Of a DNA stretch of 64,000 bases, positions 1 through 64,000 are shown in pieces. How positions within the stretch are numbered: the stretch's first letter is position 1; the number at the start of each line of letters is the position of its first letter. Both the position numbers and the translations under genes were made by a program. Source of the stretch: Streptomyces sp. NRRL F-5727 (lineage in GTDB: Bacteria; Actinomycetota; Actinomycetes; Streptomycetales; Streptomycetaceae); contig NZ_JOGX01000010.1 of NCBI RefSeq assembly GCF_000719555.1, forward strand, positions 105,553-169,552, read 5' to 3'. Below the pieces are notes generated by a model. The model saw only the letters and a list, made by a program, of their open reading frames with translations, ran no database searches and was not told the DNA's origin.

Positions 1-206
1 CGGGTGCCCCACTCGGGCTCGGTGAGCGCGCCGATCTCGACGGGCGCCATGGTGGGCATGCCGAGTTCGTCGGCCACGCCCTTGATGGCGGCCTTGAGCT
101 GGGACGGCGTGATCCCGGTCTTGACCTCGTACGCCTCGTAGATGCGCTCCAGCGGCGGGGACAGGACGCCGCCGAAGTCGAACCAGATCATGGAGGGCTG
201 AGCCAT
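1..206 (-). CDS. HAD-family hydrolase, N-terminal part only
   Basis: Only the first 68 codons are inside the window; the gene continues past the left edge. The protein begins MAQPSMIWFDFGGVLSPP, where DFGG is HAD motif I with the nucleophilic aspartate. The ATG at 206 lies 59 bases after the AfsA-type gene on the same strand, so it is probably the last visible gene of that operon. HAD phosphatases remove the phosphate from butyrolactone phosphate intermediates in A-factor-type pathways, so a similar role is a reasonable inference here. The substrate cannot be read from this fragment. Confidence 0.75.
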   Translation of the reverse strand, partial: MAQPSMIWFDFGGVLSPPLERIYEAYEVKTGITPSQLKAAIKGVADELGMPTMAPVEIGALTEPEWGT

Positions 207-265
207 GGAAGTGCCTTTCAGGGGGGAGGGGTTCAGGGAGAGCCGGGGCGGGGCCGGCGGGACGG

Positions 266-1255
266 TCAGGCGAGGGTGAGCGAGACGGACGCGACGGTCT
301 GGCCGTCCTGCTCCGCCCGCATCAGCCAGGAGCCGGCGCCGTGTTCCGGCGCGGCCGCGGCCGACAGCCGTACGGGCCGGTCGAGTTCGGCGAACCGGTC
401 GAAGGAGCCGTCCAGGCGCACCACCCGCGCCGGACCGGCGGCGCCGTCCGCGAGGAGCAGCCCGCACTGCCGGGCCGCCTCGCTGAACACCATCGCCGGG
501 ACGTGGTCGTAGGGGTGGTCGTACATGCTGCGGTTGCGGAAGCTGCGGGGGCTGAGCGCGGCCGTCACGGCCCCGTCCGCCGTCCGTACGTCGTCGAGGA
601 CGGCGTTCACCGGGTCCAGCCGGCCGACCGCGGCGGGCGCGACCGGCTCGCCGGCCGGCTCGGCGGGCAGCCCGAACGCGGTCGGCACCTCGCCGCCCCG
701 CTGCATGTACCGCAGGTCGTGGTACTGGTCCGTCGGCGTGGACCGGACGTCCATGGTGAGCCGGCCCAGCGGCCGGCCGTCGAGGGCCAGGTCCATCGCG
801 AACTCCAGCCGCCGCAGCCGCCCGCCGCGTTCGTGCCGGCCGGTGACGTCGCCGGCGATGGCCAGCTCGCCCGGCCGGGTGCCGCAGGCCAGTGCCTCCG
901 GGTCGGTGATCTCCAGGGACCACGCCGTCACCATGAAGGTCGTCGCGGCCGGGACGCCCTGGTGGAGATGGGCGGCGCAGGTCACGGACTGCCGGCACGC
1001 CTCCAGCACCAGCAGCACGTCATGGTGCTCGCCGCGCCCCACGTGGTCCCGGAAGTAGGCGTGTGACAGCGGCAGTTGGGCGGCGGCCTCGAAGCGCCGC
1101 TCGTCCAGGCCGCGTGAACCGGTCAGGAAGACCTCGGACAGCGACCACCGGTGGACCAGGCCGCGCGGCACGGTCTGCTCGTAGCTGAGCGCGGGCCGCT
1201 CCTCGGCCTCCGCGGCCTCCCCGCCCTGCGGGTCGAGGAGGGAGCTGCTCTTCAC
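266..1255 (-). CDS. AfsA-family (A-factor/butyrolactone synthase-like) hotdog protein
   Basis: This 329-residue protein has the two tandem AfsA hotdog repeats. The first holds VPRGLVHRWSLSEVFLTG (about residues 28-45). The second holds RNRSMYDHPYDHVPAMVFSEAARQ-type sequence, the family signature YDHP..DHVP..V..EAARQ. AfsA and ScbA condense a beta-ketoacyl chain with dihydroxyacetone phosphate to start gamma-butyrolactone signalling molecules. I chose the GTG at 1255 because GGAG lies 8 bases upstream; an upstream in-frame ATG lacks this. It follows the ketosynthase-like gene by about 100 bases in an ACP-KS-KS-like-AfsA-HAD run. A dedicated acyl supply beside AfsA is unusual, so the product may be a butyrolactone, butenolide or another AfsA-made lipid. 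Confidence 0.85.
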   Translation of the reverse strand: MKSSSLLDPQGGEAAEAEERPALSYEQTVPRGLVHRWSLSEVFLTGSRGLDERRFEAAAQLPLSHAYFRDHVGRGEHHDVLLVLEACRQSVTCAAHLHQGVPAATTFMVTAWSLEITDPEALACGTRPGELAIAGDVTGRHERGGRLRRLEFAMDLALDGRPLGRLTMDVRSTPTDQYHDLRYMQRGGEVPTAFGLPAEPAGEPVAPAAVGRLDPVNAVLDDVRTADGAVTAALSPRSFRNRSMYDHPYDHVPAMVFSEAARQCGLLLADGAAGPARVVRLDGSFDRFAELDRPVRLSAAAAPEHGAGSWLMRAEQDGQTVASVSLTLA

Positions 1256-1356
1256 GTCGGAATCTCCAGTCGTTTCGGTGCGAGGGGGCGGACAGTGAGC
1301 GGACATCGAGCGGACAGGTGGTGAGGGGACGGGACGGTGAGGGGCCGGGCGGCGGG

Positions 1357-2547
1357 TCAGCTGTGCGCCGGCCGGGTGACGACGGCCGCGCCGACCGAGC
1401 CGTCCTGGCCGACGGCGGTCAGCACGGCGGCCCGCTCGTCGCCGGCGCCGGCCTGCCAGCGGGCGAGCACGGCCGCCAGCCGGAGCGCGCCGGACGCCGC
1501 GTGCGTCTCGCCGAGGGCGCCGTCGACGCGCAGCACCCGGGAGGCCGACAGCGGCCCGAACACCTCGCGCAGCGCGCGGAGTTCCACCGCCGCCCAGCCG
1601 CGCCGGGCCCCCGCGCCGGGAACGACGAGCGGACGCTCGTCGTCGCCGGTGAGACCGCTGCGCAGCAGCGCCGTACGGACGCACTCCGCGAGCCGCCCCG
1701 CCACCCCGAGCGGGCCCTCGGCCACGGGATCGGCGTAACCGGTCTCGCAGGCGAGCAGCCGCCCGAGCGGCTCCCCGCCCCCGGCGTGCCCGTCCGTGCC
1801 GCCGCGCGTCCCGTCCCGCAGGACGAGGACCGCGCAGCCCTCGCCGAGCGCGGCCCCGGGCCGGAGCGCGCCGGCGCGGTGCCAGGCCCAGGCGCCCGCG
1901 GCGGACGCCTCCTCGACGCCGCCCACGAGCAGCCGGTCGGCGTGCCCGTTGACCAGCGCGTTCCGGGCGTACCGCAGGGCGTGCAGGGAGGCGAGCGCGC
2001 CGCCCGACACCGTCGCGTTCAGCCCGGTGAGGCCCAGCCGGATCGCGGTCCGGCCGGCCGCCGAGTTCATCAGCGTGCCCGGGAACGCCGAGGGGTTGAC
2101 CAGGTACGGCCGTTCCCGCGTGAACGTGTCGCGGAAGAAGTCCGCCTGCGCGGCGGTGCTGCCGACGTCGGTGCCGAGCACGATCCCGGTCCGCTCCCCG
2201 GCGTCGGCGGGGGCGGCCGTGGCGGCCGCCAGACAGGCGGCCATCGCCAGCCGGTCGGTGCGGGACAGCCCCCGCAGCCCCTTCCGGCCGAGGACGGCCT
2301 CCGCGTCGAAGCCGGTGACGCCGAGGACCGGCAGCGGCGGCCAGGAGCCGTCCGCGTCCGGCGCCGCCCCGGCGCTCGCCACGCCCGGACCGGCGAGGGC
2401 GGCCAGACCGGGGCCCGCCGCGCTGAACACGCCGGCGCCGACGATGTCGAGGGGGACGGCCCCGGGGAGCGGCGCCGCGCCGGCCGCCACCGCGGCTGCC
2501 GCGCCGGTCGCCGCGTCCGTCGGTCCGGTGACTGCGAGGGTGGTCAT
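1357..2547 (-). CDS. ketosynthase-like protein lacking active-site residues (chain-length-factor-like)
   Basis: This 396-residue thiolase-fold protein pairs with the adjacent ketosynthase, and its ATG overlaps that gene's stop (ATGA). Aligned by eye to the partner, the catalytic Cys of GTACAAG is Ala (TVSGGALAS), the first catalytic His is missing, and GH of the second His motif is GE. Loss of all three is expected of a chain-length factor or other KS-beta subunit, which forms a heterodimer with an active KS-alpha. The N-terminus (residues 1-35) is Ala-rich and extended. It acts in the cytosol on ACP-bound chains, probably setting chain length. Confidence 0.78.
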   Translation of the reverse strand: MTTLAVTGPTDAATGAAAAVAAGAAPLPGAVPLDIVGAGVFSAAGPGLAALAGPGVASAGAAPDADGSWPPLPVLGVTGFDAEAVLGRKGLRGLSRTDRLAMAACLAAATAAPADAGERTGIVLGTDVGSTAAQADFFRDTFTRERPYLVNPSAFPGTLMNSAAGRTAIRLGLTGLNATVSGGALASLHALRYARNALVNGHADRLLVGGVEEASAAGAWAWHRAGALRPGAALGEGCAVLVLRDGTRGGTDGHAGGGEPLGRLLACETGYADPVAEGPLGVAGRLAECVRTALLRSGLTGDDERPLVVPGAGARRGWAAVELRALREVFGPLSASRVLRVDGALGETHAASGALRLAAVLARWQAGAGDERAAVLTAVGQDGSVGAAVVTRPAHS

Positions 2548-3782
2548 GTCCCGGCCTTCCCGAAGAGCACGACGGCGTTGTTGCCGCCGAAGGCGAATCC
2601 GTGGTTCTGCACGATCCGGGGGCTCTCGGCCCGGCCGACGCCGGGCACCACGTCCACCGCTCCGAGCTCCGGGTCCACCGTCCGCACCGTCGCGGTCGGC
2701 GGCAGGAACCCGTCGTGCAGCGCCGCGCAGGACACCAGGGCCCCGAAGGCGGCGGCCGCGCCCATGGTGTGGCCGAGCATCGACTTGACGGAGGAGATCG
2801 GCGGCAGGTCGTCGCCGAACACCTCCCGCACGGCGGTGACCTCGGTGATGTCGTTGGCCCGGGTCCCGGTGCCGTGGGCGCAGATGTAGTCCACGTCGGC
2901 GGGCGTGATCCCGGCCCGCTCGTGCGCGGCGCGCACACAGGCGGCGATCGTGCCGGCGTACGGGTTGGTCATGTGCCGGGCGTCGCAGGTCATGCCGTGG
3001 CCGAGGACCTCGGCGTAGATCCGGGCGCCGCGGGCGACCGCCCCGTCGAGCGGTTCGAGGACCAGCGCGGCGCCGCCCTCGGCCGTGACGATCCCGTCGC
3101 GGTGCTCGTCGAAGGGGCGCGGCACGTCCTCGGCGAGGGCGCCGAGGGCGTGGAAGCCGGCGTGGGTCGCGCGGTTGGAGGCGTCGGCGCCGCCGCAGAC
3201 GGCCAGGTCGGCCTCGCCGGAGGCGATCAGGTCGAAGGCGTAGCCGACGGCGTAGTTGCCGGCCGCGCACGCGGTGCCGAAGGTCATGGTCTCGCCGGTG
3301 AGCCCCAGTTCGGCGGCGGCCGCCCCGGCGATGTTCCCCGGCGAGGTGCGGCCGAGGAGGGCCGGGTCCACGCTGCCGGGCCCCCGGTCGACCGACTGGG
3401 CGACGACCCGCTCGACCTCCTGGGACTCGCCGTTGGTCGTGCCGAAGACGCTGACGCCCCGGTGGCCGGCCAGGCTCTCCTCGCCCAGGCCGGCGTCCTC
3501 GGCGGCGAACCGGGCGGCGACGGCCGCGAACTGCCCGCTGCGGCCCCAGCGTTCCGGGGCGGTACGCCGCAGATGGGCCCCGGGCCGGAAGCCGCGGACC
3601 TCTCCGGCCAGGGTGTGTTCGAAGCCCGTCACGTCGAACTGCTCGGCGGGCCCGATGCCGTGCCGCCCGTACCGGACGGCGTCGACCAGCTCCCGGGCAC
3701 CGAGCCCGAGGCTGCTCACGGCGCCGAGACCGGTGACGACGACCCGGCGGGAGGAGCGGGACGCGGTGGGCTGACTAGGCAC
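2544..3782 (-). CDS. beta-ketoacyl-ACP synthase II-like (KS alpha)
   Basis: This 412-residue FabF/KS-alpha protein has all catalytic residues: Cys about 172 in GTACAAG, His in CAHGTGT, the conserved Lys in SVKSMLGH and the second His in LGHTMGA. It performs decarboxylative condensation on ACP-bound acyl chains. The GTG start at 3782 overlaps the ACP stop by 8 bases, and its own stop overlaps the KS-like gene, so the three are translationally coupled. The KS-alpha/KS-beta/ACP order is that of type II polyketide or highly reducing type II systems. No cyclase or aromatase is visible, and a ketoreductase lies on the divergent arm, so a short reduced or beta-keto chain is more likely than an aromatic polyketide. 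Confidence 0.85.
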   Translation of the reverse strand: MPSQPTASRSSRRVVVTGLGAVSSLGLGARELVDAVRYGRHGIGPAEQFDVTGFEHTLAGEVRGFRPGAHLRRTAPERWGRSGQFAAVAARFAAEDAGLGEESLAGHRGVSVFGTTNGESQEVERVVAQSVDRGPGSVDPALLGRTSPGNIAGAAAAELGLTGETMTFGTACAAGNYAVGYAFDLIASGEADLAVCGGADASNRATHAGFHALGALAEDVPRPFDEHRDGIVTAEGGAALVLEPLDGAVARGARIYAEVLGHGMTCDARHMTNPYAGTIAACVRAAHERAGITPADVDYICAHGTGTRANDITEVTAVREVFGDDLPPISSVKSMLGHTMGAAAAFGALVSCAALHDGFLPPTATVRTVDPELGAVDVVPGVGRAESPRIVQNHGFAFGGNNAVVLFGKAGT

Positions 3783-4047
3783 CCACGACCCCCGCGGCGT
3801 AGTGCTTGCCCACGAGCTCGTACGCCTCCGGCAGGGTGTCCAGCTCGGCGAGCTCGTCCTTCGGGATCCTGATGTGCAGGTCGCGCTCGAAGCGGGAGAT
3901 GATCTCGATCACCAGCAGCGAGTCGGCGTCGAAGTCGTTCACGAAGCTGCTGTCCTCGGTGAGGTCGGAGGCGTCCACCTCCAGCACCTCGGCGACGATC
4001 TCGCGGATGCCCGCCCGGACGTCCTCGGGAAGCTGAGTGCCGGCCAT
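3775..4047 (-). CDS. acyl carrier protein
   Basis: This 90-residue ACP carries the phosphopantetheine serine in FDADSLLVIE (Ser about 43). It begins at the ATG at 4047 with an AAGGGGAAAAG ribosome-binding stretch upstream, and is the first gene of the leftward operon. It carries the chain for the KS pair and presumably hands a beta-ketoacyl group to the AfsA-family protein. Its length and the acidic helix after the DSL motif are ordinary. Confidence 0.9.
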   Translation of the reverse strand: MAGTQLPEDVRAGIREIVAEVLEVDASDLTEDSSFVNDFDADSLLVIEIISRFERDLHIRIPKDELAELDTLPEAYELVGKHYAAGVVGA

Positions 4048-4109
4048 GTCTTTTCCCCTTCGCACTGGTCGCCGCGGCCGGTCCGCCCCCGCGGGGCATT
4101 CCGGCACCA

Positions 4110-4140
4110 CCGGAATTCCGGCGACCCCGGAATTCCGGGG
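4110..4140. promoter_or_regulatory. paired EcoRI-core palindromes in the divergent promoter
   Basis: The 318-base gap between the divergent ACP and KAS III operons has no gene but holds two perfect palindromes, CCGGAATTCCGG at 4110-4121 and CCCCGGAATTCCGGGG at 4125-4140. Their centres are 17 bases apart. They are AT-centred islands in GC-rich DNA and could be a two-site operator for both operons. I do not recognise the cognate regulator, and they do not match the butyrolactone-receptor (ARE) consensus I know. Confidence 0.45.
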
Positions 4141-4365
4141 TCCGGCGCTTCGGGTTTCTTCTGCCGTGAGGAATGAAAGTCGCCGTGAACGCCTTCGGGC
4201 AAGGTTTCGATAGTGGTAGCGGACTGTGTCTCTAAGGAGGTACGCACCCCTCCCCACCTGCATGGACGCTGATCCGGGAGGGGGATTTACGAGCAACTTC
4301 CACGGCGCTTCTATATCGGCCCGGCATACTCCTCCAGCGAATCCCTCAGGAAAGGCGGAGCGGAG

Positions 4366-5418
4366 ATGAAGCTGGCGGAACCGGTCGGTATTTCGGCCGC
4401 CGCGCTGTGGCTTCCGCGCGGACGGGACCAGGTCGAGGACGCGGTCGTGGAGGGCCGGCTGACCCGGCGCCACGCACAGGACCTCGGCCACACGGCCGTC
4501 CCCGCGGCCCTCGACGAGTCGGCCCCCGACATGGCCGTCTCCGCCGCGTCCGACGTCCTGGACGCGGCCGGGATCGAGCCCAAGGAACTCGACCTGACCT
4601 TCCACGCGAGCATGTACTACCAGGGCCACGACCTGTGGTCGCCCGCCCACTACGTCGCCCACCGCATCGGGGCCGAACGCGCCCTGCCCATCGGCATCCA
4701 GCAGGTGTGCAACGGCGGCAGCAGCGCCGTCCAGCTCGCCTCGGCCTATCTCACCGCCGCCCGGACCACCGGCTCGCCGCGGTCCCGCCGCGCCCTCGTC
4801 ACCACCGCCGACCGCTTCGTCGCCCCCGGCTTCGACCGCTGGGCCAGCGACTACGGCGTGGCGTACGGGGACGGCGGCACGGCCCTCGTGCTCACCGCGC
4901 CCGCCGCCGACGAGGACCCGCTGCTGCTCCTCTCGGTGGCCAGCACCGCCGCGCCCGAACTGGAGGAGATGCACCGCGGCGCCGACCCCTTCGCGCCGGT
5001 CCCGCGCGGCGTCCGCGACCGCGTCGACATGCGCGTCACCAAACGCGCCTACCTGCGGGAGCACGGCAACGAGGGCTTCGTCGCCGCCAATCTGCGCGGC
5101 ATCCGCACGGTCGTCGGCGAAGCCCTCGTCGACGCCGGCATGCACCCGTACGACCTGCGGCTGCGCTACGCGGTCCTGCCCCGCTTCGGCCGCAAGACCC
5201 TGCGCGACTCCTGGCGGGCCGTGCTCGCCGAACACACCTCCGCGGAACCGCTGGAGTACGGCCTGGCCACCGGGCACCTCGGCGCCGGCGACGCCGTCGC
5301 CGGCATCGCCGACCTGATGCGCGAGCGGGCGCTCGCGCCGGGGGAGGCGGCGCTGGTCTTCAGCGCGGGCGCCGGCTTCACCTGGTCCTGCCTGGTCGTC
5401 CAGGCGCCGGACCGCTGA
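4366..5418 (+). CDS. KAS III-like acyltransferase (FabH/DpsC/CerJ type)
   Basis: This 350-residue thiolase-fold protein has a nucleophile Cys in QQVCNGGSSA (about residue 115). At the site of the usual His motif it reads LPRFGR, and at the Asn motif it reads TGHLGAGD. The Cys-His-Asn triad of a standard KAS III is therefore changed, as also happens in the acyl-transferring relatives DpsC and CerJ. It may load a starter or transfer a chain rather than do ordinary condensation. GGAG just before the ATG supports the start. It begins the rightward arm and is followed by the ketoreductase. Confidence 0.8.
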   Translation: MKLAEPVGISAAALWLPRGRDQVEDAVVEGRLTRRHAQDLGHTAVPAALDESAPDMAVSAASDVLDAAGIEPKELDLTFHASMYYQGHDLWSPAHYVAHRIGAERALPIGIQQVCNGGSSAVQLASAYLTAARTTGSPRSRRALVTTADRFVAPGFDRWASDYGVAYGDGGTALVLTAPAADEDPLLLLSVASTAAPELEEMHRGADPFAPVPRGVRDRVDMRVTKRAYLREHGNEGFVAANLRGIRTVVGEALVDAGMHPYDLRLRYAVLPRFGRKTLRDSWRAVLAEHTSAEPLEYGLATGHLGAGDAVAGIADLMRERALAPGEAALVFSAGAGFTWSCLVVQAPDR

Positions 5419-5489
5419 ACCGCCACCCCCGCCTCATCCCACCTCACCTCACCGCACCGCACGTACCAGGAAAGGACGGCCGGACAGCC

Positions 5490-6194
5490 GTGTCACGATC
5501 AGTGTTCATCACCGGAGCCAACCGGGGCATCGGACTCGCGGTGGCCCGCATGATGGCCGCCGACGGCGACCGGGTGGCCGTCGGCCACCGCGGCGGCGAC
5601 GTCCCCGAGGGCTTCCTCGGGGTGCGCTGCGAGGTCACCGACCAGAGCTCCGTCGACGAGGCGTTCGAGACGGTCGCCCGCGAGCAGGGCCCCGTCGAGG
5701 TGCTCGTCGCCAACGCCGGCATCACCCGTGACACGCTGCTGCTGCGCATGGACGACGACACCTTCGACGAGGTGCTCGACACGAACCTGCGGGGCGTGTT
5801 CCGTACGGTGCGGGCGGCGGCCTCGGTGATGCTGGCCGAGCGGCGCGGCCGGATCGTGCTCCTCTCCTCCGCGCTCGGCTTCCTCGGCTCGCCCGGCCAG
5901 ACCAACTACGCGGCCACCAAGACCGCCCTGCTCGGCTTCGCCCGCTCGCTGGCCTGGGAGCTCGGCCCCCGGGGCATCACGGTCAACCTGGTGGCGCCCG
6001 GCATCATCGAGACGGACATGACGAAGGACCTCAGCGACCGGCGCATGCGGGACACCATGCGGATGACCCCGGTCGGCCGCCCCGGCACCGACCGCGAGGT
6101 CGCCGCCGCCGTCCGCTTCCTCGCCTCCGAGGACGCCGGCTACATCACCGGGGCGGTGCTCCCGGTGGGCGGCGGCATCGGCATGGGCATCTGA
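5490..6194 (+). CDS. 3-oxoacyl-ACP reductase, FabG-like SDR
   Basis: This 234-residue short-chain dehydrogenase has the NADPH motif TGANRGIG (residues about 8-15), NAG in VANAGI, the catalytic Ser in LLSSALGF and YAATK with the catalytic Tyr and Lys. It should reduce a 3-keto group on an ACP-bound chain or on a butyrolactone intermediate. GTG at 5490 gives the standard N-terminus; AGGAAAGGA lies upstream. It follows the KAS III-like gene by 71 bases and ends this arm of the cluster. Confidence 0.88.
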   Translation: MSRSVFITGANRGIGLAVARMMAADGDRVAVGHRGGDVPEGFLGVRCEVTDQSSVDEAFETVAREQGPVEVLVANAGITRDTLLLRMDDDTFDEVLDTNLRGVFRTVRAAASVMLAERRGRIVLLSSALGFLGSPGQTNYAATKTALLGFARSLAWELGPRGITVNLVAPGIIETDMTKDLSDRRMRDTMRMTPVGRPGTDREVAAAVRFLASEDAGYITGAVLPVGGGIGMGI

Positions 6195-6217
6195 CCCGAC
6201 TGTCCTCCGCACCCCCC

Positions 6218-6342
6218 AACTCCCGGCCAGAGCAAGTGTGTCGGGGGGCGTACTCACGAACTCCCGGTCCGCGCAGGCGTACCAGGGGCTCGTTCCTTCG
6301 AACTCCCGGTCCGGGCGGCCTTACCGGGGGTCGGCGTCCGCC
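6218..6342. repeat. three imperfect 41-42-bp direct repeats
   Basis: AACTCCCGG begins repeat units at 6218, 6259 and 6301, giving periods of 41 and 42 bases. Units two and three share 15 bases at their start. The array fills the convergent gap between the ketoreductase and the metal ATPase. No strong terminator hairpin is obvious here. Confidence 0.6.
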
Positions 6343-6392
6343 GTCCCCCGGGTCGGTGCCCACCCGTGCCCGCTCGGACCGGGCGCCCGCCG

Positions 6393-8438
6393 TCAGCGTG
6401 CCGCGGGGCGCGGCCAGGCCGCCGACCGCAGCAGGCGGAGGCCGTTGAGGCCGACGAGGACCGTGGAGCCCTCGTGACCGGCGACGCCGAGCGGCAGCGG
6501 GAGCGTGCCGATCAGGTCCCAGGCGACCAGCACGGCGATGAAGACGCCCGCGATCACCAGGTTCTGCACGACCAGCCGGTGCGCGGTGCGGGAGAGCGCG
6601 ACGACCGCGGGGACGGCGGCCAGTTCGTCGCGTACGACCACCGCGTCGGCCGTCTCCAGGGCGAGGTCGGAACCGGCCCGGCCCATCGCGACCCCGCAGT
6701 GCGCGGCGGCCAGCGCCGGCGCGTCGTTGACCCCGTCGCCGACGACCAGCACCCGGCGCCCCTCCGCCTCCCAGGCCCGTACGGCCGCCACCTTCTCCTC
6801 GGGCAGCAGCCCGGCGCGTACGTCGGTGATGCCGACGCGCTCGGCCACCTGCCGCGCGGCCCGCTCGTTGTCGCCGGTCAACAGGGCCGGGGCGCGGCCC
6901 GTCAGCCGGGTGAGGGCGGCGACGGTCGCGGCGGCGTCGGGGCGGAGCCGGTCGGCGACGCCGAGGACGCCCACGGGCTCCCCGTCGCGCAGCACGGCCA
7001 CCGCCGTCCGCCCCGCCTCCTCCAACTCCCGCACCACGCGCGCGTGCTCACCGCCGGCACCCCCGGTGAGCAGCCTCGCCGGGGAGCCGACCTCGATCCG
7101 TCGGCCCTCGACGGTGGCGGTGACGCCCCGCCCGGGCGCGGCGGTGAAGCCCTCCGCGGCGGCCAGGGCGAGACCGCGCTCCCGCGCCGCGCCGACGACG
7201 GCCCGGGCCAGCGGGTGCTCGCTCTCGTGCTCGGCCGAGGCGGTGAGCCGGAGCAGGGCGTCGGCGTCGAGGCCGGCGCCGGCCAGCGGGCGCACGTCGG
7301 TGAGGCGCGGTGTGCCCTCGGTGAGGGTGCCCGTCTTGTCGAGGGCCACGGCGTCGACCTGTCCGAGGCGCTCCATGACGACGGCGGACTTGGCGAGGAC
7401 GCCGTGCCGGCCGGCGTTGGCGATGGCGGAGAGCAGCGGCGGCATGGTGGAGAGCACCACCGCGCACGGCGAGGCGACGATCATGAAGGTCATCGCGCGG
7501 AGGAGGGCGGAGGTCAGGTCGTCGCCGAAGGCGAGCGGGACGCCGAAGACGGCGAGGGTCGCGAGGACCATCGACACCGAGTACCGCTGCTCGACCTTCT
7601 CGATGAACAGCTGGGTCGGCGCCTTGGTCCGGGACGCCTCCTCGACCATCCGCACGATCCGGGCGATCACCGAGTCCGAGGGGTCGCGCCCGACCCGTAC
7701 GCGCAGGGCGCCGGTGCCGTTGACGGTCCCGGCGAACACCTCGTCGCCCGCCTCCTTGACCACCGGCAGCGGCTCGCCGGTGATCGTGGCCTGGTCGACC
7801 TCGCTCGCCCCGCCGACGACCCGCCCGTCCGCGCCGATCCGCTCCCCGGGCCGGACGAGGACGGTGTCGCCGACCGCGAGCGCCTCCGCCTCGACGGTCT
7901 CCTCGGAGCCGTCGGGGAGCAGCCGGGTCGCGGTGGCGGGCGCGAGGTCGAGCAGTCCGCGCACCGAGTCCGCGGTCCGGGCGGTCGCGACCGCCTCCAG
8001 GGCGCCGGAGGTCGCGAAGATGACGATGAGCAGCGCGCCGTCGAGGACCTGGCCGAGCGCGGCGGCGCCGAGCGCGGCGACGACCATCAGCAGGTCCACG
8101 TCGAGGGTCCGCTCCCGGAGCGCCTTCAGCCCCTCCCAGCCGGGCTCCCAGCCGCCGGTGGCGTAGGCGGCGGCGAAGAGCGTCCCCCACAGCCACGCGG
8201 GACCGTCCAGGAGGTAGGGGGTGAGGGCGAGGAGGAAGAGCGCGAGCGAGGCCAGCGCCCAGCGCACCTCGGGAAGCGCGAGGGCACGGGTGCGGGTGCG
8301 GGAGGGCGGCGCGGCGTCGGGGCGCGCGGGCCGCCGGGCGTCCGGGTGTGGCGCGTCCCGGTCGCCCCGCGGCCCGCGCGGGTCGCGGGGGTCGCTCGGG
8401 TCGCGACGCTGGTCGCGCTGGTCCAGGGAAGAAGGCAT
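6393..8438 (-). CDS. P1B-4-type heavy-metal ATPase (Co/Ni/Fe exporter)
   Basis: This 681-residue P-type ATPase has the membrane metal site SPC (323-325), the phosphorylated Asp in DKTGT (367-371), SEHPL, TGEP, TGDN and GDGVNDAP. The last helix carries HEGST. SPC plus HEG(G/S)T marks the P1B-4 group, which exports Co(II), Ni(II) or Fe(II). There is no N-terminal metal-binding domain; residues 1-50 are Arg/Pro/Asp-rich. It is divergent from an NmtR-type sensor with an operator between them, as for M. tuberculosis nmtR and its P1B-4 ATPase. It probably exports nickel or cobalt across the plasma membrane. Confidence 0.9.
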   Translation of the reverse strand: MPSSLDQRDQRRDPSDPRDPRGPRGDRDAPHPDARRPARPDAAPPSRTRTRALALPEVRWALASLALFLLALTPYLLDGPAWLWGTLFAAAYATGGWEPGWEGLKALRERTLDVDLLMVVAALGAAALGQVLDGALLIVIFATSGALEAVATARTADSVRGLLDLAPATATRLLPDGSEETVEAEALAVGDTVLVRPGERIGADGRVVGGASEVDQATITGEPLPVVKEAGDEVFAGTVNGTGALRVRVGRDPSDSVIARIVRMVEEASRTKAPTQLFIEKVEQRYSVSMVLATLAVFGVPLAFGDDLTSALLRAMTFMIVASPCAVVLSTMPPLLSAIANAGRHGVLAKSAVVMERLGQVDAVALDKTGTLTEGTPRLTDVRPLAGAGLDADALLRLTASAEHESEHPLARAVVGAARERGLALAAAEGFTAAPGRGVTATVEGRRIEVGSPARLLTGGAGGEHARVVRELEEAGRTAVAVLRDGEPVGVLGVADRLRPDAAATVAALTRLTGRAPALLTGDNERAARQVAERVGITDVRAGLLPEEKVAAVRAWEAEGRRVLVVGDGVNDAPALAAAHCGVAMGRAGSDLALETADAVVVRDELAAVPAVVALSRTAHRLVVQNLVIAGVFIAVLVAWDLIGTLPLPLGVAGHEGSTVLVGLNGLRLLRSAAWPRPAAR

Positions 8439-8490
8439 GGCGGAGCGACCCTTCGCGGGCAGGCGGCATCGACCCCCTCACCATACCGGA

Positions 8491-8514
8491 ACACCTGAAC
8501 ACCTATTCATGTGT
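8491..8514. promoter_or_regulatory. ArsR/SmtB-type 12-2-12 operator for the metal sensor
   Basis: The core TGAACA-N2-TATTCA sits inside a near-palindrome (ACACCTGAACAC then CTATTCATGTGT), with 9 of 12 positions symmetric. It lies 19 bases before the sensor ATG and 53 bases from the ATPase ATG, so it can control both genes. Confidence 0.8.
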
Positions 8515-8532
8515 CATCCGTATGATGGGCGC

Positions 8533-8907
8533 ATGGGCCACGGAATCGACACCGTCACCGGCGCGACCCCCCGCGAACGGCTCGACGCCGTCGGCACCGC
8601 GGACGTCGCCGCCACGCTCCAGGCCCTCGCCACCCCCTCCCGCCTGTACATCCTCGCCAGGCTGCAGGAAGGCCCCTGCTCGGTCGGCGACCTCGCCGAG
8701 GCCGTCGGCATGGAACCCTCCGCCTGCTCCCACCAGTTGCGCCTGCTGCGCAACCTCGGACTGGTCACCGGCGAACGTCACGGCCGCTCGATCGTCTACG
8801 CCCTGTACGACAACCACGTCGCCGAACTCCTCGACCAGGCGCTCTACCACGTGGAGCACCTCCGCCTCGGCGTCCGCGACGCGACCGCGGAGCCGTCGGC
8901 CTCCTGA
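8533..8907 (+). CDS. nmtR: NmtR-type Ni/Co-sensing ArsR-family repressor
   Basis: This 124-residue winged-helix repressor has the recognition region ACSHQLRLLRNLGLV. The C-terminal helix 5 carries D93, H95, H106 and H109 with the spacing D-x-H-x10-H-x2-H, which matches the metal site known for NmtR (D91, H93, H104, H107). It lacks the ELCVCD As(III) motif. It should leave the operator when Ni(II) or Co(II) binds and so derepress the divergent ATPase. The ATG at 8533 gives the standard N-terminus. Its stop codon is the first base triplet of a downstream tandem repeat. Confidence 0.87.
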   Translation: MGHGIDTVTGATPRERLDAVGTADVAATLQALATPSRLYILARLQEGPCSVGDLAEAVGMEPSACSHQLRLLRNLGLVTGERHGRSIVYALYDNHVAELLDQALYHVEHLRLGVRDATAEPSAS

Positions 8908-9085
8908 CGGGCCCCGGCGCGTCGGACGGGCAGAGCCGGACGCCCGACCCCTGACGGGCCCCGGCGCGTCGGACAGACAGAGCCGGACGCCCGCCCCCCG
9001 ACGGGTCCCGGCGCGCCGGACAGACAGAGCCGGACGCCCGACCTCCCTGACGGGCCCCGGCGCGTCGGACCGGGCCGGGCGCCCC
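8905..9085. repeat. four-copy 47-49-bp tandem repeat
   Basis: Units starting TGACGGG or CGACGGG begin near 8905, 8952, 8999 and 9048. Each continues with a CCCGGCGCG core, then GGACAGACAGAGCCGGACG in the middle copies. The last unit is cut short. The first unit includes the TGA stop of nmtR. There is no spacer variation, so this is not CRISPR. Confidence 0.85.
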
Positions 9086-9143
9086 CTCCCGTACGAAGAA
9101 TGGGGTGGAACCGTACGAACCACCCCGCGGGAGACGCCCGTCC

Positions 9144-10256
9144 ATGAGCACGACGCCCCCACCCCCCGTCCGGATCGGCGCCCTCGCCCCGCTCACCCGC
9201 CCCGGCTGGACCGAGGCCGGCCGGCATCTGCTCGCCGGCCTCGAACTGGCCGCGCGGGAGGCCAACGCCGGCGGCGGGATCGACGGCCGGCCGCTGGAAC
9301 TCCTGGTCAGGGACACCGCCGCCGACCCGCACCGGGCCGAGGCGGCCGTGGACGACCTGGCCGGGCTCGGCGTGACCGCCCTGGCCGGCGAGTACCACAG
9401 CGTCGCCGCCCGCGCGGCGGCCGCCCGGGCCGACGCCCTCGGCCTGCCGTTCCTCTGCTCCTCGGCGGTCCTCGACGCGCTGACCGAGCGGCCGACGGAC
9501 CGGGTCGCGCGGCTGGCCCCGGCGCAGTCCCACGGCTGGCGCGTCTACGCCGACTTCCTCCTCGCCGCCGGCCACACCCGCGTCGCGGTCGCCGCCGAAC
9601 CGAGCCTCTACTGGGCGGCCGGCACCCGCGTCCTCCGCGACCACCTGGCCCCCCGCGGCGGCACCGTCACCGAACTCGACGCGCGCACCCTGCCCCCCGA
9701 GGCGCTCTGCGACGAACTGGCCACCGGCTCCCGGGACGTGACGGCCCTTCTGCTCCTGACCGGCTTCCCGGACCCGGCGGTCCCGATCGTCCGGGCGGCC
9801 CGCCGGGACCCCCGCCTGGCCCACGTCCTCATCGGCGCGCCGGCCGGCCAGCCGGAGTTCCCTGCCTGGGAGTCCCTCCTCGGCGAGGCCGGCGCCGCGA
9901 TCCCGTTCCTCCGCTACCTCCCCGTACGCCCCACCCCGCTGGGCGCGCGCGTGGAGTCCGCCCTCCGCGCCCGGCTCGGCGCCGCCCCCTCGTTCGTGGC
10001 GTTCGAGGGGTACGACACGATCACCGTCCTCGCGGAGACCCTCCGCGCCCACGGCACGGACCGCGCGGCCGTCGCCGGGGCCTGGCCCCGCGTGACCGTC
10101 GAGGGCACCCGGGGCGCCATCCGCTTCACCCGCCCCGCCGACACGCCCGTCCAGCAGTGGGCCTGGCCCCCCGTCCAGGTGGCCGACCGCGACCCGGCCG
10201 CCCCGACCCGCTTCCGCACCCTCCACACGGCGACCGCCGGAACGCCCGGGCGGTGA
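9144..10256 (+). CDS. periplasmic-binding-fold protein without signal peptide
   Basis: This 370-residue protein resembles the branched-chain amino-acid/amide-binding family: RIGALAPLTRPGWTEAGRHLLAGLELA at the start, GGIDGRPLELLVRDTAADP, and LAGEYHSVAARAAAARADALGLPFLCSSAVLD. There is no signal peptide or lipobox at the ATG at 9144, so it is probably cytoplasmic. That resembles AmiC-type ligand sensors more than ABC-transporter receptors. No permease or ATPase genes flank it. A terminator follows. The ligand is unknown. Confidence 0.7.
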   Translation: MSTTPPPPVRIGALAPLTRPGWTEAGRHLLAGLELAAREANAGGGIDGRPLELLVRDTAADPHRAEAAVDDLAGLGVTALAGEYHSVAARAAAARADALGLPFLCSSAVLDALTERPTDRVARLAPAQSHGWRVYADFLLAAGHTRVAVAAEPSLYWAAGTRVLRDHLAPRGGTVTELDARTLPPEALCDELATGSRDVTALLLLTGFPDPAVPIVRAARRDPRLAHVLIGAPAGQPEFPAWESLLGEAGAAIPFLRYLPVRPTPLGARVESALRARLGAAPSFVAFEGYDTITVLAETLRAHGTDRAAVAGAWPRVTVEGTRGAIRFTRPADTPVQQWAWPPVQVADRDPAAPTRFRTLHTATAGTPGR

Positions 10257-10288
10257 GAGCGGGGCACCGCGCCGGCCCGCCCAGGGCC

Positions 10289-10319
10289 CGAGGGGCAGTT
10301 CCCGGCCGACTGCCCCTCG
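10289..10319 (+). terminator. hairpin terminator after the binding-fold gene
   Basis: The arms CGAGGGGCAGT and ACTGCCCCTCG pair perfectly (11 bp) around a 9-base loop, 32 bases after the stop. No U-tract follows, as is common in Streptomyces. Confidence 0.6.
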
Positions 10320-10388
10320 CGGCCCCGGCGCGTCGCTAGCTTCTCCTCCGGAGCGAGACACGCTCCAGAACAGGGAGACGGAACGAGA

Positions 10389-10718
10389 ATGAAGCGATCC
10401 TCAGTACGTCTGGCTCTCGCCTTCGCCGCGGTGCTCGGCCTGACGGGCCTCGGCGGCGTGGGCACGGCCGCGGCCGACCCGGCGGCGGCCGACACGGTGG
10501 CGGTCGGCACGGCGGCCGTCACGACCGAGTACTTCACCGGCTTCGGCACCGGCTCGACCGCGTGGACGGCCGAGTCCTCCGCCTACAACGACGCTTACGT
10601 GAAGGCGTCGTTCGCCGGCTACGCCCGCTACACGTGCTTCCCGTCCGGCATCCCGTACACGCGGCAGATCAGCCAGTACATGTACTGGTCGAACGCCACG
10701 GTCCGCTGCACGAAGTGA
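10389..10718 (+). CDS. small secreted protein of unknown function
   Basis: This 109-residue protein has a clear Sec signal peptide: MKRSS, a hydrophobic stretch of about 18 residues, and a cleavage region near GTAAADP. The mature part has many Tyr, Thr and Ser residues and two Cys (YTCFPSG and VRCTK) that could form one disulfide. AGGGAG sits 11 bases before the ATG. I do not recognise the family. A hairpin terminator follows, so it is monocistronic. Confidence 0.75.
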   Translation: MKRSSVRLALAFAAVLGLTGLGGVGTAAADPAAADTVAVGTAAVTTEYFTGFGTGSTAWTAESSAYNDAYVKASFAGYARYTCFPSGIPYTRQISQYMYWSNATVRCTK

Positions 10719-10765
10719 ACCCGGAGCCCCTGAGCTCCTGAACCTCCGCGGCATCAGCCGGGTGC

Positions 10766-10805
10766 GGCCGGCCCCGTCCCCGACTCGTCAGGGACGGGTC
10801 CGGCC
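10766..10805 (+). terminator. hairpin terminator after the small secreted protein gene
   Basis: Two 15-base arms (10766-10780 and 10791-10805) pair with one mismatch around a 10-base loop. Confidence 0.6.
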
Positions 10806-10830
10806 CCCACCGGACCGGGTCCCGGCGATG

Positions 10831-10950
10831 CTCCGGGCCGCGTCGCGGGCGGGGCGGCCGACGCCGATGAGGGTGGCGGAGGCGGGGCGGAAGCCGGTGC
10901 ACCAGATGATCGCGTCGGCCTCGGCCGTGGTGCCGGCGGGCCATTCCACT
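10831..10950 (-). pseudogene. arsO remnant with an internal deletion
   Basis: On the minus strand this 120-base stretch encodes VEWPAGTTAEADAIIWCTG followed by FRPASATLIGVGRPARDAA. These are two separated pieces of the C-terminal part of the intact arsO at 16243-17316. About 39 codons between them (from LSLLAP to DWTGP) are missing in frame. The junction falls at GGCGGGGC, an 8-base sequence present at both ends of the deleted segment in the intact gene, so deletion by short-repeat recombination is likely. No start or upstream part of the gene remains. Confidence 0.85.
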
Positions 10951-11150
10951 TGTAGTGGTCCGCGATGCCATGACCCTCGTCGGTGAGGCCGACGGCTGGG
11001 TCAGGGCCCGGAGCACTTCTTCGGTCGGCTTCGTCAGCTCTCCCTCACGGCGTGCGCGGGCGGTTCACCATCGGCCGGACCGTACGGAGGGGGAGGGCGG
11101 CGCGCGCACGTGCGCAGGGGCGCGTGAGCTGCACCGTGGTCCGTGCGACC

Positions 11151-11181
11151 GGCAGGACGGTGCCAGGGGTGGTTCATGCCA
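11151..11181 (+). promoter_or_regulatory. shared 31-nt element, copy 1
   Basis: The element reads GGCA-N6-TGCC-N12-TGCCA with GTTCATGCCA at its 3' end. It lies 104 bases before the GTG of the HTTM-operon. The other copies are at 12900-12930, 28966-28996 (minus) and 32441-32471 (minus). Confidence 0.6.
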
Positions 11182-11284
11182 GCGGGTGCGGGTTCCGCGC
11201 GGGCGGGTGGGTGTCGAGACTCGACGGTGACCGCAGTGTGCGCCGGCATGGGCGGCGTACGCGTCCCGTCGAAAGAGAGCGCAC

Positions 11285-11896
11285 GTGTCCCCAGTACCCC
11301 GGGCCAAGCTGCTGAGTCGGGCGATCCTCACGGGGACGTCCGTCTATCTCGCCGGCCAGGTGGTGCACACGGTCCTGAACACCAACCGGTGGCCGTTCTG
11401 CACCTTCAACATGTTCGCGTACCACAAGCGTGACCAGGCGCTGCAGATGCGCGTCCGGCTCTTCACGGACGACGGCGAGGCCGTCGGGCCCACCGATCCG
11501 TGGTCGCTGCTGCCGCTGGAGTTCTTCCGGGTGGTGTCCGTCCTGGAACGGGTCTTCCACGCGCAGGACGACGTGGAGGTCCGGGACCGGTTCTGCCGAC
11601 AGGCACTGGAGCGGTTGAACCGGCGCGGGTGGCGGGCCTGGGACGAGGTGAAGGCGTCGTTCTCGGCGGGGGCCGGGCGGCGGTTCGTCGCGATGGAGCT
11701 GTACTTCGTCGAGGTCGACTTCCGGACCTGCTCGCCCTTCGACCGCACGGAGGTGACGTCGGCCGAGCTCGTGCACCGGTACGACCCCGAAGGCGTCGTG
11801 GCCGATCAGCCGGAGGCGCCCCTGTGGCGGTTCGTCGAACCCCTCGTCGAAGAGACCGAGGAAGGGAAGAAGGAGGAGGCGGGGCATGCTGCCTGA
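11285..11896 (+). CDS. small membrane-anchored protein paired with an HTTM protein
   Basis: This 203-residue protein starts at GTG 11285 and has one N-terminal membrane segment (about residues 11-31, AILTGTSVYLAGQVVHTVL). It is followed by WPFCTFNMFAYHKRD and a charged C-terminal tail rich in Glu and Lys. The tail-coding end overlaps the next gene by 11 bases, so the two are coupled. Small membrane proteins paired with HTTM proteins occur in SdpAB-type systems that mature the SdpC toxin. The similarity here is in organisation and in the tryptophan motif, not proven homology. I do not assign a reaction. Confidence 0.7.
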   Translation: MSPVPRAKLLSRAILTGTSVYLAGQVVHTVLNTNRWPFCTFNMFAYHKRDQALQMRVRLFTDDGEAVGPTDPWSLLPLEFFRVVSVLERVFHAQDDVEVRDRFCRQALERLNRRGWRAWDEVKASFSAGAGRRFVAMELYFVEVDFRTCSPFDRTEVTSAELVHRYDPEGVVADQPEAPLWRFVEPLVEETEEGKKEEAGHAA

Positions 11897-12761
11897 GATC
11901 ACCGGGGCGCGTCAGCGCCTCGCACTGGCCCGGCTCACCACCGGCCTGGCGATCCTGAACACCCTCTGGCACCTCCCGCCCGGCGACGCCCTCGTCGACG
12001 AGTGGAGCCGTAAGGAGGAGGGCCAGGACGGCCGGCCCTCCGGGCGGCTGAGCGCCGAGCAGTACGAGGCCCTGCGACGGCTCGCGTTCGTGTCGACGGC
12101 CGCCTGGACGCTCGGTGCCGAGAGCAAGGCCCTCAAGTTCGCGGCCAATGCCTCGTTCGCCGCCGTGCAGCGGCATGTCGCGCAGTTCGACCAGCGGGCC
12201 TGGAACTACAACTCCAACCTCAACGTCTACCTGCTTCTGCTCTCCCTGACCGACTCGCGCGGCAGTCTCGCCGAAGCCGTCGGCGAGGGAGCGGACGACG
12301 GCACGGGCGACGGCGCGGACGGCGGGGGACCGTCGCCCGACGTCGCCACCGCCGTGCTGCTCGCCATGCGGCTGTACTACGGCTGCCTCTACTTCCAGTC
12401 GGGGCTCTCCAAGGTGCTGCTGAGCGGGCCCGCCTGGGCCGACGGCCGTACCCTGCGCGGCAGCTGGGCCGAGCTGGGCAACCGTGCGGGCAAGTGGCTC
12501 AGCAGGCGGCCGATGACCGTGGCGGCCGCCGCCAGTGCCGCCACGCTCGCCTTCGAACTCCTCTTCCCCGCCGCACAGATCGCGCTGCGCAAGCACCCCC
12601 GTGCCGTGGGGCTGTCCTCCGTCGCCTTCCACGCCTCCATCAAGGCGACGATGGGCATCTCCTTCTGGCATCACGCCGTCCACGCCCTGCCGCTGTTCGT
12701 CCTCGACCCGGGTGCCGAACGGCACACGGCACGCCTCCTGCGTCCCTTCCGGAAGCGCTGA
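11886..12761 (+). CDS. HTTM-domain (SdpB/gamma-carboxylase-like) membrane protein
   Basis: This 291-residue polytopic protein has about five hydrophobic segments. The HTTM-like signature is RLYYGCLYFQSGLSKV (about residues 160-175), followed by PAWADGRTLRGSW. HTTM is the membrane domain of vitamin K-dependent gamma-carboxylase and also occurs in SdpB, needed for SDP toxin maturation. It overlaps the preceding small membrane protein gene. The next gene downstream, after a terminator, is the microcin C-like peptide, so a role in producing or tolerating that peptide is possible but not shown. Confidence 0.7.
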   Translation: MLPEITGARQRLALARLTTGLAILNTLWHLPPGDALVDEWSRKEEGQDGRPSGRLSAEQYEALRRLAFVSTAAWTLGAESKALKFAANASFAAVQRHVAQFDQRAWNYNSNLNVYLLLLSLTDSRGSLAEAVGEGADDGTGDGADGGGPSPDVATAVLLAMRLYYGCLYFQSGLSKVLLSGPAWADGRTLRGSWAELGNRAGKWLSRRPMTVAAAASAATLAFELLFPAAQIALRKHPRAVGLSSVAFHASIKATMGISFWHHAVHALPLFVLDPGAERHTARLLRPFRKR

Positions 12762-12773
12762 ACGGAGACCTCG

Positions 12774-12803
12774 ACAGAGCGCTGACAGAGCGTTCACAGA
12801 GCG
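12774..12803. repeat. three ACAGAGC heptamers at 11-base spacing
   Basis: ACAGAGCG occurs at 12774, 12785 and 12796, that is heptamers separated by 4 bases. This spacing is typical of OmpR/SARP-type activator sites. They lie between the HTTM stop and its terminator, an odd place for a promoter element, so chance or a site for the downstream operon are both possible. Confidence 0.4.
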
Positions 12804-12824
12804 CCTTACCCGCCCTCCGCCGGC

Positions 12825-12860
12825 CCCCCCGAGCCTTCCGCTCGGGGGGCTTTCGCGTTT
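12825..12860 (+). terminator. intrinsic terminator of the HTTM operon
   Basis: A 10-bp stem (12825-12834 with 12840-12849) around the loop CTTCC is followed by CTTTCGCGTTT. It separates the HTTM pair from the peptide operon. Confidence 0.8.
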
Positions 12861-12899
12861 CCAGGACGGCTTTTCCAGTGTTATCCGATTTCACCTCCG

Positions 12900-12930
12900 G
12901 GCAGCTTCCTGCCGGGTGCAATTGCTGCCA
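12900..12930 (+). promoter_or_regulatory. shared 31-nt element, copy 4 (microcin C-like operon)
   Basis: This copy keeps GGCA at positions 1-4, TGCC at 11-14 and TGCCA at 27-31, with TT at 23-24. It lies 116 bases before the peptide ATG. It is the most divergent copy (TTGCTGCCA instead of TTCATGCCA) but has the same spacing and orientation relative to its gene. A small hairpin, CCGGGA/TCCCGG at 13000-13016, lies between it and the ribosome-binding site. Confidence 0.5.
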
Positions 12931-13045
12931 ACCGGAGGGGCTTCCGCGAGCTCCGGCCACAGGACATCATTAACTCGTCGCCAACAAACGGAGGCGACAC
13001 CGGGAGGAAATCCCGGGAAACCTCGAAATCACTCAGGGAGTCATC

Positions 13046-13105
13046 ATGCTGAAGATCATCAAGGTTGTCGCCGCCCGCGCCGTCTCCGGCCGCGCCTTCA
13101 ACTAG
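13046..13105 (+). CDS. microcin C-like precursor peptide (MccA-like, 19 residues, C-terminal Asn)
   Basis: The ORF encodes MLKIIKVVAARAVSGRAFN and then TAG TAG. AGGGAG lies 5 bases before the ATG, an excellent Shine-Dalgarno site. MccB enzymes adenylate and nucleotidylate the C-terminal Asn of MccA-type peptides, and this peptide ends in Asn. An MFS exporter and an MccB/ThiF-like enzyme follow directly. The peptide strongly resembles the 19-residue MccA of Bacillus amyloliquefaciens as I recall it (MLKI.KV...RA..G...N). It would be carried into target cells and processed to a toxic aminoacyl-nucleotide analogue. It is far shorter than standard gene-prediction cut-offs, so it would usually be missed. 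Confidence 0.85.
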   Translation: MLKIIKVVAARAVSGRAFN

Positions 13106-13117
13106 TAGTCGTCGCCT

Positions 13118-13152
13118 CGCGGGCCGGGAGCGACCCCGGTTCCCGGCCCGCG
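13118..13152 (+). terminator. 12-bp hairpin between peptide gene and export/modification genes
   Basis: The arms CGCGGGCCGGGA (13118-13129) and TCCCGGCCCGCG (13141-13152) pair perfectly around an 11-base loop, 12 bases after the peptide stop. No U-tract follows. In the E. coli microcin C operon a partial terminator between mccA and mccB makes a short, abundant peptide mRNA; the same role is inferred here. Confidence 0.7.
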
Positions 13153-13245
13153 GCAGCGGCGGCTCCCCGCAGTGCCCCTGCTTCATCCAGCTTTCCCCCA
13201 GCTTCCCTCCCCAGGTTCAGAGTTCGTCCGGAGGCGGAACGGCCC

Positions 13246-14562
13246 ATGGTGCATACGGAAAAGAAGAACGCGGAACCGTCCGATGTGAAATCCATCTGGC
13301 GTGACTCCAGATTCCGCCGCCATTTCGCCGGAATGTGGGTCAACGCCTTCGGGAACGGCGTCTTCAACATCGTCCTTCCCCTCCTCGTCTTCGACCGGAC
13401 CCATTCCTTCGCCGCGATGGGCGGCGTGGCCCTCGCCACCCAGCTGCCCAAGGCGTTTCCCGGACCCCTCGTCGGCGTGCTCGCCGACCGCCGGTCGCCC
13501 CGCGCGATGATGCTGTGGGCCTATCTCCTCCAGGCCGTCCTCGTCCTGACGATCCCGCTCGCCGCCGGCGCGTCCGTCGCCGCCGTCTGGCTGATCGGCC
13601 TCATCGCGTACGCGATGAACACCATCGACCTGTTCGCCCGCACGGCCACCTTCGTCACCATCCCCCGCGTGTACGGAGACCGCCGCAGCAAGGTGAACGC
13701 GGCCTTCGCCAGCGCCTGGACGTCCGCCTCGGTACTCGGCCCCGCCGCCGGCGGGTTCCTGCTGCAGGTCACCTCGGCGGACGTGCTGATGCTGCTCGAC
13801 AGCCTCACGTTCCTGGCCATCGCCGCCGTCGTCCTCACCATCGGTGTCCCGACCACGCCGGGGAACGCCTCCACCGCCCCGATCCGGAAGAGCCTCCTCG
13901 AAGGCCTCACCTGGTTCCGCAGGGCCGAGGGCGCCGGGCGGTTCATGAGCTCGATCGCCGCCGTGGCCGTCGTGTACGCGCCCCTCGGCACGCTGGCCGT
14001 CTTCGCCGTACGGGACGTGTACGGCGACGGGCCCACCGAGGCAGGCATCGTGACGAGCGCCGCGGGCGCCGGCCTCTTCCTCGGCACCCTGATCTGCCAG
14101 CGCCTCGCCGACCGGCCCAAGGAACCCGTGATGCGGCGGGCCGCCCTGTGGATGGCCTTCGGCGCGGCCCTCTTCGCCGTCCCCTCCTGGATCGGTGCCA
14201 CGGCGGCGATGCTCGTCGTGAACCTCTGCGGCATGGTCTACGCGGTCTCCCGCTCCAACCTCATCCAGGAGCGCGTCCCGACGGAGCACCTGGGCCAGAC
14301 GATGACCGCCGTGCAGTCCCTGGAATCCGCCGTCCAGCCGGTCTCCGTCGCCGTGGTGAGCGCCGTGCTCGCCCTGGCCGGACCGCCCGGAGCGGCTGTC
14401 TTCCTCACCGTCTTCTCGGTCGTCGCGGCCCTGCTCGTCCTCGGTGGCGGCCGGCTGCTGGCGCCCCGTACCGAGACCGCCGCCCCCGCTCCGACCACCT
14501 CCCGCTCCCCGTCCACCCTGAACGCGACCGCCTCCGCGGCGGCCCACGGAGGCACCCGATGA
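13246..14562 (+). CDS. MFS exporter (MccC-like)
   Basis: This 438-residue protein has about 12 membrane segments and the MFS loop motif GVLADRRSPRAMM after segment two. It begins WRDSRFRRHFAGMWVNAFGN. I chose ATG 13246, with GGAGG 11 bases upstream. It lies between the peptide gene and the MccB-like gene and overlaps the latter (ATGA). In microcin C clusters the MFS protein MccC exports the peptide-nucleotide and protects the producer, so that is the likely role. Some similarity to macrolide-efflux MFS proteins is expected. Confidence 0.85.
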   Translation: MVHTEKKNAEPSDVKSIWRDSRFRRHFAGMWVNAFGNGVFNIVLPLLVFDRTHSFAAMGGVALATQLPKAFPGPLVGVLADRRSPRAMMLWAYLLQAVLVLTIPLAAGASVAAVWLIGLIAYAMNTIDLFARTATFVTIPRVYGDRRSKVNAAFASAWTSASVLGPAAGGFLLQVTSADVLMLLDSLTFLAIAAVVLTIGVPTTPGNASTAPIRKSLLEGLTWFRRAEGAGRFMSSIAAVAVVYAPLGTLAVFAVRDVYGDGPTEAGIVTSAAGAGLFLGTLICQRLADRPKEPVMRRAALWMAFGAALFAVPSWIGATAAMLVVNLCGMVYAVSRSNLIQERVPTEHLGQTMTAVQSLESAVQPVSVAVVSAVLALAGPPGAAVFLTVFSVVAALLVLGGGRLLAPRTETAAPAPTTSRSPSTLNATASAAAHGGTR

Positions 14563-15641
14563 CTTCGATCAACCTGCGGCAGGGACTCTCCGTCCTGCAG
14601 CCGGGCAAGGACCTCATGATCGGCCTCATGCCGCCCGCGGCGCTGGCCATCGAGGACGCCCCCGACTACCTGCGGCACGTCCTGTCCGCCTTCTCCCGGC
14701 CCGTCCCCGAGGCGGAGGCGCTCGCCACCGTGACCGCCCACTCCGACCTGGGCGTCGAGGAGGCCGGGCAGCTGCTCCACGAGCTCCGCTGCGCCGGCGT
14801 GCTCACCACGCACTGGGTCGACCGGGAGGAGCGCTACAGCCGCCACCGCCTCTACTTCGGCGTCGCGGGCTTCGAGGGCGACCCGATGGCCGTCATCCGG
14901 AACAGCACCGTCGGCCTCATCGGCGCGGGTGGCATCGGCAGCAACGTGGCGATGATGCTGGCCGCGGCGGGCGTCGGCCGGCTGGTGGTCGCCGACGCGG
15001 ACGTCGTGGAGACCACGAACCTCACCCGCCAGTTCCTCTACACCGAGGGCGACGTCGGCACCCCGAAGGTCGAGGCGCTGGCCCGCCGCGTCGCCGAACG
15101 CAACACCGAGGTCCGCGTCGACGTCGTCAACGACGTCTTCGACGGCCCCGACTTCGCCGTCCGGCACTTCGCCGACTGCGACCTCGTCATCCTCTCCGCC
15201 GACACCCCGCAGGACGTCCACCGCTGGCTGAACGAGGCGTCGGTCCGCACCGGCGTCCCCTACACCTGCGCCGGCTACCTCGACACGATGGGCATCGTCG
15301 GCCCGCTCGTCGTGCCCGGCCGCACCGCCTGCCTGGAGTGCCACTTCGCCGACACCGGCCTGGCCTCGTTCAACGGCGGCGACCTGGAGGCCACCGACTT
15401 CACCGACTACAACCAGGCCTACCAGGCCCCGAGCTACGGCCCCCTCAACGCCATGGTCTCGGCCGCCGCCGTCAACGACACCCTGCGCTTCCTCCTCGGC
15501 CTGCCGGCCAGGTCCCTGGGCACCAAGCTGCTCCTCGACTCCATCGAGTACGGCGTCCAGACGGAGGAGTACGAGCGGAACACCGCCTGCGGCTCGTGCG
15601 GCACGGGCGCGCGCGAGGGGGCCTTGAGCGGCGTGGCCTAG
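14559..15641 (+). CDS. MccB/ThiF-like (E1-type) peptide-adenylating enzyme
   Basis: This 360-residue protein matches MccB in length (about 350). Residues about 20-95 form a winged-helix-like region, where MccB has its peptide clamp. The nucleotide-binding loop is GAGGIGSN (122-129), followed by the D..D..NL.RQ segment (VADADVVETTNLTRQFLY) with the Arg finger. Two Cys pairs, C258-x2-C261 and C344-x2-C347, bind zinc as in E1/ThiF/MoeB enzymes. It has no neighbouring thiamin, MoCo or sulfur-carrier gene, but it sits behind a 19-residue peptide ending in Asn. It should form an N-P linked peptide-nucleotide by activating that Asn. Whether it uses ATP or CTP cannot be read from sequence by eye. Confidence 0.87.
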   Translation: MTSINLRQGLSVLQPGKDLMIGLMPPAALAIEDAPDYLRHVLSAFSRPVPEAEALATVTAHSDLGVEEAGQLLHELRCAGVLTTHWVDREERYSRHRLYFGVAGFEGDPMAVIRNSTVGLIGAGGIGSNVAMMLAAAGVGRLVVADADVVETTNLTRQFLYTEGDVGTPKVEALARRVAERNTEVRVDVVNDVFDGPDFAVRHFADCDLVILSADTPQDVHRWLNEASVRTGVPYTCAGYLDTMGIVGPLVVPGRTACLECHFADTGLASFNGGDLEATDFTDYNQAYQAPSYGPLNAMVSAAAVNDTLRFLLGLPARSLGTKLLLDSIEYGVQTEEYERNTACGSCGTGAREGALSGVA

Positions 15642-15645
15642 CGCT

Positions 15646-15685
15646 CTGAGGGCCCGTGGCCGCCGACGGGGCCACGGGCCCTCAG
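15646..15685. terminator. bidirectional hairpin between the MccB-like and GNAT genes
   Basis: Two 16-base arms (15646-15661 and 15670-15685) are perfectly complementary around an 8-base loop. They lie between convergent genes and overlap the end of the GNAT gene by 4 bases. Confidence 0.8.
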
Positions 15686-16191
15686 CCGCGCAGCGGAAGC
15701 GCCATCTCCAGTTCGCGCTGGCTCTGGTTCAGCGGGTACGGCTTCTTTTGGCCGGTCGGCACGAAGCCGCGACGCCGGTAGAAGGCGATGGCCCGGCGGT
15801 TCTCCTCGTGGACGAGAAGGACGAGGCGCTCGGCCGCCGTCTCCTCGCGTGCCCAGCGCACGATCTCGTCCAGCATGAGCGTCGCCACGCCACCGACCGG
15901 GCCTCGGTGGTCCGGACGCAGCCAGACGCCGACCAGCTTGGCCGTGTCCGGCGCGGGCAGGAATCCGTTCATGACCCCGACCCATTCCCCTTCGGAGCCG
16001 ACGGCCGCGACACCGATGTTGCCGGGGCTCGCGGCCCGCGTCGTGCGGAACTGCCACTCGGAGTCGGGGTGGGCGAGCGCCTCGTCGATCGTCTCCAGGT
16101 AGGCGAGCGGGGTGTCCCGGATCATCTCCAGGCGTATCGCCCGGTACGCCGGCCAGTCCTCCGCCTGTACGCGGTGCAGGGTGTAGTCCAT
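15682..16191 (-). CDS. GNAT acetyltransferase, candidate MccE-like immunity enzyme
   Basis: This 169-residue GNAT has the acetyl-CoA region WLRPDHRGPVGGVATLMLDEI and the C-terminal NRRAIAFYRRRGFVPTG. In E. coli the GNAT domain of MccE acetylates the processed toxic aminoacyl-nucleotide and protects the producer. Here the gene is convergent with, and touching, the MccB-like gene. Self-immunity is therefore a good hypothesis, but GNATs of this type are common and have many substrates. No MccF peptidase is nearby. Confidence 0.75.
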   Translation of the reverse strand: MDYTLHRVQAEDWPAYRAIRLEMIRDTPLAYLETIDEALAHPDSEWQFRTTRAASPGNIGVAAVGSEGEWVGVMNGFLPAPDTAKLVGVWLRPDHRGPVGGVATLMLDEIVRWAREETAAERLVLLVHEENRRAIAFYRRRGFVPTGQKKPYPLNQSQRELEMALPLRG

Positions 16192-16242
16192 GGCGGGCGA
16201 TCTTCGCAGGAAGCCGCAGCTCTGGCCAGGCTTGTTCTCTGT

Positions 16243-17316
16243 TCAGCGCAGGAGTTCGGCGATCGCGCGGGCGGCGTCGCGGGCGGGGCGGCCGACACCG
16301 ATGAGGGTGGCGGAGGCGGGGCCGGTCCAGTCGCCGTAGCCGAGCAGGTGGAGGCGGGGTTCGCCGAGCGCCTGGGTGCCGGTGGTGGGGATGTGGCCGC
16401 GGGGGCCGCGCAGTCCGAGCGGGGCGAGGAGGGACAGGGCGGGGCGGAAGCCGGTGCACCAGATGATCGCGTCGGCGTCCGCCGTCGTGCCGTCGGGCCA
16501 TTCCACGCCGGTCGCGGTGAGGCGGGTGAACATGGGCTGGGGTTTGAGGAGGCCGGCGTCGCGGGCCGCGCGGACCGGGGGGACGGCGACGATGTCGCCG
16601 AGGGAGGCGACGCCGCCGGTGTCGGTGCGGCCTTCGTCGAGGGCCTTGCGGCGGGCGGTGGCGTGGTCGAAGAGGGCGCGGCCGTCGATGTCGTCGGCGA
16701 GGTAGACCGGTTCGCGGAGGGTGACCCAGGTCAGGTCGGCGTCGTACGCGAGGTCGGCGGCGATCTGGGCGCCGGAGTTGCCGCCGCCGACCACGATCAC
16801 GCGCTGTCCGGCGAAGTCGGAGGGGCGCTGGTACTCCACGGTGTGGAGCTGGGTGCCCCGGAACTCCGTGCGGCCGGGGACGGCCGGGACGAAGGGGCGG
16901 GACCAGGTGCCCGTCGCGCTGACGACCGCCCGGGCCCGCCACGTACCGGAGTCGGTCGCGACGCGGAGGCGTGCGCCGTCGCGGTGGACGCCCGAGACGC
17001 GGACGGGGCGGTGGACCGGGAGGTCGTAGCGCCGCTCGTAGTCGGCGAGGTACGTGACGACGTGGGCGGCGTCGGGGTACGTCTCGCCCGGCTGCGGGGG
17101 CATCATGCGGCCGGGGAGGGACGAGTACGCGGCGGGGGAGAAGAGATGGAGGGAGTCCCAGGTGTGCCGCCAGGCGCCGCCGGGGGCCGTACCGGCGTCC
17201 AGGATCACGAAGTCCAGGCCGGCCCGGCGCAGGTGGTAGCCGGCGGCGAGGCCCGCCTGGCCTCCGCCGATGACGACCACGTCGATGCCGACTTCGGCGG
17301 TCTGGTGCTGGGCCAT
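16243..17316 (-). CDS. arsO: ArsO-like flavin-dependent monooxygenase
   Basis: This 357-residue flavoprotein has an FAD motif VIGGGQAGLAAGYHL near the N-terminus and an NADPH motif VVGGGNSGAQIA (about residues 165-176). ATG-type features fit class B flavin monooxygenases. It lies 79 bases downstream of acr3 on the same strand. The order arsR-acr3-arsO with divergent arsC-arsT is that described for the Streptomyces linear plasmid pHZ227, where arsO and arsT were first named. The exact reaction is not settled; oxidation of an arsenic species is likely. A broken partial copy lies at 10831-10950. Confidence 0.85.
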   Translation of the reverse strand: MAQHQTAEVGIDVVVIGGGQAGLAAGYHLRRAGLDFVILDAGTAPGGAWRHTWDSLHLFSPAAYSSLPGRMMPPQPGETYPDAAHVVTYLADYERRYDLPVHRPVRVSGVHRDGARLRVATDSGTWRARAVVSATGTWSRPFVPAVPGRTEFRGTQLHTVEYQRPSDFAGQRVIVVGGGNSGAQIAADLAYDADLTWVTLREPVYLADDIDGRALFDHATARRKALDEGRTDTGGVASLGDIVAVPPVRAARDAGLLKPQPMFTRLTATGVEWPDGTTADADAIIWCTGFRPALSLLAPLGLRGPRGHIPTTGTQALGEPRLHLLGYGDWTGPASATLIGVGRPARDAARAIAELLR

Positions 17317-17395
17317 GCCCGGGATTCCCTTCTCGACGACGGTGCCCCGGCCCGCACGGCGGGGCGGGGCACCTGGGGGTGACGCGTGACGACGC

Positions 17396-18481
17396 CTACC
17401 GCTGAGCCGGGGCGAACTTCCTGCGCCAGGCCAGCGACACGTAGACGAGCGCGACCAGGACCGGGACCTCGATCAGCGGGCCGACGACGCCGGAGAGGGC
17501 CTGGCCGGAGGTGACGCCGAAGGTGGCGATCGCGACGGCGATGGCCAGCTCGAAGTTGTTGCCGGCCGCCGTGAAGGCGAGCGTGGCCGTCCGGTCGTAG
17601 TGCAGGCCGATCGCCTTGCCGAGCAGGAAGGTGCCGAACCACATGACGGCGAAGTAGACGAGCAGCGGGAGCGCGATCCGCGCCACGTCCAGCGGCTGCG
17701 AGGTGATCGTCTTCCCCTGCAGGGCGAAGAGGATCACGATGGTGAAGAGGAGGCCGTAGAGGGCCCACGGGCCGATCTTCGGCAGGAACTTCGCCTCGTA
17801 CGACTCCCGGCCCAGCTTCCTCTCGCCGATGCGGCGGGTGAGGAACCCGGCGACGAGCGGGACGCCGAGGAAGATGACGACGTTCAGCGCGATCTTCCAC
17901 ATCGAGATGTCCAGCGTCTCGCCCTCGCCCAGGCCGAGCCATCCGGGGAGGATGTCGAGGTAGAACCAGCCCAGCAGGCCGAAGGCCAGGACCTGGAAGA
18001 CCGAGTTCAGGGCGACCAGGACGGCTGCGGCCTCGCGGTCGCCGCAGGCCAGGTCGTTCCAGATGATCACCATGGCGATGCATCGGGCCAGGCCGACGAT
18101 GATCAGGCCGGTGCGGTACTCGGGCAGGTCCGGCAGGAAGATCCAGGCGAGCGCGAACATGAGCGCCGGGCCGAGGATCCAGTTGATGACGAGCGACGAG
18201 ACCATGAGCTTCTTGTCGCCGGTGACGGCGTCGAGCCTGTCGTAGCGGACCTTGGCCAGGACCGGGTACATCATGATCAGCAGGCCGACGGCGATGGGGA
18301 GCGAGATGCCGCCGATCTCGACCTTCGCGAGCGCGTCGTCCATGCCGGGGATCAGGCGCCCGAGTCCGAGGCCGAGGCCCATGGCGAGGAGGATCCAGAC
18401 GGCGAGGAAGCGGTCGAGCGTCGACAGCTTCGCGACCACCGACTTCTCGGGGCTCGTGGTCGTGGGGGCGGCGGGGGTCAC
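17396..18481 (-). CDS. acr3: Acr3 arsenite efflux permease
   Basis: This 361-residue protein has ten hydrophobic segments and the Acr3 hallmarks GLARCIAMVIIWNDLACGD (with the essential Cys in the fourth segment) and FTAAGNNFELAIAVAIATFG. It exports As(III) across the membrane using the proton gradient. The GTG start overlaps the arsR stop (GTGA). It is a BASS-fold transporter and typical in length. Confidence 0.93.
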   Translation of the reverse strand: MTPAAPTTTSPEKSVVAKLSTLDRFLAVWILLAMGLGLGLGRLIPGMDDALAKVEIGGISLPIAVGLLIMMYPVLAKVRYDRLDAVTGDKKLMVSSLVINWILGPALMFALAWIFLPDLPEYRTGLIIVGLARCIAMVIIWNDLACGDREAAAVLVALNSVFQVLAFGLLGWFYLDILPGWLGLGEGETLDISMWKIALNVVIFLGVPLVAGFLTRRIGERKLGRESYEAKFLPKIGPWALYGLLFTIVILFALQGKTITSQPLDVARIALPLLVYFAVMWFGTFLLGKAIGLHYDRTATLAFTAAGNNFELAIAVAIATFGVTSGQALSGVVGPLIEVPVLVALVYVSLAWRRKFAPAQR

Positions 18482-18786
18482 GGGCAGGACCTCTTGGTGT
18501 CGGCGTGGGCGCGGGCGGTGGCGGCGAGGCCGGCGAACTGCTCGGCGAGCGTGTCGAGGACCTCGGGCTTCAGTCGGTAGTACGTGAACCGGCCGCAGGG
18601 CTCGGTCTCCACCACGCCCGCCTCGCGCAGCACCTTGAGGTGGTTGGAGAGGTTGGTCTGTCTGGCCCCTGTCTCCTCCACCAGGTGCGTGGTGCACAGC
18701 GTCTCGCGGGCGAGCAGGGTCACGATCTGGAGCCGGAGCGGGTCGGCGAGGACCTTCAACAGCTCAGTGTCGACTGACGTCAGCAT
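18478..18786 (-). CDS. arsR: ArsR-family arsenic repressor of the core ars operon
   Basis: This 102-residue winged-helix protein has ADPLRLQIVTLL and the recognition segment ARQTNLSNHLKVLREAGVV. Cys occurs at ETLCTTHL and EPCGRFTYYRL. It lacks CxC in helix 3, so the As(III) site differs from E. coli ArsR and is more like other actinobacterial ArsR proteins. It is first in arsR-acr3-arsO and divergent from arsC. Confidence 0.88.
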   Translation of the reverse strand: MLTSVDTELLKVLADPLRLQIVTLLARETLCTTHLVEETGARQTNLSNHLKVLREAGVVETEPCGRFTYYRLKPEVLDTLAEQFAGLAATARAHADTKRSCP

Positions 18787-18860
18787 GGACTGATACTCTC
18801 ACATCATTGAGGGCTGATGCCAGCCCGGGCTGATACCTGCCTGCTGTGAAGGAAGAACCG
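18787..18860. promoter_or_regulatory. divergent ars promoter with inverted and direct repeats
   Basis: The short gap between arsR and arsC holds CATCA (18802-18806) and TGATG (18815-18819) as an inverted repeat with an 8-base gap. CTGATAC occurs directly at about 18790 and 18830. One bound ArsR could therefore control both operons. Confidence 0.5.
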
Positions 18861-19292
18861 ATGTCCGAGTCCCCGCTCGCGTCCGTACTGTTCGTCTGCG
18901 TCCACAACGCGGGGCGTTCCCAGATGGCCGCCGGCTTCCTCCGCCACCTGGCGGGCGACCGCGTCGAGGTCCGCTCGGCAGGCTCCCTCCCGGGCGACCG
19001 GGTCAACCCGGCCGCCGTGGCCGCCATGGCCGAGCTCGGCATCGACATCTCCGACCAGAAGCCGAAGGTGCTCACCGTCGAGGCCGCCCAGGCGTCGGAC
19101 TACATCATCACCATGGGCTGCGGCGACGCCTGCCCGTACTTCCCCGGCAAGACCTACCTCGACTGGGTCCTGGAGGACCCGGCCGGCCAGGGGGTCGAGG
19201 CCGTCCGTCCCATCCGGGACGAGATCAAGGGGCTCATCGAGGGCCTCATCGCGGAGATCGACTCCAAGAACGCCGAGAAGCAGGAGAACTGA
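18861..19292 (+). CDS. arsC: arsenate reductase, LMW-phosphatase fold
   Basis: This 143-residue protein has the P-loop C13-VHNAG-R19-S, the C-x5-R signature of thioredoxin- or mycothiol-linked ArsC. A second redox region is CGDACPYFPGKTYLDW. It reduces As(V) to As(III) in the cytosol for Acr3. I chose ATG 18861 (GGAAG 5 bases upstream) over the in-frame GTG at 18846. It is 7 bases from arsT, which supports thioredoxin-system coupling. Confidence 0.93.
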   Translation: MSESPLASVLFVCVHNAGRSQMAAGFLRHLAGDRVEVRSAGSLPGDRVNPAAVAAMAELGIDISDQKPKVLTVEAAQASDYIITMGCGDACPYFPGKTYLDWVLEDPAGQGVEAVRPIRDEIKGLIEGLIAEIDSKNAEKQEN

Positions 19293-19299
19293 CCTCACC

Positions 19300-20307
19300 A
19301 TGACGACCGCCACGACCCCGACCGGCGCCCAGGACGACGTCCGCGAGGTCATCATCATCGGCTCCGGCCCCGCCGGGTACACCGCCGCGCTCTACACGGC
19401 CCGCGCCCAGCTCAAGCCGCTGCTGTTCGGCAGCTCCATATTCGTCGGCGGCTCGCTCACCACCACCACCGAGGTCGAGAACTTCCCTGGCTTCCCCACC
19501 GGCATCGACGGCCCGGACCTCATGGACAACATGCGGGCGCAGGCCGAGAAGTTCGGCGCCGAGATGATCGACGACGACATCGTCTCCGTGGACCTCGCCG
19601 GTGACATCAAGCTCCTCACCGACTCCGCCGGCACCGTCCACCGCGCCAAGGCCGTGATCATCGCCACCGGCTCCGGCTACCGCAAGCTCGGCCTCCCCCA
19701 GGAGGACGAGCTGTCGGGTCGCGGCGTCTCCTGGTGCGCCACCTGCGACGGCTTCTTCTTCCGCGACCGCGACATCGTCGTGGTCGGCGGCGGCGACACC
19801 GCCATGGAGGAGGCCACCTTCCTCACCCGCTTCGCCCGCTCGGTCACCGTCGTCCACCGCCGCTCCACCCTGCGGGCGTCCAAGACCATGCAGAACCGCG
19901 CCTTCGCCGACGACAAGATCTCCTTCGCCTTCGACAGCGAGGTCGCCGAGATCAAGTCCGAGAACGGCATGCTGTCCGGCGTCGTTCTGCGGGACGTCCT
20001 CTCCGGCGAGACCCGCGAGCTGGACGCGACCGGCCTGTTCATCGCCATCGGCCACGACCCGCGCACCGAGCTCTTCGCCGACCAGCTCGAACTCGACGAG
20101 GAGGGCTACCTGAAGACCGAGGCCCCCTCGACCCGTACGAGCCTGCCGGGTGTCTTCGGCGCCGGTGACGTCGTCGACCACATCTACCGCCAGGCCATCA
20201 CGGCCGCTGGCTCCGGCTGCGCCGCCGCCCTCGACGCCGAGCGCTATCTCGCGGCCCGCCGCGACGCGGAGCCGGCCGCCGCGACCGGGCTCGTCACCGC
20301 CGGATGA
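19300..20307 (+). CDS. arsT: thioredoxin reductase-like ArsT
   Basis: This 335-residue flavoprotein has GSGPAGYTAALYTARA (FAD), the redox pair in WCATCDG, GGGDTAMEEA (NADPH) and the C-terminal GVFGAGDVVD. It is a full-length, apparently active thioredoxin reductase and probably recycles electrons for ArsC. It ends the arsC-arsT operon before a strong hairpin. Confidence 0.9.
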   Translation: MTTATTPTGAQDDVREVIIIGSGPAGYTAALYTARAQLKPLLFGSSIFVGGSLTTTTEVENFPGFPTGIDGPDLMDNMRAQAEKFGAEMIDDDIVSVDLAGDIKLLTDSAGTVHRAKAVIIATGSGYRKLGLPQEDELSGRGVSWCATCDGFFFRDRDIVVVGGGDTAMEEATFLTRFARSVTVVHRRSTLRASKTMQNRAFADDKISFAFDSEVAEIKSENGMLSGVVLRDVLSGETRELDATGLFIAIGHDPRTELFADQLELDEEGYLKTEAPSTRTSLPGVFGAGDVVDHIYRQAITAAGSGCAAALDAERYLAARRDAEPAAATGLVTAG

Positions 20308-20313
20308 AAAGCG

Positions 20314-20358
20314 TCGGGCCCGGCCCGTCGTGCTTTCCTCACGACGGACCGGGCCCGA
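20314..20358 (+). terminator. long hairpin terminator after arsT
   Basis: Two 18-base arms pair with one mismatch around a 9-base loop. It also lies beyond the convergent ABC ATPase gene, so it may act both ways. Confidence 0.8.
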
Positions 20359-20383
20359 CCACCGGGACCCGCTGATGCGGGGT

Positions 20384-21100
20384 TCAGGAGGCGGCCACCA
20401 GCGCGGCCGTCTCCGGCAGCTCCAGCTTGACCGTGCGGTCGCAGAGCCGCTCCACCTGGCCCGGGTCGTGCGACACGAGCAGGACCGTACGGTTGCCGCG
20501 CAGCGCCGCCACCGACTCCTCGACCGTGTCACGGCTGCGCTCGTCCAGGGCGCTGGTCGGCTCGTCCAGCAGGAGCGCCGCCGGCTCCAGGGCGAGGGCC
20601 CGGGCCAGGCACAGCCGCTGGCGCTGGCCGTTGGAGAGCGACTGCGCCGGGGTGTCGAGCCGGTCGCGGACCTCGTTCCACAGGCCGGACTCCCGCAGTG
20701 CCTTCTCCATCCGGTCCCGCATCTCCGTCCGCGAGGCGCGGACCAGGTGGCGCAGACCGAACAGGGCGTTGTCCATGATGCTTCCGCCGAAGACCACCGG
20801 CGTCTGCGGCACCAGGACGACCGTGCTCCGCAGGGTCGCGTCTCCCTTGCCGCAGCAGATCGTGCGTCCCTGCACGTCCACCTCGCCGTCCCGCCGCAGT
20901 CCGTGCGGGAGGAGGTCGACCAGGGCGCGCAGCACCGTGGACTTGCCGGCGCCGGAAGGGCCGCACAGGCCGGTGGTGGAGCCGGCGGGCAGCTCGAAGG
21001 TGACCGGCCCGACCAAGGTCTTCTTTCCGTCGAGGACCCGCAGGTCGCGGACGGCGATCACGTTCTCCGGGGTCGCGTTGCCCGTGGTCACGTTGTCCAA
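20384..21100 (-). CDS. PstB-like phosphate ABC transporter ATPase
   Basis: This protein of about 238 residues has Walker A GPSGAGKST, the signature LSNGQRQRLCLARAL, Walker B ALLLDEPTSALD and the switch VSHD. The TTG at 21100 has AAGGAG 7 bases upstream; a GTG 9 bases later would be the alternative. Either start overlaps the end of the permease gene. It is slightly shorter than housekeeping PstB. It energises the fused permease encoded next to it. Confidence 0.83.
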   Translation of the reverse strand: MDNVTTGNATPENVIAVRDLRVLDGKKTLVGPVTFELPAGSTTGLCGPSGAGKSTVLRALVDLLPHGLRRDGEVDVQGRTICCGKGDATLRSTVVLVPQTPVVFGGSIMDNALFGLRHLVRASRTEMRDRMEKALRESGLWNEVRDRLDTPAQSLSNGQRQRLCLARALALEPAALLLDEPTSALDERSRDTVEESVAALRGNRTVLLVSHDPGQVERLCDRTVKLELPETAALVAAS

Positions 21101-22920
21101 CGTCGTGCTCCTTCGAATCGGTTGCGCAGGAAGACGGCCAGGGTGAGGAGTCCCGCGGTGATGAGGACCAGGACGAGGGCGCTGCCCCAGGCCTGGGCGA
21201 TCGCCTCGGGGGCGCCGGAGTCCTGCGACAGGGTGAAGATGTGCGTGGGCAGGGCCTGCACCGGAGCGTTGACGATGCCGGTCGGCAGGGCGGGGGCCCC
21301 GAAGAACACCGTGGCGGTGAAGATCAGGGGGGCCGTCTCGCCCGCCGCGCGGGCCAGGCCGAGCAGCAGGCCGGTGAGGGTGGCCGGCCACGTGTAGGGG
21401 ATGACCACGGAGCGGATGTACTGCGGCCGGGTCAGGCCCAGCGCGAGCGCGCTCTCGGTGAGTTCGCCCGGCATGCCGCGGACGCGGCCCGCGGTGGTGA
21501 GCGCGACGACCGGGACCACGACGGGGACCAGGACGACCGCGCCGGCCAGCCAGGAGCGGCCCCAGCCCATGGTCGTGCAGAACAGCACGTAGCCCGCCAG
21601 GCCGAGCAGGATGGTGGGTGTCCCGCCGACCGCCACGGTCAGGGTCTCCAGGATCCGGGACGTCTTCGCGGAGGCACGGGTGCCGATCACGATGCCCGCC
21701 CCGTAGCCGAGCGGCAGGGCGATCAGCGCCGTGGTGGCGAGGAGCAGGAGCGTGCCGACGATCTGGTCCCGGATGCCTCCGTCGGAGGCGCCGGCGGACG
21801 GGGTGAACCAGAAGACCGGGTTGAGCGCCGCGCCACCGCGGGCCAGCAGGATGCCGAGCATGCCGAGGAGGAGGGCGGTCGGCAGGAGCAGAGCGCCGTA
21901 CCGGACGGCCGTGGTCAGCCGGTCCTTGGGGCCGCGCAGCCACGCGGAGGTCCGCCGCACGCGTGGTCCGCGCCGCACTCGGGCCGAGGAGCCGCGGGTG
22001 CCCCACACGGTGGCGACGGCGACCAGGGCCAGCAGGATGATGCCGAGCCCGCACAGGGCGGCGAAGTACGGGCCCGAGGTGCCCGCGAGCATCGGCTCGG
22101 GTCCGGCGAGTTTGGTGGTCAGAGTCTGGCCGGGGCGGACCAGAGAGGAGAAGAAGTCCCCGAACGACTGCGGGAGCCGTCCGTCGGCGCGGCCGATGAC
22201 CATGAAGACCGCGATGGCCTCGCCGAGCGCCCGGGCCAGTCCGAGCAGGACGCCGGAGCGCATGCCCGAGCGTGCCTGGGGCAGGACGGCGGAGCGGACG
22301 ACCTCGCGGCGGGTGAGACCGAGGGAGTACGCGGCCTCGCGGTAGCGGCCGGGGACGGCGGCCAGGGCGTCGACGCTGACCGCCACGATCGTCGGCATGA
22401 TCATCACGGCGAGGACGATGCCGGCGGCGAGGATGCTGTCGCCGCCCGGTACGTCGCCGAGGCCGGCGACGAACGGCCGGATCACCATGATGCCGATCAG
22501 GCCGTAGACGATGGAGGGGACCGCGGCGAGCAGCTCGATGCTCAGGCGCAGAGGCTTGGCGAGGCGGGGCGGCAGGTACTCGGAGAGGGCGATGGCCGCT
22601 GCCCAGCCGACCGGCACGGCGAGGGCCAGGGCGAGGACGCAGACGACCGCCGAGCCGTAGATCATGGCCAGGCCGCCGAAGGCGAGGTTGCCGGGGCTCC
22701 ACGTCGACGACGTGAGCAGGGCTCCCCAGTCGACGGTGCCGCTCGCGATGCCGTCGGCCAGGTAGCCGACCAGGACCACGAGGGCGAGTCCGACGGAGAG
22801 GATGCCGCTGTAGGCCCAGCCCCAGACCCATCTCGCCCGGCCGGGGCGGCCGCCCTCCTCGGGCGGCCTCCTCTCGGCGGACGCGTGCGCCTTGGCGGGG
22901 CGCTCCAGGGTGAGGCTCAC
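21088..22920 (-). CDS. PstC-PstA fused phosphate permease
   Basis: This 610-residue membrane protein contains two complete permease domains. Residues about 30-300 are PstC-like, with YREAAYSLGLTRREVVRSAVLPQ as the EAA loop. Residues about 330-610 are PstA-like, with LTESALALGLTRPQYIRSVVIPY. PstC and PstA are normally separate proteins, so this is a one-chain heterodimer. It is 1 base from pstS and overlaps the ATPase gene. The cargo is probably phosphate, with arsenate as a possible mimic given the setting. Confidence 0.88.
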   Translation of the reverse strand: MSLTLERPAKAHASAERRPPEEGGRPGRARWVWGWAYSGILSVGLALVVLVGYLADGIASGTVDWGALLTSSTWSPGNLAFGGLAMIYGSAVVCVLALALAVPVGWAAAIALSEYLPPRLAKPLRLSIELLAAVPSIVYGLIGIMVIRPFVAGLGDVPGGDSILAAGIVLAVMIMPTIVAVSVDALAAVPGRYREAAYSLGLTRREVVRSAVLPQARSGMRSGVLLGLARALGEAIAVFMVIGRADGRLPQSFGDFFSSLVRPGQTLTTKLAGPEPMLAGTSGPYFAALCGLGIILLALVAVATVWGTRGSSARVRRGPRVRRTSAWLRGPKDRLTTAVRYGALLLPTALLLGMLGILLARGGAALNPVFWFTPSAGASDGGIRDQIVGTLLLLATTALIALPLGYGAGIVIGTRASAKTSRILETLTVAVGGTPTILLGLAGYVLFCTTMGWGRSWLAGAVVLVPVVVPVVALTTAGRVRGMPGELTESALALGLTRPQYIRSVVIPYTWPATLTGLLLGLARAAGETAPLIFTATVFFGAPALPTGIVNAPVQALPTHIFTLSQDSGAPEAIAQAWGSALVLVLITAGLLTLAVFLRNRFEGARRWTT

Positions 22921-22921
22921 G

Positions 22922-23839
22922 TCAGAGGCCCATCTGCTGGCGGGTCAGGTAGCCGTGCTTGGGCAGCAGCTTCTGGCCCTCGGCCGACAGGATGTAGTCG
23001 ATGTACTGCTTGGCGTGGCCCTTGGGCTGCCCGTTGGTGATCATGTACAGCGGGCGGGTCATCGGGTACTTGCCGGAGGCCACGTTCGCCATCGTGGGGG
23101 CGATGCCCTCCAGGGGCACGGCGACCAGGTCGGGGTGGCCGTCGATGAAGCCCGTCGACAGCGGGGCGATGGAACCGCGGGTCGACTTCAGCTTGTTGCG
23201 GGTCTCGGTGTTGCCGCCGACCACGGCGTAGTTGGCGGACTGCGGCGGGGCCGGCGGCTCGCCCTTGCCGTAGACGAACTTGTCGAGGACCTCGCGGGTG
23301 CCGCGGCCGGGCTCCTTGTCGTACACGAAGACCTGGAGGTCGGGTCCGCCGACCTCCTTCCAGTTGGTGATCTTGCCCTCGAAGAGGCCCTGCACCTGCG
23401 CCTTGGAGAGGCTCTTCACCCCGCCGTCGGCGACCTCCTTGGTGATGATGACGCCGACGGCGTCCGCGCCGATCTGCGTCGTCACGAAGTCGGCGTTCGG
23501 GTACGCCGCGCGGTCCTTGTCGGCGAGCGGCTTGGAGCTGAGGGCGATCTCGATCTGGCCGGTGCCGAGCTGGGAGATGCCGCCGGCGGAGCCGCCCTGG
23601 GTGGCGACGGTGATGTTCAGGCCCTTCCCCTTCAGCGCCTCGGCGGCGTCGGAGGCGACCGGGGCGACCGTGGTCGAACCGCTGGCCTGGAGGGCCCCGC
23701 TGTCGGCCTTCGCGGAGCCGGCGCAGCCGGTGAGGACGGCGGCGAGGAGGAGACCGGCAGAGGCGGCGGCGCCCCGGCGGACCCGGCGCCCGGTGAGGGC
23801 CGCTGCGGTGCTTCGGAATTCGGTGGAGGTGACAGACAT
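22922..23839 (-). CDS. pstS: PstS-like phosphate-binding lipoprotein
   Basis: This 305-residue protein has a lipobox at LLAAVLTGC (Cys about 39) and the phosphate-binding loop ASGSTTVAP at the mature N-terminus, then TQGGSAGGISQLGTGQIEIALSSK. It would present phosphate to the fused permease. It is first in a pstS-(pstC-A)-pstB operon with a PHO box upstream. The close ligand match means arsenate could also bind weakly. Confidence 0.9.
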   Translation of the reverse strand: MSVTSTEFRSTAAALTGRRVRRGAAASAGLLLAAVLTGCAGSAKADSGALQASGSTTVAPVASDAAEALKGKGLNITVATQGGSAGGISQLGTGQIEIALSSKPLADKDRAAYPNADFVTTQIGADAVGVIITKEVADGGVKSLSKAQVQGLFEGKITNWKEVGGPDLQVFVYDKEPGRGTREVLDKFVYGKGEPPAPPQSANYAVVGGNTETRNKLKSTRGSIAPLSTGFIDGHPDLVAVPLEGIAPTMANVASGKYPMTRPLYMITNGQPKGHAKQYIDYILSAEGQKLLPKHGYLTRQQMGL

Positions 23840-23900
23840 GGCGGTGCCTTTGCGGTGGTGGGAGAGGGAAGGGAGGACGTGCGGGGCTGTTCGGACGTCC

Positions 23901-23929
23901 GCTGAATGACAGGCGAACAGTGGGTGAAC
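23901..23929 (-). promoter_or_regulatory. PHO box upstream of pstS
   Basis: On the minus strand three 7-base units read GTTCACC, GTTCGCC and ATTCAGC, each separated by 4 bases. This is the 11-base direct-repeat pattern bound by Streptomyces PhoP. It ends 62 bases before the pstS ATG. It argues that phosphate limitation controls this importer. It also lies 51 bases upstream of the divergent arsR. Confidence 0.8.
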
Positions 23930-23979
23930 TCGCTCGATGTGACGCAGACGGCTGTCCGGGCGGACATAGGGTGATCGTC

Positions 23980-24372
23980 ATGTCAGCGGAACAAGCGACC
24001 GATCACCGCTCGGAGTTGCTGCCCTTCGTCGACGAGGATCCGACCTGCGGGGCGCCTCTCGACGTGGAACCGCTGCCCAGAGAGCGGGCGGAGGCGTTGG
24101 CCCGGAGCATGAAGGGCGTCGCCGATCCGACCCGGCTGCAGATCCTCAGCGTGCTGCTGGCGGCCCCGGAGGGCGAGGCGTGCGTGTGCGACATGACGCC
24201 GCTGCTCGACCTCGCCCAGCCGACCGTCAGTTACCACATGAAGATCCTGGTGGACGCCGGCCTCGTGAGCCGCAGGAAGCGCGGCACCTGGGCCTGGTAC
24301 GCCGTCCGGCCCGAGCACCGGGCGGTGCTCGACGCGCTGATCTGGGGCGAGGGCGTGGGTCCGGCGGCGTGA
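23980..24372 (+). CDS. ArsR-family As(III)-type repressor, next to pst
   Basis: This 130-residue protein has GEACVCDM, the CxC As(III) site of E. coli-type ArsR, in helix 3 and PTVSYHMKILVDAGLV as the recognition helix. An extra Cys occurs at DPTCGAP. AGGGTG precedes the ATG at 23980. It is divergent from pstS and convergent with the arsono-organic operon. Confidence 0.88.
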   Translation: MSAEQATDHRSELLPFVDEDPTCGAPLDVEPLPRERAEALARSMKGVADPTRLQILSVLLAAPEGEACVCDMTPLLDLAQPTVSYHMKILVDAGLVSRRKRGTWAWYAVRPEHRAVLDALIWGEGVGPAA

Positions 24373-24396
24373 ACCGCCCGCGCCGGGCGTACCACC

Positions 24397-25104
24397 TCAG
24401 ACGGCGACGGCCGCCCGGGCGCTCACCTCGGCCGTGAAGGCCGTGATCAGCCGGTGGATCCGGCCCGGCCCCGAGACCAGCTCGGGCTGGAACAGGGTGC
24501 CGATGAAGAACGGGTGCCCGGGCACCTCGGCGGCCCGCGGGGCGCCTTCCTCGTCCCATCCGCTGAACAGCACGCCCGCGCCGGTGAGCAGCTCGACGAA
24601 CTCCGCGTTCAGGCCGTACTTGCAGTGGTACGTCTCCGTCGAGCGCCCGGCGCCGTCGTAGACCGCCGCGAGCCGGCTGCCGGCGGTCAGCAGCAGGGGC
24701 GCCTGCTCGCCGGCGAGGCAGCAGGTGAGCGGCACGATCAGCGGGGTCGCGGCCTCGGGGTCGTACTGGACGTCGTCGGCGTCGCTGAGGCCGGCGACGT
24801 TGCGGGCGTACTCGATCAGCGCGTGCTGGAAACCTCCGCAGGTGCCCAGGTACGGGATGCCGTTCTCGCGGGCGTGACGGGCGGCGGCGAGGACGCCGTC
24901 CTTGTTCTCGTACGGGGAGCCGGGCACGACCCAGAGGCCGTCGAAGCCGTCGAAGGACTCCGGGCCGGTGATCGTCTCGGTGGGCACCCACACGGTGTCC
25001 ACCTCCAGCTCGGCGCGGAAGCTGTCGAGGCGGGCGTGGGCGGGGGACTTGCCGTGGTCGCCGATCAGCGCCACGCGGGGGCGGGGTCCGGTGACGGTGG
25101 TCAT
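24397..25104 (-). CDS. CTP-synthase-like glutamine-amidotransferase-fold protein
   Basis: This 235-residue class I amidotransferase-fold protein resembles the C-terminal domain of CTP synthase, without the synthase domain. The nucleophile elbow is YLGTCGGFQHALIEYARN. The usual H-x-E end of the triad (FHPE) reads TLFQPE, so the catalytic His is Gln; the Glu remains. Glutamine hydrolysis is therefore doubtful. It is the last gene of the EPSPS-like/mutase-like operon and overlaps the gene before it by 4 bases. A CTP-synthase homologue also accompanies the arsono-organic gene set in S. lividans, as I recall. Its role there is unclear; nucleotide activation of the arsonate is one idea. Confidence 0.8.
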   Translation of the reverse strand: MTTVTGPRPRVALIGDHGKSPAHARLDSFRAELEVDTVWVPTETITGPESFDGFDGLWVVPGSPYENKDGVLAAARHARENGIPYLGTCGGFQHALIEYARNVAGLSDADDVQYDPEAATPLIVPLTCCLAGEQAPLLLTAGSRLAAVYDGAGRSTETYHCKYGLNAEFVELLTGAGVLFSGWDEEGAPRAAEVPGHPFFIGTLFQPELVSGPGRIHRLITAFTAEVSARAAVAV

Positions 25105-25454
25105 GAGGCGGTCTCCTGGTCGGTGTCGAGGGCGCGCCCGAGGTGGACGAACCCGTGGGGGGCGAGGCGGGCGACGAGCCGTCCGTCGCGCTCGGCGGTG
25201 GTGGACGCGCCGCCGAGGAACAGCAGGGGTCCGTCGCCGGGCGGCAGCAGCGGCTCGGGGAGCAGCTCCTGTGCCTCGGAGGTGAGGTTGGTGACGGTCA
25301 GCACGTGGGCGGTGCCGTCGGCGCTGGCGCGGACCTCGGCGGCCAGCGCGGGGCCCGCGTCCGGCTCGTGGCGGACGGCGCCGTCGGCGTAGGCGCCGGC
25401 GAAGCGGGTGCCGCCCGGTGTGTGGGTCTGGGCGAGCGGGGGCGCGAGGGTCAC
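25101..25454 (-). CDS. unknown 117-residue protein in the arsono-organic operon
   Basis: The protein begins [22 protein letters not shown] and has no Cys, membrane segment or signal peptide. Its centre is beta-rich, with alternating short hydrophobic runs (HVLTVTNLTSEAQELLPEP). Both ends overlap the neighbouring genes by 4 bases (ATGA), so it is translated with the mutase- and amidotransferase-like proteins. I do not recognise the family. Confidence 0.75.
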   Translation of the reverse strand: MTLAPPLAQTHTPGGTRFAGAYADGAVRHEPDAGPALAAEVRASADGTAHVLTVTNLTSEAQELLPEPLLPPGDGPLLFLGGASTTAERDGRLVARLAPHGFVHLGRALDTDQETAS

Positions 25455-26983
25455 AGCAGGCTCCTTCCGGTCATGGCGGGTCCGCTCGGACGGCCGAGCA
25501 GGGCGAGCACGGTGGGCGCGATGTCGGCGAGACTGCCGCCGTCGCGGAGGGCGTCGGGCAGGACCTGTCCGGGTGCCGGGACGACGACCGCGGGGACCGG
25601 GTTGGTGGTGTGCCCGCCGTACGGGAGCGGGGTGCCGTCCGGGCCGGGCTTGGACATCCGCTCGGCGTTCCCGTGGTCGCCGACCAGGACCACCCAGCGG
25701 CCGGTCGCGGCGGCGGCGGTCAGGATCCGGTCGACCTGGCCGTCGGTGTGCTCGGCGGCCTTGACGGTGGCGTCGTGGTCGCCGGTGTGGCCGACAACGT
25801 CGATGTTGGCGAGGTTGGCCGCCACCAGGGCGACGTCGGACCGGCCGGCGGCCTCGATCACCGCGTCGGCGACCCGGTCGAGGTTCATCTCGGGTCGGGC
25901 GGTGTACTCGGGCGCCTCGTCCGAGGTGATCCGGACGTGCTCCTCGACCTCCCGGCGCCGCTCGTCGCGCCCGTTCAGGTAGTAGGTGACGTGCTCGAAC
26001 TTCTCCTGCTCCGCGACCCGCACGGACCGCAGACCGTGTGCCTCCAGCTGGTCCGCGAGACCCCCGGAGGCGTCGGCGCGGCCGACCAGGGCGGGGATGT
26101 CCGCCTCGGTGTCGTACTGGGTCAGGGAGAGGATCCGCACGTCGCTCTCGGCCAGGTGCTTGACCAGGTCGTCGGCGAGCTGCTGGATGCGGTCGCTGCG
26201 GAAGTTGGCGAACAGGACCGCGTCCCCGTCCCGTACGGTCGCCAGCGGTGTGCCGGCGGCGTCGGTGAGGACGGTCGGCGTGACCCAGACGTCGCCGTCA
26301 CCGGCGCCCGCCAGCACCTGGCCGTAGTCGCGGGCCAGGGCTCCGCGCCCGTCGGCGACCGCCTGGGTGACCTTGGCGGTCAGCTCCAGGTCGCCGCTCT
26401 TGTCGAGGGCGTAGCCGCGGCCGGAGACCGTGGCGAGGCGGCCGACGCCGGTCGTGGCGAAGAACTCCTCGACCCGGCCGAGGTAGTGCCCTGCCGTGCG
26501 GTCGGCGACATCGCGTCCGTCGGTGACGGCGTGCACCCAGACCCGCTCCACGCCCCGGGCGGCGGCGATGGAGAGCAGCTCGTGCAGGTGGTCGACGTGG
26601 GCGTGGATCTGCCCGTCGGAGACCAGCCCGATCAGGTGCAGGGCGCCGCCGCCGGCCGCGAGGGCGTCGAGCGCCTCGGTGAGGCGCGGGTTGTCGCGCA
26701 GCCCGCCGGTGTCGATCTGCCGTTGGACGAGGACGCTGTCGTAGTCCAGGGGGCGGCCGGCGCCGATGACCATGTGGCCGATCTCGGAGTTGCCGACCGT
26801 GCCGGGCAGCAGGCCGACGTGCTCGCCCGAGGCTTCGACGAGCGTGGCGGGGTACTTGGCGCGGATGCCGTCCAGGACGGGGGTGTCCGCGACCGCGAGG
26901 GCGTTGCCGGCCCCCGGTTCGGCGTGGCCCCAGCCGTCCAGGACGAGCAGGATGCCGGGGTGCGTGTCGGTGGTCCCGGTCAT
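25451..26983 (-). CDS. cofactor-independent phosphoglycerate mutase homologue (candidate arsonopyruvate mutase)
   Basis: This 510-residue alkaline-phosphatase-superfamily protein keeps the iPGM residues: LDGWG, the catalytic Ser in [32 protein letters not shown] and GGHTTNPVP. Streptomyces use the cofactor-dependent mutase in glycolysis, so this iPGM homologue is likely specialised. It overlaps the EPSP-synthase homologue by 4 bases. In S. lividans a matching pair was proposed to make a carbon-arsenic bond: arsenoenolpyruvate formation, then rearrangement to arsonopyruvate, like PEP mutase in phosphonate pathways. The same role is inferred here. Confidence 0.82.
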
Positions 26984-28281
26984 CGCAGGGTGTCCAGGGT
27001 CTGCCAGAAGGCGGGGAAGGACTTGGCGACGCAGCCGGGGTCCTTGATGACGACGCCCGGAGTGCGCAGGCCCATGATCGCGAAGGTCATGGCGATGCGG
27101 TGGTCGTCGTAGGTGTCGATGACCGCGCCGTGCGAGGGGCCGCCGTGGACGGTCATGGCGTCGTCGTACTCGTCGACCTCGACGCCCATCTTGCGCAGCT
27201 CGGTGGTGACGGCCGCGATGCGGTCGCACTCCTTGACCCGGAGGCTGGCGATGTTCGTGATGTGGGTCGGGCCCTCGGCGAAGGCGGCGACGGCGGCGAG
27301 CGAGGGGACGACGTCGGGCATGGCGTCCATGTCGACCTCGATGCCGCGGAGCTGTCCGCCCTTGACGGTGACCGAGTTCTCGGTGACCTCGGTGTGGGCG
27401 CCCATCCGGCCGAGGACCTCGACCAGGCCGACGTCGCCCTGGTGGGAGGTGGAGCCGATGCCGGGGATGGTGACCCGGCCGCCGAGGATCGCGGCGGCGG
27501 CGATGAAGTACGACAGGCCCGAGGCGTCCGGCTCGACGACCGCGTGGCCGCCCTTGAAGGACTGCCCGGCGGGCACCTTGAACCAGCGGTAGCCGTCGCG
27601 CTCGACGGTGATGCCGTGCTCGGCGAGGGTGGCGAGGGTCATCTCGACGTACGGCTTGGAGACCAGTTCGTCGACGATCTCGATCTCGGTGTCCTGCTTC
27701 GCGAGCACGGAGCTGATGAGGAGCGAGGAGGTGTACTGGCTGGAGACGGCGCCGGAGATCCTCGTCTTCCCGCCGGCGAAGTTGCCGCCGGTGACGCGGA
27801 TCGGCGGGGAGCCGTTGCCGCGCACCGCGACCGCCTCGACGCCGAGACCGGGCAGGGCGGCGAGCAGGTCGCCGAACGGGCGCTCCTGCATGCGGGCGTT
27901 GCCGGTGATGGTGGTGGTGCCCTCGGCGAGGCCGGCCATGGAGATGAGGAAGCGCAGCGGGGTTCCGGCGCCGCCGACGAAGATCTCCTCCTGCGGGGCC
28001 GTCATCGGCTTGCCCGTGGGGGTGAAGGCGATCCGGTGGGCCGCGTGGTCGATCTCGGCGCTGACGTGCCCGAAGGACTCGACGGCCTTGGTGAAGAAGA
28101 CGGTGTCGTCGGAGATGAGCGCCCCGTCGATCACGCCTTCCTTGCCGGACAGGGCGGCGACGGCGATCTGCCGGTTGGTGTAGCTCTTCGAGCCGAGCAC
28201 CTTCACGTCGTGGTCGATGGCGGCCAGCGGCTCGACGGTGAGCTCTTCGGCCTTGAGACGGGGGTCGTTGATGCCGCTCAT
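26980..28281 (-). CDS. EPSP-synthase homologue (candidate arsenoenolpyruvate synthase)
   Basis: This 433-residue protein has the EPSP-synthase signatures [18 protein letters not shown] (GNAGTAMRPL in most AroA), [33 protein letters not shown] and [10 protein letters not shown], so the PEP-binding Lys, Arg and Asp residues are kept. It is coupled to the mutase homologue and sits inside an arsenic gene region, not with shikimate genes. It probably transfers enolpyruvate to arsenate-derived arsenic rather than to shikimate 3-phosphate. If it were the only copy in the genome it could be AroA, which a genome check would settle. Confidence 0.85.
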
Positions 28282-28315
28282 GGGTGGTACTCCTCGCAGG
28301 GGTGTGTGATCTGGA

Positions 28316-28825
28316 TCACGCAGGAAGGGGGCCCGAGCCGGGGAGGGCGTCGGGAAGTCGGGGGGCGGAGGTGATCCGCCAATGGGCCAGAGAAGGGCTG
28401 GAATTCAGCGCCCGCACGCAGATTTCCCACGCGGCGGAAATCGCCTCGGCGGGGTTACGCGTGCGGTGGAAGAAGGTCAGCTCGATTCGGCCCGGAGTGG
28501 AACTGGCGTGGACATGCTCAAGGTCGTCCTCGACCATCGCGGACGCCCAGACGATGTCCGTCACCGCCGCCGCCTGCAGGGTCCGGTGCGCGGCGGCGTC
28601 GGTGGCGACGAGGGTGGCGGTGGCCATGAGCATGGGGCCTCCCGGTCGGGCGGCGAGCCCAGGTACGGACCACACGTGCTGGTCGGCCTCGGCCGGAGTG
28701 ATCTCGGCGTACAGCTCGGCGTGACGGCACTTCGGGCCGCAGCCGTGCCCGCCGGCGGGCGAGAAGCCCAGGGCGACGGCGGCGGCCCTGTTGGCCAGGC
28801 GCAGCAGACTCCGCGCAGCGGACAT
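28316..28825 (-). CDS. unknown Cys-motif protein leading the arsono-organic operon
   Basis: This 169-residue protein starts at ATG 28825 with GGAGG 6 bases upstream. It contains [15 protein letters not shown] (C-x3-C with flanking His) near residue 28, which could bind a metal or As(III). The middle reads [29 protein letters not shown]. No known family is evident. It lies 34 bases before the EPSP-synthase homologue, so the promoter of the whole five-gene operon is upstream of it, where shared element copy 2 lies. Confidence 0.65.
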
Positions 28826-28965
28826 GGCTGTCCTCCGTGTGTGGTGGATGGAATGCCCCGCGAAAAGGGGCGTGAAGTCAGGTGCGGAATCCGTAGTGCC
28901 GGCCTGCCGAACCTTTGTGATCACCAGTCTGCTGAGGCCCCGGCGGCGACGGAAGGGATATCGGC

Positions 28966-28996
28966 TGGCATGAACCGCGTCCGGCAACGACCTGCC
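28966..28996 (-). promoter_or_regulatory. shared 31-nt element, copy 2 (arsono-organic operon)
   Basis: Read on the minus strand it has GGCA-N6-TGCC-N12-TGCCA with GTTCATGCCA. It lies 141 bases before the ATG at 28825, almost the same distance as copy 3 from its gene (140). The flanking GGAAGGGAT is also shared with copy 3, so about 45 bases are conserved between these two. Confidence 0.7.
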
Positions 28997-29127
28997 TGCG
29001 AGGGGTAATTCCGGTCGCTCGGTACGGGCTTGAGCGTCTCTCGCGGAGCCTGATCACAGGGCGAACACGTCTTGTCTGCGGGTGCCCTGAGCTGCAAAGA
29101 TCGGCGCTCGCCAATGGACTGACGAAG

Positions 29128-29148
29128 GTGTCTCAGTTGTTGAGACAC
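29128..29148. promoter_or_regulatory. perfect 8-bp inverted repeat before the TrmB/LuxR-type gene
   Basis: GTGTCTCA and TGAGACAC flank a 5-base spacer, 17 bases before the GTG start. Its position over the start region suggests an autoregulatory operator. Confidence 0.6.
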
Positions 29149-29164
29149 GGGCCGGGGGGTCGCT

Positions 29165-30148
29165 GTGCTGGCGAGTTTGGGACTGGATGCGGACGCCGAG
29201 ACGGTCTACCGCCTGATGCTCACGCACCAGGACTGGGGTGTCGCGGAGCTGGCCGGCCATCTGGCCCGCCCGGAGTCGGAGATACGGGAAGCGCTGGACC
29301 GACTCGCCGAACTCAACCTCCTGCGCCGCTCGCTCCAGGCCCCCGGCGGCGTGCGCCCCGTCAGCCCCAACCTGGGCTTCCAGCTCCTGCTCCAGCGCCA
29401 GCAGGCGGAACTCCTGGCCCAGCAGCAGCAGTTCGCCGAATCGCAGGCCGCCATCAGTACCCTGCTCGCCGAGTACGCCGAGCTGCGCACCGGTGAGCGG
29501 CACGGCGTCGAGTACCTCCAGGGCATCGACGCCATCCAGGCACGCCTCGAAGAGCTGGCCCACCGCAGCACCCACGAGTGCCTGTCCTTCATGCCCGGCG
29601 GCGCCCAGTCCGCGGCCAGCCTGGAGGCGAGCCGGCCCCTCGACGAGCAGCTGATGCGGCGCGGCGTGCGGGTCCTGACCGCCTACCTCGACAGCGTCCG
29701 CAACGACAACCCCACCGTCGAGTACGCGCACTGGCTGCACGACAACGGCGGCGAGGTGCGCACCGTCCCGGCCCTGCCGCTGCGGATGGTGCTCTTCGAC
29801 CGCGAGGTCGCCCTGCTCCCCGTCGACCCGGACAACACCAAGAAGGGGGCCGTGCAGCTGACCGGCCCCGGCGTCATGACCGCCCTGGTCTCCCTGTTCG
29901 ACCAGGTGTGGGAGCGCGCGGCACCCCTCGGCAGCGTCCGCGACCGGGACGACGCGGGTCTGACCGCCCAGGAGCGGGAGCTCCTGCGCCAGCTCACGCA
30001 GGGCGCCACCGACGAGATCGCCGCGAAGAAGCTCGGCATCGGCCTGCGCACGGAGCGCCGGATCATGTCCGAGCTGATGGCCCGGCTCGGCGCCCGCAGC
30101 CGCTTCGAGGCCGGCGTCCTCGCGGCCAAGGCCGGCTGGACGGACTGA
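29165..30148 (+). CDS. TrmB-like/LuxR-type transcriptional regulator
   Basis: This 327-residue protein has an N-terminal winged helix like TrmB (LGLDADAETVYRLMLTHQDWGVAELAGHLARPESEI), a middle sensor-like region, and a LuxR-type helix-turn-helix at about residues 262-325 (LTAQERELLRQLTQGATDEIAAKKLGIGLRTERRIMSELMARLGARSR in three parts). GTG 29165 has a GGGGGG site 5 bases upstream. It sits between two units that carry the shared 31-nt element, so it is the prime candidate for the regulator of that element. No phosphorylation domain is present. Confidence 0.8.
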   Translation: MLASLGLDADAETVYRLMLTHQDWGVAELAGHLARPESEIREALDRLAELNLLRRSLQAPGGVRPVSPNLGFQLLLQRQQAELLAQQQQFAESQAAISTLLAEYAELRTGERHGVEYLQGIDAIQARLEELAHRSTHECLSFMPGGAQSAASLEASRPLDEQLMRRGVRVLTAYLDSVRNDNPTVEYAHWLHDNGGEVRTVPALPLRMVLFDREVALLPVDPDNTKKGAVQLTGPGVMTALVSLFDQVWERAAPLGSVRDRDDAGLTAQERELLRQLTQGATDEIAAKKLGIGLRTERRIMSELMARLGARSRFEAGVLAAKAGWTD

Positions 30149-30209
30149 ACCGGCCCGCCGACCGACCGGCCCCCCGGCGGCGCCTCCGCCGGGAACGCGC
30201 CCGGCCGGC

Positions 30210-30228
30210 CCGGTGCGCGAGGCACCGG
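30210..30228 (+). terminator. short hairpin after the TrmB/LuxR-type gene
   Basis: CCGGTGC and GCACCGG pair around GCGAG within a GC-rich gap between convergent genes. It is short, so the call is tentative. Confidence 0.4.
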
Positions 30229-30284
30229 ACCGGCTCTACGGGGGCGGTGTGGAGTCGTGGTGAGGAGCGGACCCGGATCGCGGG

Positions 30285-31886
30285 TCAGCCGCAGCAGCCG
30301 CCCTCGGGCTGCAGGGGCTTGATCGGCTCGTAGGCCGTGCTGCCGAGCAGCTTCGCCTTGAGCCGGCCGATCGCCGTCGTCGGCGCCGCTTCCTCGGCGG
30401 TCGAGCCGAGCGCCTCGCGGCGGGCCTGGCCGTAGGCGGCGTGCAGCTCGGCGACCTTCGGCCGGAGCGCGGCGTCGGCGACCAGGACGACGGAGCGGAT
30501 CTGCCCCGGACGGAAGCCGCGCAGCCGCTTGGCCTCGTCCGCGCCCGGGCCCGCCTCGATCGCGGTGACGCCCTCGGCGAAGGCGTCGCGCAGCGGACGG
30601 TCGAGGGCGATCTCGAAGTACACGCCGCTGCGCTCGCCCAGCGCCTCGTAGTCGAAGCCGGCCCACTTCACGAAGAGCCGCTTGCCGCGCCGGACCATCA
30701 CCGAGGCCGCGACCACGGCGTCGTCCTTGTGGACGAGGTACGCGCGGATGTCGGCGCCGCCCTCGACCAGCGAGGTCAGCAGGGCGCCGATGTGCGCCTC
30801 GTCCTCGCCGCCCTCGTACTTCTGGCGGTTGTGCGTCACGAGCTCGGTGATCCGGCCGATCAGCGGGCGCAGCTCTTCGCCGTCCTTGCGCTCGATACGG
30901 GTCCCGGAGTTGTCCGCGCGCTCGCGATCCTCCTTCACGCGGCGCCGCTTCCGGGCCGGCAGCGAGGCCAGGTAGGCGTCGTAGCTGTCGTGCTGGAGGT
31001 CGAGCAGGTTGTTCTCGCCGTGGAAGGCGATGTCGCCGCCGTACGCCTGGAGCGCCAGGGCGAGGACGTCGCTGTACGCGCTGTTGTGCAGCCACGGGGC
31101 GGTGATCGAGCGGATTCCGGCCTCGATCGCCGCCGGGACGATGTGGTCGACCAGGTCGGCGACGAGCAGCGGGTCCTCGACGGACGCGGTCGCCTCGGAG
31201 CGGTAGCCGAGCGGGGAGCCGAGCAGCAGCGACGGGAAGAACGCGTCGGAGCCGAGAGCCTCGACGGTGTCGGTGGCGGACTCGCAGCACGAGGAGGTGG
31301 CCGAGCAGCAGGCGGCGGTGCCGTCCTTCGGCTGCCAGCCCAGGAGCGTACGGGGGTCGGCGTCCACGATCGGGTCGACGTCGAAGACGTACCCCGGCAG
31401 GAAGGCGACGTCGCCCTCGCCGCGGTCGGCGACGGTGTGCCAGGCCTTCGCGCCCTTCAGGCTCTCCTCGGTCGCCGTCAGCCAGTCCACCTGGGCGTAC
31501 GGGGTGGGGTCGGTGGCCTGCGGGATGCCGCCGCCGAGCGCCGCGACCGCGTCGTCCAGGGAGAGACCGGTGCGCACCTGGGCGGGCTCGGCCTGCTCCT
31601 CCTGGGGGCCGCAGCATCCGGAGGCCGCGACCGGCTCGGGCTCGGCGGGGCCGCAGCAGCCGGAGGCCTCGGCGGGCTCGGGCTCGGTGGCAGGGGCGTC
31701 GCAGCAGCCGGACGCCTCGACGGGCTCGGGCTTCTCGGTCTCGCTGCCGCAGCAGGAGGACGCCTGCTCCTCGGCGGCCTTCTCGGCCGGCTCGGGGGTC
31801 GAGCAGCAGCCGGTGGAGGCGGACTCGACGACCGGGAGGACCGGGGCGGGCTCCTCGGCGGTGGTGCTGCAGCAGGTGGTGCTCAT
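30285..31886 (-). CDS. Cys-Cys-rich FemAB/GNAT-fold protein
   Basis: Residues about 1-110 of this 533-residue protein hold six CC pairs in spaced motifs (CCST, CCSTPEP, SCCGSE, SGCCDAP, SGCCGPA, SGCCGPQ). More occur at ACCSATSSCCES, and the protein ends GGCCG. Vicinal Cys pairs bind As(III). The rest resembles FemAB-like acyltransferases (COG3146 type): YDAYLASLPARKRRRVKEDRE, then YFEIALDRPLRDAFAEGV and KRLRGFRP at the C-terminus. FemAB relatives transfer amino acids or acyl groups to amines. It is 75 bases downstream of the GAGWD-repeat peptide gene in one operon, so that peptide may be its substrate. The chemistry is unknown. Confidence 0.65.
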   Translation of the reverse strand: MSTTCCSTTAEEPAPVLPVVESASTGCCSTPEPAEKAAEEQASSCCGSETEKPEPVEASGCCDAPATEPEPAEASGCCGPAEPEPVAASGCCGPQEEQAEPAQVRTGLSLDDAVAALGGGIPQATDPTPYAQVDWLTATEESLKGAKAWHTVADRGEGDVAFLPGYVFDVDPIVDADPRTLLGWQPKDGTAACCSATSSCCESATDTVEALGSDAFFPSLLLGSPLGYRSEATASVEDPLLVADLVDHIVPAAIEAGIRSITAPWLHNSAYSDVLALALQAYGGDIAFHGENNLLDLQHDSYDAYLASLPARKRRRVKEDRERADNSGTRIERKDGEELRPLIGRITELVTHNRQKYEGGEDEAHIGALLTSLVEGGADIRAYLVHKDDAVVAASVMVRRGKRLFVKWAGFDYEALGERSGVYFEIALDRPLRDAFAEGVTAIEAGPGADEAKRLRGFRPGQIRSVVLVADAALRPKVAELHAAYGQARREALGSTAEEAAPTTAIGRLKAKLLGSTAYEPIKPLQPEGGCCG

Positions 31887-31962
31887 GGGTGCTCTCCTCG
31901 TGGGGTCAGCGGTGCGCGGGGGTGCGGGTCGGGTGCCCGGCGGGAAGGGCGAGGGGTGGTGG

Positions 31963-32301
31963 TCAGTCCCAGCCGGCGCCGTCGGTGGAGGGGTCGGTCG
32001 GGACCGAGTCCCAGCCGGCGCCGTCGGTCGTCGCGGGGGCCACGTCCCAGCCGGCGCCGTCGGTGGAGTCGTCGGTCGTCGCGGGGGCGATGTCCCAGCC
32101 CGCGCCGTCGATGGAGGAGGCGAGGACGACGGGGGCCACGTCCCAGCCGGCACCGTCCGTGGAGTCGGTGGGGACGGTGTCCCAGCCGGCCCCGGCGAGG
32201 GCGGGGAGGGCGGTCGCGCCCAGGGTCGAGGTGGCACCGAGTCCGATCACGGCGACGAGTGCGGCGGTGGCAAGACGCATCGAGGTACGCGAAACAGACA
32301 T
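31963..32301 (-). CDS. secreted GAGWD-repeat peptide (possible RiPP-type precursor)
   Basis: This 112-residue protein has a signal peptide (MSVSRTSMRLATAALVAVIG, cleavage probably at LPALA before GAGWD). The remaining about 75 residues are six copies of GAGWD. The first five are followed by (T/V/I/S)(V/A)P and acidic Ser/Thr linkers, with spacing of 12 to 17 residues. The protein ends exactly with GAGWD. No Cys is present. Multi-core repeats directly after a leader, plus a neighbouring transferase, suggest a processed peptide, but an unmodified surface protein is also possible. Confidence 0.75.
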   Translation of the reverse strand: MSVSRTSMRLATAALVAVIGLGATSTLGATALPALAGAGWDTVPTDSTDGAGWDVAPVVLASSIDGAGWDIAPATTDDSTDGAGWDVAPATTDGAGWDSVPTDPSTDGAGWD

Positions 32302-32440
32302 GGCTCTCCCCTGGGCGATGACGGTGGCTTTTTGTCGACCGGCGGCCTCGGCGGCCTTTCCCGGTGTCCCGGGGGCTTGCCGCCCTTCCGGTGTTCATGA
32401 GTCTGTCCGAGCCCACCCAGGGCGTGGAAGGGATCACCGG

Positions 32441-32471
32441 TGGCATGAACTGCGCCCGGCATCCACCTGCC
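32441..32471 (-). promoter_or_regulatory. shared 31-nt element, copy 3 (GAGWD operon)
   Basis: Minus-strand GGCA-N6-TGCC-N12-TGCCA with GTTCATGCCA lies 140 bases before the ATG at 32301. About 45 bases including flanks match copy 2. Confidence 0.7.
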
Positions 32472-32551
32472 TGGAGATGCCGAAGGGCCGGTCCTCCTCG
32501 CGTGACGCGGGGATGAACCGGCCCTTGGGGAAAGGGTGTTGTCGTGCCTGG

Positions 32552-32905
32552 TCAGCTCGCTGCGAGGAGCTGGGGCGACGGGTCGAGCGCCTGGCAGAGC
32601 ACGCTCATGCTCTCCGGGGCGATCCGGTAGTAGGTCTGGCGCCCGCGCTTCTCGCGCTCCAGGAACCCGGCCTCGTACAGCACCCGCAGGTGGTGCGTGA
32701 CGGTCGGCTGGGTGAGGCCCAGGGGTTCGGTGAGGTCGCAGGTGCACGCCTCGCCGCTGGGCTGGGAGCGGATCAGGCCGAGCAGGCGCAGGCGGGTGGC
32801 GTCCGCCACCACCTTCAGGGCGGTCGCGAGATCGTCGGCGGCCTCGGGCGTGAGCGGGCCGGCGAGCACGGGGGAGCAGCACAGCTCCGAGATCGACGTG
32901 GGCAT
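32552..32905 (-). CDS. ArsR-family As(III) repressor divergent from arsP
   Basis: This 117-residue protein has CC near the N-terminus (ISELCCSPV) and GEACTCDL, the CxC As(III) site, in helix 3. The recognition helix is QPTVTHHLRVLYEAGFL. I chose ATG 32905; an in-frame ATG at 32926 adds seven residues and falls inside an operator copy, which would suit a leaderless transcript. It should repress itself and arsP. Confidence 0.87.
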   Translation of the reverse strand: MPTSISELCCSPVLAGPLTPEAADDLATALKVVADATRLRLLGLIRSQPSGEACTCDLTEPLGLTQPTVTHHLRVLYEAGFLEREKRGRQTYYRIAPESMSVLCQALDPSPQLLAAS

Positions 32906-32922
32906 ACCGGACTCAACGATGG

Positions 32923-33004
32923 TCATCTATGAATTGTTCCCGAGATTCATTGACAGTCATCTATGAGTTCCGGCAGAGTCTGACCCATCGACAGCCGTCT
33001 ATGA
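32923..33004. promoter_or_regulatory. three ArsR operator half-sites between arsR and arsP
   Basis: TCATCTATGA occurs at 32923 and 32957, and the variant CCGTCTATGA at 32995, spaced 34 and 38 bases apart. The 18-mer TCATTGACAGTCATCTAT at 32947 recurs exactly at 34642. Confidence 0.75.
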
Positions 33005-33019
33005 ATTGCTGGAGCCCCC

Positions 33020-34081
33020 GTGATCGACACCGTCCTCGACGTCCTGTGGCGCACCGCCCAGGACGTCGGCCACTCCCTCTCCGCCAACTGGCCGTTCCTG
33101 CTCATCAGCGTGGTCCTGGCCTCGGCCATCCCCGTCTACATCGGGGCGGACCGCCTGTCGGCCTGGATGCGCCGCAAGACCGCGGTCGCGGTGCTCGGTG
33201 CGATCGTCCTGGCGACCCTCACCCCGTTCTGCTCCTGCGGCACGACCGCGGTCGTCCTCGGGGCGCTCGCCTCCAGCGTGCCGTGGGCCCCGGTCGTCAC
33301 CTTCATGGTGGCCTCGCCGCTGACCAGCCCCGAGGAGTACGTGCTGTCGACCGGGCTTTTCGGCTTCGACTTCGCCACCACCTTCTTCGTGGCCGCGATG
33401 GTCCTCGGCGTCTTCGCCGGTGTCGTCACCTGGCTGATCGAGAAGACCGGCTGGCTGGAGGGGCAGGCGCGTCTCACCGCCCACCAGGCGGAGGAGAAGG
33501 CGTCCGAGAGCTGCTGCGGCGACGAAGGCGAGATCGAGGGCTCCGGTGGCGGCGTCTCGGCCGGCGGCGGCGTTCCTGCCGGTGGCGGCGGACTGGCCCG
33601 TACGGCCCTGCTCACCCGTCCGGTCGCGCCCAAGCCCGTTCCCGCGCCCGCTCCGGCCGGTGTCGTGGAGCGCTGGAAGCTCAAGGAGTTCGGTGAGGAG
33701 CTGAAGGTCAACGTCAAGCGCCTCGCGCTCTACTTCCTGGGCTTCGCCACCCTCGGCTTCCTGCTCATCAACTCGATCCCGACGCACTACCTCACCGAGT
33801 TCCTCGGTGACGGCAACGTCTTCGCGGTCCCGGTCGCCGCCCTCATCGGCATCCCGGTCTACCTGAACTCCGACGGCTCGCTCCCGCTCGTCGCCACCCT
33901 GATGCAGGGCGGCATGGGCCCCGGCCCGGCCCTCGCCTTCCTCGTGACCGGTGCGGGTACCAGCATCGGCGCCATCAGCGGCATGCTCCTCATCGCCCGC
34001 TGGCGTGTCGTCGCCCTGGTCGTCGGCATCCTCTTCACCGGCGCGCTCGTCCTGGGCTACACGGCCCCCATCTGGCTCTGA
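33020..34081 (+). CDS. arsP: ArsP organoarsenical efflux permease
   Basis: This 353-residue membrane protein has about eight segments and the family motif TPFCSCGTTAVVLGAL (residues about 71-86) with SPLTSPEEY. The central loop (about 158-225) holds SCCGDEG and Gly/Ala/Pro-rich spacers. ArsP exports trivalent organoarsenicals such as methylarsenite and reduced aromatic arsenicals. GGAG precedes the GTG at 33020 by 5 bases. Its presence beside a carbon-arsenic biosynthesis operon fits export or self-protection. Confidence 0.88.
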   Translation: MIDTVLDVLWRTAQDVGHSLSANWPFLLISVVLASAIPVYIGADRLSAWMRRKTAVAVLGAIVLATLTPFCSCGTTAVVLGALASSVPWAPVVTFMVASPLTSPEEYVLSTGLFGFDFATTFFVAAMVLGVFAGVVTWLIEKTGWLEGQARLTAHQAEEKASESCCGDEGEIEGSGGGVSAGGGVPAGGGGLARTALLTRPVAPKPVPAPAPAGVVERWKLKEFGEELKVNVKRLALYFLGFATLGFLLINSIPTHYLTEFLGDGNVFAVPVAALIGIPVYLNSDGSLPLVATLMQGGMGPGPALAFLVTGAGTSIGAISGMLLIARWRVVALVVGILFTGALVLGYTAPIWL

Positions 34082-34141
34082 GTCCCCCATGGGCCGGCCT
34101 TCGGCGCCGGCAGGCTTCACCAGCACTGTGTAAGACGGCAA

Positions 34142-34171
34142 CGGCCCGCCCCCTGGCTTCGGGGCGGGCCG
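34142..34171 (+). terminator. terminator after arsP
   Basis: Arms CGGCCCGCCCC and GGGGCGGGCCG pair perfectly (11 bp) around an 8-base loop; CAGCCGTTT follows. Confidence 0.75.
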
Positions 34172-34204
34172 CAGCCGTTTCCGCGTACTCGGCTCCGCGT
34201 GTTC

Positions 34205-34570
34205 TCAGCAGCGCGAAGGCGTGCAGGCCGCACTCCGCATCCCCGCCAGTGGGCCGATCAGGTGCTCGATCCGGTCCGGGCGGACGAAGTAGTAGACCTC
34301 GTTCGCGCGCCGTTCCGAGGCGAGGATGCCGGCCTCCCGCAGCTTGCGCAGGTGGTGGCTGATGGTCGGGCCGGTCAGATCGAACTCGGCGGCGATCTCG
34401 CCCATGCAGACCTCGCCCGCCGGGCAGCAGGCCACGATGCTGGCGATCCGCAGGCGCACCGGGTCCGCCAGGGCCTTGAACATGACCGACAGCTCCTCCG
34501 CCTGATCCGGTGTCATGGGGTCGGGGCAGCAGGATCCGGACGGGGGTTCGGTGGTCAGGGGCTCGATCAT
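34205..34570 (-). CDS. ArsR-family repressor with Cys-rich N-terminus and C-terminal Cys
   Basis: This 121-residue protein has SGSCCPDP, IVACCPAGEVC near helix 3, and ACTPSRC at its end. The winged helix is GPTISHHLRKLREAGILAS. The CxC site is replaced by the CC...C arrangement, typical of another As(III)/Sb(III) ArsR type. ATG 34570 is the usual-length start; an in-frame ATG at 34645 lies inside the operator and may be used as a leaderless start. It is divergent from the aminotransferase operon. Confidence 0.83.
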   Translation of the reverse strand: MIEPLTTEPPSGSCCPDPMTPDQAEELSVMFKALADPVRLRIASIVACCPAGEVCMGEIAAEFDLTGPTISHHLRKLREAGILASERRANEVYYFVRPDRIEHLIGPLAGMRSAACTPSRC

Positions 34571-34641
34571 GCGGCCCAATGTGGCCGATGGCGGCGCGCC
34601 GCGTCCAGAGTCGCCCGCCTTCCGGACCGCCCGCACCCAAC

Positions 34642-34700
34642 TCATTGACAGTCATCTATATGTCACGCCATACTCATCTCATAGATAAGCGTCTATGAAT
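34642..34700. promoter_or_regulatory. ArsR operator region of the aminotransferase operon
   Basis: It holds TCATTGACAGTCATCTAT (identical to the arsP promoter copy), the palindrome-like CATCTCATAGATAAG, and GTCTATGAAT at 34691. These sites flank the divergent arsR and small-gene starts. Confidence 0.7.
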
Positions 34701-34712
34701 CGAGGTCGCGTC

Positions 34713-34886
34713 ATGCCGTCTCTCCTCACCTCGCTCCGCCGGCTCCGCAGTGCCCGCCGCTCCGCCCGCACCACCGACGTGCGCTTCTGTGACGGCTGCG
34801 TGGAGGTCGTCGACCGGGGCGCCCGCGCCGCGGCCCTCCGCCGGGGCCACGAAGCCACGCTCGGTCACTTCGCCGTCCGCCTCTGA
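34713..34886 (+). CDS. small CxxC protein before the aminotransferase
   Basis: This 57-residue basic protein reads RFCDGCVEVVDRGARAAALR in its middle. The single CxxC may bind metal or As(III). GAGG lies 7 bases before ATG 34713; an in-frame ATG at 34695 lacks this. It is 15 bases before the aminotransferase start, so it is the first gene of that operon. I do not recognise it. Confidence 0.6.
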   Translation: MPSLLTSLRRLRSARRSARTTDVRFCDGCVEVVDRGARAAALRRGHEATLGHFAVRL

Positions 34887-34901
34887 CCCGTGAGGAACCC
34901 C

Positions 34902-36107
34902 GTGAACCCGCTCCGTCCCGCCGCGCGTGCCGCCGCCGTCCGGCCCTCGGCCACCGCCGCGCTCGACGCCCAGGCCAAGGCCCTCGTCGCCGAGGGCGTC
35001 GACGTCATCAACCTGACCAGCGGCGAACCGGCGTTCCCGACCGTCGAACCCGCCGCCCGCGCGGCGGAGAGGGCCATAGCCGAGGACTTCACCCGCTACA
35101 CGCCGGCCGCCGGCGTCCCCGCACTCCGTACGGCGATCGCCGCGCACCTCAACCGCCACGGCGCGGCGTACGAGGCGGCACAGGTCGTCGTCACGGCGGG
35201 CGCCAAGCAGGCCCTGCACCACGCCTTCACGGCCCTGCTCGACCCGGGTGACGAGGTGCTCGTCCCCGCCCCGTACTGGGTCAGCTACCCCCACCTCATC
35301 GCCCTGGCCGGGGGAGCCCCGGTCCCCGTCCGCCCCGCTCCCGGCGCCGGCCTGAAGGTCACGCCCGAGCAGGTCCGGGAAGCGGTCACCGACCGCACGA
35401 GGATCCTGCTCCTCAACAGCCCCGCCAACCCCTCCGGCGTCGTCTACAGCCGCTACGAACTGGCGGCCCTGGCCGCAGTGGCCGTCGAGCACGACCTCGT
35501 CATCATCAGCGACGAGATCTGCGACCACTGGGTCTTCGGCGACGCCCGCTTCGCCTCCGTGGCCGCGCTGGGCGCCGAGATCGCCGCCCGCACCGTCACC
35601 ATCGGCGGCGTCTCCAAGACCTTCGCCATGACCGGCTGGCGCATCGGCTGGCTCGCGGCCTCGGCCGAACTGGCCTCCACCGTCACGGCCCTGCAGAGCC
35701 ACACCGCCTCCGCGCCGTCCTCCATCGCCCAGCGGGCCGCCCTCGGCGCACTGACCGCCGACCTCGGCGCCGAACTGGAGCGCCGCCGCTCCGGACTCGA
35801 TGCCCGCCGCCTCGCGACCGTCAAGGCGATCGGCGACATCCCCGGCCTGCGGGTCGACGGCAACCCGGAAGGCGCCTTCTTCCTCCTCGCCGACGTCAGC
35901 GGCCTGTACGGGAAGACCTGCGCCGGCCGCACCATCACGTCGGCCGCCGGCTTCGCCGAACTCCTCCTGGCCGAAGCCCAGGTGGCGGTCGTCCCCGGCG
36001 CCGACTTCGCCGCCCCGGACCACGTCCGCATCTCGTACACGGTCCCGCCCGAGCAGCTCGACGCGGCACTCGGACGCCTCGCGGGGTTCGTGAGCGCGCT
36101 GTCCTGA
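34902..36107 (+). CDS. class I PLP aminotransferase in the ars region
   Basis: This protein of about 401 residues has the fold-type I aspartate-aminotransferase motifs LTSGEPAFPT, NSPANPSGVV, SDEICDHWVF and the PLP Lys in GGVSKTFAMTGWRIGW. It ends with RISYTV, the Arg that binds the substrate carboxylate. GTG 34902 has AGGA 5 bases upstream and is preferred to GTG 34890. It is under ArsR-type operators and shares the region with arsP, so its substrate may be arsenic-related. Arsonopyruvate to arsonoalanine is a guess by analogy with phosphonopyruvate. A general aspartate/alanine aminotransferase is the alternative. Confidence 0.85.
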   Translation: MNPLRPAARAAAVRPSATAALDAQAKALVAEGVDVINLTSGEPAFPTVEPAARAAERAIAEDFTRYTPAAGVPALRTAIAAHLNRHGAAYEAAQVVVTAGAKQALHHAFTALLDPGDEVLVPAPYWVSYPHLIALAGGAPVPVRPAPGAGLKVTPEQVREAVTDRTRILLLNSPANPSGVVYSRYELAALAAVAVEHDLVIISDEICDHWVFGDARFASVAALGAEIAARTVTIGGVSKTFAMTGWRIGWLAASAELASTVTALQSHTASAPSSIAQRAALGALTADLGAELERRRSGLDARRLATVKAIGDIPGLRVDGNPEGAFFLLADVSGLYGKTCAGRTITSAAGFAELLLAEAQVAVVPGADFAAPDHVRISYTVPPEQLDAALGRLAGFVSALS

Positions 36108-36253
36108 CGGCCCGGTTCCGCCCTCGCGGAGGGGCGTCGGCCGCCACGGCCGGCGCCCCTCCGCGTTTCGGCGCTCGGCGGTCGCCGCTCCACCCACCGC
36201 GCGAGCGCGCGGAAGGCGGCCGGGTGTTCCAGCGCCGCTGCCGTCGTTCGTCC

Positions 36254-36616
36254 TCAGGCGGAGGTCGACGGGCTCAGCAACTGCCCCATCGCCGCGAGGA
36301 CCCCCGGCTCCACCCGGTAGTACACCCAGGTCCCGCGCCGCTCGGAGGAGAGCAGCCCGGCCTCCTTCAGCTTCTTCAGGTGGTGGGAGACGGTGGGCTG
36401 CGAGACGCCCACGTCCGAGATGTCGCAGACGCACGCCTCGCCGCCCTCGTGGGAGGCGACGGCGGAGAACAGCCGCAGGCGCACCGGATCGCCCAGGGCC
36501 TTGAACATGACCGCGGTCCGCTCCGCCTCCTCGGCCGTCAGCGGGCGTTCCGTGAGCGGCGGGCAGCACGGCTCGACGGCGGGCTGGAGCAGCGGGAGCG
36601 CCTTCACGTTCGACAT
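36254..36616 (-). CDS. ArsR-family As(III) repressor downstream of the flavoprotein
   Basis: This 120-residue protein has VEPCCPPL and the CxC site GEACVCDI, and the helix SQPTVSHHLKKLKEAGLL. It is 40 bases downstream of the flavin monooxygenase gene on the same strand. An operator-like palindrome covers its own start region, so it may be both in that operon and autoregulated. Confidence 0.87.
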   Translation of the reverse strand: MSNVKALPLLQPAVEPCCPPLTERPLTAEEAERTAVMFKALGDPVRLRLFSAVASHEGGEACVCDISDVGVSQPTVSHHLKKLKEAGLLSSERRGTWVYYRVEPGVLAAMGQLLSPSTSA

Positions 36617-36638
36617 ACGCCTATGTTGACACATGTCG
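36611..36638. promoter_or_regulatory. ArsR operator at the start of the third arsR
   Basis: CGACAT (36611) and ATGTCG (36633) form an inverted repeat around GCCTATGTTGAC, which shares the CTATG core of the other sites. The repeat includes the arsR start codon. Confidence 0.55.
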
Positions 36639-36656
36639 AAACAAGAGCCCAGGGAG

Positions 36657-37712
36657 TCACCGTCGGCCCAGGGTCCGGGCCAGACGCCGGGCGGCGCGCC
36701 GGGCATCGCGGCCGACGCCGCGCAGGGACGCGGACGACAGGCTGCGCTGCCACTCCAGCCCCACGTGGGCCAGGCGGGGATGGGCGAGCGAAGAGCCGTC
36801 CCGGTGCCGGGGTCTGCCGGTCCCGTCGAGGGCGTCGAGCGGGGCGAGGTAGCCGAGGTCGGGCAGGTAGCCGGTGGCCAGGATGATCGTGTCGACCTCT
36901 TCCCGCGTACCGTCGGCCCACGGCACGGTCGAGCCGTCGAGGCCGGTGAACAGGGGGTGCCGGTCCGGCCGGCCGGCGGCGAGGGCGGCCCGGTAGCGGC
37001 CGTCGTCGATGACCGCCATCGTCGCCGGACGCCGCTGGAGACGACCGAGCGGCGCCGCGTCCGCGCCGGTGACCGTGAGCCAGAAGTGCAGGTCACGCCC
37101 GAGCGGCCGCTGGGGGAACCAGCGCACGGGCGCCCGGCTCGCCAGGCTCACCCGCGCCACATCCGCGAGCTCGACCGCGACCTGCACCGCCGAGTTCCCC
37201 GCGCCGACCACCACGACCCGCTGCCCCGCGAACGGGCCCGGTGCGCGGTACTCCGAGACGTGCAGCGCCGTACCCGTGAAGGTGTCGAGCCCGGGCAGCG
37301 CGGGCCGGTTCGGCCGGCCGAAGCCGCCCGTGGCGGTGACCACCGCGCGGGCGCCCAGCGCCTGCCCGTCGGCGAGGTCGAGCTCGAAACCCTCCCCGGC
37401 CGGGCGCACCGCGGTGACGCGCCGCCCGGTGCGGAGGTCGGCGTCCAGGCGTCCGGCGTACCGCGTCAGGTAGGCCACCACCTCGTCCCGGCGCGGATAG
37501 CGGTCCGGGTCGCCGCCGAAGGGCAGGTCCGGCAGGGAGCTGTACCGGGCGGGCGAGAACAGGGCGAGGCTGTCGTAGTACCGCGGCCACGAACCGGCCG
37601 CCCGGTCCGAAGCCTCCAGGACCACCGGCCTGAGCCCTTCGCGCAGCAGGCTGTGTGCCGTGGCGAGGCCGGACTGGCCGGCTCCGATGACGGCGACGTC
37701 GAAGCGGTCCAT
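36657..37712 (-). CDS. second ArsO-like flavin monooxygenase
   Basis: This protein of about 351 residues has FAD motif VIGAGQSGLATAHSLL and NADPH motif VVGAGNSAVQVAVELA. It is related to arsO at 16243-17316 but clearly diverged. It is not the source of the broken copy at 10831. The start may be 37712 or the ATG 6 bases upstream. It is divergent from another flavoprotein, with ArsR-type sites between. Oxidation of an organoarsenical or As(III) is likely but unproven. Confidence 0.83.
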   Translation of the reverse strand: MDRFDVAVIGAGQSGLATAHSLLREGLRPVVLEASDRAAGSWPRYYDSLALFSPARYSSLPDLPFGGDPDRYPRRDEVVAYLTRYAGRLDADLRTGRRVTAVRPAGEGFELDLADGQALGARAVVTATGGFGRPNRPALPGLDTFTGTALHVSEYRAPGPFAGQRVVVVGAGNSAVQVAVELADVARVSLASRAPVRWFPQRPLGRDLHFWLTVTGADAAPLGRLQRRPATMAVIDDGRYRAALAAGRPDRHPLFTGLDGSTVPWADGTREEVDTIILATGYLPDLGYLAPLDALDGTGRPRHRDGSSLAHPRLAHVGLEWQRSLSSASLRGVGRDARRAARRLARTLGRR

Positions 37713-37729
37713 GGGCATCACTCGATTCG

Positions 37730-37770
37730 ATGAATGTCTATGTTGACGTCTATCGATATCCGATGCATGC
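37730..37770. promoter_or_regulatory. ArsR operator between divergent flavoprotein genes
   Basis: TGTCTATGTTGAC and GTCTATCGATATC repeat the TCTAT core seen near the other arsR genes, in a locally AT-rich gap. Confidence 0.55.
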
Positions 37771-37820
37771 TGAGAGCGCAAGAGATCGACGGACGTCGAA
37801 ACATAAGGGGACCTCTCGTC

Positions 37821-39215
37821 ATGAACGCCGCCATTGAGCAGCTGCCCGTCGTGGTCGTCGGAGCCGGCCCCACCGGCCTGGCCGCCGCCGCCCACCTCGT
37901 CGAGCGCGGCATCGAGCCGCTGGTCCTGGAGGCCGGGCCCACGGCGGCCGCCGCGGTACGCGAGTGGTCGCACGTCCGGCTGTTCTCCACCTGGGGCGAG
38001 CTCACCGACCCCGCCGCCGAGAAGCTCCTCGCCCCCACCGGCTGGACCAGGCCCGACGCGAAGACGTACCCCACCGGCGGCGACTGGGCGGACCGCTACC
38101 TCCAGCCGCTCGCCGACGTCCTCGGCGACCGCGTCCGCACCGGCGCCCGCGTCACCGGCGTCTCCCGAGCCGGCCGCGACCGGATCGTCGACGCCGACCG
38201 CGACGCCCAGCCGTTCGCCGTCCACGTCACGTACGCCGACGGACGCGAGGAGCGGCTCACCGCCCGCGCCGTCGTCGACGCCTCCGGCACCTGGGCGGTC
38301 CCCAGCCCCGCGGGCGCCGACGGCCTCCCGGCGCTCGGCGAACGCGCCGCCGCCGACCGGATCTCGTACCGCGTCCCCGACCTCGCCGACCCCGCCGTCC
38401 GCGCCCGGTACGCCGGCCGGCGCACCGCCGTCATCGGCTCCGGCGCCTCCGCCTTCACCGCGCTCGCCTCCCTCGCCGCCCTCGCCCGCGAGGAGGCGGA
38501 CACGAAGGCGGTCTGGATCCTCCGCCGGGGCCTGTCCGGTGCCACCTTCGGCGGCGGCAGCGCCGACCAGCTCCCCGCCCGCGGCGCCCTCGGCCTCGCC
38601 GCCAAGGCCGCCGTCGACGAAGGCCACGCCGACGCCGTCACCGGCTTCCGTACGCAGGCGATCGAGCGCGACGGCGACGGCCGCCCGGTCCTGGTGGCGG
38701 AGGACGGCCGCCGCCTCGACCCCGTCGACGAGGTGATCGTCCTCACCGGCCTCCGCCCCGACCTGTCCTTCCTGGACGAGCTCCGCCTCGGCCTCGACGA
38801 CCGCCTCCAGGCCCCCACCGCCCTCGCCCCGCTCATCGACCCCAACCAGCACTCCTGCGGCACCGTCTACCCCCACGGACACCGCGAACTCGCCCACCCC
38901 GAACAGGGCGTGTACCTCGTCGGCATGAAGTCCTACGGCCGCGCCCCCACCTTCCTCGCCCTCACCGGCTACGAGCAGGTCCGCTCCGTCGTCGCCGCCC
39001 TCGCGGGCGACCTCGACGCCGCCGACCGCGTCGAACTCACCCTCCCCGAGACCGGCGTCTGCGGCGGCTCCGGCCTCTACGACGCCCCCGCCACGCAGTC
39101 CGCCGACCCCGGCGGCTGCTGCGCCCCGCCGGCCCCCCAGCTCGTACAGCTCGCCGCTCCGTCCGCCCTGCCCCTCGCCACCGAGCAGCCCACGGGCGGC
39201 TGCTGCGGCTCGTAA
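37821..39215 (+). CDS. FAD-dependent oxidoreductase with Cys-Cys tail
   Basis: This 464-residue flavoprotein has VVGAGPTGLAAAAHLV (FAD) and VIGSGASAFTALASLAAL (NADPH). The last 60 residues add VCGGSG, GGCCAPP and a final GGCCGS, which look like As(III)-binding Cys pairs. AAGGGG lies upstream of ATG 37821. Similar flavoproteins occur in Streptomyces ars islands. It probably oxidises or transfers electrons to a thiol-bound arsenical. The exact reaction is unknown. Confidence 0.8.
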   Translation: MNAAIEQLPVVVVGAGPTGLAAAAHLVERGIEPLVLEAGPTAAAAVREWSHVRLFSTWGELTDPAAEKLLAPTGWTRPDAKTYPTGGDWADRYLQPLADVLGDRVRTGARVTGVSRAGRDRIVDADRDAQPFAVHVTYADGREERLTARAVVDASGTWAVPSPAGADGLPALGERAAADRISYRVPDLADPAVRARYAGRRTAVIGSGASAFTALASLAALAREEADTKAVWILRRGLSGATFGGGSADQLPARGALGLAAKAAVDEGHADAVTGFRTQAIERDGDGRPVLVAEDGRRLDPVDEVIVLTGLRPDLSFLDELRLGLDDRLQAPTALAPLIDPNQHSCGTVYPHGHRELAHPEQGVYLVGMKSYGRAPTFLALTGYEQVRSVVAALAGDLDAADRVELTLPETGVCGGSGLYDAPATQSADPGGCCAPPAPQLVQLAAPSALPLATEQPTGGCCGS

Positions 39216-39330
39216 CCGAAACCGACGCCGCCGCACCCGAGGTCGGGACCGCCCCCATGGACCGGTCCCGGCCCGCGACCGTGACGGCGGGCTCGGGCCA
39301 TCTGCGGGCGGGCCGCCGCCACGCAACTTG

Positions 39331-39432
39331 GTGTACGACTCCGGCAAGGGCGGGAGCGAGCTCGAAGCGAAGCTCCCGCAGGAGGCGACCGCGCCGGCCG
39401 GCTGCGGCACGATCGGACACGGGGGTGCCTGA
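39331..39432 (+). other. short ORF, possible gene remnant
   Basis: A 33-codon frame reads VYDSGKGGSELEAKLPQEAT and ends AGCGTIGHGGA, then TGA. No ribosome-binding site precedes the GTG. The 354-base gap 39216-39569 otherwise holds only a terminator and short GGGTTCCTC repeats. Confidence 0.25.
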
Positions 39433-39480
39433 TCGGCACCGACGAACCACGGCTGACGGGCCCGGCCGGCGTCATGACCG

Positions 39481-39514
39481 CCCGGTCTCCCCGGTCGATG
39501 CCGGGGAGACCGGG
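39481..39514. terminator. perfect 14-bp bidirectional terminator hairpin
   Basis: CCCGGTCTCCCCGG and its complement flank a 6-base loop, between the convergent flavoprotein and fasciclin genes. Confidence 0.8.
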
Positions 39515-39569
39515 TTCCTCGGGCCCGCGATTCTCGGGTCCCGGGTTCCTCAGGCGCCCGAGCCGGTCG

Positions 39570-40220
39570 TCACTTGGGCATGAGGACGGTGTCGACGATG
39601 TACACGTGGGCGTTGGCGGTCTTCACGTTGCCGCAGACGACCTTGGAGGTGTCGTTGACGGTGTAGTCCTCGCCGGAGCCCTTGGTGGTGATCATGCCCT
39701 TCTGCAGGGTCTCGAAGCTGCCGTTCTCCAGCTGCTGCGGCGTGAGCTTCTGACCGACGACGTGGTAGGTGAGGATCTCGGTGAGGGTGGCCTTGTCGGC
39801 GAGGACCTTGTCGAGGTCGGCCTTCGGGATCTTCGCGAAGGCGTCGTTGGTGGGTGCGAAGACCGTGATGTTCTCGGCGTTGTTGAGGGTGTCGACGAGT
39901 CCGGCCTGCTTCACCGCGGTGACGAGCGTCGACAGGGCCGGATTGTTCGACGCGGCGGTCGCGACGGGGTCCTTGGCCATGCCGTCGAAGGAGCCCGCAC
40001 CCTCCTTCGGCACGCCGGCGCACGCCGGGCCGAAGGGCTGGTCGTCGGTCATCGGCGCCTCGGAGGGGCTGCTCGCCGGCGTCGTCGCCTCGTCACCGGC
40101 GGCTGCGGAGGAAGCGGCCTCGGTCTTGCTGCCGGAGTCGGAGCACGCGACGAGGGAGAAGGGCAGCAGGGTGGCCGCGGCGACGGCGAGCGCGGTGCGG
40201 CGGAACTTCATGCTGTTCAT
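39570..40220 (-). CDS. fasciclin-domain lipoprotein (MPT83-like)
   Basis: This 216-residue protein has a lipobox LPFSLVAC and a Ser/Thr/Ala spacer, then one fasciclin domain with the H1 motif NITVFAPTNDAFAKIP and the H2 region HVYIVDTVLMP. MPT70 and MPT83 of M. tuberculosis are related fasciclin proteins under SigK control. Here SigK/RskA-like genes are 3 kb away. It sits on the outer membrane face and may take part in adhesion. AAGGAG precedes the ATG at 40220. Confidence 0.87.
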   Translation of the reverse strand: MNSMKFRRTALAVAAATLLPFSLVACSDSGSKTEAASSAAAGDEATTPASSPSEAPMTDDQPFGPACAGVPKEGAGSFDGMAKDPVATAASNNPALSTLVTAVKQAGLVDTLNNAENITVFAPTNDAFAKIPKADLDKVLADKATLTEILTYHVVGQKLTPQQLENGSFETLQKGMITTKGSGEDYTVNDTSKVVCGNVKTANAHVYIVDTVLMPK

Positions 40221-40360
40221 GATCAGTTGCTCCTTGAAGGGCTGTTCTCTGGGTTGTCGGTGTACGGGTTTCGGTGCACGGGTGGTGCTGTCCCGGGCAC
40301 GGCCTGCCGGCCCCGCCGGGGGGTCTACGGGTGGTGGTCCACGCGTGGTCCACGGGTGGT

Positions 40361-41938
40361 CTAGGTGACGGTGACGAACACGCTGTGCCGGCCGCTGGGC
40401 CCGTCGGGGACGGTGCGGGTACGGCGCTCGGTCTGGACCTGGCCGGTGCCGTCCGTGGCGCGAACGGTGAGCGTGTGGCTGCCGGGAGCGGCGTTCCAGC
40501 GGTAGGACCACTGGCGCCAGGTGTCGACGGTGTCCTGCGCGGCGAGGTCGGCGTCCCGCCAGGGACCCTCGTCGACGCGGACCTCGACGCGGGTGATGCC
40601 GCGGCGCTGGGCCCACGCCACCCCGGCGACCGTGACCGGGCCGGCGGCGACGCGGGCGAACGGCTTCGGGGTGTCGATGCGGGACTGCGTCTTGACCGGG
40701 GCCCGGCGGGCCCACTTCCGCTTCACCCAGTACGGGTCGTAGGCGGCGAAGGTGGTGAGCTCGATGGACTCGATCCACTTGCAGGCGGACACGTAGCCGT
40801 ACAGGCCGGGCACGAGCATGCGGACGGGGAAGCCGTGGTCGAACGGGAGGGGTTCGCCGTTCATGCCGACGGCGAGCATCGCGTCCCGGCCGTCCATGAC
40901 GTCCTCCACCGGGGACCCGAGCGTCATGCCGTCGACCGAGCGGGCCACGAGCTGGTCGGCCCCGCCGCCTTTCGACGGCGGCCGCACCCCGCACTCCTCC
41001 AGCAGGCCGGCCAGGGGGACGCCGAGCCAGCGGGCATTGCCGAGGTACGGCCCCCCGACCTCGTTCGACACGCACGTCAGCGTGATGTCCCGCTCGATCA
41101 GGGGGCGGGCCAGCAGCTCGTCGAGGGTGTAGGTGCGGGCGCGTGCCACGCCCTCCCCGTGGATCCGCAGGCGCCAGGTCCGGGCGTCGACCTTGGGGAC
41201 GACCAGCGCGGTGTCCACGCGGTAGAACTCGCGGTTCGGTGTGACGAAGGGGCTGATGCCGGGCACCTTCAGCTGGACCCCGGCCGGCACCGATGGCGCC
41301 GGTGACGCCGGGGCGGGCAGCGCGAGGCCGTCGCGGGAGGCGACGGCGCCCTGCCCCCGCTGCCCGGCCAGGAACCGGCCGAGGACGCCCGCGCACGCGG
41401 CCGCCCCGGCCGTGACGGCCGCCGAAGTTAGAAACGCGCGCCGGTTCCAGCCTTGCTCGCCGTCGTTCCCCGGCGACACGACGCCCCTCGCAGGGACCGC
41501 CCTGCCCGCCAGCATCCACAGCGCCGCGGCCCCCGCCAGCGCGCCGGCCACGGACGGCAGCACGTCCAGGGGACCGGCGTCCGGACGGCTCACTGCCGCC
41601 CCCACCCCGACCAGACCGAACACCAGGATTCCCGCCGCGCCGCCGGTCCGGTGCCGCAGGGCCGCCACCCCCAGCCCCATCGCGATCAGGGCGAGGACGG
41701 CGAGGATCCCGAGCTGCAGGACCGTCTTGTCGCTCTCGCCGAACGTACGGATCGCGAAGTCCTTCACCGGAGCCGGCGTACGGTCGATCACCACCCCGCC
41801 CACGACCGTCACCGGCCCGGCCTCCGGACGGACGAGTCCAGCGGTCAGCTCGGCCATGGCCAGTGCGGAGAACCCCGCGACCAGCCCGGCCGTCGCGCCG
41901 GGCCACGCTCTGCTGCTGAGGGTGCGGAAGCTGCTCAC
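40361..41938 (-). CDS. membrane-anchored molybdopterin oxidoreductase (sulfite-oxidase family)
   Basis: This 525-residue protein has four membrane segments in residues 1-150, then NRRAFLTSAAVTAGAAACA as a Tat-like transit segment. The sulfite-oxidase Moco domain follows, with the Mo-binding Cys in LTCVSNEVGG, and a C-terminal Mo-co dimerisation domain. The active site faces outside the cell. A SigK-type promoter lies 7 bases before the GTG at 41938, so the mRNA is probably leaderless. M. tuberculosis SigK also has a Mo-dependent or thiol-redox neighbourhood. The natural substrate is unknown. Confidence 0.85.
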   Translation of the reverse strand: MSSFRTLSSRAWPGATAGLVAGFSALAMAELTAGLVRPEAGPVTVVGGVVIDRTPAPVKDFAIRTFGESDKTVLQLGILAVLALIAMGLGVAALRHRTGGAAGILVFGLVGVGAAVSRPDAGPLDVLPSVAGALAGAAALWMLAGRAVPARGVVSPGNDGEQGWNRRAFLTSAAVTAGAAACAGVLGRFLAGQRGQGAVASRDGLALPAPASPAPSVPAGVQLKVPGISPFVTPNREFYRVDTALVVPKVDARTWRLRIHGEGVARARTYTLDELLARPLIERDITLTCVSNEVGGPYLGNARWLGVPLAGLLEECGVRPPSKGGGADQLVARSVDGMTLGSPVEDVMDGRDAMLAVGMNGEPLPFDHGFPVRMLVPGLYGYVSACKWIESIELTTFAAYDPYWVKRKWARRAPVKTQSRIDTPKPFARVAAGPVTVAGVAWAQRRGITRVEVRVDEGPWRDADLAAQDTVDTWRQWSYRWNAAPGSHTLTVRATDGTGQVQTERRTRTVPDGPSGRHSVFVTVT

Positions 41939-41945
41939 GTCGGGG

Positions 41946-41972
41946 ATTCGGCGACTCCCGCACCGCGGATGG
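41946..41972 (-). promoter_or_regulatory. SigK-type promoter of the Mo oxidoreductase
   Basis: On the minus strand CCATCC-N15-CCGAAT matches the mycobacterial SigK -35/-10 consensus as I recall it. CCGAAT ends 7 bases before the GTG start. Confidence 0.8.
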
Positions 41973-42348
41973 GTCACTCATCCGAAAGAGGGGCGGCCGA
42001 GACGCACTTGACGGCAACGGCCACGCCACGGCCACGGCGTGGGGCGGGGCGGGACGGTGCACCGCCCACTGTCAGCGGGCACTCCCCTCGCCGGGCAGCC
42101 CTTCGCCCGGTCCGCCCGGAACGCTCTGGCGGGTTCCTGCGGGAGCAGGACCGTTTTGCCGGCGGGGGGCGCTGGGGTTCAGCGAGGTTCCCGGGGCCCG
42201 GAGCGGGTCCGGCGAGGGTCCGACCGGGATCCGGCCGGGGGCCGGCGAGGATCACCATGAACGAGGCCCCCTTCGCTCCCGGTCCACGCCAACCATGCGC
42301 CGCACGCCTCCTGCGCGGGCCCGGGCGCCCTGACGGACCAGGGCAGAA
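41973..42348. other. non-coding gap without a recognised gene
   Basis: This 376-base stretch is GC-rich, with a small CCACGCC/GGCGTGG hairpin near 42021-42042 and GCGAGGGTCC-type internal repeats. I see no convincing gene, RNA or mobile element. Confidence 0.5.
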
Positions 42349-42384
42349 GGCTGCGGGCGGCTGTGGCGTCAGCCGCCCGCAGCC
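42349..42384 (-). terminator. terminator after the chaplin gene
   Basis: GGCTGCGGGCGGCT and AGCCGCCCGCAGCC pair perfectly (14 bp) around an 8-base loop. Confidence 0.75.
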
Positions 42385-42507
42385 GACCCCATCCCAGGGC
42401 ACGGCTCTGCGTGCGGAACAGCCCGGCGCTGCTTCCGCCCGTGCTCCGGGCGGGTCACCGGCCTGCCCCACCCCCAGGGGGCACGGGCCGGAGCCGCGTG
42501 CCGCCGG

Positions 42508-42747
42508 TCAGGCGTTCACGCACGTGGTGCCGAACGCGGGGTTCAGCAGGCCGACGACACCCACCGCGTCGCCGCACGCGTCGACCGGCACGTGGACGGG
42601 TACCTGGACGAGGTTGCCCGACCCGACGCCGGGCGAGTGGGCCGCCCAGCCCTGCGCACCCGCGTCGGCGGCGGCCGTCGAGGCCCCTCCCGCCATCACG
42701 GCGCCGGCCACCAGGGCCACTGTCAGACCGCTGCGCATACGCGCCAT
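42508..42747 (-). CDS. short chaplin
   Basis: This 79-residue secreted protein has a signal peptide and one chaplin domain with the two conserved Cys (DACGDAVGVVG and GTTCVNA) and the NPAFG region. Short chaplins form amyloid-like surface layers on aerial hyphae. GGAGG lies 7 bases before ATG 42747. There is no LPXTG anchor, as expected for the short class. Confidence 0.92.
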   Translation of the reverse strand: MARMRSGLTVALVAGAVMAGGASTAAADAGAQGWAAHSPGVGSGNLVQVPVHVPVDACGDAVGVVGLLNPAFGTTCVNA

Positions 42748-42925
42748 CGCACTACCTCCAGGATGAGGATCCACCCGTCCGCGCGGACAGCGCGCGGACG
42801 GAGAGAACGGGCGGACGCGCCTGCTCTCACCGGGGTTTCGCGGTGGTCCCCGATCCGGCTGGGCCTCGGCGGTCGTGTTCCCTCGATCGGGTCAGCCGCA
42901 GGCCGCGGAGCCGGCGAAACCGCTC

Positions 42926-42952
42926 CCATCCGTACGCGTGTCCGCTACGAAG
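42926..42952 (+). promoter_or_regulatory. possible SigK-type autoregulatory promoter
   Basis: CCATCC-N15-ACGAAG has the same -35 and spacing as the Mo-oxidoreductase promoter and keeps CGAA in the -10. It is in the 361-base gap before the sigma gene, which otherwise has no gene. Confidence 0.55.
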
Positions 42953-43108
42953 AACGTTCACAGAGACCCCTGGCGCCCGAGAACCGATCCTTCCCCGATC
43001 CGCCCGGATCAGGGCTTCAGCGACGAGGACCCGCATGCGATGGACCGCCCTGCCCCCGCCGGCACCACCCGGCGTCCGCGCCTGGCCGCACCCGGCGGAG
43101 GGCGTCCG

Positions 43109-43699
43109 GTGAGCGAACCCCTTCCCTTTCGCCGCACGGCCCGAAGCACCGTGGCCCCCGACCTTCCCGCCGTCATGGAGCAGGTCGCCCTGGGCGACAA
43201 GAACGCCTTCTCCGCCCTCTACGACGCGCTCGCACCGATGGTCTTCGGCATCGTGCTCAGAATCGTGCGGGACCCGGCGCAGTCCGAGGAGGTCGCCCAG
43301 GAGGTCATGATCGACCTGTGGCGCCAGGCCGCCCGCTACCGCAGCGACGCGGGCTCCGTCAGCGCCTGGGCCGCCACCATCGCCCACCGCCGGGCCGTGG
43401 ACCGGGTCCGCTCCGCCCAGGCCGCCACCGACCGCGAACACGCCCAGGCCGCACGCGACCACCACACCGCCTACGACGACGTCGCCGAACAGGTCGAGAC
43501 CCGCCTGGAGTCCGAGCAGGTACGCCGCTGCCTGCGCGGCCTGACCGAACTCCAGCGCCAGGCGGTGACCCTGGCCTACTACCAGGGCCTGACCTACCGT
43601 GAAGTCGCCGAGACCCTGCGCGCGCCTCTTCCCACCATCAAGACACGCATGCGCGATGGGCTCATCCGGCTCCGCGACTGCATGGGGGTGACCACGTGA
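43109..43699 (+). CDS. sigK: SigK-like ECF sigma factor
   Basis: This 196-residue sigma factor has region 2 (FSALYDALAPMVFGIVLRIVRDPAQSEEV) and region 4 (LTELQRQAVTLAYYQGLTYREVAETLRAPLPTIKTRMRDGL). The GTG at 43109 has GGAGG 8 bases upstream; an in-frame ATG at 43040 is possible. Its stop overlaps the anti-sigma start (GTGA). The neighbours (RskA-like, fasciclin, Mo oxidoreductase) match the mycobacterial SigK regulon. Confidence 0.87.
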   Translation: MSEPLPFRRTARSTVAPDLPAVMEQVALGDKNAFSALYDALAPMVFGIVLRIVRDPAQSEEVAQEVMIDLWRQAARYRSDAGSVSAWAATIAHRRAVDRVRSAQAATDREHAQAARDHHTAYDDVAEQVETRLESEQVRRCLRGLTELQRQAVTLAYYQGLTYREVAETLRAPLPTIKTRMRDGLIRLRDCMGVTT

Positions 43700-44448
43700 A
43701 CCACCATTCCACCGACATCCACGCCCTCGCAGGCGCGTACGCCCTCGACGCCCTCGACGCCGCGGAGACCGACGCCTTCACCCGCCACCTCCAGCAGTGC
43801 GAAGCGTGCCGGCACGAGGTCGCGGAGTTCCACGCCACCACCGCCCGCCTCGCCGACGCCACGGCCGAGGAGCCCCCCGCGGCGCTGAAGCAGCGCACCC
43901 TGGACGCCGTCGGCGGCGTACGGCAACTGCCCCCACGCCTGACCGGCACGCCCACGCCGACCGGCCTCGGCGACCGCCTGCGCCGCAAGGCCCTGTCGCT
44001 GGGACTCGCGGCCAGTCTCGCCGCCGCCGCGTCCTTCGCCGGCCTCGCCGTCTGGCAGCACCAGGAGGCCCGCCAGGCCCAGCAACAGACCCGGCAGGCC
44101 CAGCGGAACCTCGACACCGTCAGCGGCGTCCTCGCTGCACCAGACGCCCAGGCGGCCCACGGCAAGGCCACCAACGGGGCACTCACCACGGTCGTCACCT
44201 CCGAGCGCCAGAACAAGGCGGTCTTCACCGCGACCGGCCTCCCCGCCCCCGTCCCGGGCCGGACCTACCAGCTGTGGCTCCAGCACGACGACACCATGCG
44301 ACCGGCCGGCTTCATCCACCAGGACGGCACCGTCCTCGTCGACGGCGACCCCGCCGACGCCACCGCCCTCGGCCTCACCCTGGAACCCTCCGAAGGCTCC
44401 CCCCAGCCCACCACGACCCCCCTCCTGCTCATGACCATCCCCGCCTGA
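43696..44448 (+). CDS. rskA: RskA-like membrane anti-sigma factor
   Basis: This 250-residue protein has a zinc-finger anti-sigma motif in FTRHLQQCEACRHEV (H-x3-C-x2-C), a membrane segment at about residues 98-116 (LSLGLAASLAAAASFAGLAVW) and an outer RskA domain with TYQLWLQHDDTMRPAGF. It holds the SigK-like factor at the membrane until the outer domain is cleaved. Confidence 0.88.
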   Translation: MNHHSTDIHALAGAYALDALDAAETDAFTRHLQQCEACRHEVAEFHATTARLADATAEEPPAALKQRTLDAVGGVRQLPPRLTGTPTPTGLGDRLRRKALSLGLAASLAAAASFAGLAVWQHQEARQAQQQTRQAQRNLDTVSGVLAAPDAQAAHGKATNGALTTVVTSERQNKAVFTATGLPAPVPGRTYQLWLQHDDTMRPAGFIHQDGTVLVDGDPADATALGLTLEPSEGSPQPTTTPLLLMTIPA

Positions 44449-44620
44449 GCGGGCAGCGCGTGGCGGCCTTCACCACCGCCGTCAGATCCCGCGGCGGCCG
44501 CCCTGGTCGTCGCAGGGCAGTCCGCCGACCGGCGGCCCGGGCGATCCCTTGCCGCCGCCCAGGGCCGGCCACTCCTGCGCCCCACGGCGCGGACGTGACA
44601 AGGGGCGTCGGCCAGCAAAA

Positions 44621-44642
44621 GGACCCTCCCGAAGGAGGGTCC
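44621..44642 (-). terminator. intrinsic terminator of tRNA-Arg
   Basis: A 9-bp stem (GGACCCTCC/GGAGGGTCC) with loop CGAA is followed on the minus strand by TTTTGCTGG. Confidence 0.8.
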
Positions 44643-44650
44643 CGGTCTTG

Positions 44651-44723
44651 CGCCCCCGGCAGGACTCGAACCTGCGGCCAAGTGCTTAGAAGGCACCTGC
44701 TCTATCCGCTGAGCTACGGGGGC
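44651..44723 (-). tRNA. tRNA-Arg (anticodon UCU)
   Basis: The minus strand gives a full cloverleaf: acceptor GCCCCCG pairing with CGGGGGC, D arm GCTC...GAGC, anticodon loop CTTCTAA with TCT, and T arm GCAGG-TTCGAGT-CCTGC. The 3' CCA is not encoded. It lies between the accessory region and conserved core genes. Confidence 0.97.
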
Positions 44724-45013
44724 CGGTGGTGGCCTTGGGCCTGGTGGCCCTGGTGGGTGGGGTGGGGCTGCCGGGACAAGGATAGGGGTCCTGGCGGCTC
44801 GGGCCCGGTGCTTCGCCTGCGTGGCACGATGTGGAGGTTCGGTGAAGCGAACCGATAATCGCAGGCAGGTGCGATTCGCGCAGCGCTTTTCACGTCGCTC
44901 GGGGCGGGTGTTGTGCACTCGTTATGCCCGGGCTTCCGGTCGGCCTCCCCTTCTTCGGCGCGCAGGGCCGTTATACGCTTCAAAAACGCTCATAAATTGG
45001 GCATTCTTCGCAT

Positions 45014-46639
45014 GTGGTGACCTTGGACGAACGGCCTCAGCTGATCGACGCACTCTCGGCCCTGCGCGACCGAGTCGCGGCCGTGCGTCTTCCCCTTCCC
45101 CTTCCGGACGTGCCGCGCGCCCGGCAGACCCGGGCCGAGCTGCTCGCGCAGCTCGACGACTACCTGGTGCCCCGGCTGAAGGACCCCGACGCGCCGCTGC
45201 TCGCCGTCGTCGGAGGGTCGACCGGGGCCGGGAAGTCCACGCTCGTGAACTCGCTGGTCGGGCGGCGGGTCAGCGAGGCGGGGGTGCTGCGGCCGACCAC
45301 CCGGACGCCGGTGCTCGTCTGCCACCCCGAGGACCAGCACTGGTTCGCCGGACTGCGGGTGCTGCCGCAGCTCACCCGGGTCTGGCTGCCGCAGGCCGAC
45401 GAGGAGCACCCCGCGGAGCCGGGCGACGCCGAGGACAACGCGCTGCGGGTCGAGACCGCCGCCACCCTGCCGCGCGGGCTCGCCCTCCTCGACGCCCCCG
45501 ACATCGACTCCCTCGTCGTCGAGAACCGGCTGCTCGCCGCCGAGTTGATGTGTGCCGCCGACATCTGGGTGATGGTCACCACCGCCTCGCGGTACGCCGA
45601 CGCCGTGCCCTGGCATCTGCTCCGTACCGCCAAGGAGTACGACGCCACCCTCGTCACCGTCCTCGACCGGGTGCCCCACCAGGTGATCGGCGAGGTCTCC
45701 CGGCAGTTCGAAGCCCTGCTCGACAAGGCCGGGCTCGGGGACGTGCCCCGGTTCACCATCCCCGAGCTGCCCGAGTCGACCGGCGGCGGGAGCGGGCTGC
45801 TGCCGGAGAGCGCCGTCGCCGCGCTGCGCGGGTGGCTCGCGCACCGGGCCGAGGACCCGGCCGCGCGCCAGCAGGCCGTCTCCCGTACCGCCTCCGGGGT
45901 CATCGACTCCCTCGACACCCGCCTCCCCGAACTGGCCGGCGCCGTCGCCGCGCAGTACGCCGCCGCCGTACGCCTCGGGGGAGCCGTCGAGGCCGCCTAC
46001 GGCCGGCAGGCCGCGCGGGTGCGCAAGGAGCTCGGGAAGGGGGCCGTGCTCGCCGGGGACGCCCGGGCCCGCTGGCGCGCCTACCCCCGCGACAGCACCG
46101 CCGACGAACTCCTCGACGCCCTCACCGAGTCGCTCGCCGCCCTCCTCCACTGCGCCGTCTCCGCCGCCGAGGAGTCGATCCGGGACGTCCACCGCCGCGA
46201 GCCCGCCGCCGGCGCCCTCCGGGCCGTCCCCGGCGGGGACCGGGAGGTCGCCGAGCGGATCGGCCTGGAGGTGCGGCGCTGGCGGCGGGTCCTGGAGGAG
46301 CTGGCCGAGGACGAGGTGCGGTCCGTGGAGAAGCCCGCCGGACGCGGGGCCGCCCGCGGCACCGTGCCCGACGCCGAGACCGTCGCCGCCCTGCTCGCCG
46401 CCTCCCTCCTCGGCGGCCGCCGCGCCCGCCCGGCCGGCGAGCGGCTCGCCGAACTCCTCGGCGCCCAGGCCGCCCTGCGCCTGCGCGACAAGGGCGGCGA
46501 CCTCGTCCTCACCCACGTCGACCGCGTCCTGCACGCCGAGCGCGACCGCCGCCTCGCGCCCCTCGACGCCCTCGACGTCACCCCCGAGCCGCAGGCGGAG
46601 CTGATCGCCGCGCTCTCCGTACTGCAGAAGGAGAAGTGA
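45014..46639 (+). CDS. dynamin-like GTPase, soluble member (DynA/DynB pair)
   Basis: This 541-residue protein has GTPase G1 [10 protein letters not shown] (residues about 67-76), G2-region RPTTRTPV, G3 LLDAPDID and a TVLDRV G4-like segment. The rest is helical. It has no membrane segment. The next gene is a related GTPase with two membrane segments, an arrangement seen for the Streptomyces DynA/DynB dynamins that stabilise sporulation septa. The GTG start at 45014 (or 45017) has no clear ribosome-binding site. Confidence 0.82.
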
Positions 46640-46640
46640 C

Positions 46641-48500
46641 GTGGCCGAGAACCCCGAGAAGCCCGAGAACCCCGAGAAGCCCGTGAAGCCCGTGAAGACG
46701 GAGAAGAAAGAGGACGCGGAGCGGCGGTGGGACGACGGGCTGATCGCCCGGCGGGCCGCCGAGCGGGCCGTCCCCGGGGAGCCGGCCGCCGAGGGGACCG
46801 GGGCGGGGGAGGAGTCCGAGGACGCCCGGGGGTTCGGCGGGAGTTACGGCGGCGGGCTGCGGACCCGGCTGGACGCCCTCCACGAGCTCGTCGGGCTCTC
46901 CCGTACCCGGGTCGAGAGCGACGCCCTCGCCGAGGCCGGCCGGGTGCTCGACGAGGCCGCCGCCCGGCAGCGGCTCTCCTCCCGGCACACCGTCGTCGCC
47001 CTCGCCGGTGCCACCGGCAGCGGCAAGTCGACCCTCTTCAACGCCCTCGCCGGCGTCGCCGTCTCCGAGACCGGGCTGCGCCGGCCGACCACCTCCGCGC
47101 CGCTCGCCCTCACCTGGTCGGAGGGGGCCGCCGGGCTCCTCGACCGGCTCGGGGTGCCCGGGCGGCTGCGGCGGCGGCCCCTCGCGGGCGGGGCCGCCGA
47201 CGCCGACCTCGCGCCCCTCGTCCTCATCGACCTGCCCGACCACGACTCGGCCCTCACCGCCCACCGCGACCAGGTGGACCGGGCGCTCGGCCTGGTCGAC
47301 GCGGTGATCTGGGTGGTCGATCCGGAGAAGTACGCCGACGCCGCCCTCCACGAGCGGTACCTGCGGCCGCTCGCCGGGCACGCCGAGGTCACCTTCGTGG
47401 TGCTCAACCAGGTGGACCGGCTCGGCGCCGAGGCCACCGAGCTCGTCCTCGACGACCTGCGCCGGCTCCTCGACGAGGACGGCATGGCCCTCGGCGAACA
47501 CGGCGAGCCCGGTGCCACCGTGCTGCCCGTCTCCGCCCTGACCGGCGAGGGCGTGCCCGAACTCCGCGAGCTCCTCGCCCGGTTCGTCCAGGAACGCACC
47601 GCGGCCGAGCGCCGCATCGCCGCCGACATCGACGCCGCCGCGGCCCGGCTGCGGCCCGTGTACGTCGCCGACGGGCGGGCGGGGCTCGGGGAGCGGAGCC
47701 GCGAGGAGTTCGCGGGCCGGCTGGCCGTCGCGGTCGGCGCCCAGGCGGCCGGCGAGGCCGCCGAGCGGGTCTGGCGGCGGGGCGCCATCCGCGCCTGCGG
47801 CTCGCCCTGGCTGCGGCTGCACCGCTGGTACGAGCGGAAGCGCTGGCACGGTTCCACCGATCCGCGGCTCGCGGTGCCCGCCGAGGACGAGCTGACCGCC
47901 CGGCAGCGCGTCGAGCAGGCGGTACGGATCGTGGCCGACGAGGCGTCGCGGGGGCTGCCCGCGCCCTGGGCCCTGGCCGTACGGGAGGCGGCGACGCGCG
48001 GCGCGGAGGGGCTGCCGGAGGCGCTGGACGAGCTGACGGTCACCCTCGGCGACCCGGCCGCCCGGCCGCCGCGCCCCGCCTGGTGGCCGGCCGCGGTCCT
48101 CGTCCAGGCCCTGATGACGCTCCTTCAGCTGTTCGGCGCGCTCTGGCTGGTCGGTCAGATCGTGGGCGTGGTGGAGCCGGGGCTGCTGCCCCCGGTCCTG
48201 GTCATGCTGGGCGGGATCGTCGGCGGTCCGCTGGTCGAATGGGCCTGCGAGAGCGCGGTGAAGGGACCGGCGCGGCGGTACGGGCAGGAGGCCGAACGCA
48301 AGCTGGCGGAAGCGGCGGCCGCCTGCGGCCGGGCCCGGGTCCTCGACCCCGTCTCGGCCGAACTGCTGCGGTACCGGGAGGTGCGCGAGCAGTACGCGAA
48401 GGTGGCCGGGCCCCGGCCCTCGCCGCGGATCGTCGGTGCGGGCGGCCGCGGAACCGGCCCGCGCCTGGGCGCCACCCGGGCCGGTGCCCGGCTCCGCTAG
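46641..48500 (+). CDS. dynamin-like GTPase, membrane-anchored member
   Basis: This 619-residue protein has G1 GATGSGKSTLFN, RRPTTSAPLAL, G3 IDLPDHDS and G4 LNQVDRLG. Near residues 485-545 there are two membrane segments (LVQALMTLLQLFGALWLVGQ and LPPVLVMLGGIVGGPLVEW). AAGGAG precedes the GTG. The N-terminus is Lys/Pro/Glu-rich (ENPEKPVKPVKTEKKED). It probably partners the upstream GTPase at septa. Confidence 0.83.
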   Translation: MAENPEKPENPEKPVKPVKTEKKEDAERRWDDGLIARRAAERAVPGEPAAEGTGAGEESEDARGFGGSYGGGLRTRLDALHELVGLSRTRVESDALAEAGRVLDEAAARQRLSSRHTVVALAGATGSGKSTLFNALAGVAVSETGLRRPTTSAPLALTWSEGAAGLLDRLGVPGRLRRRPLAGGAADADLAPLVLIDLPDHDSALTAHRDQVDRALGLVDAVIWVVDPEKYADAALHERYLRPLAGHAEVTFVVLNQVDRLGAEATELVLDDLRRLLDEDGMALGEHGEPGATVLPVSALTGEGVPELRELLARFVQERTAAERRIAADIDAAAARLRPVYVADGRAGLGERSREEFAGRLAVAVGAQAAGEAAERVWRRGAIRACGSPWLRLHRWYERKRWHGSTDPRLAVPAEDELTARQRVEQAVRIVADEASRGLPAPWALAVREAATRGAEGLPEALDELTVTLGDPAARPPRPAWWPAAVLVQALMTLLQLFGALWLVGQIVGVVEPGLLPPVLVMLGGIVGGPLVEWACESAVKGPARRYGQEAERKLAEAAAACGRARVLDPVSAELLRYREVREQYAKVAGPRPSPRIVGAGGRGTGPRLGATRAGARLR

Positions 48501-48625
48501 AACGGCGAGAACGGCGAGAACGGCGAGAACGGTGCGAACGGCGCGAGCACCGAGAGCACCGAGAGCACCGAGAGCACCGAGAACGCCAGAGCGCCAGAGC
48601 GCCGGGAACGCCGGGAGCACCGACA
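48501..48625. repeat. tandem 9-bp repeats after the dynamin pair
   Basis: GAACGGCGA is repeated about four times, then GAGCACCGA four times, then degenerate copies with CGCCAGAG and CGCCGGGA. The region 48501-48783 has no gene. Confidence 0.8.
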
Positions 48626-48783
48626 CCCCGGCCCCTCTCCCGCGCGCCCGTCAAGCCCCGTACGAGTGGGGGGTTTGTCCACAGCCCGCCGGTCGTCCAC
48701 AGGCGCCGGCGGGCTTTCCGTGTGCCCGCCAGCATGGTGCTCACCAGGAGGAGACAGACGCAGGGACGGGGAGGGGCACGGGG

Positions 48784-49314
48784 ATGAACGACACGACGGT
48801 GACGCTGGTGGGGAACGTGGCGACGGCGGTGGAGTACCGGGACACGGTGGCGGGGGCGGTGGCCCGCTTCCGGTTCGCGGTGACCGCGCGGCGGTGGGAC
48901 CGCGAGCGGGCGGCCTGGACCGACGGCGCCACCAGCTTCTACACGGTCTCGGCCTGGCGCTCGCTCGGCGCCAACCTGGCCGCCTCGGTCTCGGTCGGCG
49001 AACCGCTGGTGGTGCACGGCCGGCTGAGGGTCCGTGAGGACGAGCGCGACGGACAGCGCAAGACCTTCGTCGACATCGACGCCGTCGCCGTCGGCCACGA
49101 CCTGACCCGGGGCACCTCCGCTTTCCGCCGGACCTCGCGGGCCGAACCGGGGGCCGAACCGCGGACCGGGCCCGGGGCCGGGGCCGGGGCGCAGGCTCCG
49201 CCAGGCCCGGGAGAGGGCGACTTGACGGATCGCGAGGTTCCGCCGGGACTCGTTCCGGCCGACGGAAAGGACCCCTGGACGACCGCCGCACACCGGTTGG
49301 TAACGGCCCCCTGA
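48784..49314 (+). CDS. ssbB: single-stranded DNA-binding protein, SsbB type
   Basis: This 176-residue protein has the OB fold start MNDTTVTLVGNVATAVEYRD, FRFAVTARRWDRE and FYTVSAWRSLGANLAASVSVG. Its C-terminal tail is Pro/Gly/Ala-rich and lacks the acidic DDDIPF end of the essential SSB, so it is the sporulation-linked SsbB paralogue. It lies next to the dynamin-like pair, as in S. coelicolor. Confidence 0.85.
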   Translation: MNDTTVTLVGNVATAVEYRDTVAGAVARFRFAVTARRWDRERAAWTDGATSFYTVSAWRSLGANLAASVSVGEPLVVHGRLRVREDERDGQRKTFVDIDAVAVGHDLTRGTSAFRRTSRAEPGAEPRTGPGAGAGAQAPPGPGEGDLTDREVPPGLVPADGKDPWTTAAHRLVTAP

Positions 49315-49354
49315 CCTTGTGTCGTGGGGATTTGTCGACCAACTCGCCAGCGGT

Positions 49355-49381
49355 ATAACGATTCCGAGACGGAATGGTTAT
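49355..49381. promoter_or_regulatory. 27-bp near-perfect palindrome upstream of the surface protein
   Basis: ATAACGATTCC and GGAATGGTTAT flank GAGAC and match at 10 of 11 positions. It is the most AT-rich spot in the 223-base gap and a good operator candidate. Confidence 0.6.
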
Positions 49382-49537
49382 CTCGTCGTATGACCGGGGA
49401 CCGGGGTCTTCCGCCTCCCTAGGATTCCGAATACTCATGAGGCACGTGAGCCCATCGAGTCAGTGAGTGCGCTGGCGAGCGCTCCCCCCACGCGAATCGA
49501 CCACGTTCGCGGAGCCGCTCGCCCGGAGGGGAAATCC

Positions 49538-50986
49538 ATGTTTTCAGTTCGTCGGCCTGGCGTCGCACGCCGCGCCGCAGCGACGCTGGTCGCCGGTCTC
49601 GTCGCGTCCGCCTCGATAGCCACCGCCGGTACGGCCTACGCCGACGGCGGTGCCACGGCGAAGCTCGGCGGTCTGACCGACGAGGTCGGCAAGATCAAGA
49701 TCACCGAGAAGGACGGGGACGAGTTCACCGAGACCGGTGGCCTCTTCACGATGCAGGTCGAGGGCGGCGGAAACCTCTTCACCTACTGCATCGACCTCTA
49801 CACCCTGGCGAAGACCGAGTACGACTACAAGGAAGTCGGCTGGGACGAGTCGTCGCTCCACAACAACCCGGACGCCGGCAAGATCCTCTGGATCCTGACC
49901 AACGGCTACCCGGAGCAGAAGCTCGAGGACCTGAACGCGAAGATCGGCGCCACGCTCACCAAGGGTGACGCCGCCGCCGGTACGCAGGCCGCGATCTGGA
50001 CCCTCTCCGACGGCGTCAAGGCGACCCCGCTCGACGAGGACGCCAAGAAGCTGACCGAGTACCTCCTGGAGAAGGCGGTCCAGCTCGACGAGCCGACCGC
50101 GTCCCTCTCCCTGTCGCCCGCCTCGGTGGCCGGCAAGCCCGGTGAGAAGCTCGGTCCGATCACCGTCACCAGCAGCAAGAAGGAGGGCACCGCGGTCGCC
50201 CTCACCCCGGGTGCCCCCGAGGGCGTCAAGGTCGTGGACGAGGCCGGCAACCCGGTCACCACCGCCGGCGACGGCAGCAAGCTCTTCTTCGACGTGCCCG
50301 CCGGCACCGCCGACGGCGCCGCCGAGCTGACCGCCTCCCTCACCACCGAGGTCCCCCTGGGCCGCGCCTTCGTCTCCATCGACGGCCCGTCCCAGACCCT
50401 GATCCTGGCCGGCTCCAGCGCCTCCACCGTCACCGCCAAGGCCGGTGCGACCTGGGCCAAGACCGGTGCCGTCCCGGCCGTCACGGTCGCCAAGGACTGC
50501 GCCAAGGGCGGCCTGGAGATCGTCGCCTCCAACAGCGGCGACGAGCCCTGGACCTTCGACCTGAAGGGCACCTCGTACACGGTCGGCGCGGGCGAGACCA
50601 AGACCATCGCCCTCCCGGTCGGCGAGGACGAGGCGTACAACTTCACGATCACCGGCCCGAACGGCTTCTCGGAGACCTTCGAGGGCGTCCTCGACTGCAA
50701 GACCGCCCCGAGCCCGGAGCCGTCCACCGGCACCCCGTCGGAGACCCCCTCCGGCACCCCGTCGGCCGGCACCCCGTCCGAGACCCCCTCGGCGAGCCCG
50801 TCCACCCCGGCGCCCAGCACCACCACGGACGCCTCCACCGGCACCACCGGCACCACCGGCGGTGACCTGGCCGAGACCGGCAGCTCCAACGCCACCCCGA
50901 TGATCGCCGGCATCGCCGTCGCGCTCGTCCTGGTCGGCGGCGGCGCGGTGTTCTTCCTCCGCAAGAAGAAGGCCGCCGGTCAGTAA
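49538..50986 (+). CDS. thioester-domain (TQXA) cell-wall-anchored surface protein
   Basis: This 482-residue protein has a signal peptide, then a thioester domain with Cys84 (FTYCIDLYT) and Gln150 (GTQAAIWTL), which form an internal Cys-Gln bond in TQXA adhesins. A Ser/Thr/Pro-rich stalk follows, then LAETG, a membrane segment and KKK, the sortase E-type signal. It can bind amines on a partner surface. GGAGG precedes the ATG at 49538. Confidence 0.92.
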   Translation: MFSVRRPGVARRAAATLVAGLVASASIATAGTAYADGGATAKLGGLTDEVGKIKITEKDGDEFTETGGLFTMQVEGGGNLFTYCIDLYTLAKTEYDYKEVGWDESSLHNNPDAGKILWILTNGYPEQKLEDLNAKIGATLTKGDAAAGTQAAIWTLSDGVKATPLDEDAKKLTEYLLEKAVQLDEPTASLSLSPASVAGKPGEKLGPITVTSSKKEGTAVALTPGAPEGVKVVDEAGNPVTTAGDGSKLFFDVPAGTADGAAELTASLTTEVPLGRAFVSIDGPSQTLILAGSSASTVTAKAGATWAKTGAVPAVTVAKDCAKGGLEIVASNSGDEPWTFDLKGTSYTVGAGETKTIALPVGEDEAYNFTITGPNGFSETFEGVLDCKTAPSPEPSTGTPSETPSGTPSAGTPSETPSASPSTPAPSTTTDASTGTTGTTGGDLAETGSSNATPMIAGIAVALVLVGGGAVFFLRKKKAAGQ

Positions 50987-51030
50987 GGCGGGAAAAGCGT
51001 GACGTCACAGGGTGGCACCACCCCGTGACG

Positions 51031-51065
51031 GACGGCCCCGGACGCGATCCGCGTCCGGGGCCGTC
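51031..51065 (+). terminator. perfect 15-bp terminator hairpin after the surface protein
   Basis: GACGGCCCCGGACGC and GCGTCCGGGGCCGTC flank GATCC. Confidence 0.8.
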
Positions 51066-51067
51066 GC

Positions 51068-51200
51068 ACGTCCCCGGGCCCCTGAGTCGACGTCCCCGGG
51101 CCCCTGAGTCGACGTCCCCGGGCCCCTGAGTCGACGTCCCGGGCCCTGAGTCGCACGTCCCCCGGGTCCTGAGTCGTATGTCGCCAGGCCCTGAGTCGTG
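51068..51200. repeat. 22-bp tandem repeat with decaying copies
   Basis: Three exact units beginning ACGTCCCCGGGCCCCTGAGTC start at 51068, 51090 and 51112. Three degenerate CTGAGTCG units follow. The gap 50987-51331 has no gene. Confidence 0.85.
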
Positions 51201-51331
51201 CCGCCGCGGACCCTGGGGCGCGCTCCCACGGCCACGGAGGGGGCCGCCGGAGGCTACTGGTTTCCGCCTGGGGGCGGTGGTGCGGCAAGATGGGTGTATC
51301 TGCCCACTCACTCCTTGCCGGACGGTTTCCT

Positions 51332-52996
<1,665 letters not shown>

Positions 52997-53003
52997 GGTC
53001 GTC

Positions 53004-53429
53004 GTGGCGAGGCACATCTACAGCTGTCCCCTCCGCTGGTCGGACATGGACGCCTTCGGGCACGTCAACAACGTGGTCTTCCTCCGCTACCTGGAGGAGG
53101 CCCGGATCGACTTCATGTTCCGGCTGGCGCCCGGCGACGGCAGCCCGTCCTTCTCCGGCGGGTCCGTGGTGGCCCGCCACGAGATCGACTACCGGCGCCC
53201 GCTGGTCCACCGGCACGAGCCGGTGACCATCGAGTCGTGGGTCACGAAGATCGGGGCGGCCTCGCTGACGATCGCGTACGAGATCAAGGACCCGGGCGTG
53301 ACCTACGTCCGGGCCTCCACGGTCGTCGTGCCGTTCGACCTGGAGGCACAGCGCCCGCGCCGGATCTCCGAGGAGGAGCGCCGCTTCCTCCAGGAGTACG
53401 TCGACGACGGGATGACGTCCGGCGCATGA
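53004..53429 (+). CDS. acyl-CoA thioesterase, 4-hydroxybenzoyl-CoA type
   Basis: This 141-residue hotdog protein has the catalytic Asp in WSDMDAFGHVNNVVFLRYLEEAR, the 4HBT signature. GTG 53004 has GAGG 5 bases upstream. It follows ettA and overlaps the next gene (ATGA). Confidence 0.88.
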   Translation: MARHIYSCPLRWSDMDAFGHVNNVVFLRYLEEARIDFMFRLAPGDGSPSFSGGSVVARHEIDYRRPLVHRHEPVTIESWVTKIGAASLTIAYEIKDPGVTYVRASTVVVPFDLEAQRPRRISEEERRFLQEYVDDGMTSGA

Positions 53430-54085
53430 TGGTGCTCGCCCCGCTGCACTTCGCCGACCCCAGGGAGGCGGCGGCCCTCGCCGCCTTCCTGACCCGGCTC
53501 GTGCACTACGACCGCGCCGCCGCCGTCCGCCTCCAGGCCGGGGGCGGCGCGCTCGCCGTGTTCGGACGCCCGCCGTCCTTCGAGGTGCTCGCGGTCCGCA
53601 CCGCCCGGCTGGCGGACGCCGTCGACCTCGACATCACCGTCTCCGCCGGGGAACTCCTCGACGGCATCGAGGAGACGGCCGGCAAGGCCGCCGTCCCCGC
53701 CGCCGTCACCGGCCCGCCCTGGGCCGGCGTCCTCCCGCCGCGCACCGGCTGGCAGCCCGTCGAGGGCCTGCCCGGCGCCGGGGAACTGCGCGGTGCGGTC
53801 GCCGCGGCCGTCGCCGAGTTCCGCCGCCGCGACGACGAACTGCCCGAGGAGCGGCGCACCCGCGCCGAGCGCGACCGCCTCGGCCGCGAGATCTGGTCCC
53901 GCACCCTCGGCGCCACCGGCCTGCCGCTGCGGGCCGTGCACGCCGCCCAGTCGCTGGGCTTCCTGCCCCCGCAGGACCTGCCGGTCGCCCTGATGGCCGC
54001 CGGACCCTGGCTGCGGCTGCGCACCCCGTACGGCTCCGTAGCGCTGCGCACGGCCCCCGCCGGGCTCACGGTCACCCCCGCCTAA
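53426..54085 (+). CDS. conserved unknown protein coupled to the thioesterase
   Basis: This 219-residue protein has no membrane segment or Cys. It reads LVHYDRAAAVRLQAGGGALAVFG near the start and RDRLGREIWSRTLGATGLPLRAVHAAQSLGFLP near the end. It is Ala-rich and overlaps the thioesterase gene by 4 bases. The family is not known to me. Confidence 0.72.
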   Translation: MMVLAPLHFADPREAAALAAFLTRLVHYDRAAAVRLQAGGGALAVFGRPPSFEVLAVRTARLADAVDLDITVSAGELLDGIEETAGKAAVPAAVTGPPWAGVLPPRTGWQPVEGLPGAGELRGAVAAAVAEFRRRDDELPEERRTRAERDRLGREIWSRTLGATGLPLRAVHAAQSLGFLPPQDLPVALMAAGPWLRLRTPYGSVALRTAPAGLTVTPA

Positions 54086-54089
54086 GCCC

Positions 54090-54692
54090 TCAGGGGACCC
54101 GCGGGCCCTTCCCGGTGAGCTCGTGCCGCAGCGAGGCGACCGAGAGGCCCGCCGCGAGCAGCAGCAGGCCCGCCGGGACGGGGAGGGCGCCCCGGGCGAC
54201 GTTCTCGTCGGCCGGGACCGGGTCCATCCGCCCCGCCGGGTCGTAGGCGATCCGGACCGGCGCCCCCGCCTCGCCCAGCCTCCGCTCCCAGGAGAACTCC
54301 TTCGGGCGGCCGCCCGGGCAGTCCAGCGTGTGGTGGTACAGCCGCTTCGCCTCCGGGGCGCCCTCGCCGAACGTGGGATGGTCGGTGACCCGCACCTTCC
54401 CCACCACGACGCAGCTGACGGTCGCCCCGCGCACCCGGGAGTCCCGGGCCTCGATCCACACCGCGCCGAGCCCCGCGAGCAGCACCACCAGCGCCAGGGC
54501 GCCGCCGCCCTCGCGGAAGAGCGCGTTGTGCGCCGCCGCCGCGAGCCCGGCGAGGACCAGGCCGCCGAGCACCGCGAGCGCGGTCGGCACGGCCTGCGCC
54601 GACCGCATGGACCAGCTTCCCCACAGGTGCAGCAGCACGCCGGCACCGAGCGGCACGGCCACCGCCCCGGCGTACGCGAGAACGCGTCCCAT
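54090..54692 (-). CDS. four-segment membrane protein of unknown function
   Basis: This 200-residue protein has hydrophobic segments near residues 3-22, 34-53, 63-80 and 167-187, with a soluble loop between (about 85-165) containing SCVVVGKVRVTDHPTFGEGAPEAKRLYHHTLDCPGG in two parts. It is convergent with the unknown gene before it. Confidence 0.68.
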   Translation of the reverse strand: MGRVLAYAGAVAVPLGAGVLLHLWGSWSMRSAQAVPTALAVLGGLVLAGLAAAAHNALFREGGGALALVVLLAGLGAVWIEARDSRVRGATVSCVVVGKVRVTDHPTFGEGAPEAKRLYHHTLDCPGGRPKEFSWERRLGEAGAPVRIAYDPAGRMDPVPADENVARGALPVPAGLLLLAAGLSVASLRHELTGKGPRVP

Positions 54693-54739
54693 CCCGACCA
54701 CCCCGGGACGGGGACGCGCCGGCCGCGCGGGCCGGTTCC

Positions 54740-55687
54740 TCAGCCCTCCGCGTCGTCCGGCCACACCCCGATGTGGTCCTGCTCCAGCTCCAGCGCCACG
54801 CGGTGCTCCATCCCCAGCGCCTTGGTGTAGTCCGCCGGCAGCTGGAGCCGGCCCGCCCGGTCGAGCATCGCGTACTCCCGCGCCACCAGCGACTCCCGGC
54901 CCGCCTCGTCGACCTCGGTGCGGCGCAGCACCTCGGAGGAGGTCCGGCCGTCGCGGATCGCGACCGTGCGGCGGACCTCGGTGGCGACGGCCTGGTCGTG
55001 GGTGACGATGACGATCGTCGTGCCCAGCTCCTCGTTGGCCCTGCGGAAGGAGGCGAAGACCTGCTCGCCGGTGGCCGAGTCCAGCTCGCCGGTCGGTTCG
55101 TCGGCGAGGAGGACCTTCGGGTCGTTGGCGAGGGCGACGGCGATCGCGACCCGCTGCTGCTGGCCGCCGGAGAGCTGGTGCGGCCGCCGGTCCCGGCAGT
55201 GGGCGATGTCCATCATCGCGAGCAGTTCCTCGGCCCGCTCGGCCCGCTTCCGCCGGCTGCCGGCCAACTGCATCGGCAGCGCCACGTTCTGGGCGGCCGT
55301 CAGATAGGGGAGGAGGTTGCGGGCGGTCTGCTGCCAGACGAAGCCGACCACCTCGCGCCGGTAGCGCAGCCGGTCCTTGCCGGTCATCGCGAGCAGGTCG
55401 CAGCCGCCGACCCGGGCCGCGCCGGCGGTGGGCACGTCCAGGCCGGCCAGGATGTTCATCAGGGTCGACTTGCCCGAGCCGGACGCCCCGACCAGGGCCA
55501 TCAACTCGCCCTCCTTGACCAGGAGGTCGAGCCCCTGGAGCGCCTGCACCTCCACCCCGTCGGTGGTGAAGATCCGCACCAGGCGGTCGCAGGCGATCAG
55601 CGCGTCGTGGCCGTACGAGGGCCGGTCGCGGTGCGCGTTCGCCCGCCGCTCCAGCTCCTCCAGAGTCGCGTTCGCGGTCGTCGTCAT
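54740..55687 (-). CDS. MacB/LolD-type ABC ATPase with AbrB-like tail
   Basis: This 315-residue ATPase has Walker A GASGSGKST, signature LSGGQQQRVAIAVAL and Walker B VLLADEPTGELDS. After the ATPase core, residues about 255-315 add YAMLDRAGRLQLPADYTKAL and HRVALELEQDHIGVWP, resembling a SpoVT/AbrB swapped hairpin. That tail is unusual on an ABC ATPase. It overlaps the permease gene (ATGA). Confidence 0.85.
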   Translation of the reverse strand: MTTTANATLEELERRANAHRDRPSYGHDALIACDRLVRIFTTDGVEVQALQGLDLLVKEGELMALVGASGSGKSTLMNILAGLDVPTAGAARVGGCDLLAMTGKDRLRYRREVVGFVWQQTARNLLPYLTAAQNVALPMQLAGSRRKRAERAEELLAMMDIAHCRDRRPHQLSGGQQQRVAIAVALANDPKVLLADEPTGELDSATGEQVFASFRRANEELGTTIVIVTHDQAVATEVRRTVAIRDGRTSSEVLRRTEVDEAGRESLVAREYAMLDRAGRLQLPADYTKALGMEHRVALELEQDHIGVWPDDAEG

Positions 55688-58545
55688 CGTGCGTCTCCTG
55701 CCCTGAGTTCCTTCACCGAGCTCTTCCGCCCCGTCCACCACGCCTGGACCGCCGCCGCCGCCCCCGTCAGGAGGACCACGGCCAGCGCCGGCACCACCAG
55801 CGACCACGGGTCGGCCCGCAGCGCGACCCCGCCGGGCCCCACGCCGTCCGCCGCCGTCGCCAGCGCCAGCCGGTGCAGGTCGACCCCGGGCGCGAGCAGC
55901 GGCACCGTCGCCCAGCCGGCGAGCGCCCCGCCGAGCGCGGCGAAGACGGCCGGCGGCAGCGCCTCCAGGCCGAGCAGCCGGCGCCCCTGCCTGCGGGTCA
56001 GGCCCATCGTCCGCAGCCGGGCGAGGAGCGTGGTCCGCTCGGGCCCGCTGCGCGTGAGCGACAGCAGCACGGCGACCACCGCGTAGGCGGCGCCCGCCCC
56101 GATCGCCGCCGTGTAGAGCCCCTCGGCGCCGGACTGGAGGGGCGAGTCGACATAGGAGCCGCGTGCCTCGGACGTGAGCGTCACCGCGAAGTCCGGGGAC
56201 TTCGAGGCGACGGCGGCGCGCAGCGCGGTGCCGTCGACGGCACCGCCGGCGAGCACGGTGGTGTGCCGCAGGTTGGTGACGTCGGCGGCGTTGACCACGA
56301 GGAAGTCCTCGCCGCGCACGGCCGGGGTGGAGTCCCGCACCGCGACGACCTTGACCCGGAAGGCGCCGGCCGCGGCGTTCAGTCGCATCGGCTGGTCGCC
56401 GAAGCGGGCGGCGACCTCGGGGGAGGCGAGGGCCGGCAGCACCCGGTCGGTGTCGCCGACGGCCTCCGGGCCGCCCTTGCCGGTCGAGGCGAGCAGGCCG
56501 GCGGGGAAGGCGCCGTTGCGGGTCTGCTGGGCGAGCTTCGCGTAGGCGGCGGGGTCGACGGCGACGAGCGGGGCGCTCATCGGCCGGTCGGTGGAGACCG
56601 GGGACGGCAGCGACAGCCCGTACTCGATCTGTACGGGCTGCGCCTCGCGGACGCCCTTCGCGGCGCGCACCGCCTCGATGAGTCCGGCCGGCAGCGGGAC
56701 GCCCTCGGTGCGGCCCTCGATCCGGGCGTCGGCGCCGGTGGCGAGCAGCGCGGCCCGGTCGCGGGCGTCGGCGACCCCGGCGAGGACGGAGCCGCCGAAG
56801 GCGGCCGTGGTCAGCGCGAGGACGAGCGCGAGCAGCGGGAGCACGCCGGTGGCGGAGGAGCGGGCGGCGCGGGCGAGGGCCAGCGGTCCGACGACGCCGC
56901 GCATCCGGCGGGCCGGGCGGGCCAGCCAGCGCAGCGGCAGCGGCTGGATCCGTACCAGGGCGAGGGCGGCGATCACGCCGATGAAGACCGGGGCGGCGCT
57001 GACCAGGTGGTCGCCGGCGTCGTCGGTGCCGCGCAGCCGCAGCGAGCCGATCGCGCCCGCCGCGAGGACCAGCAGGGTCAGTTCGGCGACGGTGCGGCGC
57101 CGGGAGGGCTTGGCGTCCACCAGGTCCTCGCGGGCGCCGTGCAGCCGGGGCGCCCGGTGCCGCAGCACGGCCCGGACGGGCAGGACGAGGGCGGCGATCA
57201 GCGCCACCAGGGCGGCGCCGAGGACGGAGGGGAGGAGCGGCGCGGAGCCGGTGAGGGCCGGGGCGCCGGGGGTGTCGGGGCCGCGTACCAGGGCCACCGC
57301 CGCCGCCAGGCCGAGCGCGGCCGCCGGGACCGCGACGGCGGCGGTCTCGCCGAACAGCCGGAGGCCGATGCCGGGCAGGGAGGCGCCGCGGGCGCGGAGC
57401 AGGGTGAGTTCGCCGTCCCGGCGGCTGAGGAAGAGGCCGCCGGTCATGGCGACGACGACGGCCGCGACGGCGCCGATGCCGAAGACGGCGACGGCGACGA
57501 CGGGGGAGATGGCGGCCTTCGTCGCCGCGTAGGCGGCCATGATCTCGTCGAGGTCGGTGGTGAGCAGGCCGGTCTGGCCGGTGACCTCGCGGATCTTCGC
57601 CGAGGCGGGGCCGGTGCGGGCCGAGTCGACGGCGGCGGCGAGCGGTCCGGCGTCCCGCGCGGTCAGGTGCTCGGCGACCGCGGGGAAGCGCCAGAAGACC
57701 TCGGGGGTGCCGGTGGTGGAGACCAGGGCGGACCCGGACTCCGGGGCGACGAGGAGACCGGCCCGCCAGTAGCGCTTCGGGTTCACCGGGTCTTCCGTCA
57801 TCGCCAGCGCCGGCGTGGACAGCTGCGGTTCCACCACCCAGTACGGCCGCCGGGGGTCGCGGGGCTCGACGACGCCGGTCACGGTGACGGCGACCGGCAC
57901 GGCGGAGACGCCGGGCACGTGCACGACCGAACCGGGCTTGATCCCGAGGGTCTCGGCCATCGCCGTCGTCACGACGGCCTCCGGGCGGAGCGGGTCGCCC
58001 TTGGCCATCCGGCCCTGCCGCAGGACCGCGTGGGCGGCGAGGTCCGAGGGCGAGGAGAGCCGGAACTGGACCGGCTCGTTGTCCGGCTTCGGCAGCCACG
58101 CGTCGAGGCCCGGGACGGGCTCCACGGTCCGGATCCCGTTCACGGTCTGTTCCGGGTCGGTGCGCAGCGGCGCGGGCAGCAGGCCCCGCAGCTTCTCCTG
58201 GTCCCCGCGCAGGGCGGCGGGCGCGATCCTGGCGCCGTGCTCCAGCGGGTAGGTGATCTCCAGCTGGGACCGGTGGGCGGGGGCGGTACGGATGCCGTGC
58301 CGCAGCCCCTTCGTCTCGTACGCGTCCACCACCCGCGGCAGCGCGGCGGCGAGCAGCGCGGTGACGAACACGAGCAGCGCCAGGCCGGCGGCGGCGCCGG
58401 GCGCGGCCCGCAGCCGGGTCCGCACCCAGGGCGCGACGGCCCGGGCACGGCCCTGCCCGGACTCGGCCGCCACTCCGGCCTGGGCCTTCTCGGACTCGCC
58501 TGCGGGCTGCATCGGACGGGACTCCTCGCGCGGGACGTCGGACAT
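55684..58545 (-). CDS. FtsX/MacB-like ABC permease, large
   Basis: This 953-residue protein has FtsX-domain membrane clusters: one segment near residues 50-70, three about 330-450, and a final set about 820-940, with large outer domains. The end reads WWTGRKSSVKELRAGDAR. It partners the ATPase downstream and overlaps the second permease by 1 base. It may move lipids or peptides, or transmit a mechanical signal. Confidence 0.82.
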   Translation of the reverse strand: MSDVPREESRPMQPAGESEKAQAGVAAESGQGRARAVAPWVRTRLRAAPGAAAGLALLVFVTALLAAALPRVVDAYETKGLRHGIRTAPAHRSQLEITYPLEHGARIAPAALRGDQEKLRGLLPAPLRTDPEQTVNGIRTVEPVPGLDAWLPKPDNEPVQFRLSSPSDLAAHAVLRQGRMAKGDPLRPEAVVTTAMAETLGIKPGSVVHVPGVSAVPVAVTVTGVVEPRDPRRPYWVVEPQLSTPALAMTEDPVNPKRYWRAGLLVAPESGSALVSTTGTPEVFWRFPAVAEHLTARDAGPLAAAVDSARTGPASAKIREVTGQTGLLTTDLDEIMAAYAATKAAISPVVAVAVFGIGAVAAVVVAMTGGLFLSRRDGELTLLRARGASLPGIGLRLFGETAAVAVPAAALGLAAAVALVRGPDTPGAPALTGSAPLLPSVLGAALVALIAALVLPVRAVLRHRAPRLHGAREDLVDAKPSRRRTVAELTLLVLAAGAIGSLRLRGTDDAGDHLVSAAPVFIGVIAALALVRIQPLPLRWLARPARRMRGVVGPLALARAARSSATGVLPLLALVLALTTAAFGGSVLAGVADARDRAALLATGADARIEGRTEGVPLPAGLIEAVRAAKGVREAQPVQIEYGLSLPSPVSTDRPMSAPLVAVDPAAYAKLAQQTRNGAFPAGLLASTGKGGPEAVGDTDRVLPALASPEVAARFGDQPMRLNAAAGAFRVKVVAVRDSTPAVRGEDFLVVNAADVTNLRHTTVLAGGAVDGTALRAAVASKSPDFAVTLTSEARGSYVDSPLQSGAEGLYTAAIGAGAAYAVVAVLLSLTRSGPERTTLLARLRTMGLTRRQGRRLLGLEALPPAVFAALGGALAGWATVPLLAPGVDLHRLALATAADGVGPGGVALRADPWSLVVPALAVVLLTGAAAAVQAWWTGRKSSVKELRAGDAR

Positions 58546-61304
58546 CAGTTGTCTCCCTGGTGGCGCAGGGACACCGCCGGATCGTTGCGGCGCAGGGCGA
58601 TGGCCGCGACGACCGCGAGCGGCAGGGCGGCGACTCCGGCGAGGAGCAGGGCCACCTCGCCGAGGGGCAGTTCGACCAGGACGGGCGGCACGGGCCGGGT
58701 GGCCCGGCCGGTGAGCACCACGAGCGGGACGACCACGCGGGCCAGCAGGGTGCCGAGGGCGACGCCCACCAGGAGGCCCACCCCGATCAGCACGCCCTGT
58801 TCGGCGGCGAGGAGCCGGGCGAGCCGGCGGCGCGGCGCGCCGAGGGCCCGCAGGATCGCGAACTCGGCGGACCGTTCCCGTACGGAGCCGGCCGAGCCGA
58901 CCGCGAAGCCGACGGCGGCCAGCGCGGCGGCCGCGGCGGCCACCGCCATGAGGGCGGTGTTGGGGCCGGCGCCGAGCGGGTCGCCGAGCAGTTCGTCGGC
59001 GATCGTGTCGCGGACGACGATCTCGCCGGGCTCGTCGGCGGCGCGCAGTGCCTTCGCGACGTCGTCCGCCCGGCCGGACTCGGGGGTCAGCCACCACTCG
59101 GTGGGCGCCACCGGCGCCTCCGGGCCGGTGGTGGCGAGGTAGCGGTTGACAGCCGTCAGGTCGACGAGCACGCCGCCGCCGTCCTCCGGCACGCGGGTGG
59201 CGGCCGCCGCGTCGCTGGTACGGCCCCCGGAGCCGGTCGTCGGCAGGTCCTTCACGACCCGGCCGACGACGGCGTAGAGCCGCCGGCCGCCGAGCGAGAG
59301 TTCCAGGTGGTCGCCGGGCTTCGCCTTGGCCGCGGCCATGAACGCCTCGGAGGCGACGGCCGGCAGCAGGTGGTCCTGCCCCTTCTCGACCGGCGAGGAG
59401 AGCGGGGCGAGGAGCTCGGCCGCCGTCGCGCCGGCCAGGTCCTCGCGGAGCAGCAGACCGTCGGCGAGCCGGTCGGTGGCGACGGCGAGCACGGTCGCGT
59501 TGCGGCCCGCCAGGTCCATGGCGGACCGGTGGACCGGCGTGACCTCCCGCACCCCGGGGACGGCGGCGAGCCGGGAGGCACGGGCCGGGTCGCCGGGGCC
59601 GACGCCCAGCACCCGCACCGGCGCGCCGGCCCGGAAGTCGGCCTGGTCGTGCTGCGACCGCTCCCAGGAGTTGCTCTGGCCGATCGCCAGCATGCCCATC
59701 GCCACGGCCAGGACCAGCAGCAGCACCGGGCCCGCGCCGCGCAGCGGGCGGCGGCTGAACTGCCAGCCGGCCAGCGCGGCCGAGAGCCCCCGGCCGGCGG
59801 CGGCGCGCCGCTCGGCCAGCCTGGCGGCGGGCGGCAGCAGACGGAGCGTCAGGACCGTGCCGGCGAGCAGCGCGAGCGCGGGCGCCGCGACGAGCACCGG
59901 GTCGATCCCGGCGCCGTCGGCGGCGGCCTCCGGCGTCCGCTGGAGCTGCCACAGCGCGATGCCCGCGACGAGCAGCAGCGCGACGTCGGCGCCCGCCCGC
60001 ACCGGCCAGGGGAGGGTGCCGCCGCGGGCCTTGCGCAGCGAGACGGCGTCGCCGTCCCGGGCGCCGAGCGCGGGGGCGACGACCGCCGCCGCGCAGGCGA
60101 GGGCGACCGCGGTGGAGACCAGCCAGACCGTCGCCGACGGCGAGGTGTCGAGCCGGACGCCGAGCGAGGAGAGCGCGGACCGCTCGGCGAAGAGCCGGGT
60201 CAGCGGGCCGGAGAGCAGCGGGGCGACGACGGCGGCGGGCAGCGCGAGGAGCAGCGCCTCGGCGGCGGCGAGTCCGGCGATCCGGCGCCGGGAGCCGCCG
60301 CGGGCGCGCAGCAGCGCGGTCTCGCCGGAGCGTTCGGTGCTGAGCAGCCGGGCGACGAGCAGCAGCGCGTAGGCGGCGAGCATCACCAGCTGGACGGCGA
60401 CGACGAGGAGGGTGGAGCGGGAGACGGCGAGGGCGCGTTCGGTCTGCGCGAGGACGGTCGGCAGGCCGGTGTCCGCGCTGATCGTGGTGCCGAAGGTGGT
60501 GGTGTCGGAGGCGAGCCGCTGCGACTCGCGGGCCGCCGCCTCGCGCAGCGGCGCGATCCCGCCGGTGTCGAGGCCGGAGAAGTCTGCGGAGCCGAGCCAG
60601 GAGGTCCCGCCGGCGGTGACGGCGCCGGAGGCGAGCACCGACGGGTCGGCGAGCAGCGGCCCGTACGTGGTGAAGGAGACGGTCCGCACGCCGCGGCCGC
60701 GGGCGTCGTCGAGCTGCCAGTACGGATCGGTGAGGTCGACCGGCGCGTAGACGCCGGTGATCCGGACCCGGAGGGTCTTCTCGGCGAGCCGGTCGGTGAG
60801 TTCGAGGACCGCGCCGGGGCCGGTCCTGAGGCGCCGCGCCGCCTCCTGCGGCAGCGCGGCCTCCAGGACGCCGCCGGGGCGGCCGGCCTTCGGCCAGGCG
60901 CCGTCGACGAGGGTGAGCCGGGAGCGGTCGAGCGCCGCGAAGTTGGTCAGGTCGGGGTCGCCCTCGCGGGCCGCGGGCGGCTGGAGCGAGCGCGGCAGCG
61001 CGTACGGCCCCGAGCTCTCCAGGCGCCGGACGGTGACGGGCAGTCCGTCGAAGGCGCGCCGGGCGGCGTCGGTGACCGCCCGGTCGGCGGCGGCCCGGTG
61101 GTCGGCCGGTATCTGCCCGGAGACGACCAGGGTGGCGGCGGCAGCGGAGCGGTCACGCAGTCCGGCCTGGAGCGCGGCGTTCCCGATGGAGCCGGAGAAG
61201 CCGGCGAGCGCCGCGAGGACCGTCGTGGTCAGGGCGACGGCGAGCAGCGCCGCGCCGAGCAGCAGCCGGTGTGCCCTGACGCGCAGAAGTACGAACCCCG
61301 TCAC
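58545..61304 (-). CDS. FtsX/MacB-like ABC permease, second
   Basis: This 919-residue protein begins VTGFVLLRVRAHRLLLGAALLAVALTT at GTG 61304, with AGGGGGAT upstream. It has FtsX-type segments near 310-350, 370-460 and 780-900. The gene order is permease-permease-ATPase. The 216-base gap 61305-61520 holds its promoter; I see no other feature there. Confidence 0.8.
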   Translation of the reverse strand: MTGFVLLRVRAHRLLLGAALLAVALTTTVLAALAGFSGSIGNAALQAGLRDRSAAAATLVVSGQIPADHRAAADRAVTDAARRAFDGLPVTVRRLESSGPYALPRSLQPPAAREGDPDLTNFAALDRSRLTLVDGAWPKAGRPGGVLEAALPQEAARRLRTGPGAVLELTDRLAEKTLRVRITGVYAPVDLTDPYWQLDDARGRGVRTVSFTTYGPLLADPSVLASGAVTAGGTSWLGSADFSGLDTGGIAPLREAAARESQRLASDTTTFGTTISADTGLPTVLAQTERALAVSRSTLLVVAVQLVMLAAYALLLVARLLSTERSGETALLRARGGSRRRIAGLAAAEALLLALPAAVVAPLLSGPLTRLFAERSALSSLGVRLDTSPSATVWLVSTAVALACAAAVVAPALGARDGDAVSLRKARGGTLPWPVRAGADVALLLVAGIALWQLQRTPEAAADGAGIDPVLVAAPALALLAGTVLTLRLLPPAARLAERRAAAGRGLSAALAGWQFSRRPLRGAGPVLLLVLAVAMGMLAIGQSNSWERSQHDQADFRAGAPVRVLGVGPGDPARASRLAAVPGVREVTPVHRSAMDLAGRNATVLAVATDRLADGLLLREDLAGATAAELLAPLSSPVEKGQDHLLPAVASEAFMAAAKAKPGDHLELSLGGRRLYAVVGRVVKDLPTTGSGGRTSDAAAATRVPEDGGGVLVDLTAVNRYLATTGPEAPVAPTEWWLTPESGRADDVAKALRAADEPGEIVVRDTIADELLGDPLGAGPNTALMAVAAAAAALAAVGFAVGSAGSVRERSAEFAILRALGAPRRRLARLLAAEQGVLIGVGLLVGVALGTLLARVVVPLVVLTGRATRPVPPVLVELPLGEVALLLAGVAALPLAVVAAIALRRNDPAVSLRHQGDN

Positions 61305-61520
61305 CCATCCCCCTGGCCGCTCCACGCACGTCCGCATGCCGCCGAACGCCTGTCGAACTCTCGAAAACGTTCTGGGAATGCTTTCATCGGCCACCGGTCG
61401 CTGGAAACCGCTTGCGCACCGACCTTGATGGGATCGTGACCGTTATTCGGTCATGCGTCCCCGGAATGTGTTCATCCGGTGGCGTGGAGTGGTCTGAACC
61501 TCGTGAGGGCCGGGGTCCGT

Positions 61521-61928
61521 TCAGCCGGCGGTGTTGATCATCGAGGCCGCCGCGTACGTCATGTACCGCCACAACTGGGCGTCGTGCTCCGGCGCGAGCT
61601 CCAGGCTGTCGAGCGCGGCGCGCATGTGCCGGAGCCAGGCGTCGTGCGCGGCCTGGTCGACGACGAAGGGGGCGTGCCGCATGCGGAGACGGGGGTGGCC
61701 GCGGCGCTCGCTGTAGGTGCCCGGGCCGCCCCAGTACTGCATGAGGAAGAGCGCGAACCGCTCCTCGGCGGGGCCGAGGTCCTCCTCGGGGTACATCGGG
61801 CGGAGCAGCGGGTCCCCGGCGACGCCCTCGTAGAAGCGCCGGACGAGGCGGCGGAACGTCTCCTCGCCGCCGACCTGCTCGTAGAAGGTCTGCTCCTGCA
61901 CCGTGCCGTCCCCGGGAATCTCGTTCAC
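61521..61928 (-). CDS. glbO: truncated haemoglobin, group II (GlbO-like)
   Basis: This 135-residue globin has FYEQVGGEETFRRLVRRFYEGV, LRPMYPEEDLGPAEERFALFLMQYWGGP, and the proximal His in LRMRHAPFVV. The Tyr in FYEGV and Trp in YWGG fit group II. It binds O2 or NO in the cytosol. The start is GTG 61928. Confidence 0.92.
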   Translation of the reverse strand: MNEIPGDGTVQEQTFYEQVGGEETFRRLVRRFYEGVAGDPLLRPMYPEEDLGPAEERFALFLMQYWGGPGTYSERRGHPRLRMRHAPFVVDQAAHDAWLRHMRAALDSLELAPEHDAQLWRYMTYAAASMINTAG

Positions 61929-61998
61929 CGTTCCATCGTCTCAGACGGGGCGGCGGAGGACCGGAGGTCTAGGACCCCCGGACCTCCGGCCCGCCCGG

Positions 61999-64000
61999 TC
62001 AGCCGCGCCGGACGGTGATCGTCGTCCAGGCGCCGACGTGCACCCGGTCGCCGTCCTGGAGCTGGACGGGGACGTACGGCTGGATCGGCTCCTCGCCGCC
62101 GTTGACCGTGGTGCCGTTGGTGGAGTTCTGGTCCACCACCGCCCACGAGCCGTCGGGCTGCTGCACCAGCACGGCGTGCTGGTGCGAGACGCCCGGGTCC
62201 TCCGGCGGCACGGCCAGGTCGATGTCGGGGGACTCGCCGGTGGAGTGCCGGCGGCGCCCGATGGAGACCTGGTTGCCCTGCAGCGGCAGCTGCTTCGGCG
62301 GCGCGTACGCGGGCAGGTTGAGGCCCGATGCCTCGGGGCCGCTGCGGCGCATCATCGCCATGAAGTAGTCGCGGTCCGGCCCGATGTGGGCGGTCCACTG
62401 CTGCGGACGCGGCGGCCCGGGCTGCGGGGCCTGCGGGGGCTGCGCCTGGGACGGCGGGGACAGCACCCAGTCGTCGTCGGCCGCCGCCCGGGGCTGCGGC
62501 GGGGCCGGCGGAGCCGGAGCCTGCGCCTGGGCCTGGGCGTACGGGGGCGGCGCCTGGTGGTGCGTCGGCTCGGCGCCCAGCGGTTCGGCCGGCCGGTTCA
62601 CCTGCGAGGGCCGCGAGTCGTGGTACCCGAACGGGTCCTGCGGCGCGGCCGGAGCCGGCGGCGCGGGCGGCGCGGACGGCGCCGACGGAGTCGACGGAGC
62701 CGACGGGAAGCCCGGCGGCGGCCCGGCCGACCGGTTGGCCGGTGCGATCGGGGTGTACGAGGTCGCGGTACCGGTCAGGAAGTTCCAGCGGCACTCCTCG
62801 CAGTACGGCGCCATGTGCTCGCGCGGCGTACGGCACTGAGGGCACAGCTCCGCCTGCGCGGTGGCATTCGGATCCCCACCACCCGAGAACCCCCCGGGAG
62901 CCCCGCCCTCGCCCCGGAACCCGGGCGGCGGAGGCGGCGTACCGGGCCCACCGGCGGGACCACCGGGGAACCCGGGCCCACCGGCCGGACCGGCCGGGGC
63001 GCCGGGCCCACCGGCGAAGCCGGGCGCGCCGGGCGCACCGGGGCCGTCGGGGAAGCCGGGACGACCGGGACCGCCGGGACCGCCGGGCGCGCCGGGACCG
63101 CCGGGCGCGCCGGGACCGCCGGGCGCGGGCGGGAAGCCGGGGCCGCCGGGGAAGCCCGGACGGTCGCCCCCGGGCGCACCGGGGCCGTCGGAGAAACCAG
63201 GACCATCGGCGCCCGGCGGGCGGCCCGGGAAGCCGGGACCGTCGGGAGAGCCGGGCCTGCCGGGACCGGCCGGGGCGCCGGGACCGCCCGGAGCGCCGGG
63301 GCCGCCGGGGAATCCGGGACCGTCGGCACCCGCCGGGCCACCGGGGAAGCCGGGGCGGCCGCCGTCGGCCGGAGCACCGGGCCCACCAGGGAAGCCGGGC
63401 GCGCCGGGGCCGTCGGGGAAGCCGGGACGACCGGGTCCGCCAGGGGTGCCGGGCGGGAAGCCGGGCCCACCGGGCGCGCCAGGACCGTCGGGGAAGCCGG
63501 GGCGGCCGGGGCCGCCGGGCGCGCCGGGGCCACCGGAGGCGCCGGGCGCACCGGGGCCGCCGGGCGCGCCGGGACCGTCAGGGCCGCCGGGGCGACCGGG
63601 TCCGCCAGGGGTGCCGGGCGGGAAGCCGGGCCCACCGGGCGCGCCGGGACCGTCGGGGAAGCCGGGGCGGCCGGGGCCGCCGGGTGCGCCGGGACCGTCG
63701 GAGAAGCCAGGGCGGCCGGGGCCGCCGGGAGGACCGGGCGGGAAGCCGGGGCCGTCGGCACCCGCCGGACCGCCGGGGAAGCCGGGGCGACCTGGTTCGC
63801 CCGGGCCGCCCGGGGCGCCGGGACCGCCGGGGTTGCCCTGGCCGGCCGGAGCGCCGGGGAAGCCGGGGCCGCCCGGGCCACCGGGTGCACCGGGGCCGTC
63901 GGGGCCGCCGAAGCCCGGGCCGCCGGGGGCGCTCGGGAAGCCCGGGCCGCCGGGGGCGGGCGGGCCGGGCGGGGAGGTCGGGTGGGGGTAGCCGTAGGCG
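61999..64000 (-). CDS. FHA-domain protein with zinc ribbon and Gly/Pro-rich N-terminus, 5' part missing
   Basis: The frame runs from the right edge of the window (no start seen) to 61999. The visible N-terminal part of about 370 residues is low-complexity PGGPG, GAPG and GFPG repeats on the minus strand. Next come a zinc ribbon ([20 protein letters not shown] in parts), a Pro/Gln/Ala-rich linker, and a C-terminal FHA domain with [25 protein letters not shown] and [13 protein letters not shown] domains bind phosphothreonine, so it probably acts in Ser/Thr kinase signalling. The plus-strand collagen-like frame over the same DNA is an antisense shadow. Confidence 0.88.

Follow-up and report, generated by a model that had tools for sequence, protein, structure and literature searches.

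A probable microcin C-like gene cluster of reduced, long-precursor form in Streptomyces sp. NRRL F-5727

The window (the whole 64,000-nucleotide stretch of Streptomyces sp. NRRL F-5727 DNA that was analysed) contains a short precursor peptide gene followed by genes for a putative exporter and a ThiF-type enzyme. We compared this arrangement with that in four named relatives, which together with the window make up the five loci referred to below. The features of the unit are as follows.

11285..11896, + strand: hyp1, 203 aa, first gene of a two-gene module (Pfam and NCBIfam gave no family at E<=0.001)
11886..12761, + strand: hyp2, 291 aa, second gene of the module (weak LMF1/DoxX matches)
13035..13040, + strand: ribosome-binding site AGGGAG, 5 nt upstream of the mccA-like ATG (read from the sequence)
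13046..13105, + strand: mccA-like precursor gene, 19 codons, MLKIIKVVAARAVSGRAFN, with C-terminal Asn (read from the open reading frame)
13110..13161, + strand: GC-rich hairpin separating mccA from the exporter gene (inner stem of 15 bp, outer stem of 6 bp)
13246..14562, + strand: mccC-like MFS exporter gene, 438 aa (Pfam MFS_1, 7e-31)
14559..15641, + strand: mccB-like ThiF nucleotidyltransferase gene, 360 aa, single domain (Pfam ThiF, 4e-47)
15682..16191, - strand: GNAT acetyltransferase gene, 169 aa, convergent (Pfam Acetyltransf_1, 4.5e-14)

Gene order is maintained in all five loci. An initial annotation had placed a microcin C-like locus at 12900..15641; the core genes do lie inside these bounds, but the conserved unit is larger (11285-16191), with hyp1-hyp2 upstream of the mcc genes in 5/5 loci and the GNAT gene downstream of mccB in 5/5 (2.5 kb away in one).

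Clusters of the mcc type are defined by an adjacent short precursor gene with a strong Shine-Dalgarno sequence and a C-terminal Asn (PMC6495379), and the gene adjoining the enzyme in the window has this form. Its 19 codons, good ribosome-binding site and Asn end had all been recognized in the initial annotation, and AGGGAG or AGGAG precedes the peptide gene in each of the five aligned loci. The tandem stops described there (TAG TAG) close the window gene but are absent from the four relatives, which have TAG-CAG or TAA. The peptide is conserved beside the orthologous enzymes: it is identical in two relatives and carries two or three conservative replacements in the two others, and its C-terminal Asn is invariant across the loci compared.

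The peptide also resembles a published precursor. For Bacillus amyloliquefaciens MccA, the published peptide part reads MLKIRKVKIVRAQNGHYT, with the modified Asn attached to it (PMC6594144), and the pattern MLKI-x-KV-x3-RA-x2-G-x3-N that the initial annotation had given for it is correct. The window peptide is identical to it at 10/19 positions, while the best of 114,048 simulated start sites reached 7/19 and the runner-up among the window's 2,905 start sites had seven identities. When residues 2-18 were shuffled, 6 of 200,000 shuffles attained the eight identities observed there. A chance reading frame was rejected on the simulated start sites and shuffles, and by these comparisons the match to MccA is far beyond chance.

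The enzyme is a ThiF/E1 protein, as had been proposed, and among solved (PDB) structures E. coli MccB matches it best, at 3e-41, with the next protein at 6.5e-18. A 13-row family profile searched against the PDB recovered E. coli MccB at 2e-53 and 185 bits, with PaaA the next distinct protein at 105 bits. The GxGGxG loop (residues 122-127) and two Cys pairs (258/261 and 344/347) are present and do not vary across 14 aligned rows, E. coli MccB among them. The N-terminal part, the putative peptide clamp (RRE), aligns weakly: the best HMMER stretch to MccB begins at residue 90 and the alignment to the MccB profile at residue 35, while that to PaaA begins at residue 12 or 13. In profile comparisons the enzyme scored 373 against MccB over residues 35-350; against MoeB/ThiF it scored 262, over an alignment that began only at residue 88. 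In the tree, MccB-like rows were separated from 10 of 11 MoeB/ThiF-like rows with support of 100/100, the exception being P0087, a very long branch that fell on the MccB side; E. coli MccB itself sat on a long branch, and its placement is unsure. The clustering with MoeB/ThiF sulfur enzymes that the initial annotation had named as speaking against it thus appeared in neither the tree, the profile scores nor the PDB search, and sequence evidence groups the enzyme with MccB, not MoeB/ThiF. Within MccB it falls in an all-single-domain group, and its named relatives include B. amyloliquefaciens and Mycobacteroides abscessus proteins. Other origins were also considered. An anti-phage E1-E2 system was rejected, as the PADLOC E1-E2 models match the enzyme over the ThiF domain only, and a PADLOC search with the GNAT, hyp1 and hyp2 proteins gave no match. 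Phage origin was rejected as well: nothing among 50,697 phage records matched at 1e-20.

The predicted MFS gene was borne out at 13246-14562. It overlaps mccB by ATGA and represents the dedicated exporter gene of mcc clusters, with export itself a prediction. The protein matches the H+ antiporter family TIGR00900 below the family cut-off and shows no similarity to E. coli MccC by BLASTP. The hairpin that precedes it is present and strong, though not of the 12 bp originally reported: its 15-bp inner stem (13117-13131/13139-13153) is flanked by a 6-bp outer stem. A strong hairpin occurs in 5/5 loci; one of its G-C pairs has become A-T in S. phyllanthi by a double change, and its position corresponds to that of the hairpin terminator in E. 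coli mcc. No T-run was found after the window hairpin. An Rfam search of 10500-17500 gave no match, and a sigma-70/terminator scan of 12700-13300 returned no promoter and one terminator-like site, on the minus strand.

Among 81 Streptomyces genomes, the GNAT gene was found only in the two with single-domain mcc. By BLASTP its product did not significantly resemble E. coli MccE (E 2.4), and homology to MccE was rejected on this basis. A spare aspartyl-tRNA synthetase (AspRS) as the immunity determinant was likewise rejected, with no second full copy in three mcc genomes: that of the window (G000), G076 and G1016. The GNAT gene is the likeliest candidate for a self-immunity factor.

The window MccB has a ThiF domain only, without a carboxymethyltransferase domain (Pfam). 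A fuller, Nocardia-like mcc cluster in another Streptomyces genome (G193) provided queries for such decoration genes. Neither its carboxymethyltransferase domain (E<=1e-15) nor its MccS-like protein (E<=1e-10; named by position and fold only) had relatives in the three single-domain carriers, G000, G076 and G1016; the same searches found both in 2/2 two-domain carriers. MccF-, MccG- and MccH-type families were absent by Pfam among the six locus proteins scanned. By these searches, the window locus lacks the transferase domain and MccS that mark the carboxymethyl-cytidine McC subclass. Since relatives of these were not found in the three carrier genomes, the product probably bears no carboxymethyl group, and it should be a plain peptidyl-nucleotide carrying CMP or AMP.

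Comparison with known systems places the locus among several relatives. The B. amyloliquefaciens cluster has a 19-aa MccA (MLKIRKVKIVRAQNGHYTN) of the same length and pattern, and its MccB is 42% identical over 91% of the window enzyme. However, that MccB is bifunctional, ending in a carboxymethyltransferase domain, and acts together with MccS (PMC12250964), whereas the domain is absent from the window MccB and no relative of it was found in the window's genome. The Nocardia vaccinii and M. abscessus clusters are also actinobacterial with long precursors (21 aa in N. vaccinii), and the M. abscessus enzyme is 41% identical to ours, but they encode a two-domain MccB, MccS, aminopropyl genes and MccG (PMC9239234), none of which was seen by Pfam in the window unit. 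E. coli microcin C7 (mccABCDEF) shares the ThiF enzyme (32% identical over 72% of the window enzyme), MFS pump, hairpin after mccA and C-terminal Asn, but has a heptapeptide precursor, and methyltransferase, GNAT and S66 genes follow. Hyalangium minutum mcc, likened here by description rather than MccB sequence, combines long precursors (36 and 46 aa) with a ThiF-type MccB that adds AMP in vitro (PMC7157772), but differs in its ABC-type exporter, two precursors and HIT-type immunity.

The MccB-group enzyme, the conserved Asn-ended peptide and the gene order common to 5/5 loci uphold the original assignment. Gene content, homology, conservation and the lack of detectable decoration genes make it very probable that the locus is a reduced, actinobacterial version of the long-precursor microcin C-like RiPP clusters. 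For the chemistry, export, uptake, target and immunity, we infer the following course. The 19-residue MccA would be translated in excess, with the hairpin probably restricting read-through into the enzyme genes, as in the E. coli terminator. A putative N-terminal clamp of MccB would bind the peptide, and the enzyme would activate the C-terminal Asn with an NTP to form a succinimide, whose imide nitrogen would attack a second NTP; the resulting N-P bond would join an isoaspartyl-type residue to the nucleotide. The base would be cytosine if specificity is as in the nearest tested relatives, and otherwise adenine, and the carboxymethyl group would probably be absent. The MFS pump may then export the conjugate, with GNAT the likeliest source of self-immunity. 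A sensitive cell would import the conjugate as a peptide and trim it, freeing a non-hydrolysable aspartyl-nucleotide that would block aspartyl-tRNA synthetase.

ThiF-like RiPP enzymes catalyse several reactions (PMC12150305), and with PaaA the next protein behind MccB in the profile search, the enzyme might be an RRE-ThiF enzyme performing other chemistry on the peptide (thiolactone, indolylamide or PaaA-like). We consider this unlikely: PaaA trails MccB by the bit scores given above, the nearest tested relatives of the enzyme add nucleotides, and the invariant C-terminal Asn and MLKI-type peptide fit a nucleotide-capped precursor. That the locus is a decayed or decoration-loss relic making no active compound is very unlikely. 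It has no detectable relatives of the decoration genes found in two-domain clusters, but mccB is free of internal stops in 5/5 loci (the R302 copy differs at its C-terminal end), the peptide changes are conservative, and PMC9239234 treats a minimal operon of three mcc genes as known. It is scarcely credible that the enzyme is a cellular sulfur-carrier protein of the MoeB/ThiF type lying next to a short reading frame that arose by chance. The best NCBIfam match is indeed ThiF, yet its 110.6 bits fall short of the 275.25 cut-off, and the 25 NCBIfam families listed out of 26 all score under their cut-offs; such a housekeeping role is further contradicted by the tree, the profile scores and the conservation of the peptide.

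The microcin C-like locus had been put forward as a new Trojan-horse antibiotic family. This is too strong, because actinobacterial mcc is already in print: the N. vaccinii cluster has been reconstituted in part in vitro, clusters of M. abscessus have been described (PMC9239234), long-precursor MccB enzymes form a published clade (PMC6495379), and G193 carries the Nocardia-like cluster noted above. What is new is the variant itself: single-domain, undecorated and accompanied by additional conserved genes. We did not find its single-domain MccB group (actinobacterial where members are named) described in the literature searched, though Table S1 of PMC6495379 may list relatives.

The conserved partners include hyp1 and hyp2, for which NCBIfam gave no family even at E 10. 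hyp2 is probably a membrane protein, judging from its weak matches; its Bradyrhizobium relative weakly matches HTTM (0.0016). A possible link of hyp1-hyp2 to B. subtilis SdpA/SdpB found no support in the literature searched. Four further Streptomyces genomes had hyp1 or hyp2 matches, and in 4/4 the pair lies near a gene resembling agnA of the agrocin 84 cluster (agnA, agnB2 and agnC5, the last annotated as MccF-like). Agrocin 84 belongs to the phosphoramidate nucleotides (PMC4392301) but is made by a synthetase-derived enzyme. A search of the window's genome at E<=1e-60 found no AgnA-like (AsnRS-derived synthetase) gene, which sets the locus apart from an agrocin 84-like cluster. The four genomes suggest that the module is common to aminoacyl-phosphoramidate nucleotide antibiotics. 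We give an even chance to hyp1-hyp2 (11285-12761) being an unnamed two-gene module that serves two unrelated routes to such compounds and handles their common N-P aminoacyl-nucleotide warhead, be it in immunity, export or modification. The ribosomal route would be that of MccA/MccB, as in the window, and perhaps also that of a Bradyrhizobium plasmid, where a different ThiF accompanies a 101-aa peptide ending in Asn; the non-ribosomal, agrocin-like route would be that of AgnA, whose genes include MccF-family peptidases, MccD-like transferases and a spare AlaRS or PheRS.

The locus offers a compact Streptomyces cluster in which to test the base choice of a single-domain, long-precursor MccB and the activity of an undecorated conjugate. 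Spare aminoacyl-tRNA synthetases are a classic sign of synthetase-directed antibiotics, and hyp1-hyp2 both connects ribosomal microcin C clusters with agrocin-like ones and flags Streptomyces clusters that carry such spares. If the shared-module reading is true, it suggests that Streptomyces makes more synthetase-directed antibiotics than have been described.

The six genes considered here lie in the window as follows:

11285–11896, hyp1, first of a gene pair upstream of the peptide gene
11886–12761, hyp2, second of the pair, likely an HTTM/DoxX-type membrane protein, judging by weak matches
13046–13105, mccA, mccA-like peptide gene of 19 codons with AGGGAG 5 bases ahead of its ATG
13246–14562, mccC, MFS gene
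14559–15641, mccB, ThiF gene, overlapping mccC by ATGA
15682–16191, reverse strand, GNAT gene

The initial annotation described a 19-codon gene ending in Asn and tandem stops, followed by a 12-bp hairpin. The gene and its terminal Asn were borne out, but the double stop occurs only in the window among five loci, and the hairpin is built of an inner stem of 15 bp and an outer one of 6 bp. The peptide shares 10 of 19 residues with the Bacillus amyloliquefaciens MccA precursor as printed in PMC6594144. The runner-up among 2,905 window start sites with 19 open codons had 7 identities, also the maximum in 40 simulated windows (114,048 sites), and only 6 of 200,000 shuffles of residues 2–18 attained the 8 identities seen in that stretch. 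E. coli mcc is described as having a terminator at the matching place (PMC6495379); the window hairpin has no T-run, so its role is one that we infer.

The top solved-structure matches of the enzyme were three E. coli MccB sequences (3e-41 to 6e-41), followed by ubiquitin E1 (6.5e-18) and MoeB (2.3e-17). The search against MccB and PaaA that had been proposed for the ThiF protein, run with a 13-row profile, placed MccB first (2e-53) and PaaA second (3e-29, aligned from residue 12), ahead of E1-type enzymes, ThiF, and MoeB. Profile-profile comparison gave 373 to a four-row MccB alignment (residues 35–350) versus 262 to a nine-row MoeB/ThiF alignment, beginning at residue 88. A protein database search limited to 8000 candidates returned at least 268 matches at 1e-20; named relatives among the best 120 of 268 include several Streptomyces proteins and others from Bacillus (P0019, P0024), M. 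abscessus (P0033), and Streptacidiphilus. Our tree held 54 hand-picked rows: 37 of the best 40 matches (omitting fragments P0010, P0021, and P0026), six rows for loci or reference proteins, and 11 MoeB/ThiF-like matches from a choice of 12 (P0044 was omitted as short). At 100/100, the tree split MccB-like rows from all but one of the 11 MoeB/ThiF-like rows; the exception (P0087, on a very long branch) was placed on the MccB side. The window enzyme fell within an 11-row group (100/100) nested in a 16-row group (98/94) whose proteins are all single-domain (ThiF only) and whose named members are actinobacterial; two-domain enzymes (ThiF plus carboxymethyltransferase) were placed around it, and E. 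coli MccB sat on a long branch of unsure placement.

A genome-contig scan returned seven loci, four of window type and three not (L014–L016, Pseudomonas-like, 38% over 113 residues). The five distinct loci comprise the window, Streptomyces sp. R302 (L010, probably genome G1016), NRRL B-3735 (L011), S. roseicoloratus (L012), and S. phyllanthi (L013). Microtetraspora glauca, the name on the L011 record (JOFO01000027.1), is probably wrong, its probable genome (G076) being placed in the window's genus. The peptide is present in 5/5 loci, unchanged in two relatives and reading MLKIIKVVTAKAVSGRAFN and MLKIVKVVVAKAVSGRAFN in two others; changes are synonymous or conservative replacements, with no indel and an invariable terminal Asn. 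A strong hairpin occupies the equivalent place in all five; that of S. phyllanthi differs by one double change, of a G-C pair to A-T. Similarity to S. phyllanthi is bounded by the six genes (11277–16210: hyp1, hyp2, mccA, mccC, mccB, and GNAT); since relatives of its right-flank genes lie at 24.4–30.1 kb of the window, the two may occupy the same chromosomal region with rearrangement. In S. roseicoloratus, an insertion of ~2.5 kb separates mccB from GNAT. Two further cases pair hyp2 and mccB relatives on equally sized contigs (53099 bases, both Streptomyces sp. NPDC006739; 45420 bases). Left of the unit, window 10823–10949 holds the remains of an arsO-like monooxygenase gene, two pieces that match 16257–16322 (91% identity) and 16438–16506 (94%) of the intact arsO right of GNAT. 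The three Pseudomonas-like contigs carry, downstream of the ThiF-type match, a 17-codon frame at 6154–6207 with an Asn end and preceded by GAGG; it reads MNLNEMLPVPQMQYLFN, with a single N-to-D change in L016.

MccB-type matches at E<=1e-45 occurred in 3 of 392 Streptomyces genomes: the window's own (G000) and G076, both single-domain, and G193, two-domain. Another five genomes had matches no better than 1e-30 to 1e-34 (31–36% identity). The phylum-wide search found 1/396 genomes, the window's own, and the family-wide search at 1e-50 found 3/297 (G000, G1016, G835). GNAT (E<=1e-40) matched 2 of 81 genomes, both single-domain mcc carriers, a co-occurrence that is weak taken alone because the two are closely related.

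G193 has mccB near both chromosome ends. The copy read (L017) encodes an S51 peptidase, a 613-aa ThiF-methyltransferase, peptide MSIVLKIRRIIRIKGNQRSWMN, a decarboxylase, and a methyltransferase, resembling the Nocardia cluster described in PMC9239234. G835 (L028, probably Streptacidiphilus pinicola) has peptide MLKIVKKPVVKTDSIMVHN and a 636-aa frame; at L028 5395–5708 the MccA-like peptide apparently occurs twice around a run of N, either an assembly gap or tandem precursors. Relatives of the G193 MccS-like protein (named by position and fold) and transferase domain were found in G835 and not in G000, G076, G1016, or control G013; carboxymethylation of the window product is therefore very unlikely.

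The hyp pair is also present in a second type of cluster. hyp1 (E<=1e-30) matched 5/121 Streptomyces genomes (G000, G018, G066, G076, G111) and hyp2 (E<=1e-40) 4/199 (G000, G076, G111, G155). All six were examined: two hold mcc, and the other four loci (L029, L030, L031, L040) each have both genes by tblastn and an AsnRS-derived synthetase within ~2.5 kb. Three of the four have an S66 peptidase (MccF family), three a transferase belonging to one family (in L040 it shares 25% identity with E. coli MccD, 8e-24), and two a decarboxylase; that of L029 matches the G193 mcc-cluster decarboxylase (26%, 5e-15), with no significant similarity to E. coli MccE (E 0.039). The L031 synthetase is 45% identical over 99% to annotated agnA of pAgK84, described as a truncated homologue of asparaginyl-tRNA synthetase recruited for biosynthesis of agrocin 84, agnB2 being a LeuRS conferring self-immunity (PMC4392301). 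Because AgnA-like genes (E<=1e-60) occur in just 12/199 Streptomyces genomes, their presence at 4/4 hyp loci is far from expectation, though the clusters are not fully independent, having several related genes in common. Among 72,556 plasmid records, hyp2 matched once (S. changanensis, ~2 kb from an AgnA-like gene) and hyp1 once (Bradyrhizobium p1S06B, where hyp1-/hyp2-like genes adjoin a ThiF gene, a GNAT without similarity to that of the window, and a reading frame of 101 aa with an Asn end). Counting against a shared module, neither stretch of two-domain mcc read (L017, L028) contains the pair, 8 of the 12 AgnA genomes lack a hyp match at the thresholds used, and a search at 1e-5 found none in the AgnA cluster that L046, a Streptomyces plasmid, carries. 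Among the open-access literature matches listed, supplementary tables aside, no paper describes a Streptomyces mcc or the hyp-agrocin link.

Spare synthetases accompany hyp-AgnA loci: a second full AlaRS (G155), a second PheS (G066), and, ~23 kb away, a second PheS in G018. L040 (G155, 1631–10478) combines its second, full-length AlaRS with a 375-aa protein that weakly matches the AlaRS core, the MccD-like transferase, hyp1-hyp2, and an AgnA-like gene, and is a candidate for an AlaRS-directed antibiotic. L031 (G066, 1762–12598), with PheS (38% to the other copy), an AgnA-like gene, S66 peptidase, hyp1-hyp2, MFS, and ATP-grasp ligase, is likewise a candidate for a PheRS-directed one. L046 (NZ_CP109191.1, 262810–278887, Streptomyces sp. 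NBC_01707) encodes an AgnA-like ligase, a methyltransferase, an LD-carboxypeptidase, FAD and molybdopterin subunits of a hydroxylase, and a protein with a tRNA ligase domain of the His/Gly/Thr/Pro type; by gene content it would suit biosynthesis of phosmidosine, a Streptomyces phosphoramidate nucleotide (PMC6429109). L047 (Bradyrhizobium japonicum p1S06B, 10196–14538), for whose 348-aa ThiF protein the PDB offers E1 enzymes and MccB as about equally good matches (1e-16), is possibly a distant alphaproteobacterial mcc-like cluster.

Microcin C biosynthesis is described as using two NTPs per conjugate, via a succinimide intermediate, to form an N-P bond on the C-terminal Asn; after export, peptide-mediated entry, and trimming, AspRS is blocked (PMC12250964, PMC9239234). 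As a first guess, the window enzyme would add cytosine, because cytidylation is what the nearest enzymes tested (B. amyloliquefaciens, N. vaccinii) carry out, although AMP addition is described for long-precursor ThiF enzymes of H. minutum (PMC7157772). By analogy, the window cluster would likewise spend two NTPs per conjugate and link the C-terminal Asn to phosphorus by an N-P bond via a succinimide, and its conjugate, once exported, would enter cells by way of its peptide, be trimmed, and block AspRS.
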